A stretch of DNA of 64,000 nucleotides. It comes from Bacteroidaceae bacterium. GTDB taxonomy: Bacteria > Bacteroidota > Bacteroidia > Bacteroidales > Bacteroidaceae. Of this stretch, positions 1 through 64,000 are shown in pieces. The stretch is taken from positions 53,487 through 117,486 of the forward strand of contig JAGAZE010000022.1 of the NCBI GenBank assembly GCA_017940185.1. The letters are read 5' to 3'. Position 1 is the first letter of the stretch, and every line of letters begins with the position of its first letter. Made by a program: the position numbers and the translations under genes. The notes beneath the pieces were generated by a model that was not told the DNA's origin, did not search any database, and was given only the letters and a program-made list of their open reading frames with translations.

Positions 1-1533
1 ATTGTCTTGGTGGGTGAGTGTTGACAAGGCATCAACGGGTTCGCCGTTGAGCAGGATATCGAGTTTCACAAGACGCGACGGACGATAGCCGCACACATGA
101 TAGTCGAACGAGGCATAGCCCTTCGACACGCTCTTCAGCTTGTCGTAGAAGTCAATCACTATCTCTCCCAAAGGCAGATAGAATTGCAGCTCAATCCGGT
201 TACCGCTCACATATTCTTGCTTTATCAGCTCTCCACGCTTGTCAAGGCACAACTTCATAATAGGACCTATGTAGTTGGCGCTCGTTATCACCGATGCTTT
301 GATATAGGGTTCCTCTATATGATCGATGGCGGTAACCTCAGGCAGTCCCGAAGGGTTATGCACTTCCTTGCTACCGCCCTGCTTGTCGTATACCATATAC
401 GACACGTTGGGCACGGTGGTAATCACATCCATGTTGAACTCTCTGTCGAGGCGCTCTTGCACTATCTCCATGTGCAACAGTCCGAGAAATCCGCATCGAA
501 AGCCGAAGCCCAACGCCACCGATGACTCAGGCGTGAAGGTGAGCGAAGCATCATTGAGCTGCAGCTTTTCGAGCGAGGCACGCAGGTTCTCGTAGTCGGT
601 GGGGTCAATAGGGTAGACACCCGCAAACACCATGGGCTTCACCTCCTGAAACCCCTCTATTGCTTTGTCGCAGGGACGAGCTATGTGAGTGATGGTGTCG
701 CCCACCTTCACCTCTTTGGCATCCTTTATGCCACTGATAATGTAGCCCACCTCGCCAGCCTTCAATGTCTGTCGGGGTATCATATCCATGCGCAACACGC
801 CCACCTCGTCGGCATCGTACTCCATGCCGGTGTTGAAAAATTTCACCTTGTCACCCTTGCTTATCTTGCCGTTCACAATCTTGAAGTAGGCAATGATGCC
901 GCGAAATGAGTTGAACACCGAGTCGAATATCAGTGCCTGCAACGGTGCCTCCGTATCACCCTTCGGAGAAGGTATGCGTTCCACCACTGCACGTAGCACG
1001 TCGTCAACGCCCTCACCCGTCTTACCCGAAGCGAAGATGATGTCTTCGTGGTCGCAACCGATAAGATCGACAATCTCATCCGCCACCTCTTCAGGCATGG
1101 CATTGGGCATGTCTATTTTGTTGACCACAGGCACTATCTCCAAGTCTTGGTCAATGGCCATATATAGATTGGAGATGGTCTGTGCCTGTACACCCTGTGT
1201 GGCATCCACCACAAGCAATGCTCCCTCGCATGCCGCAATGCTACGCGACACTTCGTAGGAAAAGTCCACATGGCCCGGCGTGTCAATGAGGTTGAGTACG
1301 TAGCGTCCTTTGGCTGGACCATCAACGGCAGCAACACCACCGTCATAGTCGTATTCCATTTGTATGGCATGACTCTTGATGGTGATACCACGCTCGCGCT
1401 CTAGGTCCATGTCGTCGAGCATCTGCCCCTCGGTAATCTGTATGGTGTTGGTGCGCTCCAGCAATCGGTCGGCCAAAGTCGACTTTCCGTGATCAATGTG
1501 CGCAATGATGCAGAAGTTGCGTATGTTATTCAT
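1..1533 (-). CDS. lepA: Elongation factor 4 (LepA), partial, C-terminus beyond window
   Basis: Ribosome back-translocating GTPase of the translation-factor family, acting on stalled ribosomes in the cytoplasm. The 511 codons visible start at the ATG at 1533 ([19 protein letters not shown]). The P-loop is AHIDHGKST, the G3 motif is DTPGHVDF, and the G4 motif is NKID. The LepA-type domains follow, including [16 protein letters not shown] and [20 protein letters not shown] segments. No stop occurs before base 1; families of this type are about 595 residues, so roughly 85 residues lie outside the window. A Bacteroidetes promoter lies about 110 bases upstream (1643-1675). The identification is firm. 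Confidence 0.97.
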
Positions 1534-1642
1534 TTCTAACAATTACTTTCGCTGTCACTTATTTGCAGTCTGGCGATTTACTATTTACTTTTTCTATTTG
1601 GACTATTTACTTCGCCAACGTATTGACTTGTCCTTAAAGGTA

Positions 1643-1675
1643 CAAAAGTACGTATATTTTTCAAATTACGCACGC
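1643..1675 (-). promoter_or_regulatory. Promoter for lepA
   Basis: Read on the minus strand, TACTTTTG (1650-1643) fits the Bacteroidetes -7 consensus TAnnTTTG. TTTG lies 21 bases upstream at 1675-1672. This predicts a leader of about 100 bases before the lepA ATG. Confidence 0.6.
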
Positions 1676-1723
1676 ATTGACAAAAAAAAAGCACCAATAG
1701 TTTTTCTATTTCTGGCAAATCCC

Positions 1724-1731
1724 TACCTTTG
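1724..1731 (+). promoter_or_regulatory. -7 promoter element for SRP RNA and tRNA-Thr
   Basis: TACCTTTG is a perfect match to the Bacteroidetes -7 element and ends about 10 bases before the predicted 5' end of the SRP RNA. No clear TTTG is present at -33. The upstream stretch is T-rich. Confidence 0.65.
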
Positions 1732-1740
1732 CACCCGCAA

Positions 1741-1846
1741 TTGCACATGGGTAAGTCCTGTACGGCCAGCTCCCAATGAATCCTCCAGGTCGGGAACGAA
1801 GCAAAGGCAGTTGGTTGTAGCGGCGCGATACGGGTAGCTTGCCCAC
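1741..1846 (+). ncRNA. ffs: Signal recognition particle RNA, small bacterial type
   Basis: RNA scaffold of the signal recognition particle that binds Ffh and targets membrane proteins. The conserved apical domain is visible as CAGGTCGGGAACGAAGCA (about 1785-1802), matching the SRP core CAGGTCxGGAAxGAAGCA. The terminal arm pairs GGGTAAG (1749-1755) with CTTGCCC (1838-1844). The length of about 100 nt fits the 4.5S class. Exact ends are inferred from the promoter and the closing helix. Only two bases separate it from the following tRNA, so the two are probably processed from one transcript. Confidence 0.88.
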
Positions 1847-1848
1847 CC

Positions 1849-1922
1849 GCCTCTTTAGCTCAGTTGGCCAGAGCACGTGATTTGTAATCTCGGGGTCGTT
1901 GGTTCGAATCCGACAAGAGGCT
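1849..1922 (+). tRNA. tRNA-Thr(TGT)
   Basis: The acceptor arm GCCTCTT pairs with AAGAGGC. The D-arm begins GCTCAGTTGGCC and the T-arm contains GGTTCGAATCC. The anticodon loop TTTGTAA gives anticodon TGT for threonine, and the anticodon stem has one T-T mismatch. CCA is not fully encoded: the discriminator is T, followed by CAG. A strong terminator follows 16 bases downstream. Confidence 0.93.
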
Positions 1923-1937
1923 CAGAAAACAGCATTT

Positions 1938-1972
1938 GGAGAATACCACAAGGTGTTCTCCATTTTGTTTTT
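1938..1972 (+). terminator. Rho-independent terminator of the SRP RNA/tRNA unit
   Basis: GGAGAATACC pairs with GGTGTTCTCC (one G-T wobble) around an ACAA loop, followed by ATTTTGTTTTT. Confidence 0.85.
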
Positions 1973-1977
1973 AATAG

Positions 1978-2013
1978 CATGACTTACAGCGGCAACATGA
2001 CTTACAGCGGCAA
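1978..2013. repeat. 18-base perfect tandem repeat
   Basis: CATGACTTACAGCGGCAA occurs twice head to tail (1978-1995 and 1996-2013) in the gap between the tRNA terminator and the ADP-ribosylglycohydrolase gene. Nothing else is recognised in 2014-2181. Confidence 0.9.
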
Positions 2014-2181
2014 ATTGCCTAATCATTCACGCGCATTTAATAATCAGCATTATGTTAAATAACGTGGCGAAATAATCTCTCCACCACACTATTTGTGCCG
2101 GAGAGATTGATAAGAAACCATTTCATAAATCTGTGGATAACATTTTGCGATATCCTTTCGCCATCATTCACAACTCGTCTC

Positions 2182-2955
2182 TCATGAATATTTTTCTTCA
2201 AACTCATCTATCACTCTGATGAATTCGTCCGGAATGAAGCTGAGTGTTTTTTCTCTTATTTCTTTGGGTACTCCGTAATACGCCTCGGCGATGGCTCCAG
2301 CCATACATGCCAGTGTGTCGCTATCGCCCCCGATGGATACAGCGTTGCGCAACGCATCTTCAAAACTTGTGCTCTCCAAGAAGCACACGATGGCCTGTGG
2401 CACGCTGTCTTGACAGAGTGCCCCCCATGTGTAGGTGGGACGAATGGCATCGATGGTAAAATTGAGGTCGTAGCCAATGGTGTGGGTCATAGCTCTCCTG
2501 ATTACCTCCTTGCTGCGTTCGTTGCGTGCCATCCACACAGCGAGTGCTATCGCTTGAGCACCGCGTATGCCTTCGGGATGGTTGTGGGTACAAATGGCAG
2601 TCTGAGTAGCTTTGTCAAGCGCCTCCATTTCGCTGATTGCGGCCCATCCTACAGGTCCTACGCGCATGCCAGAGCCATTGCCACAACTATAGTAAGGCAT
2701 CTTATCAGTTTTGCAGTGTGCGCGAGAAAGCCAAAGAAAGAAATGTTTCCCATAGCTTGCGGGGTAACGCACACCATAGTCAGTATAATAGTCGGCAATG
2801 TCACCGCCATGTAGTAACCAATCTGCTGTAGCGATGGTGAGAACGGTGTCGTCTGTGAAACAGCAACGCTCATCAAACAGAGGAAATTTTTTGGTCTTAA
2901 TGTTCGCAAACTCGTAGACACTGCCTACAATATCGCCAGTTATACATCCTATCAT
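2182..2955 (-). CDS. ADP-ribosylglycohydrolase family protein
   Basis: Predicted Mg-dependent hydrolase of the ADP-ribosylglycohydrolase (DraG/ARH3) fold, which removes ADP-ribose from proteins or small molecules. It has 257 residues, typical for the family. The N-terminal GCITGDIVGSVYEF, the metal-ligand motif CFTDDTVLTIA, and the C-terminal SIGGDSDTLACMAGAIAEA are the expected signature blocks. GSGMRVGPVGWA in the middle is also family-typical. It is cytoplasmic, with no signal peptide. It stands alone, with a gap of about 150 bases to the Nudix gene; no mono-ADP-ribosyltransferase partner is nearby, so the substrate is unknown. Confidence 0.9.
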   Translation of the reverse strand: MIGCITGDIVGSVYEFANIKTKKFPLFDERCCFTDDTVLTIATADWLLHGGDIADYYTDYGVRYPASYGKHFFLWLSRAHCKTDKMPYYSCGNGSGMRVGPVGWAAISEMEALDKATQTAICTHNHPEGIRGAQAIALAVWMARNERSKEVIRRAMTHTIGYDLNFTIDAIRPTYTWGALCQDSVPQAIVCFLESTSFEDALRNAVSIGGDSDTLACMAGAIAEAYYGVPKEIREKTLSFIPDEFIRVIDEFEEKYS

Positions 2956-3102
2956 AATCGTCTAAATGTTAAATGGTTATAGATTGAATGCTAAAGAAAA
3001 AAGGATTAATTATATCAGATTGAAGTTACATGATGATAAGGCCAGTCTGCCGTATTAAAATCTGTTGGCTCCACAGGCATAAAGAAATGATCATCTATTA
3101 GT

Positions 3103-3795
3103 TTAGAATTCCAATCGGAATCCTTTCTGCTTCAATTCTTTATACTTATTGGGATTAAACGAATATAGAAATGCTTCTTTACCATTAGGTAGCTGCTTGG
3201 CCTCATCATATTGCGTTAACAATCCTAGACGCAACATCTTATTTGCAAAGTTGCGTCTATCGAACTTCACATCTAGCACTGCCTCGTAGAGGTGTTGCAG
3301 TTGTGTCATGGTGAAGTGTTGCTCCAGCAGTTCGAAGCCAATGGGTTCAAAATGTATCTGTTTTCTCAGTGCCTGTAAGGCAGTGCGCAAAATGAGATCG
3401 TGGTCAAAAGCCAATGCTGGTACATCGTTGATATCAAACCACTGCGCCTGTGCGGCATCGTCACCACCATGCACCTCACTGATGCGCACCAGAGCGTAAT
3501 AGGCAATAGTGATAACGCGTTCGCGTGGGTCGCGATTGGGATTAGAGAAGGTGCCAAACTGCCATACGCAGTTGGTTTTCAGACCTGTCTCTTCAAAAAG
3601 TTCGCGTTGCGCCCCCTCTTCTGCTGACTCGTCCATCTTCAAAAAGCCGCCAGGAAATGCCCAACGACCTCTGAAGGGCTCGATGCCACGCTCAATGAGC
3701 AACACCTTGAGTCCCACGCCATCAAAACCGAATATTACGCAATCGGTAGTGACAGCAGGATGGGGATACTTGTAGTGATACTTTAATTCTTCCAT
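3103..3795 (-). CDS. Nudix hydrolase/regulator with C-terminal winged helix (NrtR-like)
   Basis: A 230-residue protein with a complete Nudix box at residues 50-72 (GX5EX7REUXEEXGU: G, E, then RELFEETGL). About 80 residues follow that resemble the winged-helix domain of NrtR-like regulators. Such proteins either hydrolyse nucleoside-diphosphate derivatives or use the Nudix domain to sense them (ADP-ribose or sugar derivatives) and control NAD or pentose genes. The ATG at 3795 was chosen because it opens the conserved MEELKYHYKYPHPAV segment and lies after AAAGATAAG; an in-frame ATG 23 codons upstream gives a non-conserved extension. No target operator was identified, so the regulatory role is inferred from the family. 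Confidence 0.85.
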   Translation of the reverse strand: MEELKYHYKYPHPAVTTDCVIFGFDGVGLKVLLIERGIEPFRGRWAFPGGFLKMDESAEEGAQRELFEETGLKTNCVWQFGTFSNPNRDPRERVITIAYYALVRISEVHGGDDAAQAQWFDINDVPALAFDHDLILRTALQALRKQIHFEPIGFELLEQHFTMTQLQHLYEAVLDVKFDRRNFANKMLRLGLLTQYDEAKQLPNGKEAFLYSFNPNKYKELKQKGFRLEF

Positions 3796-3921
3796 CTTAT
3801 CTTTCTTTTGATGAATTAGATTTACTCTTTGCTTCTCTCCCCTACTCCACTCTGCACTATGCAACGATTATATCACTATTTTCAAAGCAGCCCCGCTCTG
3901 CTTTGCGTGATTTTCACACAG

Positions 3922-3952
3922 CAAAGGTACGCGTATTTTTGTTACCTCCAAA
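3922..3952 (-). promoter_or_regulatory. Promoter for the Nudix gene
   Basis: On the minus strand, TACCTTTG (3929-3922) has TTTGG about 19 bases upstream (3952-3948). The predicted leader is about 120 bases. Confidence 0.65.
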
Positions 3953-4010
3953 TTTATTGCGTACTTTTTACACAACATTGCTGGCAATATAAGTAGAATA
4001 TGCAACAATA

Positions 4011-4043
4011 ATAGCGGAGATAGCTATTGCTATACTCCGCTAT
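4011..4043 (-). terminator. Hairpin downstream of the coiled-coil lipoprotein gene
   Basis: ATAGCGGAG pairs with CTCCGCTAT, and an inner ATAGC pairs with GCTAT around TATT. On the minus strand it lies about 45 bases past the lipoprotein stop. The T-run is weak, so it may act as a terminator or only protect the 3' end. Confidence 0.5.
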
Positions 4044-4086
4044 GGGATCTGGGTGCAGGTAAACTACACGCCTATAATACAGATTG

Positions 4087-4749
4087 TTAGAGTCCTAATC
4101 CTTTTTTTGCAGCCGAAGCTGCAGCATCGATAGCTTCTCCTGTCTTCTTCTTAGCTTGGTCGGCTGCTTTTTGCGGTGCTTCTCTCACCTCCTGCACCTT
4201 TTTGTCGACAGCCTTTTGTGTTTCCTGCACTTTTTGGTTGACGGCTTTCTTGGCATCGTTCACTTGTTTGGCCGCCTCGTTCACCTGTTGTTGAGCAGCA
4301 TTTTTCACATCGTTGACAGTGCCTTCCGCAGCCTGTTGTGCGGCCTTTTCAGCATCGGCAGGCAATTTGCTTACTGTCTCAATGGTTTCGGCTGTCATCT
4401 GCGAGATGTTGTTGTAAAGCGTGGTGATGGGTGATGTGGTGGTGATGATGTTCTTTATTTGTGCATCTTTGGTCCTAAGAAACTGTTGCACCTTGTTGAG
4501 CACCAGTGTAGCTTGCTCCTTGTCGAGCGATGTCACTTTGTCGTTCACTGCCAGCAGTGCCTTTTGCAGTTGTGTGCTGTCGCTTGCCTCAATGGCAGCC
4601 GACAGTTGGTCGGTCAGAGTGGTTGCCTCCTGCTCTGCCACCTGTTCTGTGTTGTTCTGATCTGGTGTTGCTTCGTTGTTGTTCTTGTTGGTGCAACTGC
4701 TGACGATGAGTGCGCCAGCAACGAGAGTAAGGAAAAGAATCTTTTTCAT
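4087..4749 (-). CDS. Coiled-coil lipoprotein, unknown function
   Basis: A 220-residue protein with a lipoprotein signal peptide: MKKILFLTLVAGALIVSSC, lipobox VSSC, cysteine at residue 19. A Asn/Gln/Glu-rich linker follows, then a long amphipathic helix region rich in Ala, Lys and Gln. From about residue 135 there are quasi-repeats of the form VxxAxQxVNEAAKQVND / KKVQE, resembling apolipoprotein/LEA-type coiled coils. It is probably anchored in the inner or outer membrane facing the periplasm. No catalytic motif is visible and I do not recognise a named family. It is flanked by unrelated genes and is probably monocistronic. Confidence 0.75.
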   Translation of the reverse strand: MKKILFLTLVAGALIVSSCTNKNNNEATPDQNNTEQVAEQEATTLTDQLSAAIEASDSTQLQKALLAVNDKVTSLDKEQATLVLNKVQQFLRTKDAQIKNIITTTSPITTLYNNISQMTAETIETVSKLPADAEKAAQQAAEGTVNDVKNAAQQQVNEAAKQVNDAKKAVNQKVQETQKAVDKKVQEVREAPQKAADQAKKKTGEAIDAAASAAKKGLGL

Positions 4750-4854
4750 AATATGAAGTTGTTAAATTGGTTGATTGCAATGCTTTGAGGTGATGGCTTG
4801 TGCTGTGACATGTTCTTTCTGTGGCTGAGAGTGGCGTAATAATATAATATGGTG

Positions 4855-4862
4855 TACCTTCG
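4855..4862 (+). promoter_or_regulatory. -7 element for the DUF486 gene
   Basis: TACCTTCG is a near-consensus -7 element 41 bases before the chosen ATG at 4903. It argues against the in-frame ATG at 4849, which would lie upstream of the transcription start. Confidence 0.5.
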
Positions 4863-4902
4863 CGCCCGATTTCAGATTACATCTCTTATTTTTTCTTCGG
4901 CG

Positions 4903-5274
4903 ATGAATGGCATTTATACACTCCTCCTGCTTGTGTTGAGCAATGTGTTTATGACCTTAGCTTGGTACGGTCACCTAAAGCTTCAACAAAATGGTGTTTC
5001 AGCACATTGGCCTCTTATTGTTGTAATATTGTTTTCCTGGGCTATTGCCTTTCTGGAATACTGTTGTCAGGTACCAGCCAACCGTTTGGGGTTTGTGGGC
5101 AATGGCGGTCCTTTCAGTCTGGTGCAGCTGAAGGTGATACAAGAGTGTGTTTCGCTGTTAGTGTTTGCCGTGATAGCTCATTTGCTGTTTGGCAATCAGT
5201 CGCTGCACTGGAATCATGCCGTAGCTTTTCTCTGCCTTGTAGCAGCCGTCTACTTCACATTCCTCGACACTTGA
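4903..5274 (+). CDS. DMT-family membrane protein (DUF486)
   Basis: A 123-residue protein with four predicted membrane helices: IYTLLLLVLSNVFMTLAWYG, PLIVVILFSWAIAFLEYC, SLLVFAVIAHLLF and HAVAFLCLVAAVYFTF. The conserved block FLEYCCQVPANRLG is characteristic of DUF486 proteins, small relatives of drug/metabolite transporters. Its substrate is unknown. The start at 4903 (MNGIYTLLLL) places the first helix at the N-terminus as usual for the family and lies downstream of the -7 element. It converges with the dehydrogenase gene, with 10 bases between the stops. Confidence 0.82.
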   Translation: MNGIYTLLLLVLSNVFMTLAWYGHLKLQQNGVSAHWPLIVVILFSWAIAFLEYCCQVPANRLGFVGNGGPFSLVQLKVIQECVSLLVFAVIAHLLFGNQSLHWNHAVAFLCLVAAVYFTFLDT

Positions 5275-5284
5275 GGCATGATTT

Positions 5285-6238
5285 CTAGTTAACCACATTG
5301 ACGGGAGAACCCTCAAGGAATGCTTTAACATTAGCCACGGCTATCTGCATCAGTCGCTGCCGAGCCTCCACCGTTGCCCATGCCACATGTGGTGTGAGGA
5401 AAGCGTTGGGAGCGGTGAGCAGCGGATTGTCGATTTGTGGAGGTTCTTGTACCATCACATCTGCACCATAGGCAGCTAGCTGTCCGCTATGTAGCGCCCG
5501 CGCTACGTCGTGTTCGTTGACAAGCGGTCCGCGCCCTGTGTTGATGAGTATAGCACTGGGGGGCATCAGTGCGAGCGTGTTGGCATTAATCATCTCCTTT
5601 GTGGCGTCTGTGAGTGGGCAATGCAGGGTGATGATATCTGATGTAGCGAGCAACTGGGTCAGGTCTGCTTTGCTGATGCCTGTGGGCAGTTGGGCTTGTG
5701 CCTTACTGGTGAGTGCCGACACATGCATCTGGAAAGCCTGCGCCACCTGTGCCACGCGCATGCCGATATTGCCCAATCCCACGATGCCGATGCGCTTTCC
5801 TGCCAATTCGTGTAGGGGGGTGTCCCAATAGCAGAAGTCGGCATTGCGGCTCCAGCGTCCGGCGGCATTCTCTGTGGCGAAGTGCCCGATTTGATTGGTA
5901 ATATTTAGCAGGTGAGCAAACACCATCTGCACCACGCTCTCTGTACTGTAGGCTGGAATGTTGGTAACGATGATGCCATGCTGCCGCGCTGCTGCGGTGT
6001 CGACAACGTTGTAGCCTGTGGCCAGCACGCCCACATACTTCAATGCGGGCAATTGTGCCAACATGTCGGCGCTGAGCACCACCTTATTGGTGAGCACCAC
6101 TTCGGCATGCAACACTCGTGGAATGATATCGGCAGGTGCGGTACGGTCGTACACGGTTAGTGTGCCCAATTGAGAGAGGCTGTCCCAACTCATGTCGCCG
6201 GGATTCATGCCATAACCATCTAATACTACGATATTCAT
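5285..6238 (-). CDS. D-2-hydroxyacid dehydrogenase (glycerate/hydroxypyruvate type)
   Basis: NAD-dependent reduction of 2-oxoacids such as hydroxypyruvate, in the cytoplasm. It has 317 residues, the usual size. The Rossmann motif GIVGLGNIGMRVAQ lies at about 151-164. The catalytic triad of the family is visible: Arg236 in NTGRGPLV, Glu265 in MVQEPP, and His284 in LTPHVAWAT. NPLLTAPNAFLTPH is typical of the glycerate dehydrogenase subgroup. It lies 18 bases from rarA on the same strand, so co-transcription downstream of rarA is plausible. The exact substrate cannot be set from sequence. Confidence 0.88.
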   Translation of the reverse strand: MNIVVLDGYGMNPGDMSWDSLSQLGTLTVYDRTAPADIIPRVLHAEVVLTNKVVLSADMLAQLPALKYVGVLATGYNVVDTAAARQHGIIVTNIPAYSTESVVQMVFAHLLNITNQIGHFATENAAGRWSRNADFCYWDTPLHELAGKRIGIVGLGNIGMRVAQVAQAFQMHVSALTSKAQAQLPTGISKADLTQLLATSDIITLHCPLTDATKEMINANTLALMPPSAILINTGRGPLVNEHDVARALHSGQLAAYGADVMVQEPPQIDNPLLTAPNAFLTPHVAWATVEARQRLMQIAVANVKAFLEGSPVNVVN

Positions 6239-6256
6239 GTCTATGATTGTTGGAAA

Positions 6257-7537
6257 TTATTTGTCAGTGTATCTCTCTCCCCACAGTCGTATCATTTGCT
6301 GATAGAGTCGTTCTTCTGTGGGCGAGTGTTGTGCTTTCCATAGTCTGTATTGCTGCAGCTGGTCGGGCAGATACTGCTGTTGTGTAAAGTGTCCGTCGTA
6401 GTCGTGCGGATATTTGTAGCCATCGCTGTATCCCAATTGTTTCATCAGTGCTGTGGGCGCATTGCGCAAGTGTAGCGGCACGGGCAGGTTTCCTGTTTGT
6501 CTCACCAGTGCTAGTGCTTCGTCGATGGCGAGATAGGCTGAGTTGCTCTTTGGACTGGTAGCTAGGTATACGGCACACTCTGCCAGTGGTATGCGTGCTT
6601 CTGGCCATCCTATCTTCATCACCGTGTCATAGGCTGCATTTGCTAGCAGGAGGGCGTTGGGATTTGCGAGCCCTATGTCTTCGGCAGCACTGATTATCAT
6701 GCGTCGTGCTATGAACTGTGGATCTTCGCCGCCCTCTATCATGCGTGCCATCCAATAGAGAGCTGCATCTGGGTCACTGCCGCGCAGGCTCTTGATGAAG
6801 GCTGAGATGATGTCGTAGTGCATCTCACCATCCTTGTTGTAGGCCAGTGGTGTCTGCGAAAGACTCTCCACTACCTTGGCGTTGTCGACAATCACCTCGC
6901 CATCACCAGCAACACTGTCAACGACGAGTTCTAGAATATTCAGCAATTTCCGTGCGTCGCCGCCACTATAGCGTAGAAGCGCATCGGTTTCATTAAGTAG
7001 TATGCTACGCTTGGACAGGACGATGTCTTCCTTAATCGCGCGACGTACCACAGCCAGTAGGTCGTCTTTGTCTAGGTTCTTCAGCACATAGAGTTGACAG
7101 CGTGAGAGCAGCGGGCGTATCACCTCAAATGAGGGGTTCTCGGTGGTGGCGCCAATGAGTGTGACAATGCCCTTCTCTACTGCTCCGAGCAGACTATCTT
7201 GCTGACTCTTGCTGAAGCGGTGAATCTCATCGATGAACAAGATGGGCGACTGATGGGAGAAGAACTGGCTCTTTGCAGCCTTGTCAATGACCTCGCGCAC
7301 ATCCTTCACGCCGCTGGTCACGGCACTGAGCGTGTAGAAGGGTAACCCCAGTTCGTTAGCAATAATCTGCGCCAACGTTGTCTTACCCACACCTGGAGGT
7401 CCCCACAATATAAACGAGGTGATGCGGTGAGCCTGAATCATCTTGCGCAACACCCCGTCAGGTCCCACCAGATGCTGTTGCCCCACGTAGCCCTCCAAGG
7501 TGCGGGGACGCATGCGCTCTGCCAATGGTTCACTCAT
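6257..7537 (-). CDS. rarA: Replication-associated recombination protein A
   Basis: AAA+ ATPase of the RarA/MgsA/WRNIP1 family acting at stalled replication forks, related to clamp loaders. The 426 residues contain Walker A GPPGVGKT (46-53), Walker B ILFIDEIHRF (99-108), and sensor 1 TLIGATTENPSF. The arginine-finger region is LLSRCQLY. The C-terminal tetramerisation domain includes DPDAALYWMARMIEGGEDP and GYKYPHDYDGHFTQQQYLP, both strongly family-specific. It is probably the first gene of a two-gene unit with the dehydrogenase. Full length, nothing missing. Confidence 0.96.
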   Translation of the reverse strand: MSEPLAERMRPRTLEGYVGQQHLVGPDGVLRKMIQAHRITSFILWGPPGVGKTTLAQIIANELGLPFYTLSAVTSGVKDVREVIDKAAKSQFFSHQSPILFIDEIHRFSKSQQDSLLGAVEKGIVTLIGATTENPSFEVIRPLLSRCQLYVLKNLDKDDLLAVVRRAIKEDIVLSKRSILLNETDALLRYSGGDARKLLNILELVVDSVAGDGEVIVDNAKVVESLSQTPLAYNKDGEMHYDIISAFIKSLRGSDPDAALYWMARMIEGGEDPQFIARRMIISAAEDIGLANPNALLLANAAYDTVMKIGWPEARIPLAECAVYLATSPKSNSAYLAIDEALALVRQTGNLPVPLHLRNAPTALMKQLGYSDGYKYPHDYDGHFTQQQYLPDQLQQYRLWKAQHSPTEERLYQQMIRLWGERYTDK

Positions 7538-7608
7538 GGTAGTATCTCTTTTTTGTTATTGTGCTTGTCGGTGTTAGACTCTTGGGTATTCTGCTGAGCA
7601 ATGTTTGA

Positions 7609-7663
7609 AAAACAAGCTGACAGAATGGAGTGTGCAATATTACCACGCTCCGATTCTGTCGGC
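7609..7663 (-). terminator. Terminator of the LRR surface protein gene
   Basis: Between 7616 and 7662 an imperfect stem of about 18 pairs (CCGACAGAAT / ATTCTGTCAG plus an inner GGAGCGTG / CACACTCC arm) is followed on the minus strand by CTTGTTTTTC. It lies just past the stop at 7679. Confidence 0.75.
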
Positions 7664-7678
7664 TCAACGGTTTGTCTG

Positions 7679-10600
7679 TTATTTGACAATTACTTTTTTT
7701 CCTTTATGGAGATAGATGCCCGGCTGTGTAGGCTTTTGCAGCAGCCTCTGTCCGGCGAGGGAGTACCATGCGTTTTGTTCGTGTGCTGTATTGCTGTTGT
7801 TGCCGAGCGTGTCAATACCCAACGTCGCGTCGCTCACAAAGCTGATGGCGTAGCCGTTGCTCGTGGTGGGTTGGGGTGTTGTTGTGTTGGTGAGATAGGC
7901 TCTGTGTGCAGGCAGTGTGGTTATTGTCTGCCGCCAGAATCCAGGTGTGTGTCCATCGCTACCCATGCTGAAAAGATAGGCAGTGCCATCGCAGACTTTG
8001 TCAACACTGCTGCCGAGCAATAGGTTGTCCATCAGTCGAGTGTTGAGCACGCCCGTGGTGCCTTGCGTATTAATGGGATTGAACACTACCAGTCCGGCAT
8101 TTCTACCACGTATTACCGCTGCTGTCTCGGCAGGCAGTACGCGCTCCTTTATCACCATGGTGCCCTTGCCCTCATTGGCATTGAGTTGTTTCATAAAGTA
8201 GGCTTCCACATCATCGGGTAGTGCCGTAGGATAGTCGAGATAGAGGGTGTTCATATAGTATCCGTCAGCTTGATAGTCGTTGCGCAGATTGAGGGCATAT
8301 GTTGACACATCGAGTGTGACGTCCATCCGCTTGTTCTCAAAACTGGAAAGCTGTGCCTGCGGATTATATTGATAGTTGAACACGGTGTTGAGCAGGTCGA
8401 TATCATCCTCGTATGGAATATCAAGCACTATTGCCTTCTCGCCATTCTCTTCCACGACGTTGTAATTGCCGATGGCCACGGAATCGCGGTAGAACTCTGA
8501 AAACTGGTTGATATCAAAATCATTGGGCACATGTATTCCCACTTTGCTTCTACCATCTACGACGATGATTTCGCCCAGTAGTTTCTGACCTGTCATATTT
8601 AATTGGCTGATATTTGGTGCGACACGTAGGTCGAGCGTCATGAGCTGATTTTGTGCACATTGCAGATAGCGCATGTTGGGAACAGGCGAGAGGTCAAGGG
8701 TGCGCAACTGGTTGATGTTGCAGTAGAGTTGCACCAGTTGTGGCACTTTCGACAGGTCGATATTCTTCAGCAAGTTGTCGTTGCAGAAGAGCACTCTCAG
8801 TTGCGGACAGTTGGTTAAGTCGAGGGAGCGCAACTGGTTTCGTTCGCAATGCATGGTAGTAAAGTTTGGTCCACGACTGGGCACTACCTTCCATATCTGA
8901 TTGTTTGAGCAGTTAAGCTCAGTGAGATACCAATTGTCGGACACATCCAGTGTGGTGAGTTGGTTTCCGCTGCATTCCAGATACTTCAGCAGTACACAAG
9001 GAGACACGTCAAGTTCTTTAAGCTTGCAAGAACCTACTTCAAGGGAGGTGATATACTCATTCTTACTCAGGTCGATAGTTCCGAACGGGTTACCTGCCAG
9101 ATTTGCTGTTTCAAGCCAAGGGTTGACACTAGGGTTGTAGTCGGTAACCTCATTGCTGTTCATCACCAGACTGCGCAGGTTGAGACAGTTGCTCACGTCA
9201 AGTTTCCTCACACCACTGGAGTTGCAAGACAGCTCGCGCAGACAGAAGTTGTGGCTGAGGTCCAGGTTGCGTATGCCCGTGTTGGCATAGCCGAGCGACT
9301 GTCCGGGAAGCTCCATTGTCTTCTGTCCCGAAAGGTACACATTTTCTATTGCCAAGTTGTTGGTCAGATCCATTGTTTGCAGGTGGTTCCACCGTGCGTT
9401 AAGAGTGGTGAGCAGTCGGAAGTTGCTTAAACGTAATATTGACGTAATTTCACAGTTGCTCACATCAAGTGTGCGCAGGTTGCGGAATTGCTCGGCGCCG
9501 CGCATAGAGGTGATGCCAGATATACCGCTGAGATTGAGTGAGGTGGTGGCCATCATCTCTGGGAAGGTGATGATGCCGTCGGTGGCGATGGGCAGCGCTG
9601 CAATGTAATTGTAGACGCGCTGGTCGTTGAAGTCGCTAGTATTGAGTTGGAAGGAAGGGCCGTCGCCTTCAATCAGATAGCGTGCGTAGTGTGCATATTC
9701 GCCACTGTTGTAGTTTTGCCATGCCGTGTACCATGCGTCGATGGTGCCTTCGGGAACATAAAGCGATACATACTCGCCGATGTTGAGCGATGTGGGAGTG
9801 AGCACTGGGACACCACTGCCTGGGGAGACGACATGACTGACGATGTACTTCAACCCTGTACACTCAGCAAACACTTCTGAGTTAGGTTCCACTGTGCATT
9901 GGGCAGGCAGTTCAACAAACTCGAGCGACTTGCACCCTTTGAATGCCTGTGCGCCAATAGTGGTGAGCGATGCGGACAAACCGATGTAACGCAAGTTGGC
10001 GCAGTTGCGGAAAGCACCTGCCTGAATGGAAGTCATTTCAGCATTGCAGTCGAAGATGACGAGATGGTTGCATCCCTCAAAGGCCTCTTCACCGATATAC
10101 TGTATGGAAGAAGGCAAGATGACCTTCACCAGCTGAGCACAATCTTTGAAAGCCTGATTGCCGATGCCCGTCACGAAATAGCCCTTAACGAAGGATGGTA
10201 TTTCCACTTCTATGGCTTTGGTAGGGTCAATGGCCTGAGGTGCTACCACGCAGGTGTGCGCCTCGTTGCTGACTACTTGAAATTTAAGGTTGTATCGATT
10301 GTCGACATTGATGCTAAAAGTTTCCCCTTCGGGCACGGTAGCCTCTTCCTCGATGAAGGAGAAATGGTTCCACCCTGCTGTGGCTTTGTAGAGCGCTACC
10401 CTACCCTTTGGCACATAGAGCACGGCATCGTCTGGCGTATACCAAAAGGCATCGCCGTCGATGCGGGGAGGAATGTTGATGAGCGAACGTACCACTTTAA
10501 GATTTTTTCCACCGAAGGCAAACTTGCCTATGGTCTTCACCTTTGCGGGGATGGTAATGGAGGTGAGCGCATCACAATTGTCGAAGGCATTGTTCCCAAT

Positions 10601-10975
10601 AGAGATGAGCGCTGTGGGCAAGTTGACCTTTGCCATGCTGGAACAGTTATCGAAGGCATAAGTGCCAATGCTGGTGATGGTGTTGGGGAGCACCACTTCC
10701 GTAAGTTGGCTGCACTGATAGAATGCATAGCCCTGTATCTGTGTGACCGTATAACCATTGGCCACTTCGGGAATAGTTATTTTGCCCGTTGTGGCAGGAT
10801 CGATGCTTACATCGTCGCCTCCACCGATACGGCATGTCTTCTCACTCTCATCAGTAACGGTGAACTGCACCACCACCCCTTCAGCAGTGGTGATAGAAAA
10901 CTTGTCACCGTTAGCACCCCATGCACAGAGAGAAATCAGTGAACAGAGCACGGTAAATAATAGTGATGTTTTCAT
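7679..10975 (-). CDS. BspA-like leucine-rich repeat surface protein
   Basis: A 1098-residue secreted protein. The start at 10975 opens a signal peptide (MKTSLLFTVLCSLISLCAWG), preferred over an ATG 22 codons upstream. Residues about 60-430 carry BspA/TpLRR units such as IGTYAFDNCSSMAKVNLP and IGEEAFEGCNHLV. Residues about 480-840 carry a second LRR class of the form LDVSxNxxLxxLxCSxNxL. A non-repeat region follows. The last about 30 residues (WYSLAGQRLLQKPTQPGIYL... KVIVK) match the tail of other secreted proteins in this window and probably act as a secretion/sorting signal. BspA-like proteins bind host matrix or other bacteria; that role is inferred here. Confidence 0.88.
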   Translation of the reverse strand: MKTSLLFTVLCSLISLCAWGANGDKFSITTAEGVVVQFTVTDESEKTCRIGGGDDVSIDPATTGKITIPEVANGYTVTQIQGYAFYQCSQLTEVVLPNTITSIGTYAFDNCSSMAKVNLPTALISIGNNAFDNCDALTSITIPAKVKTIGKFAFGGKNLKVVRSLINIPPRIDGDAFWYTPDDAVLYVPKGRVALYKATAGWNHFSFIEEEATVPEGETFSINVDNRYNLKFQVVSNEAHTCVVAPQAIDPTKAIEVEIPSFVKGYFVTGIGNQAFKDCAQLVKVILPSSIQYIGEEAFEGCNHLVIFDCNAEMTSIQAGAFRNCANLRYIGLSASLTTIGAQAFKGCKSLEFVELPAQCTVEPNSEVFAECTGLKYIVSHVVSPGSGVPVLTPTSLNIGEYVSLYVPEGTIDAWYTAWQNYNSGEYAHYARYLIEGDGPSFQLNTSDFNDQRVYNYIAALPIATDGIITFPEMMATTSLNLSGISGITSMRGAEQFRNLRTLDVSNCEITSILRLSNFRLLTTLNARWNHLQTMDLTNNLAIENVYLSGQKTMELPGQSLGYANTGIRNLDLSHNFCLRELSCNSSGVRKLDVSNCLNLRSLVMNSNEVTDYNPSVNPWLETANLAGNPFGTIDLSKNEYITSLEVGSCKLKELDVSPCVLLKYLECSGNQLTTLDVSDNWYLTELNCSNNQIWKVVPSRGPNFTTMHCERNQLRSLDLTNCPQLRVLFCNDNLLKNIDLSKVPQLVQLYCNINQLRTLDLSPVPNMRYLQCAQNQLMTLDLRVAPNISQLNMTGQKLLGEIIVVDGRSKVGIHVPNDFDINQFSEFYRDSVAIGNYNVVEENGEKAIVLDIPYEDDIDLLNTVFNYQYNPQAQLSSFENKRMDVTLDVSTYALNLRNDYQADGYYMNTLYLDYPTALPDDVEAYFMKQLNANEGKGTMVIKERVLPAETAAVIRGRNAGLVVFNPINTQGTTGVLNTRLMDNLLLGSSVDKVCDGTAYLFSMGSDGHTPGFWRQTITTLPAHRAYLTNTTTPQPTTSNGYAISFVSDATLGIDTLGNNSNTAHEQNAWYSLAGQRLLQKPTQPGIYLHKGKKVIVK

Positions 10976-11038
10976 GTTGAAAAAATGTTTGTGTGTTTTT
11001 CTTATCGTATTTGCATCTTGATAATCTGTATTCACAAG

Positions 11039-11046
11039 CAAAAGTA
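11039..11046 (-). promoter_or_regulatory. -7 element for the LRR protein gene
   Basis: TACTTTTG on the minus strand, about 65 bases before the ATG at 10975, overlaps the short gap after ansA. No convincing TTTG is present at -33. Confidence 0.5.
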
Positions 11047-11084
11047 GTGAGATTGGCGATATGTAGAAAAAAAAATGAAATAAA

Positions 11085-12116
11085 TTATATCGTTATCTCT
11101 CCGCACAGGGACTGGTTGAGCCCTTCAATGACTTTCTCTGTTGAATGGTACATTCCCTGCAGGAACATAAGTTTAGCCACTGTGGCTTCCACTGTGGCAT
11201 CGTAGCCACTTACTATGCCTGTCTGCTGTAGCTGATAGCCTGTCTCATATCTGCTCATCTCCACATTGCCCGACATGCATTGACTGATGTTGACCACTAC
11301 GATATCTTTTTCGCGTGCATTCTTCAACAGATTGACCAGCCAGGGTTGCTGTGGAGCATTGCCGCTGCCGAAAGAACGCATCACCACGCTACGTAGCCCT
11401 GGCATGCTGAGCATGTGGGCCACCATGTCTTGCTCTATGCCTGGGAAGAGCGACAGCACGAGCAGGTGGGTATCCATATCGGTATGTGGACGGAATGTGG
11501 CATTAGTCTTGGGCATGAGGATGTTCTTCTTGCGATAAACGATGTTGATGCCCGCATCGGCCAGCGAAGGATAGTTGGGCGTGTCGAAGGCGTTGAAGCC
11601 GTCGGCATTAATCTTGGTTGAGCGATTGCCACGCATGAGCTTGCCATTGAAATAGATACACACCTCAGGCACCATTGGTCGGCCATCGACATCCTCGGCA
11701 GCAGCTATCTCCAGACTCGTCACAAGATTTTCTTTGCCATCTGTGCGCAACTGCCCTATGGGCAACTGGCTGCCCGTCAGCACCACAGGCTTGCCTATGT
11801 CTTCTAGCATGAAGGAGAGGGCAGAGGCGGTGTAACTCATGGTATCAGTGCCGTGAAGGATGACAAAACCGTGATAGTCGGCATAGCGGGTCGCAATGAT
11901 GTCGACTATCTGTGCCCATTTGACTGGGGTCATGTCTGACGAGTCAATGGGTGGGTCAAACTGATAGGTGTCTATCTGTGTCTGCAGATAGTCTAGTTCG
12001 GGCACTTGGTTAACAAAATGGCTGAAGTCGAGCGGTTCCAGGGCACCCGTTGCTGCATTAGTGCCCATGCCGATAGTGCCACCAGTATAGATGAGGAGTA
12101 TCTTCTTATTGTTCAT
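11085..12116 (-). CDS. ansA: Type I L-asparaginase
   Basis: Hydrolyses L-asparagine to aspartate and ammonia, in the cytoplasm (no signal peptide). It has 343 residues. The first active-site block is LLIYTGGTIGMG with the nucleophile region Thr11-Thr14. The second is VILHGTDTMSYTASAL with Thr90-Asp91. VVLTGSQLPIGQLRTDGKENL is conserved in the AnsA class. It lies 10 bases after the YgiQ gene on the same strand, so it probably ends the long minus-strand run that starts upstream at the galactose genes or within it. Confidence 0.93.
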   Translation of the reverse strand: MNNKKILLIYTGGTIGMGTNAATGALEPLDFSHFVNQVPELDYLQTQIDTYQFDPPIDSSDMTPVKWAQIVDIIATRYADYHGFVILHGTDTMSYTASALSFMLEDIGKPVVLTGSQLPIGQLRTDGKENLVTSLEIAAAEDVDGRPMVPEVCIYFNGKLMRGNRSTKINADGFNAFDTPNYPSLADAGINIVYRKKNILMPKTNATFRPHTDMDTHLLVLSLFPGIEQDMVAHMLSMPGLRSVVMRSFGSGNAPQQPWLVNLLKNAREKDIVVVNISQCMSGNVEMSRYETGYQLQQTGIVSGYDATVEATVAKLMFLQGMYHSTEKVIEGLNQSLCGEITI

Positions 12117-12126
12117 GGTGTAGATG

Positions 12127-14055
12127 TTATTTTCTTTTGTTGTTTCCTTTGTTGAAAAGGCGCGGTATAAGGTCGGTTCTTCCTATGCGTCGCAGTGTGT
12201 TTTCTATTTGTCGTCGCTGTGAAGGTTGATACCAGAAGAAGAACGCCCGCTGTTCGAGTTTCTGTCGTGCCTCTTTGGCGCTGAACACAGGTTGCAGTGT
12301 ATAAGGATTGAGACCCGTATACCATATCTCTGTGCTGATGGTCATGGGGGTGGGGGTAAAGTCTTGCACTTGTTCCAGTTGGAAGTGTAATTGCTTGGTT
12401 TCCACAGCCAGTTCAGCCATGTCGGCGAGTCGGCAACCTGGATGACTGCTGATAAAGTAGGGGATGAGCTGCTGTCGCAGGTGATGCTCACGGTTTATGC
12501 GCTCAAAGTGACGGTTAAATTCACGGAAGAGCGTAAAGGACGGTTTGCGCATGAGTTGCAACACATGGTCTGACGTATGTTCGGGAGCCACTTTCAGTCG
12601 TCCGCTTACATGACGTGTGATGAGTTCTTCCATGTAGCGTTGGGCAGCTTGGTCTGTCTGTTTGTTGCCGCTGTGGTGCAATAGCAGGTCGTATCGCACG
12701 CCGCTTCCTATGTAGCTGTGCTTCACCTGTGGAATACTGTCGACAGCGTGGAGTACTTCAAGTAGGGGCGTGTGGTCGGTGTTGAGGTTTTTGCACACAG
12801 TGGGATGTATGCACGACGGACGTCGGCAGCGCTCACACAGCTCTGTGCGGTGTCCACTCATGCAATACATGTTGGCAGAGGGTCCGCCCAAGTCCGACAG
12901 CGTACCTTTGAAGGTAGGCATGCTTACCACCTTGCGCACCTCGCGCAGTATGTTATCCTTGCTTCGGCTCACCACGAATTTGCCCTGATGCGCACTGATG
13001 GTGCAGAAGGCACACCCACCAAAGCAACCGCGATGGATGTTGATGCTGTTGCATATCATGTCAAAGGCGGGTATTCGCTTGCCTTTATACTTGGGGTGTG
13101 GCAGTCGGGTGTAGGGCAGATCGTAGATGGCATCGAGCTGTTCGGTCGTCATGGGAAGATATGGTGGGTTAACCACCACTACCCTACCCTGTGCGGGTTG
13201 CAATATGCGTTGGGCATGTATGCGATTGGATTCTTCCTCTATCCATCGGTAGTTTTCTGCCTGTGCTCGCTTGTCGGCAATGCATTCTTCATGCGAGTGC
13301 AGACATATGTCGTCGCTGCGTCGTCCGCCAGGTATGCTGTCTTTCCTTGCCAAATACACTATCTGCGGCACATCACTTAGATGCTGGACAATGCTAGTTG
13401 CGTCAATTTTGACGTTCTGCCCATCTTCCTTCAGTGTGGCGATTCGCCGTGCCACCTCCACGATAGGTCGCTCGCCCATGCCATAGACAATAATGTCGGC
13501 CCTACTGTCAAAGAGTATCGACGGTCTCAGACGCTCCTGCCAATAGTCGTAGTGTGTGAGCCGCCGCATGGAAGCCTCAATGCCTCCGAGCACGATGGGC
13601 ACGTGAGGGAACAGTTGGCGTAGTATTTTGGAATATACGATGGTGGGATATTCAGGTCGTGCGTCGTGCCTGCCGTCTGGCGAATAGGCGTCTTCCGATC
13701 GCAGGCGGCGGTTGGCAGTGTATTTGTTTACCATGGAGTCCATACATCCCGGTGCAATGCCAAAGAAGAGTCGCGGTTCGCCCAATTTGCGAAAATCGCG
13801 CCAGTCACCATGCCAGTCGGGTTGTGGAACTATTGCCACGCGCCATCCTGCTGCTTCCAGCACGCGCCCTATCACTGCTGCACCAAAGGAGGGATGATCC
13901 ACATATGCATCTGCAGAGAAGAGTATCACATCGCACGCATCCCACCCACGCTGGTCCATCTCCTTACGTGTGGTGGGAAGCCAGTCGGTGCGTTGTGGCT
14001 GCTGACCTATTGCCGCACCACCGACCTTAGGGTTTGCTGATGCATCGGATGTCAT
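12127..14055 (-). CDS. YgiQ family radical SAM protein
   Basis: A 642-residue radical SAM enzyme with the cluster motif in HRGCFGGCAFC (about residues 340-350). An N-terminal B12-binding-like domain of the UPF0313/YgiQ type is seen (DVILFSADAYVDHPSFG, FFGIAPGCMDSMVNKYTA). The C-terminal part has TGLNPYTLQPVF. The reaction of YgiQ proteins is not established. The start at 14055 overlaps the stop of the upstream gene as ATGA, which supports translational coupling and this start. Ten bases separate it from ansA. Confidence 0.92.
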   Translation of the reverse strand: MTSDASANPKVGGAAIGQQPQRTDWLPTTRKEMDQRGWDACDVILFSADAYVDHPSFGAAVIGRVLEAAGWRVAIVPQPDWHGDWRDFRKLGEPRLFFGIAPGCMDSMVNKYTANRRLRSEDAYSPDGRHDARPEYPTIVYSKILRQLFPHVPIVLGGIEASMRRLTHYDYWQERLRPSILFDSRADIIVYGMGERPIVEVARRIATLKEDGQNVKIDATSIVQHLSDVPQIVYLARKDSIPGGRRSDDICLHSHEECIADKRAQAENYRWIEEESNRIHAQRILQPAQGRVVVVNPPYLPMTTEQLDAIYDLPYTRLPHPKYKGKRIPAFDMICNSINIHRGCFGGCAFCTISAHQGKFVVSRSKDNILREVRKVVSMPTFKGTLSDLGGPSANMYCMSGHRTELCERCRRPSCIHPTVCKNLNTDHTPLLEVLHAVDSIPQVKHSYIGSGVRYDLLLHHSGNKQTDQAAQRYMEELITRHVSGRLKVAPEHTSDHVLQLMRKPSFTLFREFNRHFERINREHHLRQQLIPYFISSHPGCRLADMAELAVETKQLHFQLEQVQDFTPTPMTISTEIWYTGLNPYTLQPVFSAKEARQKLEQRAFFFWYQPSQRRQIENTLRRIGRTDLIPRLFNKGNNKRK

Positions 14056-14381
14056 TTATCGGGTTCCGTAGATGGTTGTTCGTCATCGGTCGTCAACCAT
14101 TGGTTGTAGGCTTCTATCAAGTGTTGCAATGCCACGCTCTTCATGTTGGCATGATAGAGCACGTCAAGGCACAGGTTGAGCAGACTATTATCTTTGCACA
14201 CGCCGGCCTCAAGCAGTGAACGTGCTTTCAGGCGCAGTCGGTCAACGGCAGTTTCGTCAATGATGCCGTTGCTATCGGCAAGTCGGTCGAGCAGTTGATA
14301 GCGCTGCAACGTGGCGAGATGATCTTCAGTCACCTCAATGTATCGGGTGCCAGAGTTGTTGGCTTGCAAGGTATAGATCAT
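14052..14381 (-). CDS. Small hypothetical protein coupled to the YgiQ gene
   Basis: A 109-residue, mostly helical and acidic protein (MIYTLQANNSGTRYIEVTED...). No signal peptide, membrane helix or catalytic motif is visible, and I recognise no family. Its stop overlaps the YgiQ start by four bases (ATGA), and it follows the amidase-fold gene by 47 bases. Function is unknown; coupling only says that it is made together with YgiQ. Confidence 0.65.
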   Translation of the reverse strand: MIYTLQANNSGTRYIEVTEDHLATLQRYQLLDRLADSNGIIDETAVDRLRLKARSLLEAGVCKDNSLLNLCLDVLYHANMKSVALQHLIEAYNQWLTTDDEQPSTEPDK

Positions 14382-14428
14382 GAGGAATATTGCTTATTAT
14401 GTTATTCTACGATGTATTCTCTGCTATT

Positions 14429-17023
14429 TTACTTTTGAAAGAGGAATGCCAGCACGGCTTTCATTATTCTCTGTCTGTCGGCCGGGCTCACGATGCATTC
14501 CAGAGGCACGGCCATGGTGAAACTGTGATAGTCTTTTCCTGCATAGGCTGTCGCAGCGCTGTAACCATTACTATATATAAGGGGTGTAAAACTTCCTCCA
14601 ATGGCTTCAATGACATCGGCCGACTGCTGGGCATACTGCACCTCGTTGGGAGTGTTGTAGAAGTTGGACGTTCCTCCGAGCCCTTGCAGGGTCTTACAGT
14701 TGAGTGTCGGCAGGGTGCCTTTGTATTCCGCCTTCAGCACCTCTCTGACAAATTGTGCTTCGCTGGGAGCAGTCATGTCCGAACCAATATATGCTCCGCT
14801 CACCATCAGATGTCCACCCTTGTGGGTAAATTGGCGGATGGTTTTTTGCAGTCGCTGCGGAAACGACTTATATTTTACCAGTGAGCGATTGTCATCGCGT
14901 TCCAGTCCGAGTATGAGGTCAAGGGCATCGATGTCTTTGAGTTTAATGGTCTCGTCGACTAGAGCGTCGGCACTACAGCTGCTTACATTATAGTCGGTGA
15001 GTCCTTGCATGGCTTTGGCATGTATGGTAGGATAGTTGAAGAGGTTGCCTGCAAGGAAATGTCCAGCGTAGGCATCGTTACCATATCCCAGTCCGCCAGG
15101 TCCTTCCTTTCCGATAAACGACTTTTCAAACTCTGTCTGCGGTCCGTTCCATCCAGCGGTATATCCAGACCACACGCCTATGTCGGCATCAAGGTCGAAG
15201 CCCTGAAGGGTCTCAGTGTTGATGACTGCTGGCGATGACAGGCGGTGAAAACCATTCACGATGAGCACTGTGTGCCGCGCATTGGGATGATAAACTGCAG
15301 TGAGTTCCTCCGTTGGAAAGCTTTCACCTCCATCGTTGACGGCAGCCACACGGAAGCGGTAGAGCACTCCTGGTTTGAGGTTGACGGTCACTGCGGTGTG
15401 CTTGGTCATCTGTCCGTTATCCCATCCACCATTAGCTTGGGCTATATACACTCGGTAGGCTTCTGGTTCTGCACTGCTCTCATGTCTGTCGCTCACCTTG
15501 CGCCATCGCAGTTCTGCCTTGCCTCGACTGTTGATGCTCACGGAGAAGTGGTCGGGGGTGAGGGGAGCCACCACATAGGGGGTACCATGCTGATCGGACA
15601 CGTAGCGCAAGATGGTCTTGTAGATAGAGCGAGCCAGGGTGAACTTGAAGTTGGGATCTTGCCCCATCATCATATCAGGAAAACTCTGGTGTGACAGTGT
15701 TTCGAGTATTGCCGACGGCACCATGGGCACCCTGCTCTCGCTGTAGTTGCGGTCGTAGACCACGCGTTTAGCCCAATGTCCGTACTGAGCTACGATGTCA
15801 TTGTGTGTGTTGTCGAGCAACATGTCGGCGAAAGTGCGCGACATTTGCCGTGACACGCCCGCATTGAGCATGCCGTTGTTGAAGTTGGTGGTGCAGATGC
15901 TGAGTGTACCAACAAGCGCGGTATAGTTTTTGTCGTAGCCAGCGTCGCTATGCACTGCCAGCGACAGCTCAATCGGCACACCTTTTCCTTCGGCATTAGG
16001 CACATATACCGACCCGCCCGCCATCCAGTTAGTCATGGCCGAACGCGTGTTGATGTCGTCGCGGTAGTCGTCGCTGCCGTTTTTAAAGCTGTAGACGCTG
16101 TAGGGTGCTCCTGCCCACTGTGCAGAATAGCGAGCTCCCTCTAGACAGCGTGGCATTCCGCTGAGACGCTGACCTCGCTCCACATTGCCCATACCGCCTC
16201 CAAACCGCACGGCATCGCTCGTCACAACACCATCACCATGTTTGCTCCGATTGGTAAGTATCACGCAGTTGTCGTCATTGCATCCAGCATCGAAGTCGAA
16301 ACTGCCCAGATATACCCATGTGCTGCCACCCATGCGTTGGTTGACATGGAACACTGTTTGCTGACCCTTGTGACGTACTACATATTCGGCATCGTCAATG
16401 CTGTTGCCTATGGTCTGATAACTGACGTACACGGCATAGCGTCCGTCATCGGGCAGGTCGGGCATGAAGCGTATGCTGCTTGTGGCATCACCGCGGGTTG
16501 CAGCGCATTGTCGCGCTGTGCCTGCGGTGAACGGATTTTCGCCATCGTTGTAGTTGCCGCTGTGCGATGCAAATCCTGCCATGGGTGCATTAGTCCACTC
16601 ACTTTTGCGGCCTGCCGTTTCCCGATAGTTGTGTGTACCATGGTCGTTGTCGTTGTCAACTATCACTTCAGCCTTTTGCCAGTCGCGCTCGCGCGAGGTA
16701 TACACCACAGCTCCTGCTTTCTCGAGCATGGGTATAAGCAACGGCACCACGATGGTCTGTGTATAGAGGTCTTCTGTGGTACCGAAGAGGTTGGGACGTT
16801 GCCATCGCCAGTAGCCCTTAGCCTGGTCGTAGAATTTTCCATGACTGGCTGTTACGGAGAGATGCCGGTTTTGCAGCCCACGTGTCACGCGGTATGGCTG
16901 CGACACATTTTGCACCCATGGTGCCCCTGTATAGTTGATATCACCCCATCCGTTGCGTTGAGCCAACAGGGTAAAAGTGGCCAGGGTGTGAAGCAGTAAC
17001 AGCGTCAGAATTTTTTTTTTCAT
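14429..17023 (-). CDS. Secreted N-acetylmuramoyl-L-alanine amidase-fold protein ('xanthan lyase'-annotated family) with golvesin-like and Fn3 domains
   Basis: 864 residues with a signal peptide (MKKKILTLLLLHTLATFTLLAQ). Amidase_3-like zinc-site blocks appear in order: TASHGKFYD near residue 60, TSRERD, SLAVHSDAGYD, and SAILETLSHQS near residue 440. A golvesin/carbohydrate-binding-like beta domain is inserted at about 160-275 (GDATSSIRFMPDLPDDGRYA ... SDAVRFGGG). A fibronectin type III domain follows at about 510-600. The C-terminal third is of the glutamine-amidotransferase-like type. It probably cleaves peptidoglycan in the periplasm or on the surface. Similar Bacteroidales genes are often annotated as xanthan lyase, which the amidase residues do not support. 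It sits in a tight minus-strand run. Confidence 0.78.
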   Translation of the reverse strand: MKKKILTLLLLHTLATFTLLAQRNGWGDINYTGAPWVQNVSQPYRVTRGLQNRHLSVTASHGKFYDQAKGYWRWQRPNLFGTTEDLYTQTIVVPLLIPMLEKAGAVVYTSRERDWQKAEVIVDNDNDHGTHNYRETAGRKSEWTNAPMAGFASHSGNYNDGENPFTAGTARQCAATRGDATSSIRFMPDLPDDGRYAVYVSYQTIGNSIDDAEYVVRHKGQQTVFHVNQRMGGSTWVYLGSFDFDAGCNDDNCVILTNRSKHGDGVVTSDAVRFGGGMGNVERGQRLSGMPRCLEGARYSAQWAGAPYSVYSFKNGSDDYRDDINTRSAMTNWMAGGSVYVPNAEGKGVPIELSLAVHSDAGYDKNYTALVGTLSICTTNFNNGMLNAGVSRQMSRTFADMLLDNTHNDIVAQYGHWAKRVVYDRNYSESRVPMVPSAILETLSHQSFPDMMMGQDPNFKFTLARSIYKTILRYVSDQHGTPYVVAPLTPDHFSVSINSRGKAELRWRKVSDRHESSAEPEAYRVYIAQANGGWDNGQMTKHTAVTVNLKPGVLYRFRVAAVNDGGESFPTEELTAVYHPNARHTVLIVNGFHRLSSPAVINTETLQGFDLDADIGVWSGYTAGWNGPQTEFEKSFIGKEGPGGLGYGNDAYAGHFLAGNLFNYPTIHAKAMQGLTDYNVSSCSADALVDETIKLKDIDALDLILGLERDDNRSLVKYKSFPQRLQKTIRQFTHKGGHLMVSGAYIGSDMTAPSEAQFVREVLKAEYKGTLPTLNCKTLQGLGGTSNFYNTPNEVQYAQQSADVIEAIGGSFTPLIYSNGYSAATAYAGKDYHSFTMAVPLECIVSPADRQRIMKAVLAFLFQK

Positions 17024-17044
17024 GTGTGGAGTTGTTGTGGGTTG

Positions 17045-17605
17045 TTAGGCATCGATGTTGTCGAGAGTAAAGCGCCCGGGGTTGCGTCCTTCCATACCTT
17101 GATAGTAGTGATTTACTACTTTCATATCTGCCTCCAGATTGCCTGTTGGATGCAGTGTCTGCGTGCAAAGTATGCACTTGTCGGCATAGTTGATAGCATA
17201 GAGCAGTATAGGCATTCCTGCCTGATGGGCGATGTGATAGAATCCGTGCCGCCAATGGCTGTTGCGTGCGCGTGTCCCTTCGGGTGTTACGCACAGGTGA
17301 AACCACTCTCTGCGCCGAGCTTCGTCAACAAGTTGTTGTGTCAGATTGGTGTGTGTGCTACGGTGCACAGGTATTCCTCCCATGCGTCGGAAAAGAAGTC
17401 CAAGTGGGAAGAAAAACCATTCTTTCTTCATCAGAAAGTTGACTTTCCAGCCTTCCGCCCATTTATAGAGGGTACCTATCAGGAAGTCGTAGTTGCTGGT
17501 GTGCGGTGCCAGGCAGATGATGTATTTATCGGGGTGTTGCTCTGTGATGCGCTTTTGCCACCCCATTTTGCGATAGAGCAGCCAGCGTACAAAACGTTGC
17601 CACAT
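17045..17605 (-). CDS. 1-acyl-sn-glycerol-3-phosphate acyltransferase-like protein
   Basis: A 186-residue PlsC-family protein. The catalytic HX4D motif is present as HTSNYD (about residues 35-40), followed by LFRRMGGIPVHR and the substrate-binding-like block CVTPEGTRAR. The family transfers acyl chains to lysophosphatidate or related acceptors at the inner membrane. It is shorter than classical PlsC (about 240), but similar short forms are common in Bacteroidales. It lies 21 bases upstream of the amidase-fold gene and 20 bases downstream of a small unknown gene. Confidence 0.82.
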   Translation of the reverse strand: MWQRFVRWLLYRKMGWQKRITEQHPDKYIICLAPHTSNYDFLIGTLYKWAEGWKVNFLMKKEWFFFPLGLLFRRMGGIPVHRSTHTNLTQQLVDEARRREWFHLCVTPEGTRARNSHWRHGFYHIAHQAGMPILLYAINYADKCILCTQTLHPTGNLEADMKVVNHYYQGMEGRNPGRFTLDNIDA

Positions 17606-17625
17606 AGGATGAGGATGTCAGTTTG

Positions 17626-17910
17626 TTATTCTTTGGCTCCCAGGGTGTTGAGCTGGTCGATATATTCAGTAATGGTTTGGTTGAACTGTTCTATCAGATT
17701 GTCGTAGTACCGTTTGGGTTTCATTCCTGGTTCAGGATGCGAGATGCGGCGCAGAAAATCGTCCTGGGTGAACAGCACAGCATGTATCAACGTCGAGGCA
17801 TCTTCGCGCAGCTTTTCGTGCTCGTAAGTGCTCTGAGCCAGTATTTCAGTGGCAAGGGCTGTGCACACGTCGGTGATCATCTTCTTGAGTTGGCGTTTGT
17901 TGGTAATCAT
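17626..17910 (-). CDS. Small hypothetical protein
   Basis: A 94-residue helical protein (MITNKRQLKKMITDVCTALATEI...). No membrane segment or signal peptide is visible. The segment PGMKPKRYYDNLIEQFNQTI suggests a helix pair. No family is recognised. It lies between galK (51-base gap) and the acyltransferase gene on the same strand. Confidence 0.65.
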   Translation of the reverse strand: MITNKRQLKKMITDVCTALATEILAQSTYEHEKLREDASTLIHAVLFTQDDFLRRISHPEPGMKPKRYYDNLIEQFNQTITEYIDQLNTLGAKE

Positions 17911-17961
17911 GGCAATAGGGTTATAGTGTTAGTATACGTATTTGTTGCGTTGTGGGGCGTG

Positions 17962-19122
17962 TCATTGCAGTCGTCTGGCTCCGTCGCCAATCACGACATT
18001 GATTACTTCGGGCTGTTTTGCGTATTTGGCTAAGTATTGCTCGTTGGCTGTCTGTATGAAATGGTCGTAGCACTCTTCTTTCACCAGATTGATGGTGCAT
18101 CCTCCAAACCCTCCGCCCATAATGCGACTTCCTGTCACCCCACATTGGCGGGCTATATCGTTGAGGAAGTCCAGTTCTTCGCAGCTCACGTCGTAGTCTT
18201 TGGAGAGTCCATCGTGTGTTTCATACATCTTCTGTCCCACGGTCTCATAGTCGCCTTTCTGCAGGGCGTCACACACGGCCAACACTCTGTCTTTTTCTCC
18301 GAGCACGAAGCGGGCGCGGGTATAGTCTTCTTCTCCCACTTCGGCACGCACCTCATCGAGTTGTTCCCAAGTGCAGTCGCGCAGGGTCTCAAACTGTTGT
18401 TCAGGATGATGTGCAGCAATGACTTTTACCACATGTTCGCATGAGTTGCGTCGATCGTTGTAGGGACTGCCTACAAGTTCGTGTTTCACGCGTGAGTTGA
18501 GCAACACAAGCTTGTAGCCCTCAGGATTGAAGGGGAAGTATTCAAACTCGCGACTGCGGCAGTCGAGGCGCATGAGTTTTCCTGCTTGTCCGAAGATGCT
18601 GGCAAACTGGTCCATGATGCCACAGTTGACACCCACATAATTGTGTTCCGTTGCCTGCCCGGCCAGCGCCATGTCCCACTTCGGCAGTTTATTGTCGGCA
18701 AACAGGTCGTTAAGAGCATATGCAAAGCAGCTTTCGAGTGCCGCCGACGAGGACATGCCAGCACCGAGAGGTACATCGCCCGAGAAGGCGGTGTTGAAAC
18801 CTTTTACCTCTACACCTCTCTTCTTCATTTCCTGTACAATGCCATAGATGTATCGTGCCCATGTGGTGCGTGGACCTTTCGGGTCGTCGACACTGAATTC
18901 CACTTTGTCTTTCATGTCGATGGCATAGCAAATGACGGTGTTCAGCCCATTGGGTCTTAGTTCTGCCATTATGCCCTTGTCAACAGCTCCAGGGAATACG
19001 TAGCCGCCATTGTAGTCGGTGTGTTCTCCTATGAGGTTGATGCGACCGGGTGCGTGATAGATGTTGCCCGACAATCCGTCGAAATGTTTCAGAAAGCGTG
19101 AGTGTACGTGTTGTATGTCCAT
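17962..19122 (-). CDS. galK: Galactokinase
   Basis: Phosphorylates galactose to galactose-1-phosphate (Leloir pathway), in the cytoplasm. It has 386 residues. The GHMP signature blocks are all present: GRINLIGEHTDYNGGY (26-41), PLGAGMSSSAALE (118-130), and GGGFGGCTINL near 336. Asp of NCGIMDQFASIFG is the expected catalytic base. It is the third gene of a galM - transporter - galK run (gaps of about 30-40 bases), which makes galactose use the clear shared job. Confidence 0.96.
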   Translation of the reverse strand: MDIQHVHSRFLKHFDGLSGNIYHAPGRINLIGEHTDYNGGYVFPGAVDKGIMAELRPNGLNTVICYAIDMKDKVEFSVDDPKGPRTTWARYIYGIVQEMKKRGVEVKGFNTAFSGDVPLGAGMSSSAALESCFAYALNDLFADNKLPKWDMALAGQATEHNYVGVNCGIMDQFASIFGQAGKLMRLDCRSREFEYFPFNPEGYKLVLLNSRVKHELVGSPYNDRRNSCEHVVKVIAAHHPEQQFETLRDCTWEQLDEVRAEVGEEDYTRARFVLGEKDRVLAVCDALQKGDYETVGQKMYETHDGLSKDYDVSCEELDFLNDIARQCGVTGSRIMGGGFGGCTINLVKEECYDHFIQTANEQYLAKYAKQPEVINVVIGDGARRLQ

Positions 19123-19153
19123 TGTAATTTTGTATTGTTATTGTGTTCTGATG

Positions 19154-20470
19154 TTATGTTGTTGGTATGTCTTTATTGACGTTTCGCGAACCAATAAGTG
19201 CGTAGAAGAGGATATATGCGGCGCATGCTATAACTACCCAATAGCTTGTCATAAAGTTGTGTGTGAGGTCAGCCACCCATCCTTGCAGCGGTATGAGCAC
19301 TCCGCATCCGAACACCATTGTCATGAAGGCTCCACTGGCTATGCTGGTATATTTTCCGAGACCTTCAACCGCCATATTGAAGATGCCTCCCCACATCACA
19401 CTGGTGCATAGTCCGACTAGAATGAAGAAGAGTATTCCCACTGGTACTTGCGCCCACACTATTTGCATTTTGCCCCAATCGATTCCAGGCATGTTGATAG
19501 TGGTTGTTTGGGGAAGAAACATACCCAGTAGCACAAAGACGAGTGCCAGTGTGGCGACGACGCTTATCTGTTGTCGACTGGAAAACTTTGCTCCCAGCAG
19601 ACCTCCACAGAGTCGTCCGATGAGCATGAGGAACCAATAGAGTGCCACGATGCCTCCCACTATATTTGCATCTATACCGAGTCCGGGCGTGGCAGCATCG
19701 GGCTGTGTGGTAAGATATTGCATGACATAGGTGGGCGTTCCCACTTCCAGACCCATGTAAAGGAAAATGGCCAATATGCCGAGATTGAAATGCTGGAAGC
19801 TGAATGCGCTATATTTTTTTTGTGCCTTGGGAGCGGCGTCTGTCACCCTATCTGTTGTGGCGTGCTGATCGGGTTCTTGTATTTTGGTGAACATCAGTAC
19901 GATGAATGCCACGACAAACACTCCCATTGCTATGAACAATGCAGGTGTGGCATCTGATATTTTAGCCTTTGTTGCTTCTCCTATAAGCGAGCCCATGATA
20001 ATGGTTACAGCAACGGCTGCAAAAGAGTTGCACACGCCACCAAACTGTATCAGCTGGTTGCCGGTCTTTCCTCCTCCGCCGAGGATGTTGAGCATGGGGT
20101 TGACCACAGTGTTGAGCATACACATGCAGAATCCTGCTACAAAAGCTCCAAGCACATATACCCAAAAATTTGCCACGCTTTCCCATCCGCTCATCCATTG
20201 TATGAACACTCCCAGGAAACCGATGGCGATGGCCAGCAAGGCTGTCTTCTTGTAACCTATCTTTTTGAGGAGGATGCCTGAAGGTATTCCCATCACAAGG
20301 TAGGCGATAAAGTTGGCTGCATTGCCTATCTGTGCTGCGAAGTTGCTAGCACCAAACTGATTTTTCACAATCACTGCCATGGGGTTACAGAGATTGGTTA
20401 CAAAGGCAATCATAGCAAAGAGGAAGAACATCATGACGATGGCTGCCCACTGCTTTTGTTGTTTACTCAT
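19154..20470 (-). CDS. Glucose/galactose MFS transporter (FucP type)
   Basis: 438 residues and about 12 membrane helices. The N-terminal FAMIAFVTNLCNPMAVIVK, the A-motif-like GIPSGILLKKIGYKKTAL, and FVAGFCMCMLNTVVNPMLN are typical of the FucP/GluP sugar:proton symporter family. It lies between galM and galK, which points to galactose (possibly glucose) as the substrate. Inner membrane. The start at 20470 follows the galM stop by 41 bases. Confidence 0.9.
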   Translation of the reverse strand: MSKQQKQWAAIVMMFFLFAMIAFVTNLCNPMAVIVKNQFGASNFAAQIGNAANFIAYLVMGIPSGILLKKIGYKKTALLAIAIGFLGVFIQWMSGWESVANFWVYVLGAFVAGFCMCMLNTVVNPMLNILGGGGKTGNQLIQFGGVCNSFAAVAVTIIMGSLIGEATKAKISDATPALFIAMGVFVVAFIVLMFTKIQEPDQHATTDRVTDAAPKAQKKYSAFSFQHFNLGILAIFLYMGLEVGTPTYVMQYLTTQPDAATPGLGIDANIVGGIVALYWFLMLIGRLCGGLLGAKFSSRQQISVVATLALVFVLLGMFLPQTTTINMPGIDWGKMQIVWAQVPVGILFFILVGLCTSVMWGGIFNMAVEGLGKYTSIASGAFMTMVFGCGVLIPLQGWVADLTHNFMTSYWVVIACAAYILFYALIGSRNVNKDIPTT

Positions 20471-20511
20471 AATATCATTGTGTTAAAGGTTTCTCTTCTT
20501 TGCACGACACG

Positions 20512-21603
20512 TCATGCTCTCACCCCAAACTTATATATTGTCTTTTGCTTATATCTTCTGTTTGGATTGAGCACCACCGATGGGAAGTAGGGATGGTTGG
20601 GCGTGTCAGGGAAATGTTGTGCCTCGAAGCATACTGCCGAGCGTCGGGGGAAGGTGGCTCCGTGTTGTCCTTTGTAACCATCTGCCCAATTGTCGGTGTA
20701 GAATTGAAGTCCTGGTTCTGTGGTATACACTTCCATGGTGCGTCCTGTGATGGGTTCATACACTCTGGCGGCAAACGACAGTTCCTTCTCTTCTTTTTTG
20801 TTGAGCACGTAGCAGTGGTCGTATCCGGCACCATTTTTTATCTGCTCGTTGTCGGCGTCGATGTCTTGTCCTATCTGCTTGGGTGTGCGGAAGTCGAAGG
20901 GTGTATCTTTCACAAAGCGTATCTCTCCCGTGGGGATGCTGGTTTCGTCGATAGGCAGGTAGTAATCGGCATTTATCTCACACTCCAGGTTTTCAATGGT
21001 TAGTGTCGGGTTGGCTATTCCTGCCAGTGAGAAGAATCCGTGCGAGGTAAGGTTGATGATGGTCTTCTTATTTGTGGTGGCTAGATATTCTATCATGAGT
21101 TCATCATCGTCGGTGAGCGTGTAGACTACAGTCACCTTCACCTCGCCGGTGTAGCCTTCTTCTCCGTAGGCCGATGTGAGGTTGAGTGCCAGTGCGTGTT
21201 CATTCATTTGCAGTGCCTCCCACACTCTCGTGTGAAAGCCTTTGGGACCGCCATGCAAGGCGTTGGGACCATTGTTGGTAGCCAGATAGTATTCTTTTCC
21301 TCTGAGTTGAAATCTTCCTTTTGCTATTCTGTTAGCATATCGTCCTACGAGTGTTGAGAGGAACGGCTCGGGCGAGGTAATCACATCGCTGATATTGTCG
21401 TGCCCTTGTATGATGTTGGCATGTTGTCCGTTGCGGTCGGGCATCATTATCGCCACGATGGCACCACCATAATTAGTGATGGCCACTTCGTTGCCGCGTT
21501 GGTTGTGAAGAAAGTACAGGTCGGTTTGTTTTCCGTTGATGGTAGTCTGAAAGTCTTCCCGGCGCAGACCGCTGATGGGGACGTATGTGCTTGGTTGTTG
21601 CAT
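20512..21603 (-). CDS. galM: Aldose 1-epimerase (mutarotase)
   Basis: Interconverts alpha and beta anomers of galactose/glucose ahead of galactokinase. It has 363 residues. The family motifs are NALHGGPKGF (115-124), the catalytic base region NLTSHGFFSLAG with His188, and the acid region AVCFEAQHFPD with Glu327. There is no signal peptide, so it acts in the cytoplasm. It is the first gene of the galactose operon, with a near-ideal promoter 42 bases upstream. Confidence 0.95.
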   Translation of the reverse strand: MQQPSTYVPISGLRREDFQTTINGKQTDLYFLHNQRGNEVAITNYGGAIVAIMMPDRNGQHANIIQGHDNISDVITSPEPFLSTLVGRYANRIAKGRFQLRGKEYYLATNNGPNALHGGPKGFHTRVWEALQMNEHALALNLTSAYGEEGYTGEVKVTVVYTLTDDDELMIEYLATTNKKTIINLTSHGFFSLAGIANPTLTIENLECEINADYYLPIDETSIPTGEIRFVKDTPFDFRTPKQIGQDIDADNEQIKNGAGYDHCYVLNKKEEKELSFAARVYEPITGRTMEVYTTEPGLQFYTDNWADGYKGQHGATFPRRSAVCFEAQHFPDTPNHPYFPSVVLNPNRRYKQKTIYKFGVRA

Positions 21604-21644
21604 CGTTGTGGTGTTTGATGGGTTTCACATGTAATCTGTCCGAG

Positions 21645-21675
21645 CAAATGTAGTGATTTTAATTATCGTAGCAAA
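21645..21675 (-). promoter_or_regulatory. Promoter of the galM operon
   Basis: On the minus strand TACATTTG (21652-21645) has TTTG (21675-21672) 19 bases upstream, an excellent Bacteroidetes promoter. It is divergent from the promoter at 21702; only about 50 bases lie between the two -7 elements, so a regulator bound here could control both units. Confidence 0.75.
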
Positions 21676-21701
21676 ATATAGTACGAGAAAAAGATTTATT
21701 T

Positions 21702-21709
21702 TACATTTG
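21702..21709 (+). promoter_or_regulatory. -7 element for the glycosidase-like gene
   Basis: TACATTTG, 52 bases before the ATG at 21762. It rules out the upstream in-frame ATG at 21723 as the likely start, because the transcript begins near 21717 and the signal peptide opens at 21762. Confidence 0.6.
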
Positions 21710-21761
21710 CAGCGTTTATAGCGTGGATATCTCTACGTTTTTGGTTTATTTTTTCACTATT

Positions 21762-22790
21762 ATGCGCCGCTCTATTGTATTCTTTCTGTTCAGTGTCTCT
21801 TCACTGCCCTTGTGGTCGCAGTCGTCCGACTGGATGATGTCGGAGAGTGTTGCTCCTCATCGTTTTGAGGCTTCACAGGCTGTAAAACATGGCATTGTGC
21901 TCGACTTGAATGCCGACTCTATGGCCTTTGATGCTGGCATGGTGGAGTCGCCTTCCATTCACTACGACGACTCTTTGCAGTGCTATGTGATGGTATACAC
22001 TGCCTACGACCGTCGGAAGCACTCCTCTATAGGCTGGGCCACTAGCACCGACCTGCTGCATTGGCAGCGTCGTGGAGTGCTGTTGCGTCCGAGCGGAAAT
22101 GTGGACAATGGCGACGCCATGGGCACCACAGGCCCCTGTCTGCTCCACTATCGGGGAGTCTACTATCTGTTCTACCTTGGACTTAACACTGCGGGCTACG
22201 AGGGTCGACCTATCCACCTGTGTCTGGCTACGTCGTCGTCGCTGTCTGCCGATAGTTGGACCTATCGTGGCGTTGTCATTCCCACACAGCCTTCGGGTTG
22301 GGCCGACCGCGCTATCTTCCATCCCTGCGTGTGCAAGGTGGATGGTAAGTGGTATTGCTTTTTCAATGCCGAGGGCACTGTCGATGGTGAGGTGGCAGAG
22401 CGCACAGGCTTTGCAACTGCCGATGCACTTGAGGGACCATGGCACGTGGAACCTGAACGCATCTCACAGTTTGCTGAGCGCCGTGCTAAGGGCTTGGCCA
22501 TTCAGTGTGGCGATCCATCGTTGTTCATGTGGAGAGGACTGGTATACATGTTCTATTTCAACCTGTCGAATGGTGTTGTCGACCATTGGGCGTGGACCAC
22601 AAAGGGTGAATTTCCCCGTGGTTGGCGCTATGGTGGCGTGTGCATCAACAAGACAGCTGAAGACGACAAGTATGCCCACAAACCTTTTGTGCTTATCAAG
22701 GATGGTACGCTGTATCATTTCTACACCGCGGTGAGACGTGTCAACCGCCGCCGCATCGCATTGCAGACCTTTCAGTTGTATACAGAGTGA
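21762..22790 (+). CDS. Secreted beta-propeller glycosidase-like protein (GH43/GH32/GH130-type fold)
   Basis: 342 residues with a signal peptide (MRRSIVFFLFSVSSLPLWSQ). Repeated blade-like segments are seen: ESPSIHYDDSLQCYVMVYTA, SIGWATSTDLLHWQRRG, TGPCLLHYRGVYYLFYLG, KVDGKWYCFFNAEG and GDPSLFMWRGLVYMFYF. This pattern belongs to five-bladed propeller glycosidases acting on plant or host glycans. The acidic residues in ESPS and GDPS are candidate catalytic positions. The exact GH family cannot be set by eye. It is divergent from the galactose operon, which suggests it may release galactose- or arabinose-type sugars; that is inference. Confidence 0.75.
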   Translation: MRRSIVFFLFSVSSLPLWSQSSDWMMSESVAPHRFEASQAVKHGIVLDLNADSMAFDAGMVESPSIHYDDSLQCYVMVYTAYDRRKHSSIGWATSTDLLHWQRRGVLLRPSGNVDNGDAMGTTGPCLLHYRGVYYLFYLGLNTAGYEGRPIHLCLATSSSLSADSWTYRGVVIPTQPSGWADRAIFHPCVCKVDGKWYCFFNAEGTVDGEVAERTGFATADALEGPWHVEPERISQFAERRAKGLAIQCGDPSLFMWRGLVYMFYFNLSNGVVDHWAWTTKGEFPRGWRYGGVCINKTAEDDKYAHKPFVLIKDGTLYHFYTAVRRVNRRRIALQTFQLYTE

Positions 22791-22834
22791 CAAGTTCTCA
22801 CAGTAACCTCTCTCCCCTCCCCATGCTCCTATTT

Positions 22835-22878
22835 ACACATAAAACCGACTGCTGTGTTTGGCAGTCGGTTTTATGTGT
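22835..22878. terminator. Bidirectional terminator between the glycosidase gene and atpG
   Basis: ACACATAAAACCGACTGC pairs perfectly with GCAGTCGGTTTTATGTGT around an 8-base loop. A-rich and T-rich sides serve both convergent transcripts. Confidence 0.85.
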
Positions 22879-22896
22879 AGATTGTTAAGATGCGGA

Positions 22897-23865
22897 TTAG
22901 TTGTTGACCGATCCTCCCACAATGTCGAGCAGTTCGTTGGTGATAGCCTGCTGACGACTTTTGTTGTATTGCAGGTTGAGCTGTCGTAGCAGTTCGTCGG
23001 CATTGTCTGTCGCTGTCTGCATGGCCACCATTCGTGCCGCGTGCTCACTGGCCACGCTGTCGAGCAATGCCGTGTAGAGCATCAGGTGCAACAGCTTCGG
23101 GATGAGTTTGTTGAGCACACTGTCCATATCGGGCTCCACGATGAAGTTGTCGTTGAGCGGCTTCGCTTCTTCCTGTTGGTGGTGTTGCCGTTCTCCTCTT
23201 TGCCGCAGATACTCTTGCGCTTCCTTGGTTACGATATTGGTGGTCAGGTCGCGCTCTTTGTCGCGATTGAGTTCTTCTTCGATATCGATGGGCAGGAATG
23301 TTTTTCTTGTAAGAATCTGAGAGCCTGCGCTCTTAAAGTGGTGGTAGATGAGTTCCACTTTGTCAATATCGCCATGCCGGAACTTTTTCCCGAGTTCCAT
23401 CGCTATCTCAATACACTGTTGCACATTGGGCTTGTCAGCCAGTGCTGTATAGTCTCCGCAAGCCTTGAGTCCGAGCTTTCCGACCTTCTCAGCTACTTTC
23501 CGTCCTATGGGATACACTTCAATATTTTCTGTGCCGATGGTGTCGCTGTATTGTTGCACAGCTTGTTGCATCATTTTAATGATGTTGGCATTGAATCCAC
23601 CACACAGTGAGCTATTGGATGCATAGACCACCAGTGCTACCTTTTTCACTGGTCGTGGTTGGTCGTACACCGATTGTGCTTCGGCTTCGGCGGCGAGAAA
23701 TGATTTGAGTATGTGTTCGAGCAGGTTTTCGTAAGGCAACATGTTTTCTATCATCACTTGTGCATGGTGCAACTTGGATGATGCTACCATTTTCATGGCG
23801 CTTGTTATTTTTCGGGTGCTGTTGACACTGCCGATACGGTTTTTTATCTCTTTTAGCGATGCCAT
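22897..23865 (-). CDS. atpG: ATP synthase F1 subunit gamma
   Basis: Central rotor shaft of the F1Fo ATP synthase. It has 322 residues, somewhat longer than the usual about 290. The N-terminal helix MASLKEIKNRIGSVNSTRKI and TSAMKMVASSKLHHAQ, and the C-terminal MVAMQTATDNADEL...LQYNKSRQQAITNEL are the conserved coiled-coil ends. An insertion rich in charged residues near 215-245 (RGERQHHQQEEAKP) accounts for the extra length. It is the last gene of the atp operon, and a terminator follows. Confidence 0.96.
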   Translation of the reverse strand: MASLKEIKNRIGSVNSTRKITSAMKMVASSKLHHAQVMIENMLPYENLLEHILKSFLAAEAEAQSVYDQPRPVKKVALVVYASNSSLCGGFNANIIKMMQQAVQQYSDTIGTENIEVYPIGRKVAEKVGKLGLKACGDYTALADKPNVQQCIEIAMELGKKFRHGDIDKVELIYHHFKSAGSQILTRKTFLPIDIEEELNRDKERDLTTNIVTKEAQEYLRQRGERQHHQQEEAKPLNDNFIVEPDMDSVLNKLIPKLLHLMLYTALLDSVASEHAARMVAMQTATDNADELLRQLNLQYNKSRQQAITNELLDIVGGSVNN

Positions 23866-23893
23866 AAGTGTGTAGTGATGTTGCTGGGCAGTA

Positions 23894-25468
23894 TTATACA
23901 GCCACTCCTGCTATTACTTTTTCTATTGTCTGTGTCACCTCTTCGGTGAGTTGTCCTTTTTCGAGTGTCTCTATCACCTCGGGATGCGCAGTGCGGAGCG
24001 TGTTGAGGAATGCAGTCTGGCATTCTCTTACTTTCTCCACGGGAATGTCTTTCATCAGTCCGTTTACGCCGCAGTATAGTATGGCTATCTGTTCTCCTAC
24101 GGGCATGGGGCTGTATTGTGGTTGTATGAGTAGCTGGTTGTTTTTTCTTCCTCTGTCGAGTGTCATGGCTGTCACGGCATCCATGTCGGAAGAGAATTTG
24201 GAGAATGCCTCAAGCTCGCGGTACTGCGCCATATCGATTTTCAGTGTTCCGGCCACTTTTTTCATGCTCTTTATCTGTGCCGATCCGCCCACACGCGACA
24301 CGCTGATACCCACATTGATGGCGGGACGGAAACCTTGGTTGAACAGGTCGGTCTCAAGGTATATCTGTCCGTCTGTGATGGATATCACATTGGTGGGTAT
24401 GTATGCCGATACGTCACCGGCCTGTGTTTCGATGATAGGCAGTGCGGTGAGCGAGCCGCCTCCTCTCACATGTCCCTTCATGGATGGGGGCAGGTCGTTC
24501 ATTTTTTCAGCAACCTCCTGTTGGTCGTTGATGCGTGCGGCACGCTCCAGCAGACGGCTGTGCAGGTAGAACACGTCACCTGGATAGGCTTCGCGTCCCG
24601 AGGGTCGGCGCAGGATGAGCGACACCTCACGGTAGGCCACGGCCTGTTTCGAGAGGTCATCGTATACGACGAGTGCCGAGAGCCCTCTGTCGCGGAAGTA
24701 TTCTCCGATGGCGGCGCCTGCGAAGGGAGCGTAGTATTGCATGGCGGCAGGGTCGGCAGCAGTGGCCGATACGATAATGGTATAGGGCAATGCGCCATGC
24801 TCTTTGAGGTTCTGCACCAGTGCTGCCACGGTGGAGGCCTTCTGTCCGATGGCTACATAGATGCAGTAGACGGGGTTTCCTGCCTCATAGAAACTCTTCT
24901 GGTTGATGATGGTATCGACGGCGATGGCTGTCTTTCCGGTTTGGCGGTCGCCGATGATGAGCTCGCGCTGTCCTCTACCGATAGGTATCATAGAGTCGAC
25001 AGCCTTCAGGCCTGTCTGCAGGGGCTCCTTCACGGGTTGACGATAAATCACGCCAGGTGCCTTTCTGTCGAGCGGCATTTCAAAGGCTTCGCTCAGGTCG
25101 ATATCACCCTTTCCGTCGATAGCTTGTCCGAGCGGGTTAATCACGCGGCCGAGCATGTTGTCGTTGACACGGATAGATGCGATGCGTTTGGTGCGCTTCA
25201 CGGTCATTCCTTCTTTAATGCCCGAGGTGGTGCCCAGGAGCACGCATCCCACATTGTCTTCTTCAAGGTTCATGACGATGGCCATGGTGCCGTTTTCAAA
25301 CTCGAGCAGTTCGTTGGCTTCGGCATTATGCAGGCCATAGATACGTGCTACTCCGTCGCTGACCTCCAGCACGGTGCCTACTTCGTCGAATTGTGAGTTG
25401 TCTTGCAGGTCGCGGAGTTGCTGTAGGAGTATATCGGATACTTCACTGGGCTTGATTTTGTCTGACAT
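23894..25468 (-). CDS. atpA: ATP synthase F1 subunit alpha
   Basis: Non-catalytic nucleotide-binding subunit of F1. It has 524 residues. Walker [10 protein letters not shown] is near residue 170. The family signature [17 protein letters not shown] and the conserved [20 protein letters not shown] are present. It lies between atpH and atpG in the split Bacteroidetes operon order. Confidence 0.98.
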
Positions 25469-25516
25469 GATAGTATGTGTTGTGTGTTTGTTTTCAGTTG
25501 TGGGGGTGACAGGGTA

Positions 25517-26062
25517 TTATTGTTGCTGAAGTTGCTTGAGTATATTGTTGAGTTGCGTCTTCACGCTTGCGTCCATACGATAGGTATCGTATTCAAGTAT
25601 GAATCCGCCTATTATCTCCGTGTCTACTTCTGTGGTAAAGTGCACTTGGGCATTGGTTCTCTTTTCCACGAGCGCTCTCATCTTTTGTTGTGTGTCATTA
25701 TCAGTTTCTACGGCAGTGATGAGTCGTGCGTCGATGAGTTGCTTGTCTTTGCGGTATTGTGCTATGTATGCGTGTGCTATGTAGGGCATAGCTTCTTCCC
25801 TGCCTTTGCTTACCACGAGGTTGATGAAGCGTTGCACCTCTTCTATGGGTTGCTGCTTGTCGTCGCATGCCGTATTGAGCAGTTGGCTTTTTGCCTTTTT
25901 GGCAATCATGGGGTTGGCTATGGCGGCCCTGAGTTCGGGTGTGTGCTGCCAGGCGCTGAGCAGTTGCTGCATCTGTGTGTATGCAGCTTGCTCGTTGTGC
26001 GTTTCGGTGCACCTTTTATAGAGTGCGCGTGCATAGCGTACGGAGATTATTCCTGTGTCCAT
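25517..26062 (-). CDS. atpH: ATP synthase F1 subunit delta
   Basis: Peripheral-stalk subunit linking b to the top of F1. It has 181 residues. The N-terminal ISVRYARALYK and the C-terminal block FTTEVDTEIIGGFILEYDTYRMDASVKTQL fit the OSCP/delta family. Five bases separate it from atpF. Confidence 0.94.
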   Translation of the reverse strand: MDTGIISVRYARALYKRCTETHNEQAAYTQMQQLLSAWQHTPELRAAIANPMIAKKAKSQLLNTACDDKQQPIEEVQRFINLVVSKGREEAMPYIAHAYIAQYRKDKQLIDARLITAVETDNDTQQKMRALVEKRTNAQVHFTTEVDTEIIGGFILEYDTYRMDASVKTQLNNILKQLQQQ

Positions 26063-26067
26063 CTCGT

Positions 26068-26577
26068 TTAGTGTGTAGTTGTCGCCTGTTGTGTTGTTTC
26101 ATCGAGCAGGCGTTGTATGTGTTGCATCTGCAGTGCGTCGTTGTTGAGTCTTTCGCGCAGCACTTTTTCCGATATGGCGACTGATAGTGTTGCCACTTGC
26201 GCTTTGATGTCGCGCAGTGCGTTTTGCTTTTCGTTTTCTATCTCAGCCTTGGCTTCGCTTATGAGGCGTGCACCCTCACTCTTGGCTTTTTGTTGTGCTT
26301 GCTCTATGAGCGCGTCGCGTGTCTGTGCGGCTTCTTTCAGTATGGCTGTTTGTTGCTCGCGCGCTTCTTGCAGTATCTGTTCGCCTTCGGCTTTGATGTT
26401 TGCGAGTCGCTCATTGGCTTCGTGTGCTTTGCGCAGGCTGTCGTCGATGAACGCTTTGCGCTCGTTCACCATTTTGGTGATGACAGGGAAACCCCATTTC
26501 CACAAGATGAGGAATACCACGAGGAAAACGACGGTCATCCAAAAGAGTAGGCCGAAATCGGGAGTTATCAGTGACAT
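26068..26577 (-). CDS. atpF: ATP synthase Fo subunit b
   Basis: Membrane anchor and peripheral stalk. It has 169 residues from the ATG at 26577 (MSLITPDFGLLFWMTVVFLV). That start puts the single membrane helix right at the N-terminus as in the family; an in-frame ATG 37 codons upstream would add a proline/histidine-rich tail unlike any b subunit. The rest is a long charged helix ending KVLRERLNNDALQMQHIQRLLDE. It overlaps no neighbour, and 132 bases separate it from atpE. Confidence 0.93.
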   Translation of the reverse strand: MSLITPDFGLLFWMTVVFLVVFLILWKWGFPVITKMVNERKAFIDDSLRKAHEANERLANIKAEGEQILQEAREQQTAILKEAAQTRDALIEQAQQKAKSEGARLISEAKAEIENEKQNALRDIKAQVATLSVAISEKVLRERLNNDALQMQHIQRLLDETTQQATTTH

Positions 26578-26709
26578 GTGTAGTGTGTGTTGATGTGTTG
26601 TGTTACTACCTTGTTGGGGTGTGTCGGGGTGTGCCACGCTCCCCATCCCTGCAACCTGGCCATGGGCCGGCTGCATGGGTGGGTGCATGTGTGGTGTGTG
26701 AATGTCTGC

Positions 26710-26952
26710 TTACACGAAGAGTGCAAGAATAGAAATCACGAGTGCAAGGAAGGTAGCACCTTCCACGAGGGCTGCAGCTAGGATCATTGCCGACTGTATG
26801 CCGCTCATCTTTTCGGGCTGGCGAGCCATGGCGTCCATGGCGGAACTACCAATCTTACCTATTCCCAGACCGGCACCTATTACGGCGAGGCCGGCTCCGA
26901 TGGTTGCACCTACTTTTGCAATTGCTGCGTCTGCTAATAGTAATGAAATCAT
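26710..26952 (-). CDS. atpE: ATP synthase Fo subunit c
   Basis: Rotor-ring subunit, 80 residues, two membrane helices joined by the polar loop ARQPE. The carboxylate that carries the ion is Glu in ALVEGATF. The positions that hold Na+ in sodium-type rings (a Gln in helix 1 and Ser/Thr after the Glu) are Ile and Gly here, so the ring reads as proton-type. It is placed between atpB and atpF, the usual Fo order. Confidence 0.95.
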   Translation of the reverse strand: MISLLLADAAIAKVGATIGAGLAVIGAGLGIGKIGSSAMDAMARQPEKMSGIQSAMILAAALVEGATFLALVISILALFV

Positions 26953-27035
26953 GATGTTGGTTGGTTTTTGAGGTTATTATTGTATTATTGTGTTGTCTTT
27001 TATATCGGCCTAGTATTACGTTTTCCGGTGTATTG

Positions 27036-28163
27036 TCAGGCTTCAGCCGTGTGATGCTTCACGTGCGCCATGGAGATGAACACTGCGCTGAGCATGGTGA
27101 ACACCATGGCTTGGATGAAGCACACCAGCACTTCGAGCAGCATCATGGCGATGCTGAGTAGTACGCTCACAGGTGTCATCACGCCACCGAGCACGTTGCC
27201 CATGGTGCCGCCGAGAGCAAACATGACGAAGATAATGCAGGTGAGCGAGATGGCGATGACGTGTCCTGCCAGCATGTTGGCAAAGAGTCGGATCATCAAT
27301 GCTATGGGCTTGGTGAAGATGCCGAAGAATTCAATGAAGGGCATGAGGGGCACGGGCACTTTGAGCCACCAAGGCACATCGCCCCAGAAAATCTCCTTCC
27401 AGTAGTGGCGGGTGCCAGTGATGTTGACAATGAGGAAGGTGCACAGTGCCAAAAACATGGTGCATGTGATATTACCTGTCAGGTTGCCGCCTCCCGGAGG
27501 GAAGGGAACGATACCCATCAGGTTGACGATGAAGATGAAGAAGAAGCAGGTGAGCAGGTAGGGGGCGTATTTGTCGGTCTCCTTGCCCAGCGCAGGGCGT
27601 ATCATGTCGTTGTAGACCATCATCACCGTCATGTGCACGAGTCCTACAAATCCCTTCGGTGCGGGTGAATCGGGCTTATTGCGGCGGCACCACCGCGCTG
27701 CGGTGAGTATGCACAGCAACAGCAGCAACGCATCGATGAAGAGTACTAACACGGTCTTGGTGATGGATATGTCGAAGCTCACGGGCACGAGTTCGCCGTT
27801 CACGTCTTCCACTATTTTTCCTTTTTCATCATTGGCTCCCTTTATGTAGAATCCTTGTGCCTTGCCTTCTCCTGCACGCAGACTGTCGGGACCGGCATGA
27901 TGTTGGAACTGCGAGGAGAGCAACACATGCCATCCGCTGTGCTTGGAGTAGAATATCATGGGCAGGTGGAGCACTACGGGATGTTCTCCTATGTCGGTGA
28001 TATGCCATTGGTAGGCATCCTGCACATGGCCGAAGAGTATTTCCTTGAGGTTGATGCCCTCTTTGTGCTCTTGTGTGGCGGCGTGCTGTTGTGCCAAGGC
28101 AGCAGTGGGTGCGGCCAGGCACACCATTATCATATATAGGAGCGAGATACGTATGTGTTTCAT
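27036..28163 (-). CDS. atpB: ATP synthase Fo subunit a
   Basis: Proton half-channel subunit. It has 375 residues, longer than the about 270 of E. coli. It begins with a cleavable-looking hydrophobic segment (IRISLLYMIMVCLAAPTAALA) and an about 120-residue periplasmic region, a common Bacteroidetes form. The essential Arg is in PIALMIRLFANMLAGH. Other conserved helices are NLMGIVPFPPGGGNLTGNI and LEVLVCFIQAMVFTMLSAVF. It sits downstream of the AtpI-like gene with a 6-base gap. Confidence 0.95.
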   Translation of the reverse strand: MKHIRISLLYMIMVCLAAPTAALAQQHAATQEHKEGINLKEILFGHVQDAYQWHITDIGEHPVVLHLPMIFYSKHSGWHVLLSSQFQHHAGPDSLRAGEGKAQGFYIKGANDEKGKIVEDVNGELVPVSFDISITKTVLVLFIDALLLLLCILTAARWCRRNKPDSPAPKGFVGLVHMTVMMVYNDMIRPALGKETDKYAPYLLTCFFFIFIVNLMGIVPFPPGGGNLTGNITCTMFLALCTFLIVNITGTRHYWKEIFWGDVPWWLKVPVPLMPFIEFFGIFTKPIALMIRLFANMLAGHVIAISLTCIIFVMFALGGTMGNVLGGVMTPVSVLLSIAMMLLEVLVCFIQAMVFTMLSAVFISMAHVKHHTAEA

Positions 28164-28169
28164 GTGTTA

Positions 28170-28634
28170 TTAAGTGTTGTGCTCAGAGTGTGGCTCTTGA
28201 TTTTCGTTTGTGGGTTGGTTGAGCTGCCGTGTCTTGCGGGCGAAGTATAGTGTTTCGCTTACCAGCATCACGATATAGTATGCCAGGAAGACGATGGCAA
28301 ACAACTTGATTTGCTCTGTGTGTTGCCTTTGCGCCACGCAGTAAATCAATACCGTCGCTGCTGCTGCCAATAGTCTGAGTGCCGATGCTGCTATGTAGAA
28401 CTTTGGCAGCTGCTGTGGCGCACGCTGCGCTATCTTCAGCCAACATTGTCCGTAGACCAGTGCTGCTATCAGACTGAATATCACAGCCACCACGATGGCA
28501 TCCATGCACTGCAGTTGTCCTATCTGCCGCAATGCGAGTATGCCCACAAGTGTGAAAGCGCAGAGCAGCCACAGGGTCAGCTTCCAATAGGTGGCAGCTA
28601 TTTTCTTCAGTGCGGTGTGTGATTGCAGCGGCAT
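28170..28634 (-). CDS. AtpI-like membrane protein in the ATP synthase operon
   Basis: 154 residues with four predicted membrane helices (LTLWLLCAFTLVGILAL, AIVVAVIFSLIAALVYG, FYIAASALRLLAAAATVLIY, LFAIVFLAYYIVMLVSETLYF). The position between atpC and atpB is where Bacteroidetes carry a poorly conserved AtpI/assembly-type protein. Sequence alone gives no function; a role in c-ring assembly or ion supply is inferred from context. Confidence 0.7.
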   Translation of the reverse strand: MPLQSHTALKKIAATYWKLTLWLLCAFTLVGILALRQIGQLQCMDAIVVAVIFSLIAALVYGQCWLKIAQRAPQQLPKFYIAASALRLLAAAATVLIYCVAQRQHTEQIKLFAIVFLAYYIVMLVSETLYFARKTRQLNQPTNENQEPHSEHNT

Positions 28635-28638
28635 CGGG

Positions 28639-28887
28639 TCAGTCTTCTTTCACTTCTACGCAGAGCGACACTACGTTTTTCTGTACTTCAACGAATCCAC
28701 CGAGTATGGGTAACTGATGGCGTGTGCCATCGGTATCATATTCCACCACCCCTTTTTCGAGCGATGAGATGAGTGGTGCATGGTCGGTCAATATCTGGAA
28801 GCGTCCTTGTGTGCCAGGCACGCTGACGATGCTTGCCGGACCGTCGTACTCCGTCTTCTCGGGGGAAATGATTCTGAGTGTGAGCAT
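28639..28887 (-). CDS. atpC: ATP synthase F1 subunit epsilon, short form
   Basis: 82 residues. It holds only the N-terminal beta-sandwich (LRIISPEKTEYDGPASIVSVPGTQGRFQILTDHAPLISSL). The C-terminal helical hairpin that inhibits ATP hydrolysis in longer epsilon subunits (about 135 residues) is absent. Four bases separate it from the AtpI-like gene and 11 from atpD. Confidence 0.94.
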   Translation of the reverse strand: MLTLRIISPEKTEYDGPASIVSVPGTQGRFQILTDHAPLISSLEKGVVEYDTDGTRHQLPILGGFVEVQKNVVSLCVEVKED

Positions 28888-28898
28888 AGAGAGTTGTG

Positions 28899-30533
<1,635 letters not shown>

Positions 30534-30644
30534 TTAGCAGAGGGTGTGAAATCACAATTGCCGACCCTTTCCTAGTGAAAATATCGTTTTTTCGATTTGC
30601 CTACACCAAGTATACCTTTTCACCTGTCTGTCAGTGCATTGCAT

Positions 30645-30963
30645 GGTGCAGGCGCTCTCGTTTGCCTGCACCTGCCTGCACCTGCCTGCACCAGGGGGTG
30701 CGTGAAGTGATTGAAGAAGGAGATGTGAATGGGGCGTAGCACGACGTGCAAGTGTTCCCCAATCAGTCTCCAACTGTTGCCTAATCACGCTCCAAGTATT
30801 GCCTAATCACGCTCCAAGTATTGCTTAGTTGCATGTCAATTGGGGCTTAATTGCGTTGTGATTGTTGCCCAATTGCAGAACAATTGGGCAACAATCAGAA
30901 AAACATGCCCCTCCTCGCATCCCTTAGTGCAGGCAGGTGTAGGCAAACGAGAGCGCCTGCACC
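30645..30963. repeat. MITE-like element with 37-base terminal inverted repeats
   Basis: 30645-30681 and 30927-30963 are inverted copies over 37 bases with one mismatch (core GCAGGCGCTCTCGTTTGCC). The left arm continues as extra copies of CCTGCCTGCAC to 30692. The 245-base interior has no credible gene. TCAGTGCATT occurs on both sides (30631-30640 and 30981-30990), though the right copy is 17 bases away from the arm. The rest of the 30.5-31.15 kb gap shows no gene. Confidence 0.75.
30758..30898. repeat. Degenerate tandem repeats of the TTGCCTAATCAC type
   Basis: Units of about 22 bases (TATTGCCTAATCACGCTCCAAG) occur in series, then inverted forms CAATTGGGCAACAATCA, all inside the MITE-like element. 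A related array lies at 63.45-63.56 kb. Confidence 0.7.
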
Positions 30964-31150
30964 TGCTATATTGTTCTTTTTCAGTGCATTATGCGTGTTA
31001 GTGTAAGCGTGTAGGCAAATTCACGAAATATGTTTGAGGCCGGGGTTGCTGGTAAGCAATAAATAGTGGTTCGCGCGCACACGCGTGAGGGGCGTGTGAA
31101 AGGAAAACTAAAAAGAACAGTGAAAAGTTTTTTTTTTACAACATCCATGC

Positions 31151-31158
31151 TACCTTTG
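31151..31158 (+). promoter_or_regulatory. -7 element for the riboswitch-led operon
   Basis: TACCTTTG, ending about 10 bases before the riboswitch begins. The upstream 20 bases are a run of T and A without a clear TTTG. Confidence 0.6.
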
Positions 31159-31169
31159 CCACCGCTAAG

Positions 31170-31330
31170 CAACAGGTGCGCACCATGCGCTTAAAAGGGA
31201 ACCGGGTGAGAGTCCCGGACAGTCCCGCTGCTGTGAGTCGTTAGTATTATGTGGAAGTATATGCCACTGGCACCCATGCTGGGAAGGCACTGCCACAAAG
31301 GGCGACAAAGTCAGAAGACCTGCCGTTGCG
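31170..31330 (+). ncRNA. Cobalamin (B12) riboswitch
   Basis: The conserved core is directly readable: ACAGGTGCGCAC, then AAAAGGGAACCGGGTGAGAG, TCCCGGACAGTCCCGCTGCT and GTGA, followed by the B12-box-like CCACTGGCACCCATGCTGGG AAGGC and the closing CAGAAGACCTGCC. These match the adenosylcobalamin/hydroxocobalamin riboswitch class, which lowers expression when B12 is plentiful. About 200 bases separate it from the first gene. No T-tract terminator is seen in the leader, so translational control is the likelier mode. Downstream genes are three secreted proteins rather than B12 synthesis enzymes. Confidence 0.93.
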
Positions 31331-31538
31331 TTCCGTTCAATACACCTCGTGGGTTAGGTTGAGACATTCCATGAATACATACACCTCTCATGCTTTGTCG
31401 TCCTGCTCAATGAGCAGATGATAGTCGACGGTGTGCACTCCATGTACTGTCTCAGAAGACACACAAGGTGAAGTGCATGCCTGCTCGGTGTGCTCATGCC
31501 AATCCAAAAGAGAAAAATCCAAAAACTACTCACTCTAT

Positions 31539-32618
31539 ATGAAATCAACTCTACTCCTTTTGGGTGCCTTGTGTCTTGCCACTGCCAATGTCATGGCACA
31601 ACGCATGGACGACAAAACCACACACAGTCCATACATTCAGGCTGTAGACGAATACTGTCCCGCTCCAGGACAGTTCATCAACACCATGCCCAAATACGAG
31701 GCTGGCGACAATGCGCAGACCATGGCGGCAAAGTGCACCAATCTGCTCAAAGACAACAACAAGGGCACTGTATGCCTCGGCGCATGGGGCGGATACATCA
31801 CCTTCCACTTCGACCACAGCATAGCCAACATCTCCGGACAGCGCGACATCTATCTGCAAGGCAATGCCACACAGGCCGACCTCTCCACTACGCCGGGCGG
31901 AAGCAGCGAACCGGGCATCGTCATGGTATCGCAAGACATCAACGGCAACGGACTCCCCGACGACCCATGGTATGAGATAGCCGGTTCTGCCGACCGTGAC
32001 AGCACCGACAAGATGCTCTACCGATACAGCGTCAGCTACACGCGCGCCGACATGCAGGACGTGCCCTGGACAGACAACAGGGGCAACAACGGCGTGGTGC
32101 CACGCAATGCCTTCCATGCTCAGGAGTACTTCCCGCAATGGCTCAACAGTCCGCTCACCTTCACAGGCACACGCATGCCCAACAACGGTGTCAACGAAGG
32201 TGACGACGAACCCTACTGGGTGCTACGCTTCTACAACTACGGATACGTAGACAACAAGCCCAACAAAGACACGCTGGCGTGCAGCATCGACCTCGACTGG
32301 GCGGTCGACCCCATCACACGACAGCATGCCGACATCAAGTTTATCGACTTCGTGCGTGTCTACACGGGCTTGCAGCAGGTGTGCGGATGGCTGGGCGAGA
32401 CATCGACCGAGCTGCTCGGAGCAGAAGACCTGCATCTGCAAGCGTCCATCGAGGCCATACGCAATGCCACCGACGGCATCAACACGGTAAGCGGACACCA
32501 TGACGAGCAGGCAACAGCATGGTACACGCTTGACGGACGACGCCTCAATACACCGCTGTCAGGCATCAACATACAGCGCATGCCCGACGGCAACACGCGC
32601 AAGGTTGTCATAAGATAA
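31539..32618 (+). CDS. Secreted protein of a B12-riboswitch operon, unknown function
   Basis: 359 residues with a signal peptide (MKSTLLLLGALCLATANVMA); the start was chosen there because upstream in-frame codons fall in the leader. The body is beta-rich with AWGGYITFHFDHSIAN, SQDINGNGLPDDPWYEIAGS and VDPITRQHADIKFIDFVRVY. This resembles secreted PKD/cell-surface proteins found next to B12 uptake genes in Bacteroides. The last about 40 residues (WYTLDGRRLNTPLSGINI ... KVVIR) match the tails of its two neighbours and suggest surface delivery by a type IX-like route. First gene after the riboswitch, with 81 bases to the next. A cobalamin-related surface role is inferred from control, not from a known binding motif. 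Confidence 0.8.
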   Translation: MKSTLLLLGALCLATANVMAQRMDDKTTHSPYIQAVDEYCPAPGQFINTMPKYEAGDNAQTMAAKCTNLLKDNNKGTVCLGAWGGYITFHFDHSIANISGQRDIYLQGNATQADLSTTPGGSSEPGIVMVSQDINGNGLPDDPWYEIAGSADRDSTDKMLYRYSVSYTRADMQDVPWTDNRGNNGVVPRNAFHAQEYFPQWLNSPLTFTGTRMPNNGVNEGDDEPYWVLRFYNYGYVDNKPNKDTLACSIDLDWAVDPITRQHADIKFIDFVRVYTGLQQVCGWLGETSTELLGAEDLHLQASIEAIRNATDGINTVSGHHDEQATAWYTLDGRRLNTPLSGINIQRMPDGNTRKVVIR

Positions 32619-32699
32619 AACCTACACGTTGGCTGCAACACCCCCGCCCCACCCTCTCCCTTTCAAAGTTTTACAAGTATTTTATTTTATCAACGCATT

Positions 32700-35600
32700 A
32701 TGAAGACTCATAGCGTTATGGCGCGAGCTATAACTATGCTTGTGCTGTGCACCATCATTACCACGACACAAGCCGAAGACAAAACTATTTCCCAACGACA
32801 ATTCGGCAAGCAGACCATCACGGTGGCGCTAGGCGAAGAGATTACCTTCACCGACTTTAAGAAAGGTGCCGGATGGAACGACTCCTACCTCAACAACAGC
32901 CAGTCGCTCACCGTCTTCCGCCCTGCCACCATGGGTGCTGTCATACAGATTACCTTCCAACGCTTCGATGTACAGAGCGATGGCGAGGGATGGCCTGGCT
33001 ATGCACACATCTACAACGGCGACCCCGATGCCTCCAACACCTTCGGGTGGGAGACCGATGTGTATGGTGTCACCGAGCGCCCTACCCTACCCACCGGCAA
33101 CATCCTCGAGACGCTCGACGGCAAGTACACCGATAAGACACTGACCTCCACTGCCGCCGACGGCATCCTATCCGTAGGCATGCTATGGAAACGCGGCAAG
33201 GCGGCTGGGGGATGGGTGGCAAAGGTGCGCTGCATCAATGCCGAGGAGATGCATACCCTCTCGGCAGCTACCAACTACGACAACATTGACCGCCATCCCC
33301 GGACAAAGCAACAGATCGTACTCGCCGGCTTCTCCATCCTCACCGAAGGCGAGAGCGATGCCGACCAACTCACAGCCATCGACATTGCTTTCCCCATAAA
33401 CGACCAGGTGCTCGACCCCACCGCCATCCGTCTCTACACCAAGGCGACGCCTGCTGCCGACGGCGCCACACTCATACCCGTCAGTATTCATGAGCAAGGC
33501 GACACATGGCGCCTCACGCTCAACCACACCTTGGAAAAGGGCAACAACCCCTTCGTGCTTGTGGGCGACCTGCGCGACGACGGCATCATAGGCGGACAGG
33601 TGAGTCTCGACATCGCACGTCTCGTCACGCGCAAGCAGCCAGAAGGTATCCCCTCCGTCAACCGCGCCACTCCCGTCAGCGTCTACTGCCCAGGCATCGT
33701 ACTGATGGGACAGGCCAAGACGGTGACAGTGGGCGACTATCCGCTCGACTTCTTCGACGACGGAGGACTTGACGAAGATGCTACACCCTACTATAAAGGC
33801 ACCATCACCTTCCTGCCGCAGGATGCCGGCAAGAAGGTAGAAATCGACTTCACCAAGGTGCGCCTGTTTGTTGCCTCGCAGTATGGCAACTACGGGCAGT
33901 ATCTCAAGGTGTATAACGGCACCGACACCCTCGCCGCCGACCTGCTGGCTGAAGTGAAGAGCTACCAGACACCTCTGATAAAGTCGAGTGCTCCCGATGG
34001 CGCCCTCACCGTCTCCTTCCAGTGCACTGTGAGTGCCACCGACGAGGGATGGGAGGCGAAGGTGAGCCAGCAGACACCAGCTGCCATGCAACTCAAGGAG
34101 ATGAAAGTGGCACAAGTGGTCAACGAGACCGTCAGCCCAGGCGACACTGGCCAACCCATACTGCGCGTCAACATCATCACTGAGGACAACGGCAACGCGC
34201 TCATGGCACAGCGTTTCCACTTCACTACCGATGGCACCACAGCACCCGTCACACGCGCCACACTCTTCACCACACGGCGCAACGACCAGTGGCAAGACTC
34301 CACTCTGCTGGGCAGTGCCGACATCGATGGCACATCTTTCGACATCACTCTCAGCACACCGCAGCCTCTGCTCGAAGGCGACAACTACTTCTGGCTCGCC
34401 TACGACATCGCCCCCACCGCACGCAACAGCGAGCGCATCGATGCCACGCTCAGCAAGGTGCAGCTCTCCGACAGCGAATACACGCCTGCCGACGGAGCAC
34501 CCTTCGGCGACAGGATGGTGATGCACACCGTCATGTCGCACCGCGACCAGGGCACGGTGGTAAGCATTGTCGACGAAGAACTGATATACCGCAACAAGCC
34601 CTTCCTCGGCAGCACCGACTACTATGAGTGGGGAAAGGACACACGCACCGACATCTTCCTTCCCAAGCGTGCCGACCGTGTTTGCCAGATCGACTTCTCC
34701 ATGTTCAGCATGTACTGGTCGGCAGATGCCGACAAGGCCAAAGCGCTGTTCCGCATCTACGAGGGAAAAGGTACCGACGGACGTCTGCTATGGGAATATC
34801 TGCCCGATGCCGACCATGAGAACGGTCCGCTCACCCCCATCACTTCGCAGGCTACCGATGGCGCACTCACCATCGTCTTCAATGCCGATGCCGACCGCTT
34901 TGCCTACACAGCCAAGGGATGGCAAGCAATCGTGCGCGAATACGACGTGGAAGCACCTGTCGTTACAGGCTACGACAGCAATGTCAACCAAGGTTCCACC
35001 GCAATGCTGCATGCTGACATCAGCGGCGGCACCCCACCCTACACGGTGGTATGGAAAAACAGCCTGCGCCAGGAGATAGGCCGGCAGACCATAGGTAAAC
35101 AGTCGGCCTCCGTCAGCCACACCGTCACTGCCGGGCCATGCGAAGACTACTACATCACCGTGGTCGACTCACGTGGCAAGACGGCTACCGACACCTGCCG
35201 ACTCTACACCGAGGGAAAGGCCATGGCGGCCACCTTCGACAACTTGTGGCTCGCACCCGACACCTACTGGCAGGGCACGAGCAAGAAGGGTTCCTTCTTG
35301 TCTGGCACCTATCTCTTCGACAACGGCTACGTGCCCGAGTGGAACTACTGGCATGGCTTCGGCTATAGCAACCGCACCGCCACCACCTTCACCCAGCGTT
35401 CCGATCAGTGGAACAGTGCCGCCGGAGGAGGACACAACGGCTCCGCCAACTATGCCGTATGCTATCCGCAAGATGCTGCCATCTATGTGCTCCATGCCGA
35501 CGAAGACACCATACAGGGATGCTACGTCACCAATAACGCATGGGTGGTTGACGCCATCCTCAATGGCGACGGATATACCGAAGGCGGCTTCCGCAAGGGC

Positions 35601-36230
35601 GACCACCTGCGGCTCACGGCAATAGGAACGGCACTCGACGGCACGGAACGACGACTCGACTTCTACCTCGCCGACTACCACGGCGACAATGCCGACGACT
35701 ACTACTACCTCGACACCTGGCAGTGGTTCGACCTGCGCCCGTTGGGTGCCATCAGCCGCCTGCGCTTTGAGATGGGCAGCACACGAGGCAACCTTTACGG
35801 CATCACCACACCCATGTACTTCTGCATCGACGACTTCAACGGCCAACGACAGTTCAGAGACCTGCATGTCAACAACTTCAGTGGCAGCATCAACCTGTCG
35901 CCCTACTTCACCTTCGACCATCCAACCGCCACCGTCACCTACACCTTTGCCGACACTGCGCCAGAGGGCATCACCCTGAGCGCCGACGGACTGCTTGATG
36001 CTGCCGGCAAAACAGACTTCACCGTCATGGTGAAAGCCGTGCAGCGCGGCAAGCAGCAATATGTGCGCCTCATTGTAGGATCGCCGACAGGCATAAACAC
36101 AATCAACGCTAACGACAACGCCAACGAATGGTACTCCCTCGACGGTAAGCATCTCAACATACCACAGCGAGGCATCAACATCGTGCGTCGTGCCGACGGA
36201 AAGGTGCAAAAGGTGATACACTGCCAATAA
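32700..36230 (+). CDS. 1176-residue secreted protein with CUB-like, BNR-associated and DUF4465 domains
   Basis: A signal peptide (ITMLVLCTIITTTQA) is followed by CUB-like beta modules near residues 35-180, 335-460 and 625-750. Each has FxDxG or TITFLP-type starts and an 'STAADGxLSV/T' turn. They alternate with modules resembling the BNR-repeat neuraminidase N-terminal domain (for example LLEGDNYFWLAYDIAPTARN). An Ig-like domain lies at about 755-835 and a DUF4465 domain at about 840-1050 (YWQGTSKKGSFLSGTY, YFCIDDFNG). The C-terminal tail is EWYSLDGKHLNIPQRGINIV. It is paralogous to the next gene over most of its length. DUF4465 proteins are, from memory, frequent in Bacteroidetes loci under B12 riboswitches. 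No catalytic motif is seen; binding or adhesion is likely. Confidence 0.82.
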   Translation: MKTHSVMARAITMLVLCTIITTTQAEDKTISQRQFGKQTITVALGEEITFTDFKKGAGWNDSYLNNSQSLTVFRPATMGAVIQITFQRFDVQSDGEGWPGYAHIYNGDPDASNTFGWETDVYGVTERPTLPTGNILETLDGKYTDKTLTSTAADGILSVGMLWKRGKAAGGWVAKVRCINAEEMHTLSAATNYDNIDRHPRTKQQIVLAGFSILTEGESDADQLTAIDIAFPINDQVLDPTAIRLYTKATPAADGATLIPVSIHEQGDTWRLTLNHTLEKGNNPFVLVGDLRDDGIIGGQVSLDIARLVTRKQPEGIPSVNRATPVSVYCPGIVLMGQAKTVTVGDYPLDFFDDGGLDEDATPYYKGTITFLPQDAGKKVEIDFTKVRLFVASQYGNYGQYLKVYNGTDTLAADLLAEVKSYQTPLIKSSAPDGALTVSFQCTVSATDEGWEAKVSQQTPAAMQLKEMKVAQVVNETVSPGDTGQPILRVNIITEDNGNALMAQRFHFTTDGTTAPVTRATLFTTRRNDQWQDSTLLGSADIDGTSFDITLSTPQPLLEGDNYFWLAYDIAPTARNSERIDATLSKVQLSDSEYTPADGAPFGDRMVMHTVMSHRDQGTVVSIVDEELIYRNKPFLGSTDYYEWGKDTRTDIFLPKRADRVCQIDFSMFSMYWSADADKAKALFRIYEGKGTDGRLLWEYLPDADHENGPLTPITSQATDGALTIVFNADADRFAYTAKGWQAIVREYDVEAPVVTGYDSNVNQGSTAMLHADISGGTPPYTVVWKNSLRQEIGRQTIGKQSASVSHTVTAGPCEDYYITVVDSRGKTATDTCRLYTEGKAMAATFDNLWLAPDTYWQGTSKKGSFLSGTYLFDNGYVPEWNYWHGFGYSNRTATTFTQRSDQWNSAAGGGHNGSANYAVCYPQDAAIYVLHADEDTIQGCYVTNNAWVVDAILNGDGYTEGGFRKGDHLRLTAIGTALDGTERRLDFYLADYHGDNADDYYYLDTWQWFDLRPLGAISRLRFEMGSTRGNLYGITTPMYFCIDDFNGQRQFRDLHVNNFSGSINLSPYFTFDHPTATVTYTFADTAPEGITLSADGLLDAAGKTDFTVMVKAVQRGKQQYVRLIVGSPTGINTINANDNANEWYSLDGKHLNIPQRGINIVRRADGKVQKVIHCQ

Positions 36231-36289
36231 TAGCCCCTGCCATATACCACAAGCAACACCTATAACATTCATTCATAACTATCAATCTT

Positions 36290-39200
36290 ATGATAACCAA
36301 AAGCTTTACATTCCGACTGCTTCTGCTCTTGGCATTCGTGATGTCTGTGCTGCAAGCCTCGGCACAGACGTCAAGGACGGTCAATCAGCTGCAGTTAGGC
36401 AAGCAGACCATCACGGTCGCTTCCGATGAAGTCATAACGTTCTACGACTTCAAGGGGGAGGAAGACATTCCTTCTGCAAACTCCAGCAACTCACAGTCTT
36501 TGACTGTGTTTGCGCCTGCTGTGGCAGGACAGTCAATCCAAATCACCTTTGAGCAGATTGACATCATCCCCGATATGGCGTCGGGGAGCTATCCTGCTTT
36601 TATGAAGGTATACAGTGGTACACCCGACGACAGCGGATTTACCTGGGCAACGACAACGAGTCAGGTTACCAAAACATCCACACTGCCCGATGGTAACGTC
36701 TTAGTGACACGTGGTGGAACGGTGAACAGTGAGGCCTACACCTCAACAACACCCGAAACCTACGTATCTCAATCTGCTGATGGCAGCATGGCTGTAGGCT
36801 TCATCTATGTTTACGCCAAAAAGTGTAAGGGTTGGAAAGCCACTGTGAAAGCCGTGACATTGGACGACATGACCGTCACCGGGGCTGGATCCGACTACAA
36901 CGGCATCAACACCACACTGAAAACAAAGCAGAATGTGCCTCTCGCCAATGCCTACGTCACGGCGACAGGCGTTATGAATCCTGACAATGTCACTGGCATC
37001 TACTTCAACATGACAAAGAATGAGGGAATGTTTGATGCCACGACGTTCAAACTCTTCAAAGGCACCACCGCTGTCGATGCAACAGCAACGGCTGAGGGTG
37101 CTGGCTACAAATTCACTCTCAACGAGGTGCTGGCCGAAGGCACTACCACCTTCACCATCAAAGGCGACATCCTCGCAACGGCTGAGATTGGTGCCAAGGC
37201 ACAAGTCGACATCACCAAGATCACGTCGACAACACACACCGATGGCATTACACCCTTCACGGCAGCAACAGCTGTTGAGGTGGTCAACCCGGCCATCGCA
37301 CTCATGACCTCCACGCCGCAGACCATCACAGTGGGAGAAATTCCCTTGGCCTTCTTCGACGAAGGAGGAGCTGAAGGAGGAATCGTATCGAAGATGAACG
37401 GACAAATCACATTCCTCTCCGGCACTGAAGGCAAGAAGGTGATGATCGACTTCACCAAGAACGAAATATGGCACGGCACCTACTACAATCAGGAACTGCG
37501 CATCTACAACGGCCGAGAAGTCAATGCAGCCAACCTCATCAAGACCTTGCAGCAGGGCGAGACGGGCATCGTGCGCTCCACTGCCGACGACGGATCGATG
37601 ACGGTGGTGCTCTATAGCGATGCCAGCAATGAGATTGCCGCCAACGGATGGGAAGCCACGGTGAGCCTCTTCACACCGCAGGCTATGGACTTCAACGGAC
37701 AACCCACAGCCACCGCGGCATCGACAGCTACTGTTTGTGCCGGCGACACTGAGCAAGACATGCTCAGCATCAACGTGAAGGCACAGAACACCGAACCTGC
37801 CATGCAGCTCACAAAGCTGGCATTCAGTGCAGGCGAAAACTTCGCACTCGTCACCAAAGCATCGCTCTACAAAGGAGCCGACAAGGTGGGTGAGACTGAG
37901 GTCAGCGCCGCCGACTTCATCATCACACTCTCAGATGCTGCTGCACTCAACGAAGGCGACAACCTCTTCACACTGAAATACGACATCAGCAGCGAGGCAC
38001 TCAACAACCAGAAGGTAAGCGCACAACTCACCAGCGTCACCGCAATGGTCAACAATACCGAGAAGACCGAGACAGCAACCGGCGCAGCTGCCGAACGCAC
38101 AGTCGACAACGTCATACTCAACTACAAAGACCAAGGCACAGTGACGAAGATTGTCAACGGATCCATCGCCTTTGAAAGCAAGCCGCAGAGCGAATACTCC
38201 TCCAACTACGAAGGTGGCTCCGACACACGCACCAACATCTTCATCCCCAAGCATGAAGGCTCGGTATGCCAAATCGACTTCTCCGCCTTCGACGTCTACT
38301 ATGCCAGTTCCACCTACGGCACCAAGGCTAAGTTCATCGTCTATGCAGGACAGGGCACCTCGGGTGAAAAGCTGTGGGAGCTCACCAGCAATGCCGACCA
38401 GAAAGTGGGTCCCGGCACCATACTGCGATCAACAGCAGCAGACGGAGCACTCACAGTGGTGTTCTCGCCCAATACATCTTCGTCCTACTACCTCACCACG
38501 GGATGGAAGGCTACGGTGAGCGAATACAAGCTGAAAGACATGGCTATCAACACCGTTGAAGTGACGCAGGCAACCACTGCCGACGCTTCTATCGGTGCCG
38601 CCGGGCAAGACCTGCTTATCATCAACGTGAAGACCGAAGGCGCACTCAACCCCATCACACTCAGCAGTATAAAGCTGAACATGAAGGGTACTGAGGACAA
38701 CATGACCGACGTCAGCCTGTGGCACAACGATGCCAAGGTGGCAGAAGCAACAGCCGCCACCGAAGTGACACTGGCACTCGTAGAACCCCTGCAGCTCAAT
38801 GAGGGAAACAACAACTTCACAGTGAAGGCCGACGTGAGCAGCAGCGCAGCTGAAAACAGCACCATCGATGCGCGACTCGTCAGCATCAACACCGGCAGCG
38901 ACATCAGCGTCGACAATGGCGACCCCGAAGGCGCACGCACACTGAAAAACCAAGTGGTGATGACCAACGGAAACCACGGCATCATGCGACTTGACCTTGG
39001 ACAGACTATTGCCATCTACGACGACGGAGGCCCTGAAGGCAATGGAGGAAAGGTGGAAAGCGCTGTGGTGACATTCGCACCCACAGGCAACGCCGACTGC
39101 ATACGTCTCACAGGACAGAGCTTCAGCATCAACTATGCCGCCACCATTAATATATATAAGGGTACCGAAGTAAACGACGAGAAAAAACTCGCCTCCATCA

Positions 39201-42200
39201 GCGGCACAAACGCCAAGTTCCAGCCCATCATCTCCGATGCTGCCGAAGACGGAGGCATGCTCACCGTCAGCTACACATACACAGGCTCGTCCGCCGTCAA
39301 CTTCCAGATGACCGCCGAGGGATACAAGAAGAGCGACGTAGTGGTAAGCGCCCTGTCGGCAGAAGACATCAGCGTGAGCGAGGTGCTCAAGGGACAGACC
39401 GACGTGAAGATGCTGCAAGTGGCAGTGGAGGCTAAGGGTGAACTCACACCACTCAACATCACCGCCTTCGACATCACCGCCACTGGCGATGCCATCCAGA
39501 CGCAGCACATCTATGCCACGGGCACTACACCGTCATTCTCCACAAACAATGAGTTCAACGGCAACTACACCATCGAGCAGACCGGCACCTACTACTTCTG
39601 GGTGACCTGCGACATCAAGGCCGATGCCTCCGTCGGACAGACAGCAACCATGCGCCTCAACGGCATCACTGCCGGCATACACACCATAGCGGCCCCGACA
39701 GAGACACCCACCGCCAATGTCACCGTCACAAGCGGAAAGAGCGGTGTCTACACTGTAGGAGCTTCCGGAGCACAATACATCACCATACAACAGGCTGTCG
39801 ACGATATCGCAGCACTGGGAATGGAAGGACCTGTGACACTGCAGATTAAGGCGGGCAACTACAATGAGAAGGTGCGCATACCCTACATCAAGGGAATGGG
39901 AGCCGTCAACACGCTCACCCTCGAAAGCCAAAGCGGACAGCGCGACGTGAAGATCTATCACAACAGCTACTCCGCCGGAGGCTACTCCGACGACCAGCAC
40001 AAGAAGGACTATGGAGTGGTAACTCTCTACGAGGCCAGCTACGTCACACTGCGTCATCTCGACATCTCCACCACCGACAAAGCCTATAAGGCAGTAGTGA
40101 TGGTAAAAGACCAAAGCCGACACGTCACCATCGACGACTGCTACCTCCATGCACCCGTCTGCACAGCCAGCTCGGGTGAAGATGTGTGCCTCGTGGGACA
40201 CACCATCATCGACGAGGAGAACAAAAACAACGACTACCTAACCGTGAAAAACTGTCTGCTCGAAGGCGGTAAGATGGGTGTCAGCATGGGCGGCACTTCC
40301 TATGTGGCACTGCCGAAGGAGATAGGCGGCGTCATCGAAGGCAACACCTTCCTCAACAACGGACAGAAAGCCATCTACGTGATGGACGAACTCGGAGTGA
40401 AGATACGCAACAACGTTATCACCATCGAGCCCACAGCCAACAACAAGATCAGCGTCGGCATACTCGACATGCAGCTGCGCGACGACTACGACGAGAGCAC
40501 AGAGATCACCGGCAACATCTTCAACGTGGCGCCCAAGACCTACTGCGCCGTGATGAACTTCCGACAGATGCAGGGCACTGCTACGGCACCCGTCATCATT
40601 GCCAACAATGTGGTCAACCTCACGTCGCCCAATGCATCGACCAACCCCATCAAGTTTACCAATGCCACTACGCGCAACGTCTATGTGGCCAACAACACAT
40701 TCCGCATGAAGGGCAACAGCGGAGGTGCAGCATTCTGGCTCTCGGCACGACTCAACGACGAGGCACAGAACATCAACATCGTCAACAACATCTTCCAGAA
40801 TGAGACCAACGGTGCTGCCATCAGCATCTACGACGACACCAACGCAGCGAAGCTCAACTTCGCCAACAACCTCGTCTACACTGCCGGCACCACCTTCTAC
40901 CTGCCCAACTCGCAGAACTACGACTACTTCCTGACCACCACAGGCGCTACCGGCACCGTCAACAAGCTGGCATCGTTCCTCAGCGACAACGTGCTCGAAC
41001 CTGCCAACAACCTCGACGGCGACCTGCTCACAGCACAAGCGCTCAGCTATGTCACAACCGACATCAACGGCAACAGCCGACCGGCAACTGGAGGCACCAT
41101 CGGCGCCTACGAGTATAAGGCCAACGATGCAGCACTCATCATGAACGAAGGCTTCCCCGTGGCAACACTCATCACCGACTATACGGCAGTGGTCAACATC
41201 AATGCCAACGGCAATGGCAAGGCCTACATCGTCATACTGCCGGCAGAAGAGGACGGACCCGATGCCGAAACCATCGTGATGGGAGCCAACAGCGTCGACC
41301 TGCTCACCGACAAGACTAGCGAATACCTGGCCACCGGCCTGCAGAAAGATCAGGGCTACGTAGCCTACGTAGTGCTCGAGAGTCTGCGCGGCACGCTGAG
41401 CCGAGTGTATGCCTCCACACCGTTCACCGCCACCTCGACACCCGTTGACCCCGAACCGGAGACACTCACAGTGCAGGCGAACAGCACCACCACACCGCTC
41501 GCACAGCCTACGACACTCTCGGCAACCGTCAACGGCGGACGCGCACCCTATGCCGTCACATGGCGCGACAGCAAGCGTAACATCATCGGCACCGAAACGC
41601 TCGACACCCTGCCCACAGCACCCGTCACCATCAGCGTCACACCCACGGAGTGCACCGACTACACCGTGACAGTGACCGATGCACGCAACGTGAGCACTGC
41701 CGACACTCTGCGCGTCATCACCACAGGAGAGGCCGTGACAGCCACATTCGAAAACCTCTACCTCAACACCGAGAGCTACTGGAACGCCCGACGCGAAGAC
41801 CGTAAAGACAACCACACCTCCTTCGTCAACGGCTCCTACCGCTTCCACATCGACAACACCTACAACGGCACCACATGGGCTGGCTTCGGCTATGCCAACC
41901 GCACCGACAACGCTTACACAGCACTCTCACATCAGTGGAACAGTGCTCCTGGCGGTGCCTACGACGGATCCGACAACTATGCCGTGTTCTACTACTATGC
42001 CTCCGGTGCCAAGACCATCGATGTGCTCAACAACACCGAAGGCGACAGCATACGCGGTTTCTACATCGCCAACAATGCCTATGCCTACGCATCAATGACC
42101 AAGGGCGACAGCTTCGCAAAGAAGTTTGCACAGGGCGACTGGTTCAAGCTCACCATCAAGGCCGACAACGGCAACGAGACTGACTACTACCTCGCCGACT

Positions 42201-43285
42201 TCCGCAGCGACAATGCTGCCAACCACTATGTGCTCGACTCCTGGCAGTGGCTCGACCTCAGCAGCCTCGGCAAGGTGAAGACGCTCACCTTCTCCATGAG
42301 CAGCTCCGACGTAGGGGAATACGGCATCAACACGCCCACCTACTTCTGCATGGACAACTTCAACGCTCCCACACCCTGGCGCGACGCACCCACGCAGACA
42401 TCGGCAACGCTCACCACAACAGCAGACATCGCGGCACTCACTACGCTCAACCACGCAGGTGCCACCACCACCTACACCATCGTAGGCACGCTGCCGCAAG
42501 GCATCACTGCCACTATCGATGCCAATGGCATGGCCACCGTCACTGCTGGCACCGACCAAGAGTTCACCCTCTATGTCATGGCCACACAGCGTGGATGCAC
42601 CGACATGATGCGCATACCCTTCATCCTGGGTAATACTGCCACCGATGAAGAGGTGACCATCAGCAACGGCGGACTCGCCGACGATGGCTACTACTACGCT
42701 ACGCTCTACTATGCCGCCAAGGCACTCGTCGTGCCCGAGGGCATCACCGCCTACACTTACCGCGTCGACGACGGACACCTCAACGTATCGCACACCTATC
42801 TGGCTGGCGAGACCATCCCCGCCGCTCAGGGAGTGGTGCTGCAGGCAGCAGAGGCAGGCAGCTACACCTTCGCCAAGTCGACACTTGCCGGCACCGGCGA
42901 TGCGTTCTCCATGCTGCAAGGCTCCGACGACACCTACCTCGACGATGAGCAGGGCTACACCTACTTCATCCTCAGCCGTCCGCAGCAGCAGCCCGCTCAG
43001 GGCACAGGCGTGGGCTTCTGGTGGCAGGTAGACAAAGGCACCAGCGTGACCAACAATCCGCACAAGGCTTATCTGAAAGTGCCTGCCAGCCAGGCAAGCG
43101 GCTTGAAAGGCTTCACCTTCGATGGCGGCACCACAGGCATCACAATCGTCAACGGGAACGATAACGGCAACGTTGACAACGGCGAATGGTACACCATCGA
43201 CGGACAGCGCATAGACCGTCCGCGCCACGGCGTCAACATCATCAAGATGAGCGACGGCACCACACGCAAGGTCATCATCCGATGA
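36290..43285 (+). CDS. Giant 2331-residue secreted protein with repeated CUB/BNR-associated modules, beta-helix and DUF4465
   Basis: A signal peptide (LLLLLAFVMSVLQASAQ) is followed by four CUB-like modules (starting near 30, 345, 610 and 900) alternating with BNR-associated N-terminal-like modules (near 210, 480, 765 and 1020). A right-handed parallel beta-helix runs from about 1150 to 1610 (GAQYITIQQAVDDI, then NVYVANNTFRM, NINIVNNIFQN). Next come an Fn3-like domain, an Ig-like domain (APYAVTWRDSKRNIIG), DUF4465 (about 1817-2023), a further beta domain, and a long C-terminal module before the shared tail EWYTIDGQRIDRPRHGVNII. The beta-helix resembles pectate-lyase folds, but no catalytic set was identified. 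It follows its paralogue by 59 bases and is closed by a terminator, so all three genes form one B12-controlled unit. Confidence 0.83.
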   Translation: MITKSFTFRLLLLLAFVMSVLQASAQTSRTVNQLQLGKQTITVASDEVITFYDFKGEEDIPSANSSNSQSLTVFAPAVAGQSIQITFEQIDIIPDMASGSYPAFMKVYSGTPDDSGFTWATTTSQVTKTSTLPDGNVLVTRGGTVNSEAYTSTTPETYVSQSADGSMAVGFIYVYAKKCKGWKATVKAVTLDDMTVTGAGSDYNGINTTLKTKQNVPLANAYVTATGVMNPDNVTGIYFNMTKNEGMFDATTFKLFKGTTAVDATATAEGAGYKFTLNEVLAEGTTTFTIKGDILATAEIGAKAQVDITKITSTTHTDGITPFTAATAVEVVNPAIALMTSTPQTITVGEIPLAFFDEGGAEGGIVSKMNGQITFLSGTEGKKVMIDFTKNEIWHGTYYNQELRIYNGREVNAANLIKTLQQGETGIVRSTADDGSMTVVLYSDASNEIAANGWEATVSLFTPQAMDFNGQPTATAASTATVCAGDTEQDMLSINVKAQNTEPAMQLTKLAFSAGENFALVTKASLYKGADKVGETEVSAADFIITLSDAAALNEGDNLFTLKYDISSEALNNQKVSAQLTSVTAMVNNTEKTETATGAAAERTVDNVILNYKDQGTVTKIVNGSIAFESKPQSEYSSNYEGGSDTRTNIFIPKHEGSVCQIDFSAFDVYYASSTYGTKAKFIVYAGQGTSGEKLWELTSNADQKVGPGTILRSTAADGALTVVFSPNTSSSYYLTTGWKATVSEYKLKDMAINTVEVTQATTADASIGAAGQDLLIINVKTEGALNPITLSSIKLNMKGTEDNMTDVSLWHNDAKVAEATAATEVTLALVEPLQLNEGNNNFTVKADVSSSAAENSTIDARLVSINTGSDISVDNGDPEGARTLKNQVVMTNGNHGIMRLDLGQTIAIYDDGGPEGNGGKVESAVVTFAPTGNADCIRLTGQSFSINYAATINIYKGTEVNDEKKLASISGTNAKFQPIISDAAEDGGMLTVSYTYTGSSAVNFQMTAEGYKKSDVVVSALSAEDISVSEVLKGQTDVKMLQVAVEAKGELTPLNITAFDITATGDAIQTQHIYATGTTPSFSTNNEFNGNYTIEQTGTYYFWVTCDIKADASVGQTATMRLNGITAGIHTIAAPTETPTANVTVTSGKSGVYTVGASGAQYITIQQAVDDIAALGMEGPVTLQIKAGNYNEKVRIPYIKGMGAVNTLTLESQSGQRDVKIYHNSYSAGGYSDDQHKKDYGVVTLYEASYVTLRHLDISTTDKAYKAVVMVKDQSRHVTIDDCYLHAPVCTASSGEDVCLVGHTIIDEENKNNDYLTVKNCLLEGGKMGVSMGGTSYVALPKEIGGVIEGNTFLNNGQKAIYVMDELGVKIRNNVITIEPTANNKISVGILDMQLRDDYDESTEITGNIFNVAPKTYCAVMNFRQMQGTATAPVIIANNVVNLTSPNASTNPIKFTNATTRNVYVANNTFRMKGNSGGAAFWLSARLNDEAQNINIVNNIFQNETNGAAISIYDDTNAAKLNFANNLVYTAGTTFYLPNSQNYDYFLTTTGATGTVNKLASFLSDNVLEPANNLDGDLLTAQALSYVTTDINGNSRPATGGTIGAYEYKANDAALIMNEGFPVATLITDYTAVVNINANGNGKAYIVILPAEEDGPDAETIVMGANSVDLLTDKTSEYLATGLQKDQGYVAYVVLESLRGTLSRVYASTPFTATSTPVDPEPETLTVQANSTTTPLAQPTTLSATVNGGRAPYAVTWRDSKRNIIGTETLDTLPTAPVTISVTPTECTDYTVTVTDARNVSTADTLRVITTGEAVTATFENLYLNTESYWNARREDRKDNHTSFVNGSYRFHIDNTYNGTTWAGFGYANRTDNAYTALSHQWNSAPGGAYDGSDNYAVFYYYASGAKTIDVLNNTEGDSIRGFYIANNAYAYASMTKGDSFAKKFAQGDWFKLTIKADNGNETDYYLADFRSDNAANHYVLDSWQWLDLSSLGKVKTLTFSMSSSDVGEYGINTPTYFCMDNFNAPTPWRDAPTQTSATLTTTADIAALTTLNHAGATTTYTIVGTLPQGITATIDANGMATVTAGTDQEFTLYVMATQRGCTDMMRIPFILGNTATDEEVTISNGGLADDGYYYATLYYAAKALVVPEGITAYTYRVDDGHLNVSHTYLAGETIPAAQGVVLQAAEAGSYTFAKSTLAGTGDAFSMLQGSDDTYLDDEQGYTYFILSRPQQQPAQGTGVGFWWQVDKGTSVTNNPHKAYLKVPASQASGLKGFTFDGGTTGITIVNGNDNGNVDNGEWYTIDGQRIDRPRHGVNIIKMSDGTTRKVIIR

Positions 43286-43322
43286 TGTAGCACCACATCC
43301 ACAGGCATAGCCTTCATCTATC

Positions 43323-43361
43323 AAAGGGCTGCCGGGCACAAACACCCCGACAGCCCTTTTT
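43323..43361 (+). terminator. Terminator of the B12-riboswitch operon
   Basis: AAAGGGCTG-C-CGGG pairs with CCCCG-A-CAGCCCTTT around CACAAACA, followed by TTTTTG. It lies 38 bases past the giant gene's stop. Confidence 0.85.
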
Positions 43362-43463
43362 GCGGTATGGACACCCACACAGTGGCATCACTGTGCCTTG
43401 ACACATGGACAAACGTATCATCTGAAATTTAACATTTATTTCATTTGTCTCAGAAAGAATGTT

Positions 43464-43471
43464 TATCTTTG
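43464..43471 (+). promoter_or_regulatory. -7 element for the structured RNA
   Basis: TATCTTTG fits the consensus. TTTG at 43444-43447 lies slightly closer (16 bases) than usual. It places transcription start at about 43476-43480, just where the closing helix of the RNA begins. Confidence 0.6.
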
Positions 43472-43475
43472 CCGA

Positions 43476-43737
43476 CAGATCAGCCGGCCCCGAAGCGGGA
43501 ATGGCTGTCCAGACATCGATGGAATGAGTTCCCATGGCTGCTGGCAGCCGGGCGGGACTCAAAGAGGACGTTCTCCGTCGCTTTCTTCTTCATCCAGAAC
43601 TTCGCAACCTTTGGTATCCACGGAAGATGGCGCAACGAAGCGTCCGCGTAAGGTGTATTATATCCTGAAGCCTCCGACACCACCTGTCGTGGCCACAGTC
43701 CATATAATGCATTACGGCGTGGGCTAGCTGAGTTGCT
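43476..43737 (+). ncRNA. Structured noncoding RNA candidate, family unassigned
   Basis: A promoter-led stretch without a credible gene folds well by eye. The ends close by TCAGC-CG-GCCC (43480-43490) with GGGC-TA-GCTGA (43721-43731). Inside are GAGTTCCC/GGGACTC enclosing GGCTG-CTGG-CAGCC, a CGCTTTC/GAAGCG arm, and GTATTATAT/ATATAATGC enclosing CGACA-CCACC-TGTCG. A further hairpin GCTTATC/GATAAGC with AAGGC/GCCTT follows at 43735-43783, so the RNA may extend to about 43790. It does not show tmRNA, RNase P or SRP signatures. A 6S-like or Bacteroidales-1-type RNA is possible but not shown. Bases 43791-43896 hold nothing recognised. Confidence 0.6.
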
Positions 43738-43896
43738 TATCACAGTGGAAAGGCAATGCGAAGGCCTTGGATGTTGGATAAGCTGACACAAGTAGATTTT
43801 CCCGCGCCCTTTTCTGTTCCTTCATATACAAGAGCAGTCACATTTTCGGGTAGAGTGTGCGGTATTGATTTATAATCGTTATTAGGATTTTTATTT

Positions 43897-44286
43897 ATGT
43901 CGCATGGTTTCTTTCTTTTTTTGACACGCGATGAGTTGTTGCGCATTCCATTTTCCAATATTGTTTACTTTGAAGGAGACGGAAACTATACAACCCTCAT
44001 GAGTATCAATAAGATAAAAAGCACACTTGCCATGAATCTTACACAGACAGAGCACCATCTTGCAAGGTCGCTTAAGAAAAACGCCTCTCTATTCATGCGT
44101 GTCGGGAAACGTTTTATCATCAACACTGAATACATCTACTCTATCAACACACTGCGCCGCTTTGTCATTCTCTCAGACGGGCGAACGTTTGCCTTTCGCA
44201 TGGAAGTGTCGAAAGAGGCAGTTAGAAAGATACGTGATATTGTTCTTATGCTCTACAGCCATGAATTACATGACAACAACAGGTAA
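43897..44286 (+). CDS. LytTR-domain DNA-binding protein
   Basis: 129 residues, almost entirely a LytTR domain: IPFSNIVYFEGDGNYTTLMS, HLARSLKKNASLFMRVGKRFIINTEYI and VILSDGRTFAFRMEVSKEA are the typical beta-strand blocks. LytTR proteins bind direct repeats in promoters. No receiver or membrane domain is attached, so the input signal is missing; it may be a stand-alone regulator of the signalling cluster that follows. 241 bases separate it from the FHA gene, with no other gene in that gap. Confidence 0.85.
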   Translation: MSHGFFLFLTRDELLRIPFSNIVYFEGDGNYTTLMSINKIKSTLAMNLTQTEHHLARSLKKNASLFMRVGKRFIINTEYIYSINTLRRFVILSDGRTFAFRMEVSKEAVRKIRDIVLMLYSHELHDNNR

Positions 44287-44527
44287 TCTTTTATTTATGA
44301 ACGACGACAAGCCATTTTCACAATCCTATCATCGGTTTTCCGACTAGGCTCCACACTACTACATATTGCGCACGACTTATTGCAATAATAAAACGTCAAG
44401 CCGCTATATTCTTGGTTGCTGACAACTTCGTACAGCATCCTTCGGCTTAAATCGATGATAAGTCTCGCTTCTTTGAAAACCATTTCCTTGAATATAATTC
44501 ATTCACTTCTCAACAAAAATCATAAAT

Positions 44528-45238
44528 ATGAGTACATCAGAAATCATCATTGGTCGTGACCCGCAAACGCAACAATTACGCATTACTGTCGGCAAGCAAT
44601 CACGTCAGGTTGGCAATACCGGAAGTGTGCCGCTCAGCGTAAGTCGCCAACATGTCGGTATTACCATGAATGCGAACGGCACATACACGCTGCGAAACAT
44701 CAATTCTCAGAACACCACTTATGTGAATGACATGCCAGTGGAACGGAAATTAGTAACGACAAAGGATATCATCCGACTCGGTTCTGAACACTATCGCCTC
44801 GACTGGCAGTTATTAATGTCCGTGTTACCCAAGCAGGCTAACCTGCGGCATCTTGCAGTGGCATACGATAACTATCAGCAACAGATGATGGCGCTAACAA
44901 CAAAAGAACGGAAATTCAACACCCTGAAAGGAGCGATGTCTATCTTTACCATGAGTGCGATGCTGCTCGGTTTTCTTGGACTGAATGGAGGTGAAGGGGA
45001 GAGGAGTCCGCTTCTAATCGGTCTTTATGTTGTAGCGCTGCTCATAGGTGTTGGTACCACTATATGGTCATTCATCTACGCCAGTAAGATACCCCAGGAA
45101 CGTGACCGCATGCAAAAGGAATTTGAACAACGGTACTGCTGTCCTAATTGCGGCTATTACTATGGTGTGCTGTCATACAATCAACTTAAGCTGCGCTTCA
45201 AACAATGTCCTAACTGCAAGACACAATACTCGTTCTGA
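44528..45238 (+). CDS. FHA-domain membrane protein with C-terminal zinc ribbon
   Basis: 236 residues. The N-terminal FHA phosphothreonine-binding domain (about 1-90) has IIIGRDPQT, the core SVSRQHVGI and TYVNDMPV, corresponding to the conserved GR, SxxH and NG-type positions. Two membrane helices follow at about 140-185 (SIFTMSAMLLGFLGL; LLIGLYVVALLIGVGTTIW). The C-terminal zinc ribbon is CPNCGYYYG ... CPNCKTQYSF. The FHA domain should face the cytoplasm, where it could bind targets of the kinase encoded downstream. It is the first FHA gene of the cluster. Confidence 0.85.
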   Translation: MSTSEIIIGRDPQTQQLRITVGKQSRQVGNTGSVPLSVSRQHVGITMNANGTYTLRNINSQNTTYVNDMPVERKLVTTKDIIRLGSEHYRLDWQLLMSVLPKQANLRHLAVAYDNYQQQMMALTTKERKFNTLKGAMSIFTMSAMLLGFLGLNGGEGERSPLLIGLYVVALLIGVGTTIWSFIYASKIPQERDRMQKEFEQRYCCPNCGYYYGVLSYNQLKLRFKQCPNCKTQYSF

Positions 45239-45340
45239 GTACTGCTCAGCCATAATCAGAATGAAAGGAGGTGCTATCAAGCAGAAAACCTATCAGTTTG
45301 TACACTAATCAGCCTATGTTGTGTAGTAAGCAAACAATTC

Positions 45341-45373
45341 TTTGCATACCCCTACTCTACCTTTTTATCTTTG
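45341..45373 (+). promoter_or_regulatory. Promoter of the caspase/FHA/PP2C/kinase unit
   Basis: TTTG (45341-45344) and TATCTTTG (45366-45373) are 21 bases apart, a full-consensus promoter about 80 bases before the gene at 45452. The following genes up to the kinase have gaps of 30 bases or less, so this probably drives all of them. Confidence 0.75.
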
Positions 45374-45451
45374 TACTCATAAAATCCGAACTAATTAACC
45401 ATTGCATAAAACTTACCTGCAAAATCGTATTCACCCTTAACACCAACTATT

Positions 45452-46546
45452 ATGGAGCCAAACGATGAAACCCTGTATCAGTCAAACAGTCCCGAACAGA
45501 TGAACAATGACATGACCCCGCCGCCTTTTGAGTCTTCAACCGCATCACCTGCTGATGATTCAAAAGAAGAAAAAAACAACTCTTGGAAAAAAGTAGTCAT
45601 TGGAGGTACAACCGGCATTCTTCTCGGTGGTGCAGCAATGTATGCGACAAACGCCATGGCGGCTAGCGAAACCTATCCATCCGAGGAACCATCTCAAAAC
45701 CATTCTCAGGAAATACAGCAACAGCAGCAGGCGACCATTGCCCAACAACAGGCAACCATTGCTCAACAACAGGCAACCATCGCCCAACAACAGGTGACCA
45801 TCGCTCAGCAACAACATCCCGACATTGAAGAGCCTATGCCCTACAATCCGTATGATGATTTGTCATTTGATGAGGCATTTGCAGCAGCCCGTGCAGAGGT
45901 GGGTCCAGGTGGAGTGTTCCATTGGCATGGTGGTGTGTACGGCACTTTCTATGCTGAAGAATGGAGTGCTATGTCGGAAGATGAGCGAATGACATTTTAT
46001 CAGGCGACTCAAGACGAAATTCTTGAGTCTGACGGTCACTCTTTCGCCCATCATATCGACACTCCAGTCGCTTCACCCATGGCGGCAGTTCACAGCGATG
46101 ATGTAGCAGAAACTCCAGCAAAAGATAATAGTACTTTACAGACAGATGATGATAGCATATTGCGGGCATCACAGGAAGAGGAATCAGGTGTTAAAACCAT
46201 CGCAGATGTTGTAGAGAAGATGGATGATGTCCATCTCGTACGCGAAGACTTTCATGATGACGGCAGTGTAATACGTGTGTACAATGTTGATGACATCAAC
46301 GCCGTTGGTTTTGATATTGATGGCAACGGACAGAACGATGTTGCTGCTGTTGACATGAATCATAACAACGACCTTGATCAAGGTGAGATGGTGCGTACTG
46401 ACACTATGGAACCACTTGACCTCAATGAATTAGCTGCTGCCGCGGAAAGCGAGTCTGAGCCATATCTGCATGATGCCTCCTATGACAATTCTGTTGAAGA
46501 CAACAGCATGCCTGACTACATGGATGATGCCTCTGTTGATCTGTAA
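45452..46546 (+). CDS. Acidic single-pass membrane protein with QQQATIA repeats
   Basis: 364 residues. A cytoplasmic-looking N-terminus with PPPFESS and a KKEE-rich stretch precedes one membrane helix at about 48-68 (VVIGGTTGILLGGAAMYATN). Then come about five copies of the heptad-like QQQATIA, a likely coiled coil. The outer part is very acidic and contains the calcium-loop-like segments DIDGNGQND and DMNHNNDLDQGE. No family is recognised. It is the first gene after the strong promoter and lies 29 bases before the caspase gene, so it probably belongs to the signalling cluster, perhaps as a surface or periplasmic sensor (inference). Confidence 0.7.
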   Translation: MEPNDETLYQSNSPEQMNNDMTPPPFESSTASPADDSKEEKNNSWKKVVIGGTTGILLGGAAMYATNAMAASETYPSEEPSQNHSQEIQQQQQATIAQQQATIAQQQATIAQQQVTIAQQQHPDIEEPMPYNPYDDLSFDEAFAAARAEVGPGGVFHWHGGVYGTFYAEEWSAMSEDERMTFYQATQDEILESDGHSFAHHIDTPVASPMAAVHSDDVAETPAKDNSTLQTDDDSILRASQEEESGVKTIADVVEKMDDVHLVREDFHDDGSVIRVYNVDDINAVGFDIDGNGQNDVAAVDMNHNNDLDQGEMVRTDTMEPLDLNELAAAAESESEPYLHDASYDNSVEDNSMPDYMDDASVDL

Positions 46547-46575
46547 TCTTCACCCTTTATTATCACGCGCCACGC

Positions 46576-47289
46576 ATGCTACGAACCCTTATACTTACGT
46601 TGACAGCCCTGCTGTGCACACATGCTGTTCACGGCAGGACATTCGTGGTGTGTGCCGGCATCAGCGATTATCCAGGAACGTTCAATGATCTTCATGTGTC
46701 TGACAATGATGCACGTACTTTGCATCGGATATTTCAGAAGAACGGTGCATCCTGCACCACGTTAGTCAACAACGATGTCACCGTTCAGCGTCTGCTTGCA
46801 GCGCTGCAGGTATCATTCATGCAAGCCTCATCAAAAGATATCATTATCTTCTTCTTCAGCGGCCACGGCTATCCAGGTGGATTGTGCCTGTACGACACAC
46901 GGCTGGCATATGAAAACATTTTTGATATCATGCGGAAAAGTCATGCCGGCAGCAAAATCATCATTACTGATGCCTGTTTCGCAGGTAAAATGCGCAAAAA
47001 TGAGTCACGCCCCCAAATGACCTCTCCCCGCAATATCATGCTTTTCCTCTCATCCCGATCAGCAGAGAAATCAATTGAAGGTCCTCACCGCAATTCACTA
47101 TTTACCCTTCATCTGGAACGAGCTCTGCGCGGTGGTGCAGATATTAACCGAGATCGTGTAATTACAGCTTCTGAACTATTCAGCTATGTTCACCAACGCG
47201 TTGTCAGGGCCTCAGGAGGAAGGCAACATCCTGTCATGTGGGGAAACTTTAACAAGAATATGCCTGTAATAAAATGGCATGAAAAATAA
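46576..47289 (+). CDS. Secreted caspase-fold peptidase (C14/metacaspase-like)
   Basis: 237 residues with an N-terminal signal peptide (LILTLTALLCTHAVHG). The caspase p20 fold is clear: FVVCAGISDYPG, then DNDARTLHRIF. The catalytic His97 is in FFFSGHGYPGG and the catalytic Cys134 in ITDACFAGK. LFLSSRSAEKSIEG and SLFTLHLERAL follow as in peptidase C14 proteins. Both catalytic residues are intact. The signal peptide points to the periplasm or surface, away from the cytoplasmic kinase domains. Substrate is unknown; bacterial caspase-like proteins often act in stress or self-limiting responses. Confidence 0.88.
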   Translation: MLRTLILTLTALLCTHAVHGRTFVVCAGISDYPGTFNDLHVSDNDARTLHRIFQKNGASCTTLVNNDVTVQRLLAALQVSFMQASSKDIIIFFFSGHGYPGGLCLYDTRLAYENIFDIMRKSHAGSKIIITDACFAGKMRKNESRPQMTSPRNIMLFLSSRSAEKSIEGPHRNSLFTLHLERALRGGADINRDRVITASELFSYVHQRVVRASGGRQHPVMWGNFNKNMPVIKWHEK

Positions 47290-47309
47290 TACATCACAAA
47301 TCATTACCA

Positions 47310-47906
47310 ATGCCACAGAAGAAACGCGTAAAATGTCCGCACTGTGAACAACTGCTTGATGTTGTTAATAGCCGAAACGAAAAAGTGAAGACCATTTCCT
47401 GTCTGAAATGTGGTGGGCGGATGAATGTGCAGTTCCTTCACCCTTCATCTGACGATGAGATTATTCCCAATGCCGAGACAGTACATCAACAGCGCCCCCA
47501 TAATGTTGCAGGAACCATTTATGGCGGCAAACCCCAAAGACCGAAAGACGAATCAAATGATGTGCCGCAGAGGGTATGGCATGTTGTTTTAAGAGATACC
47601 AATACCGACCGCTCCTACCCTCTGCAAATGGGACGCAACATTGTAGGAAGAGCGAGTGCAAGCTCCGAAGCCGACGTACAGATTGATACCAACGACCGTT
47701 TTATGAGCCGCCAACATTTGCTCATCACCCTCGTCCCAAAATCTGGATTGTCCCCGTTAAAGGTCACCTTACAGAACTATCAGAATAAAAATGTTACATA
47801 TGTAAATGGTGTACCTCTTGATAAAGCCGATATTGTCGTACTTGAGAATGGCTCAACGATTAAGATGGGCAATAGCATCTTACACATCCAATTCCAGGAA
47901 CAATGA
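47310..47906 (+). CDS. FHA-domain protein with N-terminal zinc finger
   Basis: 198 residues. The N-terminus has a four-cysteine finger CPHCEQ ... CLKCGGRMN (MJ0042-like). After a linker, the FHA domain lies at about 95-195, with YPLQMGRNIVGRAS, DRFMSRQHLLITL and NVTYVNGVPLDKADIV; the conserved Arg, Ser-Arg-Gln-His and Asn-Gly are present. Cytoplasmic. Its stop overlaps the PP2C start by four bases (ATGA), tying it to the phosphatase and kinase. Confidence 0.88.
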   Translation: MPQKKRVKCPHCEQLLDVVNSRNEKVKTISCLKCGGRMNVQFLHPSSDDEIIPNAETVHQQRPHNVAGTIYGGKPQRPKDESNDVPQRVWHVVLRDTNTDRSYPLQMGRNIVGRASASSEADVQIDTNDRFMSRQHLLITLVPKSGLSPLKVTLQNYQNKNVTYVNGVPLDKADIVVLENGSTIKMGNSILHIQFQEQ

Positions 47907-49324
47907 AAATAGAACTACATTCTCCTATCATTATCCATGAACTCGGTAAACGAGCCAATCAGGAAGACTGCTTCAACAACACGTCTCATCTCTTCGTACT
48001 ATGCGATGGTATGGGCGGACATGAAAAAGGTGAGGTCGCAAGTCAGATGGTAACAGAAAGTCTGACAGGAACCCTTGAGCCTTTGGTCGGCTATAATCAT
48101 CATCTTACCGACGACGAACTGAATCTTGCCATTGAATGTGCTTATAGTGCTTTAGATGCCAAAGCACCTGTATCAGCTGCACACATGGGTACTACGTTGA
48201 CTCTGCTTGCCTTCCACCAAGGTGGAGCTACGGTGGCACATATCGGCGACAGCCGCATCTACCATATCCGTCCTTCAGCACATAGCATGCTATATAAATC
48301 AATGGATCATTCTCTTGTCTATGAACTGTTCCGTGCCGGAGAGATTTCTTTCGATGAAATGAGTACACATCCAAGAAAGAATATCATAACACGAGCAATG
48401 CAACCCGGAGCGGACAAAAGGGTAAAAGCCGACATTGCACATATTGCAGATATTCAGAAAGGCGATTGCTTCTACTTGTGCTCTGACGGAATGCTGGAAC
48501 AAATGGACGATTTCGAACTGCTTAATCTGCTGTGTTCAAATGCCAGTGATGAAAAAAAACGACAGCAGTTTCTCGCTGCAACGGCAGACAATGCAGACAA
48601 TCACACTGCCTTTATCGTAAGAGTGAAACACGTTGAACATGAAGCTGGCGATGAAAACAACATTAATGACGAAGCAACTGCACGATGTAATGCTCTGAGA
48701 GTGGACCCTCTGCTTGATGCAACTGATGCAGACGATGTTGCCATAGCAGTAGAAAATGTCTCCTCCCCGTCATCAGTTAAAGTGCAGCCAACACCACAGA
48801 AATACCAGCAAAAAAACGCAGAACAGGTATCGGGAATAACAACGCCGGTACCTATGCATACCACACCATATGTCCATAGCAACAAAACAAAGAAAAGTAA
48901 GTTGCCCCTGATGCTGTTTGCACTCCTCTTTCTCATCGCACTGGTAGCAACGGGAATACTTTTGTTGCGAAAAGACAATAATCGTGAAAAGGAATATGGC
49001 CGAGACGTTATGGAGGAACATTTTAATAGTCCTAGAGAAGATTATGAAAGAAATACTATGAAAGAAACAAGAAAAGATAATAGACACAAGATTAAGAGTA
49101 ACAGAGGACATATTAAAACGAGCAGAGAAGATATTGAGAAAATAGAGGAACAAAAGAAAGATAAAATGGATAGTGAAACAAAAGAAAACGATACACAACA
49201 CGCCCCTACCGAAAACACAAGCACTTCAGACAATATAGAGGAAAAGAAAGACCAGGAAATAAAAAACGGAATGGCAAAAGTTTTTAGAGATCTAAATAAT
49301 ACCAAAACAAACCATGAACACTAA
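47903..49324 (+). CDS. PP2C-type Ser/Thr phosphatase with membrane anchor
   Basis: 473 residues. The PP2C catalytic domain (about 1-245) has the metal-binding Asp22 in RANQEDCF and Asp35 in LCDGMGGHEKG. MGTTLTLLAF, VAHIGDSRIY and YLCSDGMLEQM follow as expected. A low-complexity linker is followed by one membrane helix at about 333-355 (LPLMLFALLFLIALVATGILLL) and a highly charged Lys/Glu/Asp tail outside. It should reverse the action of the downstream kinase. It overlaps the FHA gene by 4 bases and the kinase gene by 11. Confidence 0.92.
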   Translation: MKIELHSPIIIHELGKRANQEDCFNNTSHLFVLCDGMGGHEKGEVASQMVTESLTGTLEPLVGYNHHLTDDELNLAIECAYSALDAKAPVSAAHMGTTLTLLAFHQGGATVAHIGDSRIYHIRPSAHSMLYKSMDHSLVYELFRAGEISFDEMSTHPRKNIITRAMQPGADKRVKADIAHIADIQKGDCFYLCSDGMLEQMDDFELLNLLCSNASDEKKRQQFLAATADNADNHTAFIVRVKHVEHEAGDENNINDEATARCNALRVDPLLDATDADDVAIAVENVSSPSSVKVQPTPQKYQQKNAEQVSGITTPVPMHTTPYVHSNKTKKSKLPLMLFALLFLIALVATGILLLRKDNNREKEYGRDVMEEHFNSPREDYERNTMKETRKDNRHKIKSNRGHIKTSREDIEKIEEQKKDKMDSETKENDTQHAPTENTSTSDNIEEKKDQEIKNGMAKVFRDLNNTKTNHEH

Positions 49325-50783
49325 TATCGACCATCTTTCTGCCAACACTATGCTTAATGGTGGCAGATACCGCATAGATGCCTTCTTGGCCTCTGGAGGC
49401 TTTGGCAACACGTACCGTGCCACACGTACCGACTTCAACGAGACAGTTGCCATCAAGGAGTTTTTCATGAAAGAAGTCTCACAACGCGATACCGACAGTC
49501 GATCCGTCACAGTGACACATCCCGACGGCATAGAAAAATTTGAGGAGCAAAAGAATAAGTTCTTCATCGAAGCAGAGCGTATGCGGACGCTGCGACATCC
49601 GCATATCATAGAAGTAATCGACAGGTTTAAGGAAAACAACACAGCCTACTATGTTATGGAGTATATTCATGGCGGTACCCTTGCCGAGTATGTCGGCAAG
49701 CACGGGGCTGTCAGTGAGGAGATGGCAAAGAAGTATTTGTTGCACATTCTCGATGCGTTGCAGACCGTTCATGAGAATGGTATCTATCATCTTGACATCA
49801 AGCCCTCCAACATCATGATTGACGAGCGTCGAGACCGTGCCATTCTCATTGACTTCGGTGCTTCTAAGCAGATGTCTGCCGAGACAGGCATCACGCTTGG
49901 TTCTGCATTATGCTATACGCCGGGCTATGCACCTTCAGAACAGGTAGAGCAGGCACATGATAAGTTTGGTCCATGGACAGATCTATATGCTCTCGGCGGC
50001 ACCCTCTACTTTGCCACGACGGGCGAGAAGCCGCCGCTGCCTTCTGCCATTAATGAGGAAGGTGAGCGAGCTTTTCACTTTCCCAGCGGCATGAGTCAAG
50101 AGATGCGTCACCTCATCCTATGGATGATGTCTCCGATGAGACCTTCAAGACCGCAAACAGTGAATGAGGTACTGAAACTACTGCAGAGCCCGCCACCTTT
50201 TGATGACAGCGATGAAACTAAACTATCAGGTGGTAAACAAGGGGATGCTGGTAAAAAGGACACACCGCCGATAATCCACGGCAATGGTGATGACAGGAAA
50301 CCTTCGAGCAGAAGTCACTGGTATATTGCCCTTGGAGTAATTGCGGTGTTCTTGTTCATAATCATTATCGCCGGCAGTCAAGGAGATGGAATGACGGAAG
50401 CATCTATTTGGGAAGAACAGAGTGATACTATTGATAGTGTTCCAGGAACAATAGAAGAACCAGAGCCCGATTATGATGACTTATCAGATTGGACTGGTTG
50501 TGAACTATCTGGTTGGATTGGCGAGTACAATGTTGACATGGTCTTAGAACGAGAGAGCGGGAGCGATGAGGTGACAGGTTCTTACGAATATCTAAAAACT
50601 GGTAGCACGTTGAATTTAAGTGGTAGTCTTTACAACAACTTATTGGAACTGGATGAAACTAACCAATATGGTGAAGAAACAGGGCATTTTAAAGGAGAAT
50701 TATCAGAAAGAGGTTTTAGATATAGAGGCGAATTTACCAATTACAAAGGAGAATCTTTCCGATTTGATTTAGCTGTGCAGTAA
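49314..50783 (+). CDS. Transmembrane Ser/Thr protein kinase
   Basis: 489 residues. The Hanks-type kinase domain (about 15-285) has the glycine loop ASGGFGNTY, Lys48 in VAIKE, Glu88 in the alphaC region, HLDIKPSN with Asp161, and DFG with Asp180; the APE region is APSEQ. HLD replaces the usual HRD, so it lacks the arginine that typically couples to activation-loop phosphorylation. A membrane helix lies at about 334-353 (WYIALGVIAVFLFIIIIAG). The outer domain of about 110 residues ends GEFTNYKGESFRFDLAVQ and resembles the protein encoded next. It overlaps the phosphatase gene by 11 bases. Confidence 0.93.
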   Translation: MNTNIDHLSANTMLNGGRYRIDAFLASGGFGNTYRATRTDFNETVAIKEFFMKEVSQRDTDSRSVTVTHPDGIEKFEEQKNKFFIEAERMRTLRHPHIIEVIDRFKENNTAYYVMEYIHGGTLAEYVGKHGAVSEEMAKKYLLHILDALQTVHENGIYHLDIKPSNIMIDERRDRAILIDFGASKQMSAETGITLGSALCYTPGYAPSEQVEQAHDKFGPWTDLYALGGTLYFATTGEKPPLPSAINEEGERAFHFPSGMSQEMRHLILWMMSPMRPSRPQTVNEVLKLLQSPPPFDDSDETKLSGGKQGDAGKKDTPPIIHGNGDDRKPSSRSHWYIALGVIAVFLFIIIIAGSQGDGMTEASIWEEQSDTIDSVPGTIEEPEPDYDDLSDWTGCELSGWIGEYNVDMVLERESGSDEVTGSYEYLKTGSTLNLSGSLYNNLLELDETNQYGEETGHFKGELSERGFRYRGEFTNYKGESFRFDLAVQ

Positions 50784-50839
50784 TGTACCAAACGAAAAAC
50801 AATAATTCTGAATCAATCTGGCATTCAAACATACTGATT

Positions 50840-51280
50840 ATGAAAACAACTATTTTCTCAGCCGTAATGATGTTCACGGCATTGTCGCTAAATGCTAATC
50901 AACCACTTAAAGAGGTTAAAAATACTCATAGCGCTGCTGCCAGCGAAGCACCCGATAATGATGGTATTCAAGCTAACGCTTTGTACAAGTTCAAAGGCAC
51001 TATCGGAACTCATCGCGTTACATTTGTATATGAATATTGGGTACAAAGTCAAATACGCGAAGAACAACTCACCTACATGTACGACAAAATAGGTAAAGAA
51101 ATATATTTGTCATACAAGGGAAGAAACGGTAAATATAGAATCTTTAAAGAATATGTCAACGGACGTTGCACGGGAACATTTAACATCAACATCACTCCAG
51201 AAACGATTACAGGACATTTCGTAAACTACAAAAATCAGAGGTTTAAAGTGTATGCCAAATGCATATCATACGGGTACTAA
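50840..51280 (+). CDS. Small secreted protein resembling the kinase outer domain
   Basis: 146 residues with a signal peptide (MKTTIFSAVMMFTALSLNA); the start at 50840 is chosen because it opens this peptide. The mature part (YKFKGTIGTHRVTFVYEYWV ... ITGHFVNYKNQRFKVYAKC) shares a pattern with the kinase's C-terminus: GxIGxxxV, then GxFxNYKxxxFxxxxxx. It lies 56 bases after the kinase stop. It may bind the same ligand or compete with or complement the receptor domain; this is inference. No named family is recognised. Confidence 0.7.
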   Translation: MKTTIFSAVMMFTALSLNANQPLKEVKNTHSAAASEAPDNDGIQANALYKFKGTIGTHRVTFVYEYWVQSQIREEQLTYMYDKIGKEIYLSYKGRNGKYRIFKEYVNGRCTGTFNINITPETITGHFVNYKNQRFKVYAKCISYGY

Positions 51281-51345
51281 TCTCCTCTCAAGAATCAGCC
51301 TTATCCTAATAGTTATTTCAATTTCCCAATTAAAGGCAAATTATC

Positions 51346-52014
51346 ATGAAATACGTAAAAACATCTCTCATTATCATGATGCTGATAAACGTATCAGTCC
51401 TATGCATGGCATGTACCTCCTCCAAAGAGGAAACTGTAAAACAATCTATCGAGATTCCCTCACGTTTGGTTGCCGTTGACCTAGGTCTGCCTTCTGGCAC
51501 ATTATGGGCGAATATGAATCTGGGAGCCACAAGTCCTGAAGAATTCGGAGATTACTTTGCCTGGGGTGAAACGACACCTAAAAGAAGTGACACAGGTAAG
51601 TGGAACAATTACCAACATGTGAATGGAACAACAGAGTCGTGTCGGGATATTGGCAACGACATAAGTGGAACCAACTACGATGCCGCGCATGTGAAATGGC
51701 AAAGAAAGTGGCAAATTCCTACTGCAGAACAATTTCTTGAGTTGATGCTATTATGTGAATACGAGCTCACCTCTCGCAATGGTATAAAGGGGTACTTATT
51801 TACAAGTAATATTAATAGTAAAAGTATTTTTCTCCCTTTAGCACACGAGGCAGGTGGCGTGATTGGAGCATTCGGATGTTATTGGTCGTCAACAATTTTC
51901 GAAGACGACAATGGAAGAGCGGATGTGTTTTTTATGGACGAATTCAACGAAGTAGATGTAAAAAGCAGTTCACGTTGTTCTGCCTTGAGCATTCGCCCAG
52001 TCTGCAGACCATAA
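51346..52014 (+). CDS. FISUMP-domain lipoprotein
   Basis: 222 residues with a lipobox (VLCMAC, Cys23). The mature protein is one FISUMP (Fibrobacter succinogenes major paralogous) domain: VDLGLPSGTLWANMNLGA, DYFAWGETTPK, WQIPTAEQFLELM, CYWSS and LSIRPVCRP. Such domains occur on Bacteroidetes surface proteins, related to the SUMF1/C-type lectin-like group, with no known catalytic role. 65 bases follow the previous gene; it may be the last gene of the kinase unit before the repeat element at 52018. Confidence 0.85.
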   Translation: MKYVKTSLIIMMLINVSVLCMACTSSKEETVKQSIEIPSRLVAVDLGLPSGTLWANMNLGATSPEEFGDYFAWGETTPKRSDTGKWNNYQHVNGTTESCRDIGNDISGTNYDAAHVKWQRKWQIPTAEQFLELMLLCEYELTSRNGIKGYLFTSNINSKSIFLPLAHEAGGVIGAFGCYWSSTIFEDDNGRADVFFMDEFNEVDVKSSSRCSALSIRPVCRP

Positions 52015-52017
52015 CGA

Positions 52018-52250
52018 ACGTTTTCGATAAGCCAAATGAGCAGAGCCCAGCTCGCTTGAGCTTTGCCATGGCGAGAAAACGAAGGATAAAATCCAAAGTT
52101 TTCGATAAGCCGAAGTCAATGCCAACGCTGCGATTAAGCGAGAGCTGAGTCATGCTCGCATCGTCACTGCCGAGCGAGCAGTGAATGCCGAAGGTCAAGC
52201 TTGCTCGAGCATTGTTGAGGCGAGAAAAGGTAGAAAGATATACACGTTTT
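52018..52250 (+). repeat. Intergenic repeat element, two units
   Basis: Unit 1 (52018-52090) begins with TTTTCGATAAGCC and ends GGCGAGAAAACGAAGGATA. Unit 2 (52098-52250) begins GTTTTCGATAAGCCGAAG and ends GGCGAGAAAAGGTAGAAAGA. An inverted copy of unit 2 lies at 57483-57594. No gene is seen in this 263-base gap. Confidence 0.85.
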
Positions 52251-52277
52251 CGAAGTACATAATAACAACATACAATC

Positions 52278-52502
52278 ATGAACACATCTACTCCCATCCC
52301 ACGCAGTTACCGCAGGCATCACACTCTCCTCCACCGTCTGTTGGCATTGGCGCTCGTTGCTCTCGGACTGGCTTCGTGTAAGAGCAACGGAAAAAACGGA
52401 AACACAAACAAGTTGGAAAACGAGCTTGACACACTTATAGAAGATTCCGTCCCGTATGGGTGTGATCCATACTATGAAGACTCTGTAGAGAACCAATTAT
52501 AA
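52278..52502 (+). CDS. Small lipoprotein, paralogue of the one at 56051
   Basis: 74 residues: a basic N-terminus, a hydrophobic stretch and lipobox (LGLASC) at Cys34, then a short acidic tail with VPYGCDPYYED. It matches the protein at 56051 in the leader (LLxRLLAxxLVxLGLAxCKS) and in the YGCxPxxxxxD motif. The leader resembles that of radical SAM-associated small lipoproteins of Bacteroidales, a tentative link. It begins right after the repeat element. Confidence 0.65.
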   Translation: MNTSTPIPRSYRRHHTLLHRLLALALVALGLASCKSNGKNGNTNKLENELDTLIEDSVPYGCDPYYEDSVENQL

Positions 52503-52633
52503 ACAAGAATGGTAACAAGTATTCAACTAAACGACTATACAAGCTGGAATGAATCATGTACGAATTACTCATGCTTTATAGGAAAGATAGATTTTAATTA
52601 ACTCTAAACCAATACACTCACAAACTCAGCATT

Positions 52634-53020
52634 ATGAAAAAACTCTTATTCACTCTATTACTATTCACCTGTGCGTTGATCGGAAATGCACAAAACAGTG
52701 AAAAATCGTACTTTGCAGACGGCATTGAGTACATAACAATTTCGCCTACTGAAAGTGATATACATCAATGGACAGAAAAACACGAAAAAATCTGCAGGGA
52801 GAAGATACAGCCTCTGAAGATAAACTTCGAAATATATCCTGATTTAATTGAAGAGCATCCGTGTCTGGTATACCTCATTCTTACATCCAAATCACTGGAG
52901 GAAGAGGAAAAGCAGCAATGGTTTGATCTATATTCATTGATGAATAAAGAACAAATCATGAAATTGTACGTGATTCTGTATAAAGAGCACTATAAATTAG
53001 CCGAATTGAACAGCAAATGA
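52634..53020 (+). CDS. Small secreted protein, unknown
   Basis: 128 residues with a signal peptide (MKKLLFTLLLFTCALIGNAQ). The mature part is helical and charged (WTEKHEKICREKIQPLK, LEEEEKQQWFDLYSLMNKEQ). No family is recognised. It lies 131 bases after the small lipoprotein gene and 57 bases before the Sel1/WG gene, on the same strand; the order suggests one expression unit. Confidence 0.6.
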   Translation: MKKLLFTLLLFTCALIGNAQNSEKSYFADGIEYITISPTESDIHQWTEKHEKICREKIQPLKINFEIYPDLIEEHPCLVYLILTSKSLEEEEKQQWFDLYSLMNKEQIMKLYVILYKEHYKLAELNSK

Positions 53021-53077
53021 TGAATATAACAATGCATGAACACAAGCATCATTTAAATACCTGAAACGAACACCCGT

Positions 53078-54682
53078 ATGAACCACATCAAACAAATCCT
53101 CTGCAAGGCACTTCTGCTAACAAGTATCCTGCTGTCGACAACAGCTACGCAAACATGGGCGCAAGATGACGTCTGGCAAATTGCAGACCAACTCAGAGAA
53201 AAATACGAGGAAGTGCAGTACACATACAATGAAGTGTTTTGCGCAAAGATCAACGACGCATGGGAATTTGTTGATGCCAAAGGCAAAGTGCTCACCAATA
53301 TGGGCATCAGTGAAGTGAAAGATAAAGTATCCGGACTTGAAATCACTGTAAATGGCAAAAGATACATCGCAGAAAAGCCCGTCAGCAACAACCAAATGCT
53401 TGTCAACCGCTATGGCAGATATGCCTACATGAACTTGCAAGGAAAACTGCTGACAGACTTCGTGCTCAATGAAGAAGGAGAGGACACCTACGACAAAAAA
53501 GAGTCCGAAAACATCATCAAAACAAACGAAATCGTAGAACAGCTCGAAGATGCATTCATCGTGGTAGACACGACAATGACCTATGGTGTGGAAAAATGCA
53601 ACAAGGTCATTGCCCAACTGAGCAAGCACGACCCGCTACTCTTATCAACTGACAATGCCGAAACGCTCACTGCCTGCATCTACCAAGTAGCCAAAGAGTA
53701 TTCCGACAAATTGGATAAGAAAGCCATAGCATCCATCTACGATGCACTCTACAAAAGTCCACACAGCAACGACAACACCATCAAAGCCATCGCAGGATAT
53801 CGCATGCAATTGGCTGACGACATGGAAGACTTCAAAATCGTGAGCGAGATAGTAGACCGCGTGGGCGATGAGGAATCACATTATGTCTACGCAGAGATGT
53901 TGGCCAACGGCAGAGGATGCACACAGGATATACCACAAGCCATACACTACTACCAAAAAGCAGCCAACGACAACATGTTTCCCGGCAGCTACGGCGAAGC
54001 CGCCAAGCAAGCACTACGCACATTATGGCACAACCATGGCAATGCCTACAACAACCCTTACGGCCACCTACTCACACGCTACGATGATTATATCCTGGTG
54101 CCTACATTCCTCGTTTCCGACGATAGGCAATATATACTCGTAAAAAAGGGCTGGGCAATAGGACTGTGCGACTCTACCTTCAATGAAGTCCTGCCCTGCA
54201 AATATAATAGTATCGAGAATATGCACCACCCACTCTATGTGGTCAGAACCGAAAATGGCATGCAACTCATAACACAGGGAGGGAAAACACTCACCGATGA
54301 CAACTATGAAGATATAAAATTGTATTACTCAGATGAGACACAACAGTTCACCGTCCTCGCACAAAGTGGCGAAAAATGGAGCATACTCGACCAACAAGGC
54401 AAAACTATAGTGCCGCCCCTCTTCGATGAAATAGATGTTGCCTACAATTTCGGTTCCACTTTACCCATCGTGAAAAAGGGAGACAAAGCCTACGTCATAC
54501 ATCGACCGTTCAGAAACCAACGAGCCATAGTCGTAGAAAACGAACACTACGGACTGATGGATACAAACGGAAAAATAGTAGTGCCATGCAAGTACACCAA
54601 CATCGAAGACTACCAGGAAGGTGCCACAACCACAAGGGCCACACAGCAAGACGGCAGAACCATCAACATCAACCTGAAGTAA
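53078..54682 (+). CDS. Secreted Sel1- and WG-repeat protein
   Basis: 534 residues with a signal peptide (LLLTSILLSTTATQTWAQ). The first about 110 mature residues have WG-like pieces (DAWEFVDAKGKVLTNMG; RYAYMNLQGKLL). One Sel1-type repeat is visible near 275-300 (GRGCTQDIPQAIHYYQKAA). The C-terminal half has WG repeats such as KKGWAIGLCDSTFNEVLPCKY, EKWSILDQQGKTIVPPLFDE and HYGLMDTNGKIVVPCKY. WG/KWG repeats occur in surface or secreted proteins of Bacteroidetes and probably mediate binding. 22 bases precede the YARHG gene. Confidence 0.8.
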   Translation: MNHIKQILCKALLLTSILLSTTATQTWAQDDVWQIADQLREKYEEVQYTYNEVFCAKINDAWEFVDAKGKVLTNMGISEVKDKVSGLEITVNGKRYIAEKPVSNNQMLVNRYGRYAYMNLQGKLLTDFVLNEEGEDTYDKKESENIIKTNEIVEQLEDAFIVVDTTMTYGVEKCNKVIAQLSKHDPLLLSTDNAETLTACIYQVAKEYSDKLDKKAIASIYDALYKSPHSNDNTIKAIAGYRMQLADDMEDFKIVSEIVDRVGDEESHYVYAEMLANGRGCTQDIPQAIHYYQKAANDNMFPGSYGEAAKQALRTLWHNHGNAYNNPYGHLLTRYDDYILVPTFLVSDDRQYILVKKGWAIGLCDSTFNEVLPCKYNSIENMHHPLYVVRTENGMQLITQGGKTLTDDNYEDIKLYYSDETQQFTVLAQSGEKWSILDQQGKTIVPPLFDEIDVAYNFGSTLPIVKKGDKAYVIHRPFRNQRAIVVENEHYGLMDTNGKIVVPCKYTNIEDYQEGATTTRATQQDGRTININLK

Positions 54683-54704
54683 CAGCATACAACCCCACTC
54701 CGCC

Positions 54705-55991
54705 ATGAAAGCCAAAACATATCTGCAATCTCTCGTAGGCAGCGTCATGCTCGCATGCACCCTACACCAACCTCTCCAAGCCAACGACCAAGTGTTCTTC
54801 GTCAACGGAAGCTCACTCACACCAATACACGAAACCGACATCGCCGTACAAAAAGAAGTGCTCACCATTCAGATTGGAGACGATGGCTTCGCACACGTCG
54901 TCGTAGACTACCAGTTCTATAACACAGGCAACGCCAAAACCGTCACTGTTGGCTTTGAGGCACAACACCCCTCATCCACCGACGTAGATTACCGATTTCA
55001 GTGGGGAAAGCCACATCCCCACATCAGAGACTTCAGCGTGGTGATGAACGGAAAAAAACTCCCTTACAATATCGGATGTGTGTCAAGACCTTTTGAAGAG
55101 GATTCCACCATCGCTTACGACCCTACCCAATTCCCTTTTCTCAACCCCGCCCAATGGCGTACACAGGTAGAATCCGACCCGCCGCTGTGGGATAGTTATG
55201 CCGATGGGCTGTCGCTCTTCAACCCAAAAACGAAAGAATACACCGAATACGCGTATGTGTATCACTTTCAGGCACACTTCCAACCAGGGATGAACACCGT
55301 GCGACATACCTATCGCTACCGCATGTCCCTTGGAGTCGGTACGGCATTCAGGATACCCTATTGGCTCACTCCGGCCATGAACTGGGCAAACCATCAGATA
55401 GACGACTTCACGCTGCGCATAGTGGCAAACAACACCACCAAACACTTCTTCGTCTACAACGACGCTCTTCCCACCAACGCTTTCCGAATCGTAGGCGGAC
55501 AGGGCAAGATGCGAACCATCACCGTGCAGAGCAGAGATTACATCACCCATCCACATGCCACAGAACAAGTCACAGAAGTCGTGCTGCGCAATGCAACACT
55601 CGAGTGGCATGCCCTACAGTATCACACAGACGCAGACCTCGAGATAAACTCTGCCGATGATTTGCGATACATGGACAACAATCCCGAACGTGAAAGCATG
55701 CTATACTACGACAGCGGCAACACCTACTGCATGTTTGGATGGTATATAAGATACGACAAACTCTATACAGGTCCCGACAACGAAGCACTGAAACAAGCTT
55801 TTACAGCCCGAATAAGGAGAAATCTTCCCTATGCACACAGAGGATATGTATTCAAAGATAAAGAGTTGAGATCCATATTCGAAAAACAATGGTGGTACAT
55901 GCCCGACCCGACATGGAAGCCACAAAAAAACACGTTCTCATCACATGAGCAACAACTTATAAACAACAGCGATAAATTTGATACGTGGTGA
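54705..55991 (+). CDS. Secreted DUF4424-like protein with C-terminal YARHG domain
   Basis: 428 residues with a signal peptide (LVGSVMLACTLHQPLQA). The N-terminal region (EVLTIQIGDDGFAHVVVDYQFYNTGNAKTVTVGF) has the pattern of DUF4424, which describes added domains of YARHG proteins. The C-terminus has the YARHG motif in variant form (LPYAHRGYVFKDKELRSIF, then EKQWWYMPD) at about 373-405. YARHG is a presumed extracellular, peptidoglycan- or ligand-binding domain. The change from YARHGY to YAHRGY is a local swap within the motif. Confidence 0.78.
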   Translation: MKAKTYLQSLVGSVMLACTLHQPLQANDQVFFVNGSSLTPIHETDIAVQKEVLTIQIGDDGFAHVVVDYQFYNTGNAKTVTVGFEAQHPSSTDVDYRFQWGKPHPHIRDFSVVMNGKKLPYNIGCVSRPFEEDSTIAYDPTQFPFLNPAQWRTQVESDPPLWDSYADGLSLFNPKTKEYTEYAYVYHFQAHFQPGMNTVRHTYRYRMSLGVGTAFRIPYWLTPAMNWANHQIDDFTLRIVANNTTKHFFVYNDALPTNAFRIVGGQGKMRTITVQSRDYITHPHATEQVTEVVLRNATLEWHALQYHTDADLEINSADDLRYMDNNPERESMLYYDSGNTYCMFGWYIRYDKLYTGPDNEALKQAFTARIRRNLPYAHRGYVFKDKELRSIFEKQWWYMPDPTWKPQKNTFSSHEQQLINNSDKFDTW

Positions 55992-56050
55992 CACTGTAAC
56001 ATGCCACGCAATCCTATGCAACACCCAACACCAACAACATACAATCCTCC

Positions 56051-56314
56051 ATGAAGACAATACAATCACCACACCGTCGTCCCTCCCTCCTCAACCGATT
56101 GCTGGCAGGTATACTCGTCCTGCTCGGACTGGCAGCATGCAAGAGCGAAAAAAAGACAAGCATCAAAGAAAACACAGAAGAACTATACGACACAATGATA
56201 ATCGAACCTTCTCTATATGGATGCTATCCTGACTTCGATGAAGGAGACTATGAGCAACTGCTCAAAGAAAAGTCGGAAACAATTATCACAAAAGTCAACA
56301 ACGACAACCCATGA
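56051..56314 (+). CDS. Small lipoprotein, paralogue of the one at 52278
   Basis: 87 residues with lipobox (LGLAAC, Cys31) and the motif SLYGCYPDFDEGDY. See 52278 for the shared pattern. Its stop overlaps the next gene's start by four bases (ATGA), so both are translated together. Confidence 0.68.
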   Translation: MKTIQSPHRRPSLLNRLLAGILVLLGLAACKSEKKTSIKENTEELYDTMIIEPSLYGCYPDFDEGDYEQLLKEKSETIITKVNNDNP

Positions 56315-56832
56315 CACACACACACCATCTGGCCATCGCCCTATTGCTTCTGCTGCTTATGCACTCCGCAACCTCGGCGCAGAACTGCAACAATAATCCA
56401 AATGAGCCATACAACGCTGATGGTGTCACACAAGCAGAGTTTGCCGTCTACGAGCTGTTATACGACATGCAATATCAGCAGCCTATACGCTTTCAATGGC
56501 TCACGCCCCAAGAAACAGCCCGCCTCCATGCTTCGCGCAACACAAAACGAATGCTCACATCGTTAAGTAGAACAGGAAAAAAGAACTATCCAAGACTGCT
56601 CAAAACCACACATGCCAAAATGGAAGCACTCGACTTTGACTGGGACGACTACAGCATAAAAAACGGTATCGCCATACCCGATACAAGCCATGAGGGCGCC
56701 CCCCTATACACCATCGAAGCCTCTGTAGTGAGCGACGACAATCTTATCACAATCATCATACACGATGCATGGTTCATAGAAGGAAGATGCTGCGCATTCA
56801 GCAGCATTGATATAATCGGAACGAGAGAATAA
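56311..56832 (+). CDS. Small secreted protein, unknown
   Basis: 173 residues with a signal peptide (AIALLLLLLMHSATSAQ). The mature part has CNNNPNEPYNADGVTQAEF, a basic stretch (RNTKRMLTSLSRTGKKNYP), and a C-terminal hydrophobic beta pattern (NLITIIIHDAWFIEGRCC). Cysteines at three positions could form a disulfide in the periplasm. No family is recognised. Confidence 0.62.
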   Translation: MTHTHHLAIALLLLLLMHSATSAQNCNNNPNEPYNADGVTQAEFAVYELLYDMQYQQPIRFQWLTPQETARLHASRNTKRMLTSLSRTGKKNYPRLLKTTHAKMEALDFDWDDYSIKNGIAIPDTSHEGAPLYTIEASVVSDDNLITIIIHDAWFIEGRCCAFSSIDIIGTRE

Positions 56833-56840
56833 AGTGTTAA

Positions 56841-56876
56841 ACCATTTCAAGTTGCGCCCGACACTGATGAAGGGTA
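56841..56876 (+). repeat. GCCCGACAC-type repeat, copy 1
   Basis: GCGCCCGACACTGATGAAGGGTA lies directly before the ATG at 56884. Related copies lie at 60496 and 63390, each ending in GATGAAGGGTA just before an ATG. Confidence 0.75.
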
Positions 56877-56883
56877 TAGAATT

Positions 56884-57405
56884 ATGATAAAGAAAAAAGG
56901 GATTGTTTCTGGAATAATAATGGGACTGGTCCTGATGTGTATCGTAAGTTGCGCCAAAGCAGAGAATAACGTGAATCGTGTAAAGACTGCGGATGAATCC
57001 CGTCAGGATGTTCATTTGAATCAGGAAGGTACTTTCAACGAGTTTTTTCTGTCATTAGCCACATGCTATTCTCACGGACTGGCAAACGAAATTGATAAGA
57101 TTGTCCTTGTCAATGATGACGGAAAGAAAGTCATTGCAGATGAATCGATGATACCAAGCGACTTCATTGATCAATATCAAGATGTTTTTCTGTCTTCAGT
57201 TAAAAATAACGACTATGAAGCAAATGAAATGAATTATGCCCTTCTTTTAGAATGGGGTTTAATTGAAAATTTCGGTTTGGATGAAGACGAAATTTTCAAT
57301 CATAGTATAGTATATGAAGTTCCTGGCGGCGAAAACAGTGAAAAAGTCCTGTCGGGATGGTACTACAAGTATAAAGGGAAATGGTATCTGTGGAGCCTGT
57401 ACTGA
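56884..57405 (+). CDS. Lipoprotein, unknown
   Basis: 173 residues with lipobox (IVSC, Cys22). The mature part is acidic: FFLSLATCYSHGLANEIDK, VNDDGKKVIADESMIPSDFI, and a C-terminal YYKYKGKWYLWSLY that looks like the last strands of a compact beta domain. No family is recognised. It follows a GCCCGACAC repeat and precedes the inverted intergenic repeat. Confidence 0.62.
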   Translation: MIKKKGIVSGIIMGLVLMCIVSCAKAENNVNRVKTADESRQDVHLNQEGTFNEFFLSLATCYSHGLANEIDKIVLVNDDGKKVIADESMIPSDFIDQYQDVFLSSVKNNDYEANEMNYALLLEWGLIENFGLDEDEIFNHSIVYEVPGGENSEKVLSGWYYKYKGKWYLWSLY

Positions 57406-57482
57406 TAAGCCCCTTCTGACATTTTCATTTCAGAGAGATATCGTAACTCCTACGAGTAACACATAACATTTAAATAGTTGAA

Positions 57483-57594
57483 TTTCTTTCGACCTTTTCT
57501 CGCCTCAGCAATGCTCAAGCAAGCTTGGCCTTCGACCTTCACTGCTCACGCTCGGCAGCGTTGACATTGCATTCGGCTTAACGAAAACGTTCCT
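57483..57594 (-). repeat. Inverted copy of the 52.1 kb intergenic repeat
   Basis: Read on the minus strand it runs from GAACGTTTTCGTTAAGCCGA to GGCGAGAAAAGGTCGAAAGA, closely matching unit 2 at 52098-52250 with an internal deletion of about 40 bases. The two copies bracket about 5.2 kb of accessory genes. Confidence 0.85.
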
Positions 57595-57649
57595 TAACAA
57601 CCACGGTGTGAACCGTTGGTGCACAACATATATTAAGCATATCCAAGAC

Positions 57650-58369
57650 ATGAAAAGAAATATTATATGCCTGATGGCAATGGCGTTGGTAATCGGTGCT
57701 TGCGGAAAGCGCGGTTCGCAGCCGGAAGTCGAAACAACACAAGAGCGCGATGCAGACCGGGAATATGAACTGCTGAGCGAAAAATTGTTCTCCTCGGCGA
57801 GAGAAGGGGAAGAAACTGCACAAGAGTACATCGACTATTTCAGCAGCAGGAACAGCACATGGATCAACAACGCCAATGAGATAAAGAGCGCATACCGACG
57901 GATGGACGCATTCTTCTCCAAGGCATTTGATTCGTATGCCACCTTTAAGAACGAAAGCCGAAATTTAGACAGCGATTTTTCACTGAGCCGTTATGAGGGT
58001 GTGCGCAAACTGTGGAAGCAACTGTACGAACAGGAAGAGCGACAACTCATGGAGGAACTCATGGAGAACATCACCGTATCCAGTTTCGATGAGCATTTCC
58101 GATCGGAGGCAAGAAGCCTCAGTGATAAGGAGTTTATGACATGGGAAGTCGAGTCAATTGATCAAGTGTCGGTCACTACGCCCTCGCCCGTTGAAGACCG
58201 ATGGGCCAAGGAGGCGACAGGGGAGTATCGCATCCATCTGCGTAAGTTCGGAATGTTCAGAACAGGAGACGCACTGTTGTCTATCGAAGGACGAATCGGA
58301 ATAACCGATGCAGGTGAGTTGCAGTTCTTCAGAAAAGGATATCACTTCGTAGAGACACCTGTATTTTAG
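57650..58369 (+). CDS. Lipoprotein, unknown, helical
   Basis: 239 residues from the ATG at 57650, which opens the lipoprotein signal MKRNIICLMAMALVIGAC (Cys18); an in-frame ATG 14 codons upstream falls before it. The mature part is rich in Glu and Arg and mostly helical to about 150, then a beta-like region (EYRIHLRKFGMFRTGDALLSIEGRIGIT). No family is recognised. A promoter for the next gene overlaps its end. Confidence 0.68.
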   Translation: MKRNIICLMAMALVIGACGKRGSQPEVETTQERDADREYELLSEKLFSSAREGEETAQEYIDYFSSRNSTWINNANEIKSAYRRMDAFFSKAFDSYATFKNESRNLDSDFSLSRYEGVRKLWKQLYEQEERQLMEELMENITVSSFDEHFRSEARSLSDKEFMTWEVESIDQVSVTTPSPVEDRWAKEATGEYRIHLRKFGMFRTGDALLSIEGRIGITDAGELQFFRKGYHFVETPVF

Positions 58370-58378
58370 GCGTGAAAG

Positions 58379-58386
58379 TATCTTTG
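58379..58386 (+). promoter_or_regulatory. -7 element for the small LRR gene
   Basis: TATCTTTG, 26 bases before the ATG at 58412, overlapping the end of the upstream lipoprotein unit by its spacing region. Confidence 0.5.
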
Positions 58387-58411
58387 TATTGTAAAGCTAT
58401 GGAATCCTCTG

Positions 58412-59035
58412 ATGCCACACATCATCACATACACTGAAGAGATTGAAGAGCACGGATACTGCCAGCAGCGACCGGAACTGAAGACAGGTGATAAGTATCT
58501 GCATGAAGTCGATGGAAAGAAACGCTTGCGTATTGTCCTTTCCGTGCATTGCGACAAGTATGTCTGGGAGAATGTTGCGCAATGGACGACAGTGATTGAA
58601 GAATATCTGGAAGATGAATATACATTGTGCAACTTGTTTGTTGACGGGTCTGACGTTCCAGTGTTTGTCGCCTGTGGAATGATAGGTGTCCTCACTTGCG
58701 ACAAGGATAAAATTTGCGGTAAACTTGTCATCCCGTCGAGGGTGGGAGATACAATTGTTAAGGGTGTTGCCCGATATGGCTTTTTCGAATGTCCGAACCT
58801 GACAAAGGTTGTCTTTAGTCCCATGGTGGTGATAGCCTATGAATACGCATTCGCAAAAAGCGGTATCAAAGATATGGCTTTTAATGAGGAGGTTGTAGTG
58901 ATGGTGCATACAACGGCTGTTGATGGTTGCGAGAATCTCCCGAAGTTTGACCGGCTTTTTGACCGGCCTTTCCCTGGGTTATATCTAATACGTGGTGGTG
59001 AAATCTTTCAGAAATGGGAAGAAGCCAGTAGTTAA
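58412..59035 (+). CDS. Small BspA-like leucine-rich repeat protein
   Basis: 207 residues without a signal peptide. The second half has BspA-type units: GKLVIPSRVGDTIVKGVARY, GFFECPNLTKVVFSPMVVIA and YEYAFAKSGIKDM. The first half (HIITYTEEIEEHGYCQQRPE) is unlike known domains. Lack of a leader makes it unusual for this repeat class, which is normally exported. A promoter-like TATCTTTG precedes it. Confidence 0.68.
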   Translation: MPHIITYTEEIEEHGYCQQRPELKTGDKYLHEVDGKKRLRIVLSVHCDKYVWENVAQWTTVIEEYLEDEYTLCNLFVDGSDVPVFVACGMIGVLTCDKDKICGKLVIPSRVGDTIVKGVARYGFFECPNLTKVVFSPMVVIAYEYAFAKSGIKDMAFNEEVVVMVHTTAVDGCENLPKFDRLFDRPFPGLYLIRGGEIFQKWEEASS

Positions 59036-59077
59036 GTCTAGTTTATCAGAAATCACCTGAACAGCCAAGAGAGTCAA

Positions 59078-59146
59078 CGCCAAATAGCCAAGTAAATCAG
59101 CGCCAAATAACCAAATAAAATCGCGCCAAATAACCAAATTATATAA
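59078..59146 (+). repeat. Three tandem 23-base repeats upstream of the DUF4143 ATPase
   Basis: CGCCAAATAACCAAATAAAA-type units at 59078-59100, 59101-59123 and 59124-59146, ending 30 bases before the -7 element at 59176. Confidence 0.85.
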
Positions 59147-59175
59147 AAATGATTTTCTTGTTTCAAAAAAATAAT

Positions 59176-59183
59176 TATCTTCG
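59176..59183 (+). promoter_or_regulatory. -7 element for the DUF4143 ATPase gene
   Basis: TATCTTCG, a near match to TAnnTTTG, with CTTG about 17 bases upstream. It lies 22 bases before the ATG, so the leader is short. Confidence 0.5.
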
Positions 59184-59204
59184 CAGCTGGAAATTGAATG
59201 TGAT

Positions 59205-60494
59205 ATGGTAGAAAATATTGATGGATATAGGAGGAGAATAGCCGATAAACTTTTAGAAGAAAAGTTGGATGCGATGGGAGCCGTTCTGATTGAAGGCCCT
59301 AAGGCTTGTGGCAAAACGACAACAGCTGAACAGCAGGCAAAGAGCATTCTTTATATGGATGACCCGGAACAAATGAAGCAAAATCTGCAATTGGCAGAAA
59401 CCAACATTAGGAGGTTGCTTCAAGGCGATACGCCAAGGCTTATTGACGAATGGCAAATTGCTCCGCAGTTGTGGGATGCCGTGCGTTTTGAGATAGACCA
59501 CAGAAAAGATGACGGTCTTTTTATGCTGACAGGTTCGGCTGTTCCTGCCGATGATTCCAAAATTCACCATACAGGTGCAGGGCGTTTTGCGTGGCTAACC
59601 ATGCGTCCCATGTCGCTTTGGGAGTCGGGAGAATCGTCTGGCGATGTCAGCCTCGGCGAACTGTTTTCCCATTCGGAAAAGGTGGACGGTGCCAATGCTT
59701 TGAATATGGAAGAGGTTGCTTTTGCCATTTGCCGTGGCGGATGGCCGAAGTCGTTGAATAAGAAGACACCAAAGGCTGCGCTCCGGCAGGCAGCTGAATA
59801 TTTCGAGGCCATTACCCGTTCAGACATTTCGAGAGTTGACGGAGTGGATAGAGACGAACAGAGAGTCAAACGGCTCATGCGTTCGTATTCAAGATTACAA
59901 GGTGCTATGGCAGGCATTCCAACTATTGTTGCAGACATGAAAACGAATGAACCTGAGGGGATGAGCGATGAAACTGTTGCATCGTACATAAAGGCGCTAA
60001 AAAAGATATTCGTCATCGAGGATATGCCAGCATGGAATCCCAATTTACGTTCGAAGACGGCAATACGAACCAGCGATACACGCTATTTTGTTGACCCATC
60101 CATCGCTATTGCATCATTGGGCTTGGGACCAAACGATCTGTTAAATGACTTGGAGACAATGGGCTTGTTTTTTGAAACACTTTGCGTGAGGGATTTACGT
60201 ATTTATGCCGATGCCAACGATGGCAATGTGTTTCATTATCGTGACAAGAACGGCCTCGAATGTGATGCCGTCGTCCATTTAAGGAATGGAAATTATGGTT
60301 TGGTAGAGATAAAACTTGGCGGCGACACTCGTATTGAAGAAGGGGCTACCAACCTGAACTCTTTAGCAAAAATAATTGACACAACGAAGATGAAAAAGCC
60401 TTCGTTCAAAATGGTGCTGACGGCAGTCGGACAATATGCCTATATGAGGACTGATGGTGTGATGGTTGTTCCAATTGGATGTTTGAAAGATTAA
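59205..60494 (+). CDS. AAA_14/DUF4143 family ATP-binding protein
   Basis: 429 residues. Walker A GPKACGKTT (31-39), Walker B-like RLIDEWQ (about 77-83), and the sensor-like LFMLTGSAVP belong to the AAA_14 domain. The C-terminal DUF4143 part has FFETLCVRDLRIYADA and VFHYRDKNGLECDAVVHL, the PD-(D/E)XK-nuclease-like fold seen in this family (E-x-D-x-V, then GLVEIKLGG). The role of these common, multi-copy ATPases is not established; links to mobile elements or toxin-like systems are suggested in the literature. Alone here, behind tandem repeats. Confidence 0.88.
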   Translation: MVENIDGYRRRIADKLLEEKLDAMGAVLIEGPKACGKTTTAEQQAKSILYMDDPEQMKQNLQLAETNIRRLLQGDTPRLIDEWQIAPQLWDAVRFEIDHRKDDGLFMLTGSAVPADDSKIHHTGAGRFAWLTMRPMSLWESGESSGDVSLGELFSHSEKVDGANALNMEEVAFAICRGGWPKSLNKKTPKAALRQAAEYFEAITRSDISRVDGVDRDEQRVKRLMRSYSRLQGAMAGIPTIVADMKTNEPEGMSDETVASYIKALKKIFVIEDMPAWNPNLRSKTAIRTSDTRYFVDPSIAIASLGLGPNDLLNDLETMGLFFETLCVRDLRIYADANDGNVFHYRDKNGLECDAVVHLRNGNYGLVEIKLGGDTRIEEGATNLNSLAKIIDTTKMKKPSFKMVLTAVGQYAYMRTDGVMVVPIGCLKD

Positions 60495-60495
60495 T

Positions 60496-60547
60496 AACAT
60501 TTAAAAGTCGTGCCCGACACGGATGAAGGGTAATGAATAATGAACAA
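60496..60547 (+). repeat. GCCCGACAC-type repeat, copy 2
   Basis: AACATTTAAAAGTCGTGCCC followed by GACACGGATGAAGGGTAATG AATAATGAACAA, running into the start of the hydrolase gene at 60540. Confidence 0.8.
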
Positions 60548-61379
60548 ATTGATTTACTTTCATGGTTTCGGTTCATCGGGCGAGGGGTGCACGGTGAGGT
60601 CGCTTAGGGAGTTGCTGCCAGAGTGGGAAGTTCTTGCACCAGATATTCCCGTAGACCCAGAAGAGGCATTGCCTTTCCTGACGGATTTTTGCAAGAGGGA
60701 GCAGCCGAATGTGATTGTCGGCACCAGCATGGGCGGCATGTATGCCCAGCAGATGCGGGGCTTCAAGCGTATATGTGTCAATCCTGCATTTTACATCTCT
60801 CATCAAAAAGACATTTTGAAAGAAGGGACATTCGAGTTCTTCAACCCTCGAAAGAATGGCGAGAAGAAGTTTTCCATCACGCCAGATATCATTCAACATT
60901 TCACCGAGATGGAGTCTCACCAGTTCGACGGCATCACGGATTATGATAAGAAGTATGTCTTTGGCCTCTTTGCCGACAACGATACGACCGTCAACTGCGA
61001 GCCTGTTTTCCTGCAATATTACACAAATGTCATCCATTTCCACGGCGGTCACAGGCTCGACCGTCAGACTATCCAGCAGGTTGTTGTGCCTTTAGTTCTA
61101 GAACTGATTAAACATGAATATAGATGGGAAGACAATGGCTATATTTATGTTTTCAGTCTGGACCGGCAGTCGGCATCTTTTGAAGAGATTGACCATCTGG
61201 ACTTCTCTAGATATCTGCTCGGCATAGATGTGCAGGGACTGATGAAGGTTTTGCAAATCACTGATTTAGGGCAGTTGGCAGAAGAAGTCAAAGCCAATTT
61301 CAACTATGGAATTATGGAGCACATTTTGAAAAAACACGGAATAGCGTATAGTACATATTCTGATGCTTACTTTGATTAG
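60540..61379 (+). CDS. Alpha/beta hydrolase of the YqiA/YcfP type
   Basis: 279 residues. The fold is clear in the first about 190: IYFHGFGSSGEG, the nucleophile elbow GTSMGGMY with Ser63, LFADNDTTVN (acid), and HFHGGHRLD (catalytic His). YqiA-type esterases act on small acyl esters. The extra C-terminal about 85 residues are unlike E. coli YqiA and end AYSTYSDAYFD. The start at 60540 lies inside a repeat copy that recurs at 63390, so the promoter/leader was duplicated. Confidence 0.8.
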   Translation: MNKLIYFHGFGSSGEGCTVRSLRELLPEWEVLAPDIPVDPEEALPFLTDFCKREQPNVIVGTSMGGMYAQQMRGFKRICVNPAFYISHQKDILKEGTFEFFNPRKNGEKKFSITPDIIQHFTEMESHQFDGITDYDKKYVFGLFADNDTTVNCEPVFLQYYTNVIHFHGGHRLDRQTIQQVVVPLVLELIKHEYRWEDNGYIYVFSLDRQSASFEEIDHLDFSRYLLGIDVQGLMKVLQITDLGQLAEEVKANFNYGIMEHILKKHGIAYSTYSDAYFD

Positions 61380-61417
61380 CAATTAAATGAAATGCCACTA
61401 AATAATGATATTGTAAT

Positions 61418-62365
61418 ATGGACCACACTTACAAATGTTTTGGCACATGTAGCGAGCTCGAAGTCGATTACGACAAGAAAGAAATCAGAGCCAAGACCAT
61501 AGACTACTGGGGCGAACATCTTACTTGTAGAGACTTTGGCGTGATAACCCACTATGAGTTTGAGTATGTCAAGACGGAGTGGGTGGAGAGCGAGAAGGAG
61601 GACAGCGACAGCCGTGACCATCTCATTCAGCTCCGAGAGAGAATGAGCGTGAACGGGCCCAGCGAAGAACTCGGTGACTTCGATCCCGAAGAGGAAAAAC
61701 ATGCCATATTCCAACATAATGAGGTTGGATTGAAGCTCTGGTATTTCTATTATCAGAACTCTGAAGTGAAAACTTCTTCCCTTTACTTCTCGCAGAAGGA
61801 TGCCTTCGAGGCACGGCGGAAGCTCAAGCCGCTCATCAAGCATCTGGGCAGCCGAAGCATGGCCGACAACAACATATTTGTTGGCAGGGAGCATCTGCGC
61901 ATTGGCGACATTGTTTCTTTGGGCATCCCGTTCTCCGAATTCAACGATGTTGTTTCGGTCTGGCGAGAAAGAGAAAACGTGGTGAGTCCCAACATCTTTT
62001 TGCCGAAGTTCGGTGAATTAATCTTGGATATTGGCTCCTATGAAAAAGACGAAAAGGTAGGTAAAGTAGAACTTAAGACGACCAGGCGGATGAATGAGGA
62101 GGAGGTGATGCCTTTGTTTGAGTACATGAAGGCGAGTATGCCTACAGGATCCCTTTACGACGACGGCGGCTACGGAGTGCCTTCCCCGCCTCACGAGATA
62201 AACCATTTCTGGCCGCTGCCTCAGGGCGAAGTGTATATGAGATGGCATGGCATGCGTGATTTTAGCTGGTACGACGGGTGGGACATCATCAGACTTGAAC
62301 TCTACGAGGACGCCCTCCTGAAGAAGTGCAGAGATGAAGCGTACTGGCGCTCGGAGGTTGATTAA
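61418..62365 (+). CDS. Hypothetical protein
   Basis: 315 residues, acidic, with no signal peptide or membrane helix. Readable segments are HTYKCFGTCSELEVDYDKKE, IIFVGREHLRIGDIVSLGI-like NIFVGREHLRIG, and GEVYMRWHGMRDFSWYDGWD. Tryptophan-rich C-terminus. No family is recognised. It lies 38 bases after the hydrolase gene on the same strand. Confidence 0.6.
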   Translation: MDHTYKCFGTCSELEVDYDKKEIRAKTIDYWGEHLTCRDFGVITHYEFEYVKTEWVESEKEDSDSRDHLIQLRERMSVNGPSEELGDFDPEEEKHAIFQHNEVGLKLWYFYYQNSEVKTSSLYFSQKDAFEARRKLKPLIKHLGSRSMADNNIFVGREHLRIGDIVSLGIPFSEFNDVVSVWRERENVVSPNIFLPKFGELILDIGSYEKDEKVGKVELKTTRRMNEEEVMPLFEYMKASMPTGSLYDDGGYGVPSPPHEINHFWPLPQGEVYMRWHGMRDFSWYDGWDIIRLELYEDALLKKCRDEAYWRSEVD

Positions 62366-62388
62366 AACTGCTTAAAGCGTATTCACTG

Positions 62389-62514
62389 ATGAAAGCACTC
62401 CAGGTTGAGACACTTGATGATTTGTTCAATGTTGTAAATGAACGCTTTTGTTTTGACTCTCTTAGACGATTTTTAGATGATAATGGTATAGGGTACGGAT
62501 GTTATGCACATTAA
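62389..62514 (+). CDS. Possible 41-residue small protein
   Basis: An open frame from ATG 62389 to TAA 62512-62514: MKALQVETLDDLFNVVNERF, then CFDSLRRFLDDNGIGYGCYA H. It fits the 150-base gap between two real genes. The amphipathic pattern is plausible, but there is no homologue I recognise and no clear ribosome site. It could also be a remnant. Confidence 0.35.
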   Translation: MKALQVETLDDLFNVVNERFCFDSLRRFLDDNGIGYGCYAH

Positions 62515-62528
62515 TATTAAGATAAGAG

Positions 62529-62963
62529 ATGAAAGAATTTGGTGAATTGTTTGACCGTGCGCTGCAAATAGCCATCCGTGCGCATGAGGGACAGATGGAC
62601 AAGTCTGGTCGTGAGTATGTGATGCATCCGATACGTGTGGCAGAGAGGTGCAAAGACCTACGGGCGAAGATTGTGGCTCTGCTGCATGATACGATTGAGG
62701 ATACTGACGTTACGCCCGACTATTTGCACAGTCAAGGTTTCCCTGATGAGATCATTGAGGGCGTGTTGTCTGTCACTAAACGGGAAGGGGAGTCGTATGA
62801 GGATTTTGTCAGCCGTGCGGCTTTGAATCCTCTTGGTAGGGAAGTGAAGCGTGCCGACTTGGAAGATAACATGGATATCAGACGGTTAGAAACAATCTCT
62901 GACGATGATGTGAATCGGCTGCGGAAATATCTTAAAGCATGGCATTATTTGAATAGTCTATGA
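62529..62963 (+). CDS. HD-domain phosphohydrolase, MESH1/SpoT-like
   Basis: 144 residues, a stand-alone HD domain of the RelA/SpoT hydrolase type. HEGQMDKSGREYVMHPIRVA, ALLHDTIEDTDVTPDYL with His53-Asp54, and the C-terminal KRADLEDNMDIRRL carry the expected metal and catalytic positions. No synthetase or regulatory domain is present. Proteins of this kind (MESH1, small alarmone hydrolases) remove pyrophosphate from (p)ppGpp or related nucleotides; the true substrate is inferred. It overlaps the next gene by four bases (ATGA). Confidence 0.85.
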   Translation: MKEFGELFDRALQIAIRAHEGQMDKSGREYVMHPIRVAERCKDLRAKIVALLHDTIEDTDVTPDYLHSQGFPDEIIEGVLSVTKREGESYEDFVSRAALNPLGREVKRADLEDNMDIRRLETISDDDVNRLRKYLKAWHYLNSL

Positions 62964-63346
62964 CTCTGTTGTTGATAGCCCTTTTGGTTTGCCACTATCT
63001 GGCGGATTATTGTCTGACTTTTCCCGTGATGATACGTGCAAAGGCTGACGGACGCCATCTGTGGCCGATATTGTTACATGCAGGTATTCATGCCTTTCTC
63101 ATGGGAGTATGCCTGTTGTTTTGGTTTGTGTCATGGGAACTGCTATTGTTGCTTGTGGGAGTTGAACTCATCTCCCACTTCCTTATAGACACAGCAAAAG
63201 GGAGGATGATGGCACATTTGCCAATTTTTGCAGACATACGACGGAAACCCTACTGGGTGCTATATGGTTTTGACCAGTTGCTACATCTGATGGTTATTAT
63301 AGCTGTTTGGTATTGCAGTATTAATAGTTGGTTGGTTATTTGTTGA
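62960..63346 (+). CDS. DUF3307 membrane protein
   Basis: 128 residues with three to four membrane helices (LLLIALLVCHYLADYCL, ILLHAGIHAFLMGVCLLFWF, LLLLLVGVELISHFLIDTAK, LLHLMVIIAVWYC). HYLADYCLTFP and HFLIDTAKGR are DUF3307 hallmarks. Its function is unknown. Overlap with the HD hydrolase gene (ATGA) says the two proteins are made together. Confidence 0.85.
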   Translation: MTLLLIALLVCHYLADYCLTFPVMIRAKADGRHLWPILLHAGIHAFLMGVCLLFWFVSWELLLLLVGVELISHFLIDTAKGRMMAHLPIFADIRRKPYWVLYGFDQLLHLMVIIAVWYCSINSWLVIC

Positions 63347-63389
63347 ACAAAAAACAGAAGGTTCGAATGGTTAAGCTGAAGGTTAAATT

Positions 63390-63457
63390 AACATTTAGCA
63401 GTTGTGCCCCACACGGATGAAGGGTAATGAATAATGAACAAGCTGATTTTTGCCTAA
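63390..63457 (+). pseudogene. GCCCGACAC-type repeat copy 3 with truncated hydrolase start
   Basis: About 60 bases match the leader and first codons of the hydrolase gene at 60540 (AACATTTAGCAGTTGTGCCC, then CACACGGATGAAGGGTAATG AATAATGAACAAGCTGATTT). The frame reads MNKLIFA and stops at 63457 (start 63434). This looks like a duplicated leader whose gene was lost or replaced by the repeats that follow. Confidence 0.7.
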
Positions 63458-63560
63458 TCACAAGGTAACTATTGCCTAATCACATCGCAATTGAACCTCA
63501 ATCACACTGCAAGTATTGCCCAATCACATTGCAATCAGGCAATACTTGCACACCAATTGG
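63451..63560. repeat. TTGCCTAATCAC repeats, second array
   Basis: Several units of TTGCCTAATCACA / TTGCCCAATCACATTGCAA, followed by the inverted CACCAATTGGGCAG, related to the array inside the element at 30.65-30.96 kb. No gene is seen in 63458-63862. Confidence 0.75.
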
Positions 63561-63573
63561 GCAGTGTGCACAC

Positions 63574-63622
63574 GGATTACACGGATTGCGCGGATTTTGG
63601 GAGCGCAGACGTACCCGTCTGC
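63574..63622. repeat. Short CACGGATT repeats and a GCAGACG hairpin
   Basis: CACACGGATTACACGGATTG CGCGGATT is followed by GCAGACG-TACC-CGTCTGC (63605-63622), a small hairpin of a kind common in Bacteroidales intergenic elements. Confidence 0.6.
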
Positions 63623-63794
63623 ACTGAATATTTGCTGTGTGATTGAGGTTCAATGGCATCACGCTGCACACATTGTCGTGTATGCTTTGATTATACACGC
63701 CCACTTCTCGTCACAGCTATCAGAAAAGTATTTTTGGAAATATGCCTGCACGCTTGCACCGACGTGCATATCACATTGACACACAGGGGAATAA

Positions 63795-63826
63795 CGAGTG
63801 TAAGCGTTTTTTGTCGCTTACACTCG
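63795..63826. repeat. 12-base perfect hairpin next to the transposase end
   Basis: CGAGTGTAAGCG, loop TTTTTTGT, CGCTTACACTCG. It lies 37 bases past the transposase stop (read on the minus strand) and may be a terminator or part of an IS end. Confidence 0.6.
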
Positions 63827-63862
63827 CCTGCACACCTTCTCTCTGCCACCATTCTCGAAGGT

Positions 63863-64000
63863 TCATCCGAGAAATGACGTGATGCCTTTGTTATGAAGGT
63901 CATATAGTCTGAGTTTAAAGTATCGTTCATCCCTGAATCCATAGGCCTCTCTTTTAAGGACCTTGATTTTATTGTTGATTCCTTCCACTTTGGCTGTTGA
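63863..64000 (-). mobile_element. ISL3-type transposase, C-terminal fragment at window edge
   Basis: The minus strand reads an open frame to the stop at 63865-63863: STAKVEGINNKIKVLKREAY, GFRDERYFKLRLYDLHNKGI, TSFLG. AKVEGINNKIKxLKRxAYGF is the typical C-terminal block of ISL3-family DDE transposases. The rest of the gene lies beyond base 64000, so completeness cannot be judged. Confidence 0.88.

Follow-up and report, generated by a model that had tools for sequence, protein, structure and literature searches.

The window, a 64,000-nucleotide stretch of a Bacteroidaceae genome, carries on its forward strand a run of genes for a LytTR regulator, two FHA proteins (FHA1 and FHA2), an acidic membrane protein (CC), a caspase-fold protease, a PP2C phosphatase, a transmembrane Hanks kinase and a small secreted protein (SEN) (Table 1). 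All listed genes are open reading frames at the places given. A sequence-only reading of this DNA had put forward the same gene set and order on one strand, and open frames, Pfam matches and the order in relatives bear it out. Recomputing the overlaps returned the values it had given for FHA2-PP2C (4 bases) and PP2C-kinase (11 bases); kinase and SEN share a single base. No receiver domain was found in the LytTR protein. Pfam searches of the genome (89% complete) yielded one Pkinase (Hanks) match, one PP2C_2 match and three FHA matches, two of them at the locus, and the genome holds a single match to the locus caspase. Further downstream, positions 54705-55991 encode a DUF4424-YARHG protein.

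Table 1 Features of the locus and their positions in the window
Feature	Position	Strand	Basis
LytTR DNA-binding regulator, 129 aa	43897..44286	+	Pfam LytTR 1.1e-9
FHA1: FHA domain (IGRD, SRQH) N-terminal, membrane segment(s), CxxC zinc ribbon C-terminal	44528..45238	+	Pfam FHA 6.1e-10
Promoter-like TTTG-N21-TATCTTTG	45341..45373	+	
CC, acidic membrane protein	45452..46546	+	Alignments, hydropathy
DETLY at CC residues 5-9; candidate phosphosite and FHA ligand	45464..45478	+	
Caspase-fold protease, secreted, 237 aa	46576..47289	+	Pfam Peptidase_C14 1.8e-21
FHA2: zinc ribbon N-terminal, flexible linker, FHA domain (SRQH) C-terminal	47310..47906	+	Pfam FHA 4.7e-12
PP2C phosphatase (DGMGG, GDSR), membrane segment near residue 330, charged tail	47903..49324	+	Pfam PP2C_2 1.6e-8
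Transmembrane Hanks kinase (HLDIKPSN, DFG)	49314..50783	+	Pfam Pkinase 9.2e-43
SEN, small secreted protein	50783..51280	+	Similarity to the kinase's own outer domain
Secreted protein, domain family also part of kinases	51346..52014	+	Profile search

The cluster is conserved across many gut and rumen bacterial species. In 79 of 107 distinct caspase loci, CC is the gene immediately upstream of the caspase, with FHA2 immediately downstream in 79/106 and PP2C next in 74/105; FHA1, CC, FHA2, PP2C and kinase are all present in 67/107 loci, with contig-cut loci counted in, and 71 LytTR-FHA1 junctions were seen among relatives. This search had been proposed beforehand, with missing co-occurrence named as one refutation of a single pathway; that outcome did not appear. 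Caspase divergence correlates with that of LytTR, FHA1, CC, FHA2 and PP2C (r 0.73-0.82) as these do with each other (r 0.69-0.79). The kinases are the exchangeable part of the locus (r 0.39-0.47; permuted values reach 0.26 at most). Such correlations could also arise through common descent or joint transfer. Within the family, the caspase occurs in 44 and CC in 40 of 399 genomes, and both in 30, where ~4.4 would be expected if they were independent and kinship is ignored.

The TTTG-N21-TATCTTTG pattern, which we take to be a Bacteroidota-type promoter, has an exact occurrence ending 79 bases upstream of the CC start codon. It occurs four times in the window (0.76 expected; 0/100 shuffles reach four). 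In relatives, such sites were found in 26/46 FHA1-CC and 8/13 kinase-CC gaps, compared with 2/439 junctions of ten other listed types, including 0/79 CC-caspase and 1/79 caspase-FHA2 junctions. The promoter-like site said to head the whole set is present, but because it lies after LytTR and FHA1 it serves the genes from CC on and not the full seven. Its recurrence before CC indicates that LytTR-FHA1 is probably a transcription unit of its own, and we infer a single transcript for the genes from CC onward.

The caspase combines a p20 fold (Pfam Peptidase_C14 and alignment) with a signal peptide assigned by eye. Its His-Cys dyad, His97 and Cys134, described as intact in the sequence-only reading, is invariant in 21/21 aligned sequences, the window copy included. 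It also carries a conserved QHPVMWG stretch. Asp45 (21/21) and Asp132 (20/21) are conserved and align with acids of metacaspase-1, 4f6o. In TbMC2, two such acids accommodate basic residues, according to an excerpt of PMC6426788; by our own mapping, Asp45 and Asp132 would correspond to these basic-P1 pocket acids, and we propose cleavage after Lys or Arg. The protein falls short of the EACC1-associated caspase model (NCBIfam NF047832; 79.7 against a curated cut-off of 140). Distant caspases occur in 22 plasmid records, at <60% identity among the matches listed (5 of 22). To our knowledge, the roles of bacterial caspases are largely open.

In CC, a single, marginal membrane segment separates a short cytosolic tail from an acidic outer region. 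In the window copy, the segment peaks at a hydropathy of 1.52 and stays under threshold in a second hydropathy count; it is clearer in relatives. The outer region contains an undescribed conserved domain, SFxEAFxxARxxVGxGGxFxWxGxxYxT, with a DIDGNGQND loop and a C-terminal PDYMDDA tail. Pfam gave no match for the window copy and no consistent family for relatives (DUF7167 in 9/51, best 1.2e-5; EF-hand_5 in 2/51). As judged by one pattern, the outer domain is present in 10/12 CC proteins from loci lacking the caspase and in 63/79 beside a caspase; persisting without the protease, it is not dedicated to it. A C-terminal D-Y/F-x-N/D tail is more frequent beside the caspase (54/79 versus 3/12), but as a caspase-docking mark this pattern, defined post hoc in related sequences, is a lead only.

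The caspase is an optional part of the locus. Six loci retain CC-FHA2-PP2C but lack a caspase, and none was found elsewhere in their genomes (78-89% complete) at E values up to 1e-10. Four genomes from other families in the class contributed five further loci, of which only one has a caspase close by. These loci contradict a reading of the protease as the obligatory end point. These observations, with the retention of the CC outer domain, favor a reading in which kinase, FHA proteins, PP2C and CC form one pathway with transcription (through LytTR) or envelope remodeling as output, while the caspase would be an accessory transcribed along with them, perhaps serving periplasmic quality control, outside kinase regulation. 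We regard this as possible yet lean against it: caspase divergence follows that of the core genes as closely as theirs follow one another, and the caspase occupies one slot between CC and FHA2, with next to no promoter-like sites at either junction.

The cytosolic stretches of CC and of the kinases are enriched in a threonine motif of the form acidic-T-x-hydrophobic, the FHA2 linker more weakly so and the outer domains not at all; this enrichment is new. The Thr7 column of the CC DETLY site is invariant in a 51-row alignment. CC tails hold 102 strict sites in 68/79 segments (shuffle mean 2.7, maximum 8 in 1000 shuffles), and a non-redundant set holds 79 in 52/61 segments compared with 2.4 in shuffles. 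Strict sites account for 22.8% of threonines in CC tails, 8.5% in kinase juxtamembrane stretches and 4.9% in the N-terminal part of FHA2, compared with 0.9% in unrelated open reading frames, 0.3% in CC outer regions, 0.2% in caspases and 1.2% in kinase outer domains; values for the FHA domain of FHA2 and the kinase catalytic part are 5.5% and 2.4%. FHA2 linkers contain 99 loose sites (13.5 in shuffles) and 33 strict ones (2.9). Both patterns were derived from this first data set and fixed before later loci were fetched. In the later loci, CC shows six strict sites (0.3 in shuffles) and the kinase linker four strict (0.7, maximum 6) and 11 loose (2.4, maximum 10); FHA2, with four loose (2.2) and two strict (0.5), stays inside the shuffle range. 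In the window itself, the kinase site DETKL fits the loose pattern only and the FHA2 linker sites AETVH and GTIYG fit neither. The strict motif occurs in 5/12 CC proteins from caspase-less loci and in 68/79 beside a caspase. We read the motif as a candidate kinase phosphosite and FHA ligand.

As for potential readers, FHA1 has one membrane segment in the window copy and two in 41/72 relatives by hydropathy. A simple GR/SRxH pattern fits 41/72 FHA1 proteins; 12 of the 31 misses were inspected and mostly have an insertion or another variant there. The kinase combines a cytosolic juxtamembrane stretch containing DETKL, a membrane segment near residues 332-355 and a small outer domain. Across loci, kinases carry differing, swappable outer domains, with Pfam support for TonB_C, FGE-sulfatase, Lcl_C, PEGA, Sel1, WG and LRR_5; a MORN type was assigned from reading the repeats (Pfam 15.2 and 10.3, under the cut-off of 22.5). 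The 51346..52014 protein, for whose window copy Pfam gave nothing significant, belongs to a domain family that a profile search found as part of 23/157 kinases in distinct loci. SEN resembles the outer domain of the window kinase (blastp E 2e-4; Smith-Waterman score 63, shuffle mean 28.7, 0/5000 shuffles as high), and no relative of it was found in other loci. The matched pair of kinase and secreted protein is real within the window but does not extend to a general rule: 6/102 kinase tails have a same-locus blastp relative (permuted mean 5.0, maximum 11), a test of low power because only 32/102 tails match anything.

The enzyme kinds (kinase, PP2C and FHA) and the outer sensor domains recall kinase-controlled secretion or cell-wall systems, such as T6SS PpkA/PppA/Fha or PASTA-kinase sets. 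We judge such a function very improbable here, since the 89% complete genome lacks VipB (PF05943), the PASTA-kinase (PknB/Stk1) model scores 147.9 against a cut-off of 450, Pfam finds no PASTA domain on the window kinase and none for 80 kinases among the 25 of 39 families listed, and no wall-synthesis family appears among the scanned window neighbors. The PP2C scores 159.5 bits against the Stp1/IreP model, under its cut-off of 230. Slightly less probable still is a role in anti-phage defense or altruistic death, with invasion sensed by the kinase and killing done by the caspase. The patchy presence of the caspase in the family would suit this, and the PADLOC PD-T4-6 and MADS kinase models score highly on the kinase; these matches, however, fall mainly on the kinase domain, the PP2C match to the PD-T4-6 model is weak and confined to the tail (17.9 bits), and six of the eight proteins (LytTR, FHA1, CC, caspase, FHA2 and SEN) match no PADLOC model. 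Moreover, secretion removes the caspase from cytosolic targets, and a near-identity search found no such DNA in phage records.

A set kept together across so many species suggests a signaling route across the cell envelope. Because the genes co-occur and co-vary and the genome has one Hanks kinase and one PP2C, a single pathway, as the sequence-only reading proposed, is the simplest interpretation, though without one promoter for all genes, an obligatory caspase or a general matched-pair rule. In the trans-envelope Ser/Thr phosphosignaling that we propose, the kinase outer domain would sample the periplasm and the kinase would phosphorylate acidic-T-x-hydrophobic threonines in its own juxtamembrane stretch, in the CC cytosolic tail and probably in the FHA2 linker. 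Membrane-bound FHA1 and soluble, zinc-ribbon FHA2 would bind the phosphothreonines and so assemble a complex of CC, the kinase and the adaptors that PP2C resets. CC would relay the state across the membrane, to the acidic domain outside, the secreted orthocaspase, where present, may be a periplasmic executor or be held and released by CC, and LytTR would provide the transcriptional arm. We consider this full mechanism about as probable as its negation; phosphorylation, FHA binding, complex formation, the CC-to-caspase link and action of the protease downstream of the kinase are our inferences. A bolder version, a phosphorylation-controlled caspase pathway through the inner membrane, we find rather unlikely. 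In it, a short threonine tag on CC as scaffold receptor, on the kinase and on an adaptor would be written by the Hanks kinase with its swappable sensor domains and read by two FHA proteins, and the state of CC would license the periplasmic orthocaspase. If true, it would be a modular receptor-kinase/adaptor/protease cascade resembling eukaryotic death-receptor signaling in logic, not descent. The swapping of kinase outer domains hints at a general receptor chassis among gut bacteria. Because the set is compact and co-inherited, has few further possible partners and offers both a precise candidate phosphosite motif and a membrane-protein domain that is untyped, substrates, readers and output are directly testable, and the route is worth testing.

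In the open-licence PubMed Central literature, we found no paper describing this gene set and almost nothing on Hanks kinase/FHA signaling in Bacteroidota. Prokaryotic orthocaspases and metacaspases (C14B), in the accounts excerpted, share the His-Cys dyad and acidic pocket residues with the locus caspase, which differs in having a constant position within a kinase-FHA-PP2C locus; no kinase-FHA-PP2C operon is named in the operon section of a metacaspase survey (PMC3501461), whose main text lacks the term 'FHA'. YARHG/DUF4424 is an extracellular module with links in other settings to Ser/Thr kinases and, in one case, a secreted caspase (excerpts of PMC3355149); here it is a separate gene, unfused to kinase or caspase. 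In the kinase-PP2C-vWA sets of NTP-dependent conflict systems (PMC7159879, in part), the kinase adjoins PP2C, as here, but Pfam matched vWA in none of the scanned window proteins, including a set of ten at the locus, and neither 'LytTR' nor 'secreted' occurs in that paper's main text. A Hanks kinase, a phosphatase and FHA proteins also share a cluster in the case of actinobacterial GarA/OdhI with PknB/PknG and Ppp, where the FHA domain binds a phosphorylated threonine near the N-terminus of its own protein (excerpts of PMC2784874). The OdhI model gives 25.1 for FHA1 against a cut-off of 200 and does not list FHA2. Unlike in GarA/OdhI, the candidate phosphothreonine is here not confined to an FHA linker but occurs also on the kinase and on a membrane protein, and the locus includes a secreted caspase.

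The sequence-only reading placed each of its genes correctly, with all on one strand and overlapping as it described, and Pfam and further model searches of the window proteins bore out its domain assignments. CC, the acidic membrane protein (cytosolic tail, one membrane segment and outer domain), matched no Pfam family. Nothing ties the 2331-aa protein directly upstream to the cluster. The window's own genome (2.09 Mb, 89% complete, with absent sequence that could conceal further signalling genes) contained one Pkinase match, one PP2C_2 match, one match to the window caspase and three FHA matches, two of them inside the cluster. The third FHA protein, on another contig, combines a zinc ribbon with FHA without SRxH, carries FDETQYSEGH inside the ribbon and adjoins a 328-aa protein in which a single hydrophobic segment was visible by eye; it is possibly another reader.

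Caspase matches occurred in 44/399 family genomes (E up to 1e-10), own genome counted, and in 189 stretches of a named genome collection. The best 80 of these 189 were kept and included Segatella copri, Leyella stercorea, Bacteroides caecigallinarum, B. bouchesdurhonensis, Odoribacter lunatus and many rumen or gut metagenome genomes. We extracted the neighbourhoods of caspase matches from all 80 named loci and, within the family, from 40 of the 43 genomes besides the window's own; the three remaining genomes (G036, G280 and G393) were fetched later and stand outside the junction and order counts. Open reading frames (ORFs) were called mechanically and searched with profiles that had been built up from the proteins of the window. 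Dropping duplicates by caspase sequence reduced the 121 loci, window included, to 108, of which 107 entered the junction count, one lacking a called caspase gene. The proposal that these genes co-occur was borne out by the order kept among them: CC lay immediately 5' of the caspase in 79/107 loci, FHA2 immediately 3' in 79/106 and PP2C next after FHA2 in 74/105. FHA1, CC, FHA2, PP2C and kinase were complete in 67/107. These counts are lower bounds because contig-cut loci are included and mechanical calling overlooks genes. In four divergent loci without CC by profile, reading by eye showed the caspase neighbour to be a different protein, acidic in its outer region and with a single hydrophobic segment close to the N-terminus. 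In many loci, among them L102, L101, L117 and L110, two secreted proteins, one LRR-like (~350 aa) and the other of ~130 aa, are inserted ahead of CC or separate two CC genes.

Pairwise distances of the caspase correlated with those of LytTR, FHA1, CC, FHA2 and PP2C at 0.73–0.82, compared with 0.69–0.79 among these five and a highest permuted value of 0.26 (60 permutations per pair). Kinase correlations were lower (0.39–0.47), with orthology uncertain because of duplications. CC was found in 40/399 family genomes, 30 with a caspase match and 10 without; of the 44 genomes with a caspase match, 14 had none to CC. Among the ten caspase-less genomes, two loci were cut at CC, one had only a minor CC form, and in L174 PP2C followed CC with no FHA2 detected. 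In six (L165, L168, L170, L171, L172 and L173), CC-FHA2-PP2C was contiguous; these genomes are 78–89% complete, but the usual caspase slot was read and empty. Across the phylum, CC occurred in 5/395 genomes, own genome counted; five loci from the other four all contained FHA1, CC and FHA2, four contained PP2C and only L161 a caspase. Since the caspase co-varies with the core but is absent from intact CC-FHA2-PP2C loci, it is an integral yet dispensable limb of the system. In L170 the CC protein has neither the threonine motif nor a C-terminal DYxND tail, and the contig ends before any kinase is seen, a possible case of partial decay. In other families of the class, with no caspase nearby, L160 has two CC copies and L162 a repeated conserved CC outer domain. 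A second, longer caspase-profile protein was seen in two loci.

One strong promoter had been proposed to lead the whole set. A promoter-like site rare by chance (0.76 expected per 64 kb window) does exist, but it lies 5' of CC and 3' of LytTR and FHA1. Scoring junctions >40 bases, with shorter gaps counted as having none, we found such sites in 26/46 FHA1-CC and 8/13 kinase-CC gaps and in 2/439 across the ten other listed junction types (each ≥8 cases). Greater gap length favours matches, yet the chance density is far lower. The best reading is two units, LytTR-FHA1 (at times with a kinase) and CC-caspase-FHA2-PP2C-kinase.

The distinct loci encoded 157 kinases >330 aa. We domain-scanned 80, namely the window kinase plus 79 of the 113 that were complete in named loci; all 80 had the kinase domain, and the remainder of the protein varied. 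Families among the matches listed (25 of 39) were FGE-sulfatase (8), Lcl_C (6), TonB_C (5), PEGA (4), CarbopepD_reg_2 (4), Sel1 (3) and WG (2), with LRR_5 in the L118 kinase; MORN-like repeats were seen by eye in many tails, with Pfam scores under the cut-off. YARHG, present downstream of the cluster, is reported elsewhere in fusions with kinases and, in one case, with a secreted caspase (available part of PMC3355149).

Features of the window and related loci
Feature	Location	Content
Upstream protein	36290-43285	DUF4465, BNR-associated domain
Promoter-like site	45341-45373	
Next gene	51346-52014	domain family also within 23/157 kinases (profile search)
Downstream gene	53078-54682	WG/Sel1 domains
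Downstream extracellular protein	54705-55991	DUF4424/YARHG
Third FHA protein	L182:1195-1773 (own genome, contig C32)	zinc ribbon, FHA
Second caspase-profile protein	L104, 3' of kinase at 12181-13791; likewise L033:13272-14663	463 aa
Window CC		DETLY; meets strict pattern
Window kinase		DETKL; meets loose pattern only
Window FHA2		AETVH, GTIYG; neither pattern met

CC tails and FHA2 linkers shared recurring sites (EETI, DETLY, EATQY, GATQL and HTIYG), captured by strict and loose versions of an acidic-T-x-hydrophobic motif, a proposed phosphosite and FHA ligand. The strict pattern gave 102 sites in 68/79 CC tails (shuffle mean 2.7, maximum 8) and 33 in 26/92 FHA2 linkers (2.9, maximum 9), where the loose pattern gave 99 in 64/92 (13.5, maximum 27); enrichment persisted after reduction to dissimilar segments. 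The share of threonines within the strict pattern was 22.8% in CC tails, 8.5% in kinase juxtamembrane segments and 4.9% in the N-terminal part of FHA2, compared with 0.9% in 992 unrelated ORFs. It was 0.3% in the outer parts of CC and 1.2% in those of kinases, 0.2% each in caspases and LytTR, 0.8% in PP2C linkers and 1.7% in FHA1. Two further parts also scored: the kinase catalytic part at 2.4% and the FHA domain of FHA2 at 5.5%, the latter attributed to that domain's own N-x-TYVN segment. Because the patterns were drawn from the first data, we applied them unchanged to 20 later-fetched loci. CC gave 6 strict sites versus 0.3 and 11 loose versus 1.4; kinase linkers gave 4 strict versus 0.7, within shuffles (maximum 6), and 11 loose versus 2.4 (maximum 10); FHA2 gave 2 strict versus 0.5 and 4 loose versus 2.2, both within shuffles. 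The strongest mechanistic clue is that the motif is confined to the cytosolic side of CC and the kinase and, with less certainty, of FHA2.

The arrangement is real and conserved, joining known enzyme kinds to an untyped membrane protein. Its genes likely form a single pathway, and the caspase as a regulated output is plausible, though unproven; from Asp45 and Asp132, taken with the available part of PMC6426788, it would cleave after basic residues. No description of this arrangement was found in the literature searched. In the portions available, the operon section of a metacaspase survey (PMC3501461) reports no operon of such composition, and no word that starts with Bacteroid or Prevotella appears in the main text of a kinase review (PMC6213207). 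The proposed mechanism has a precedent in the GarA/OdhI switch, as described in the accessible text of PMC2784874.
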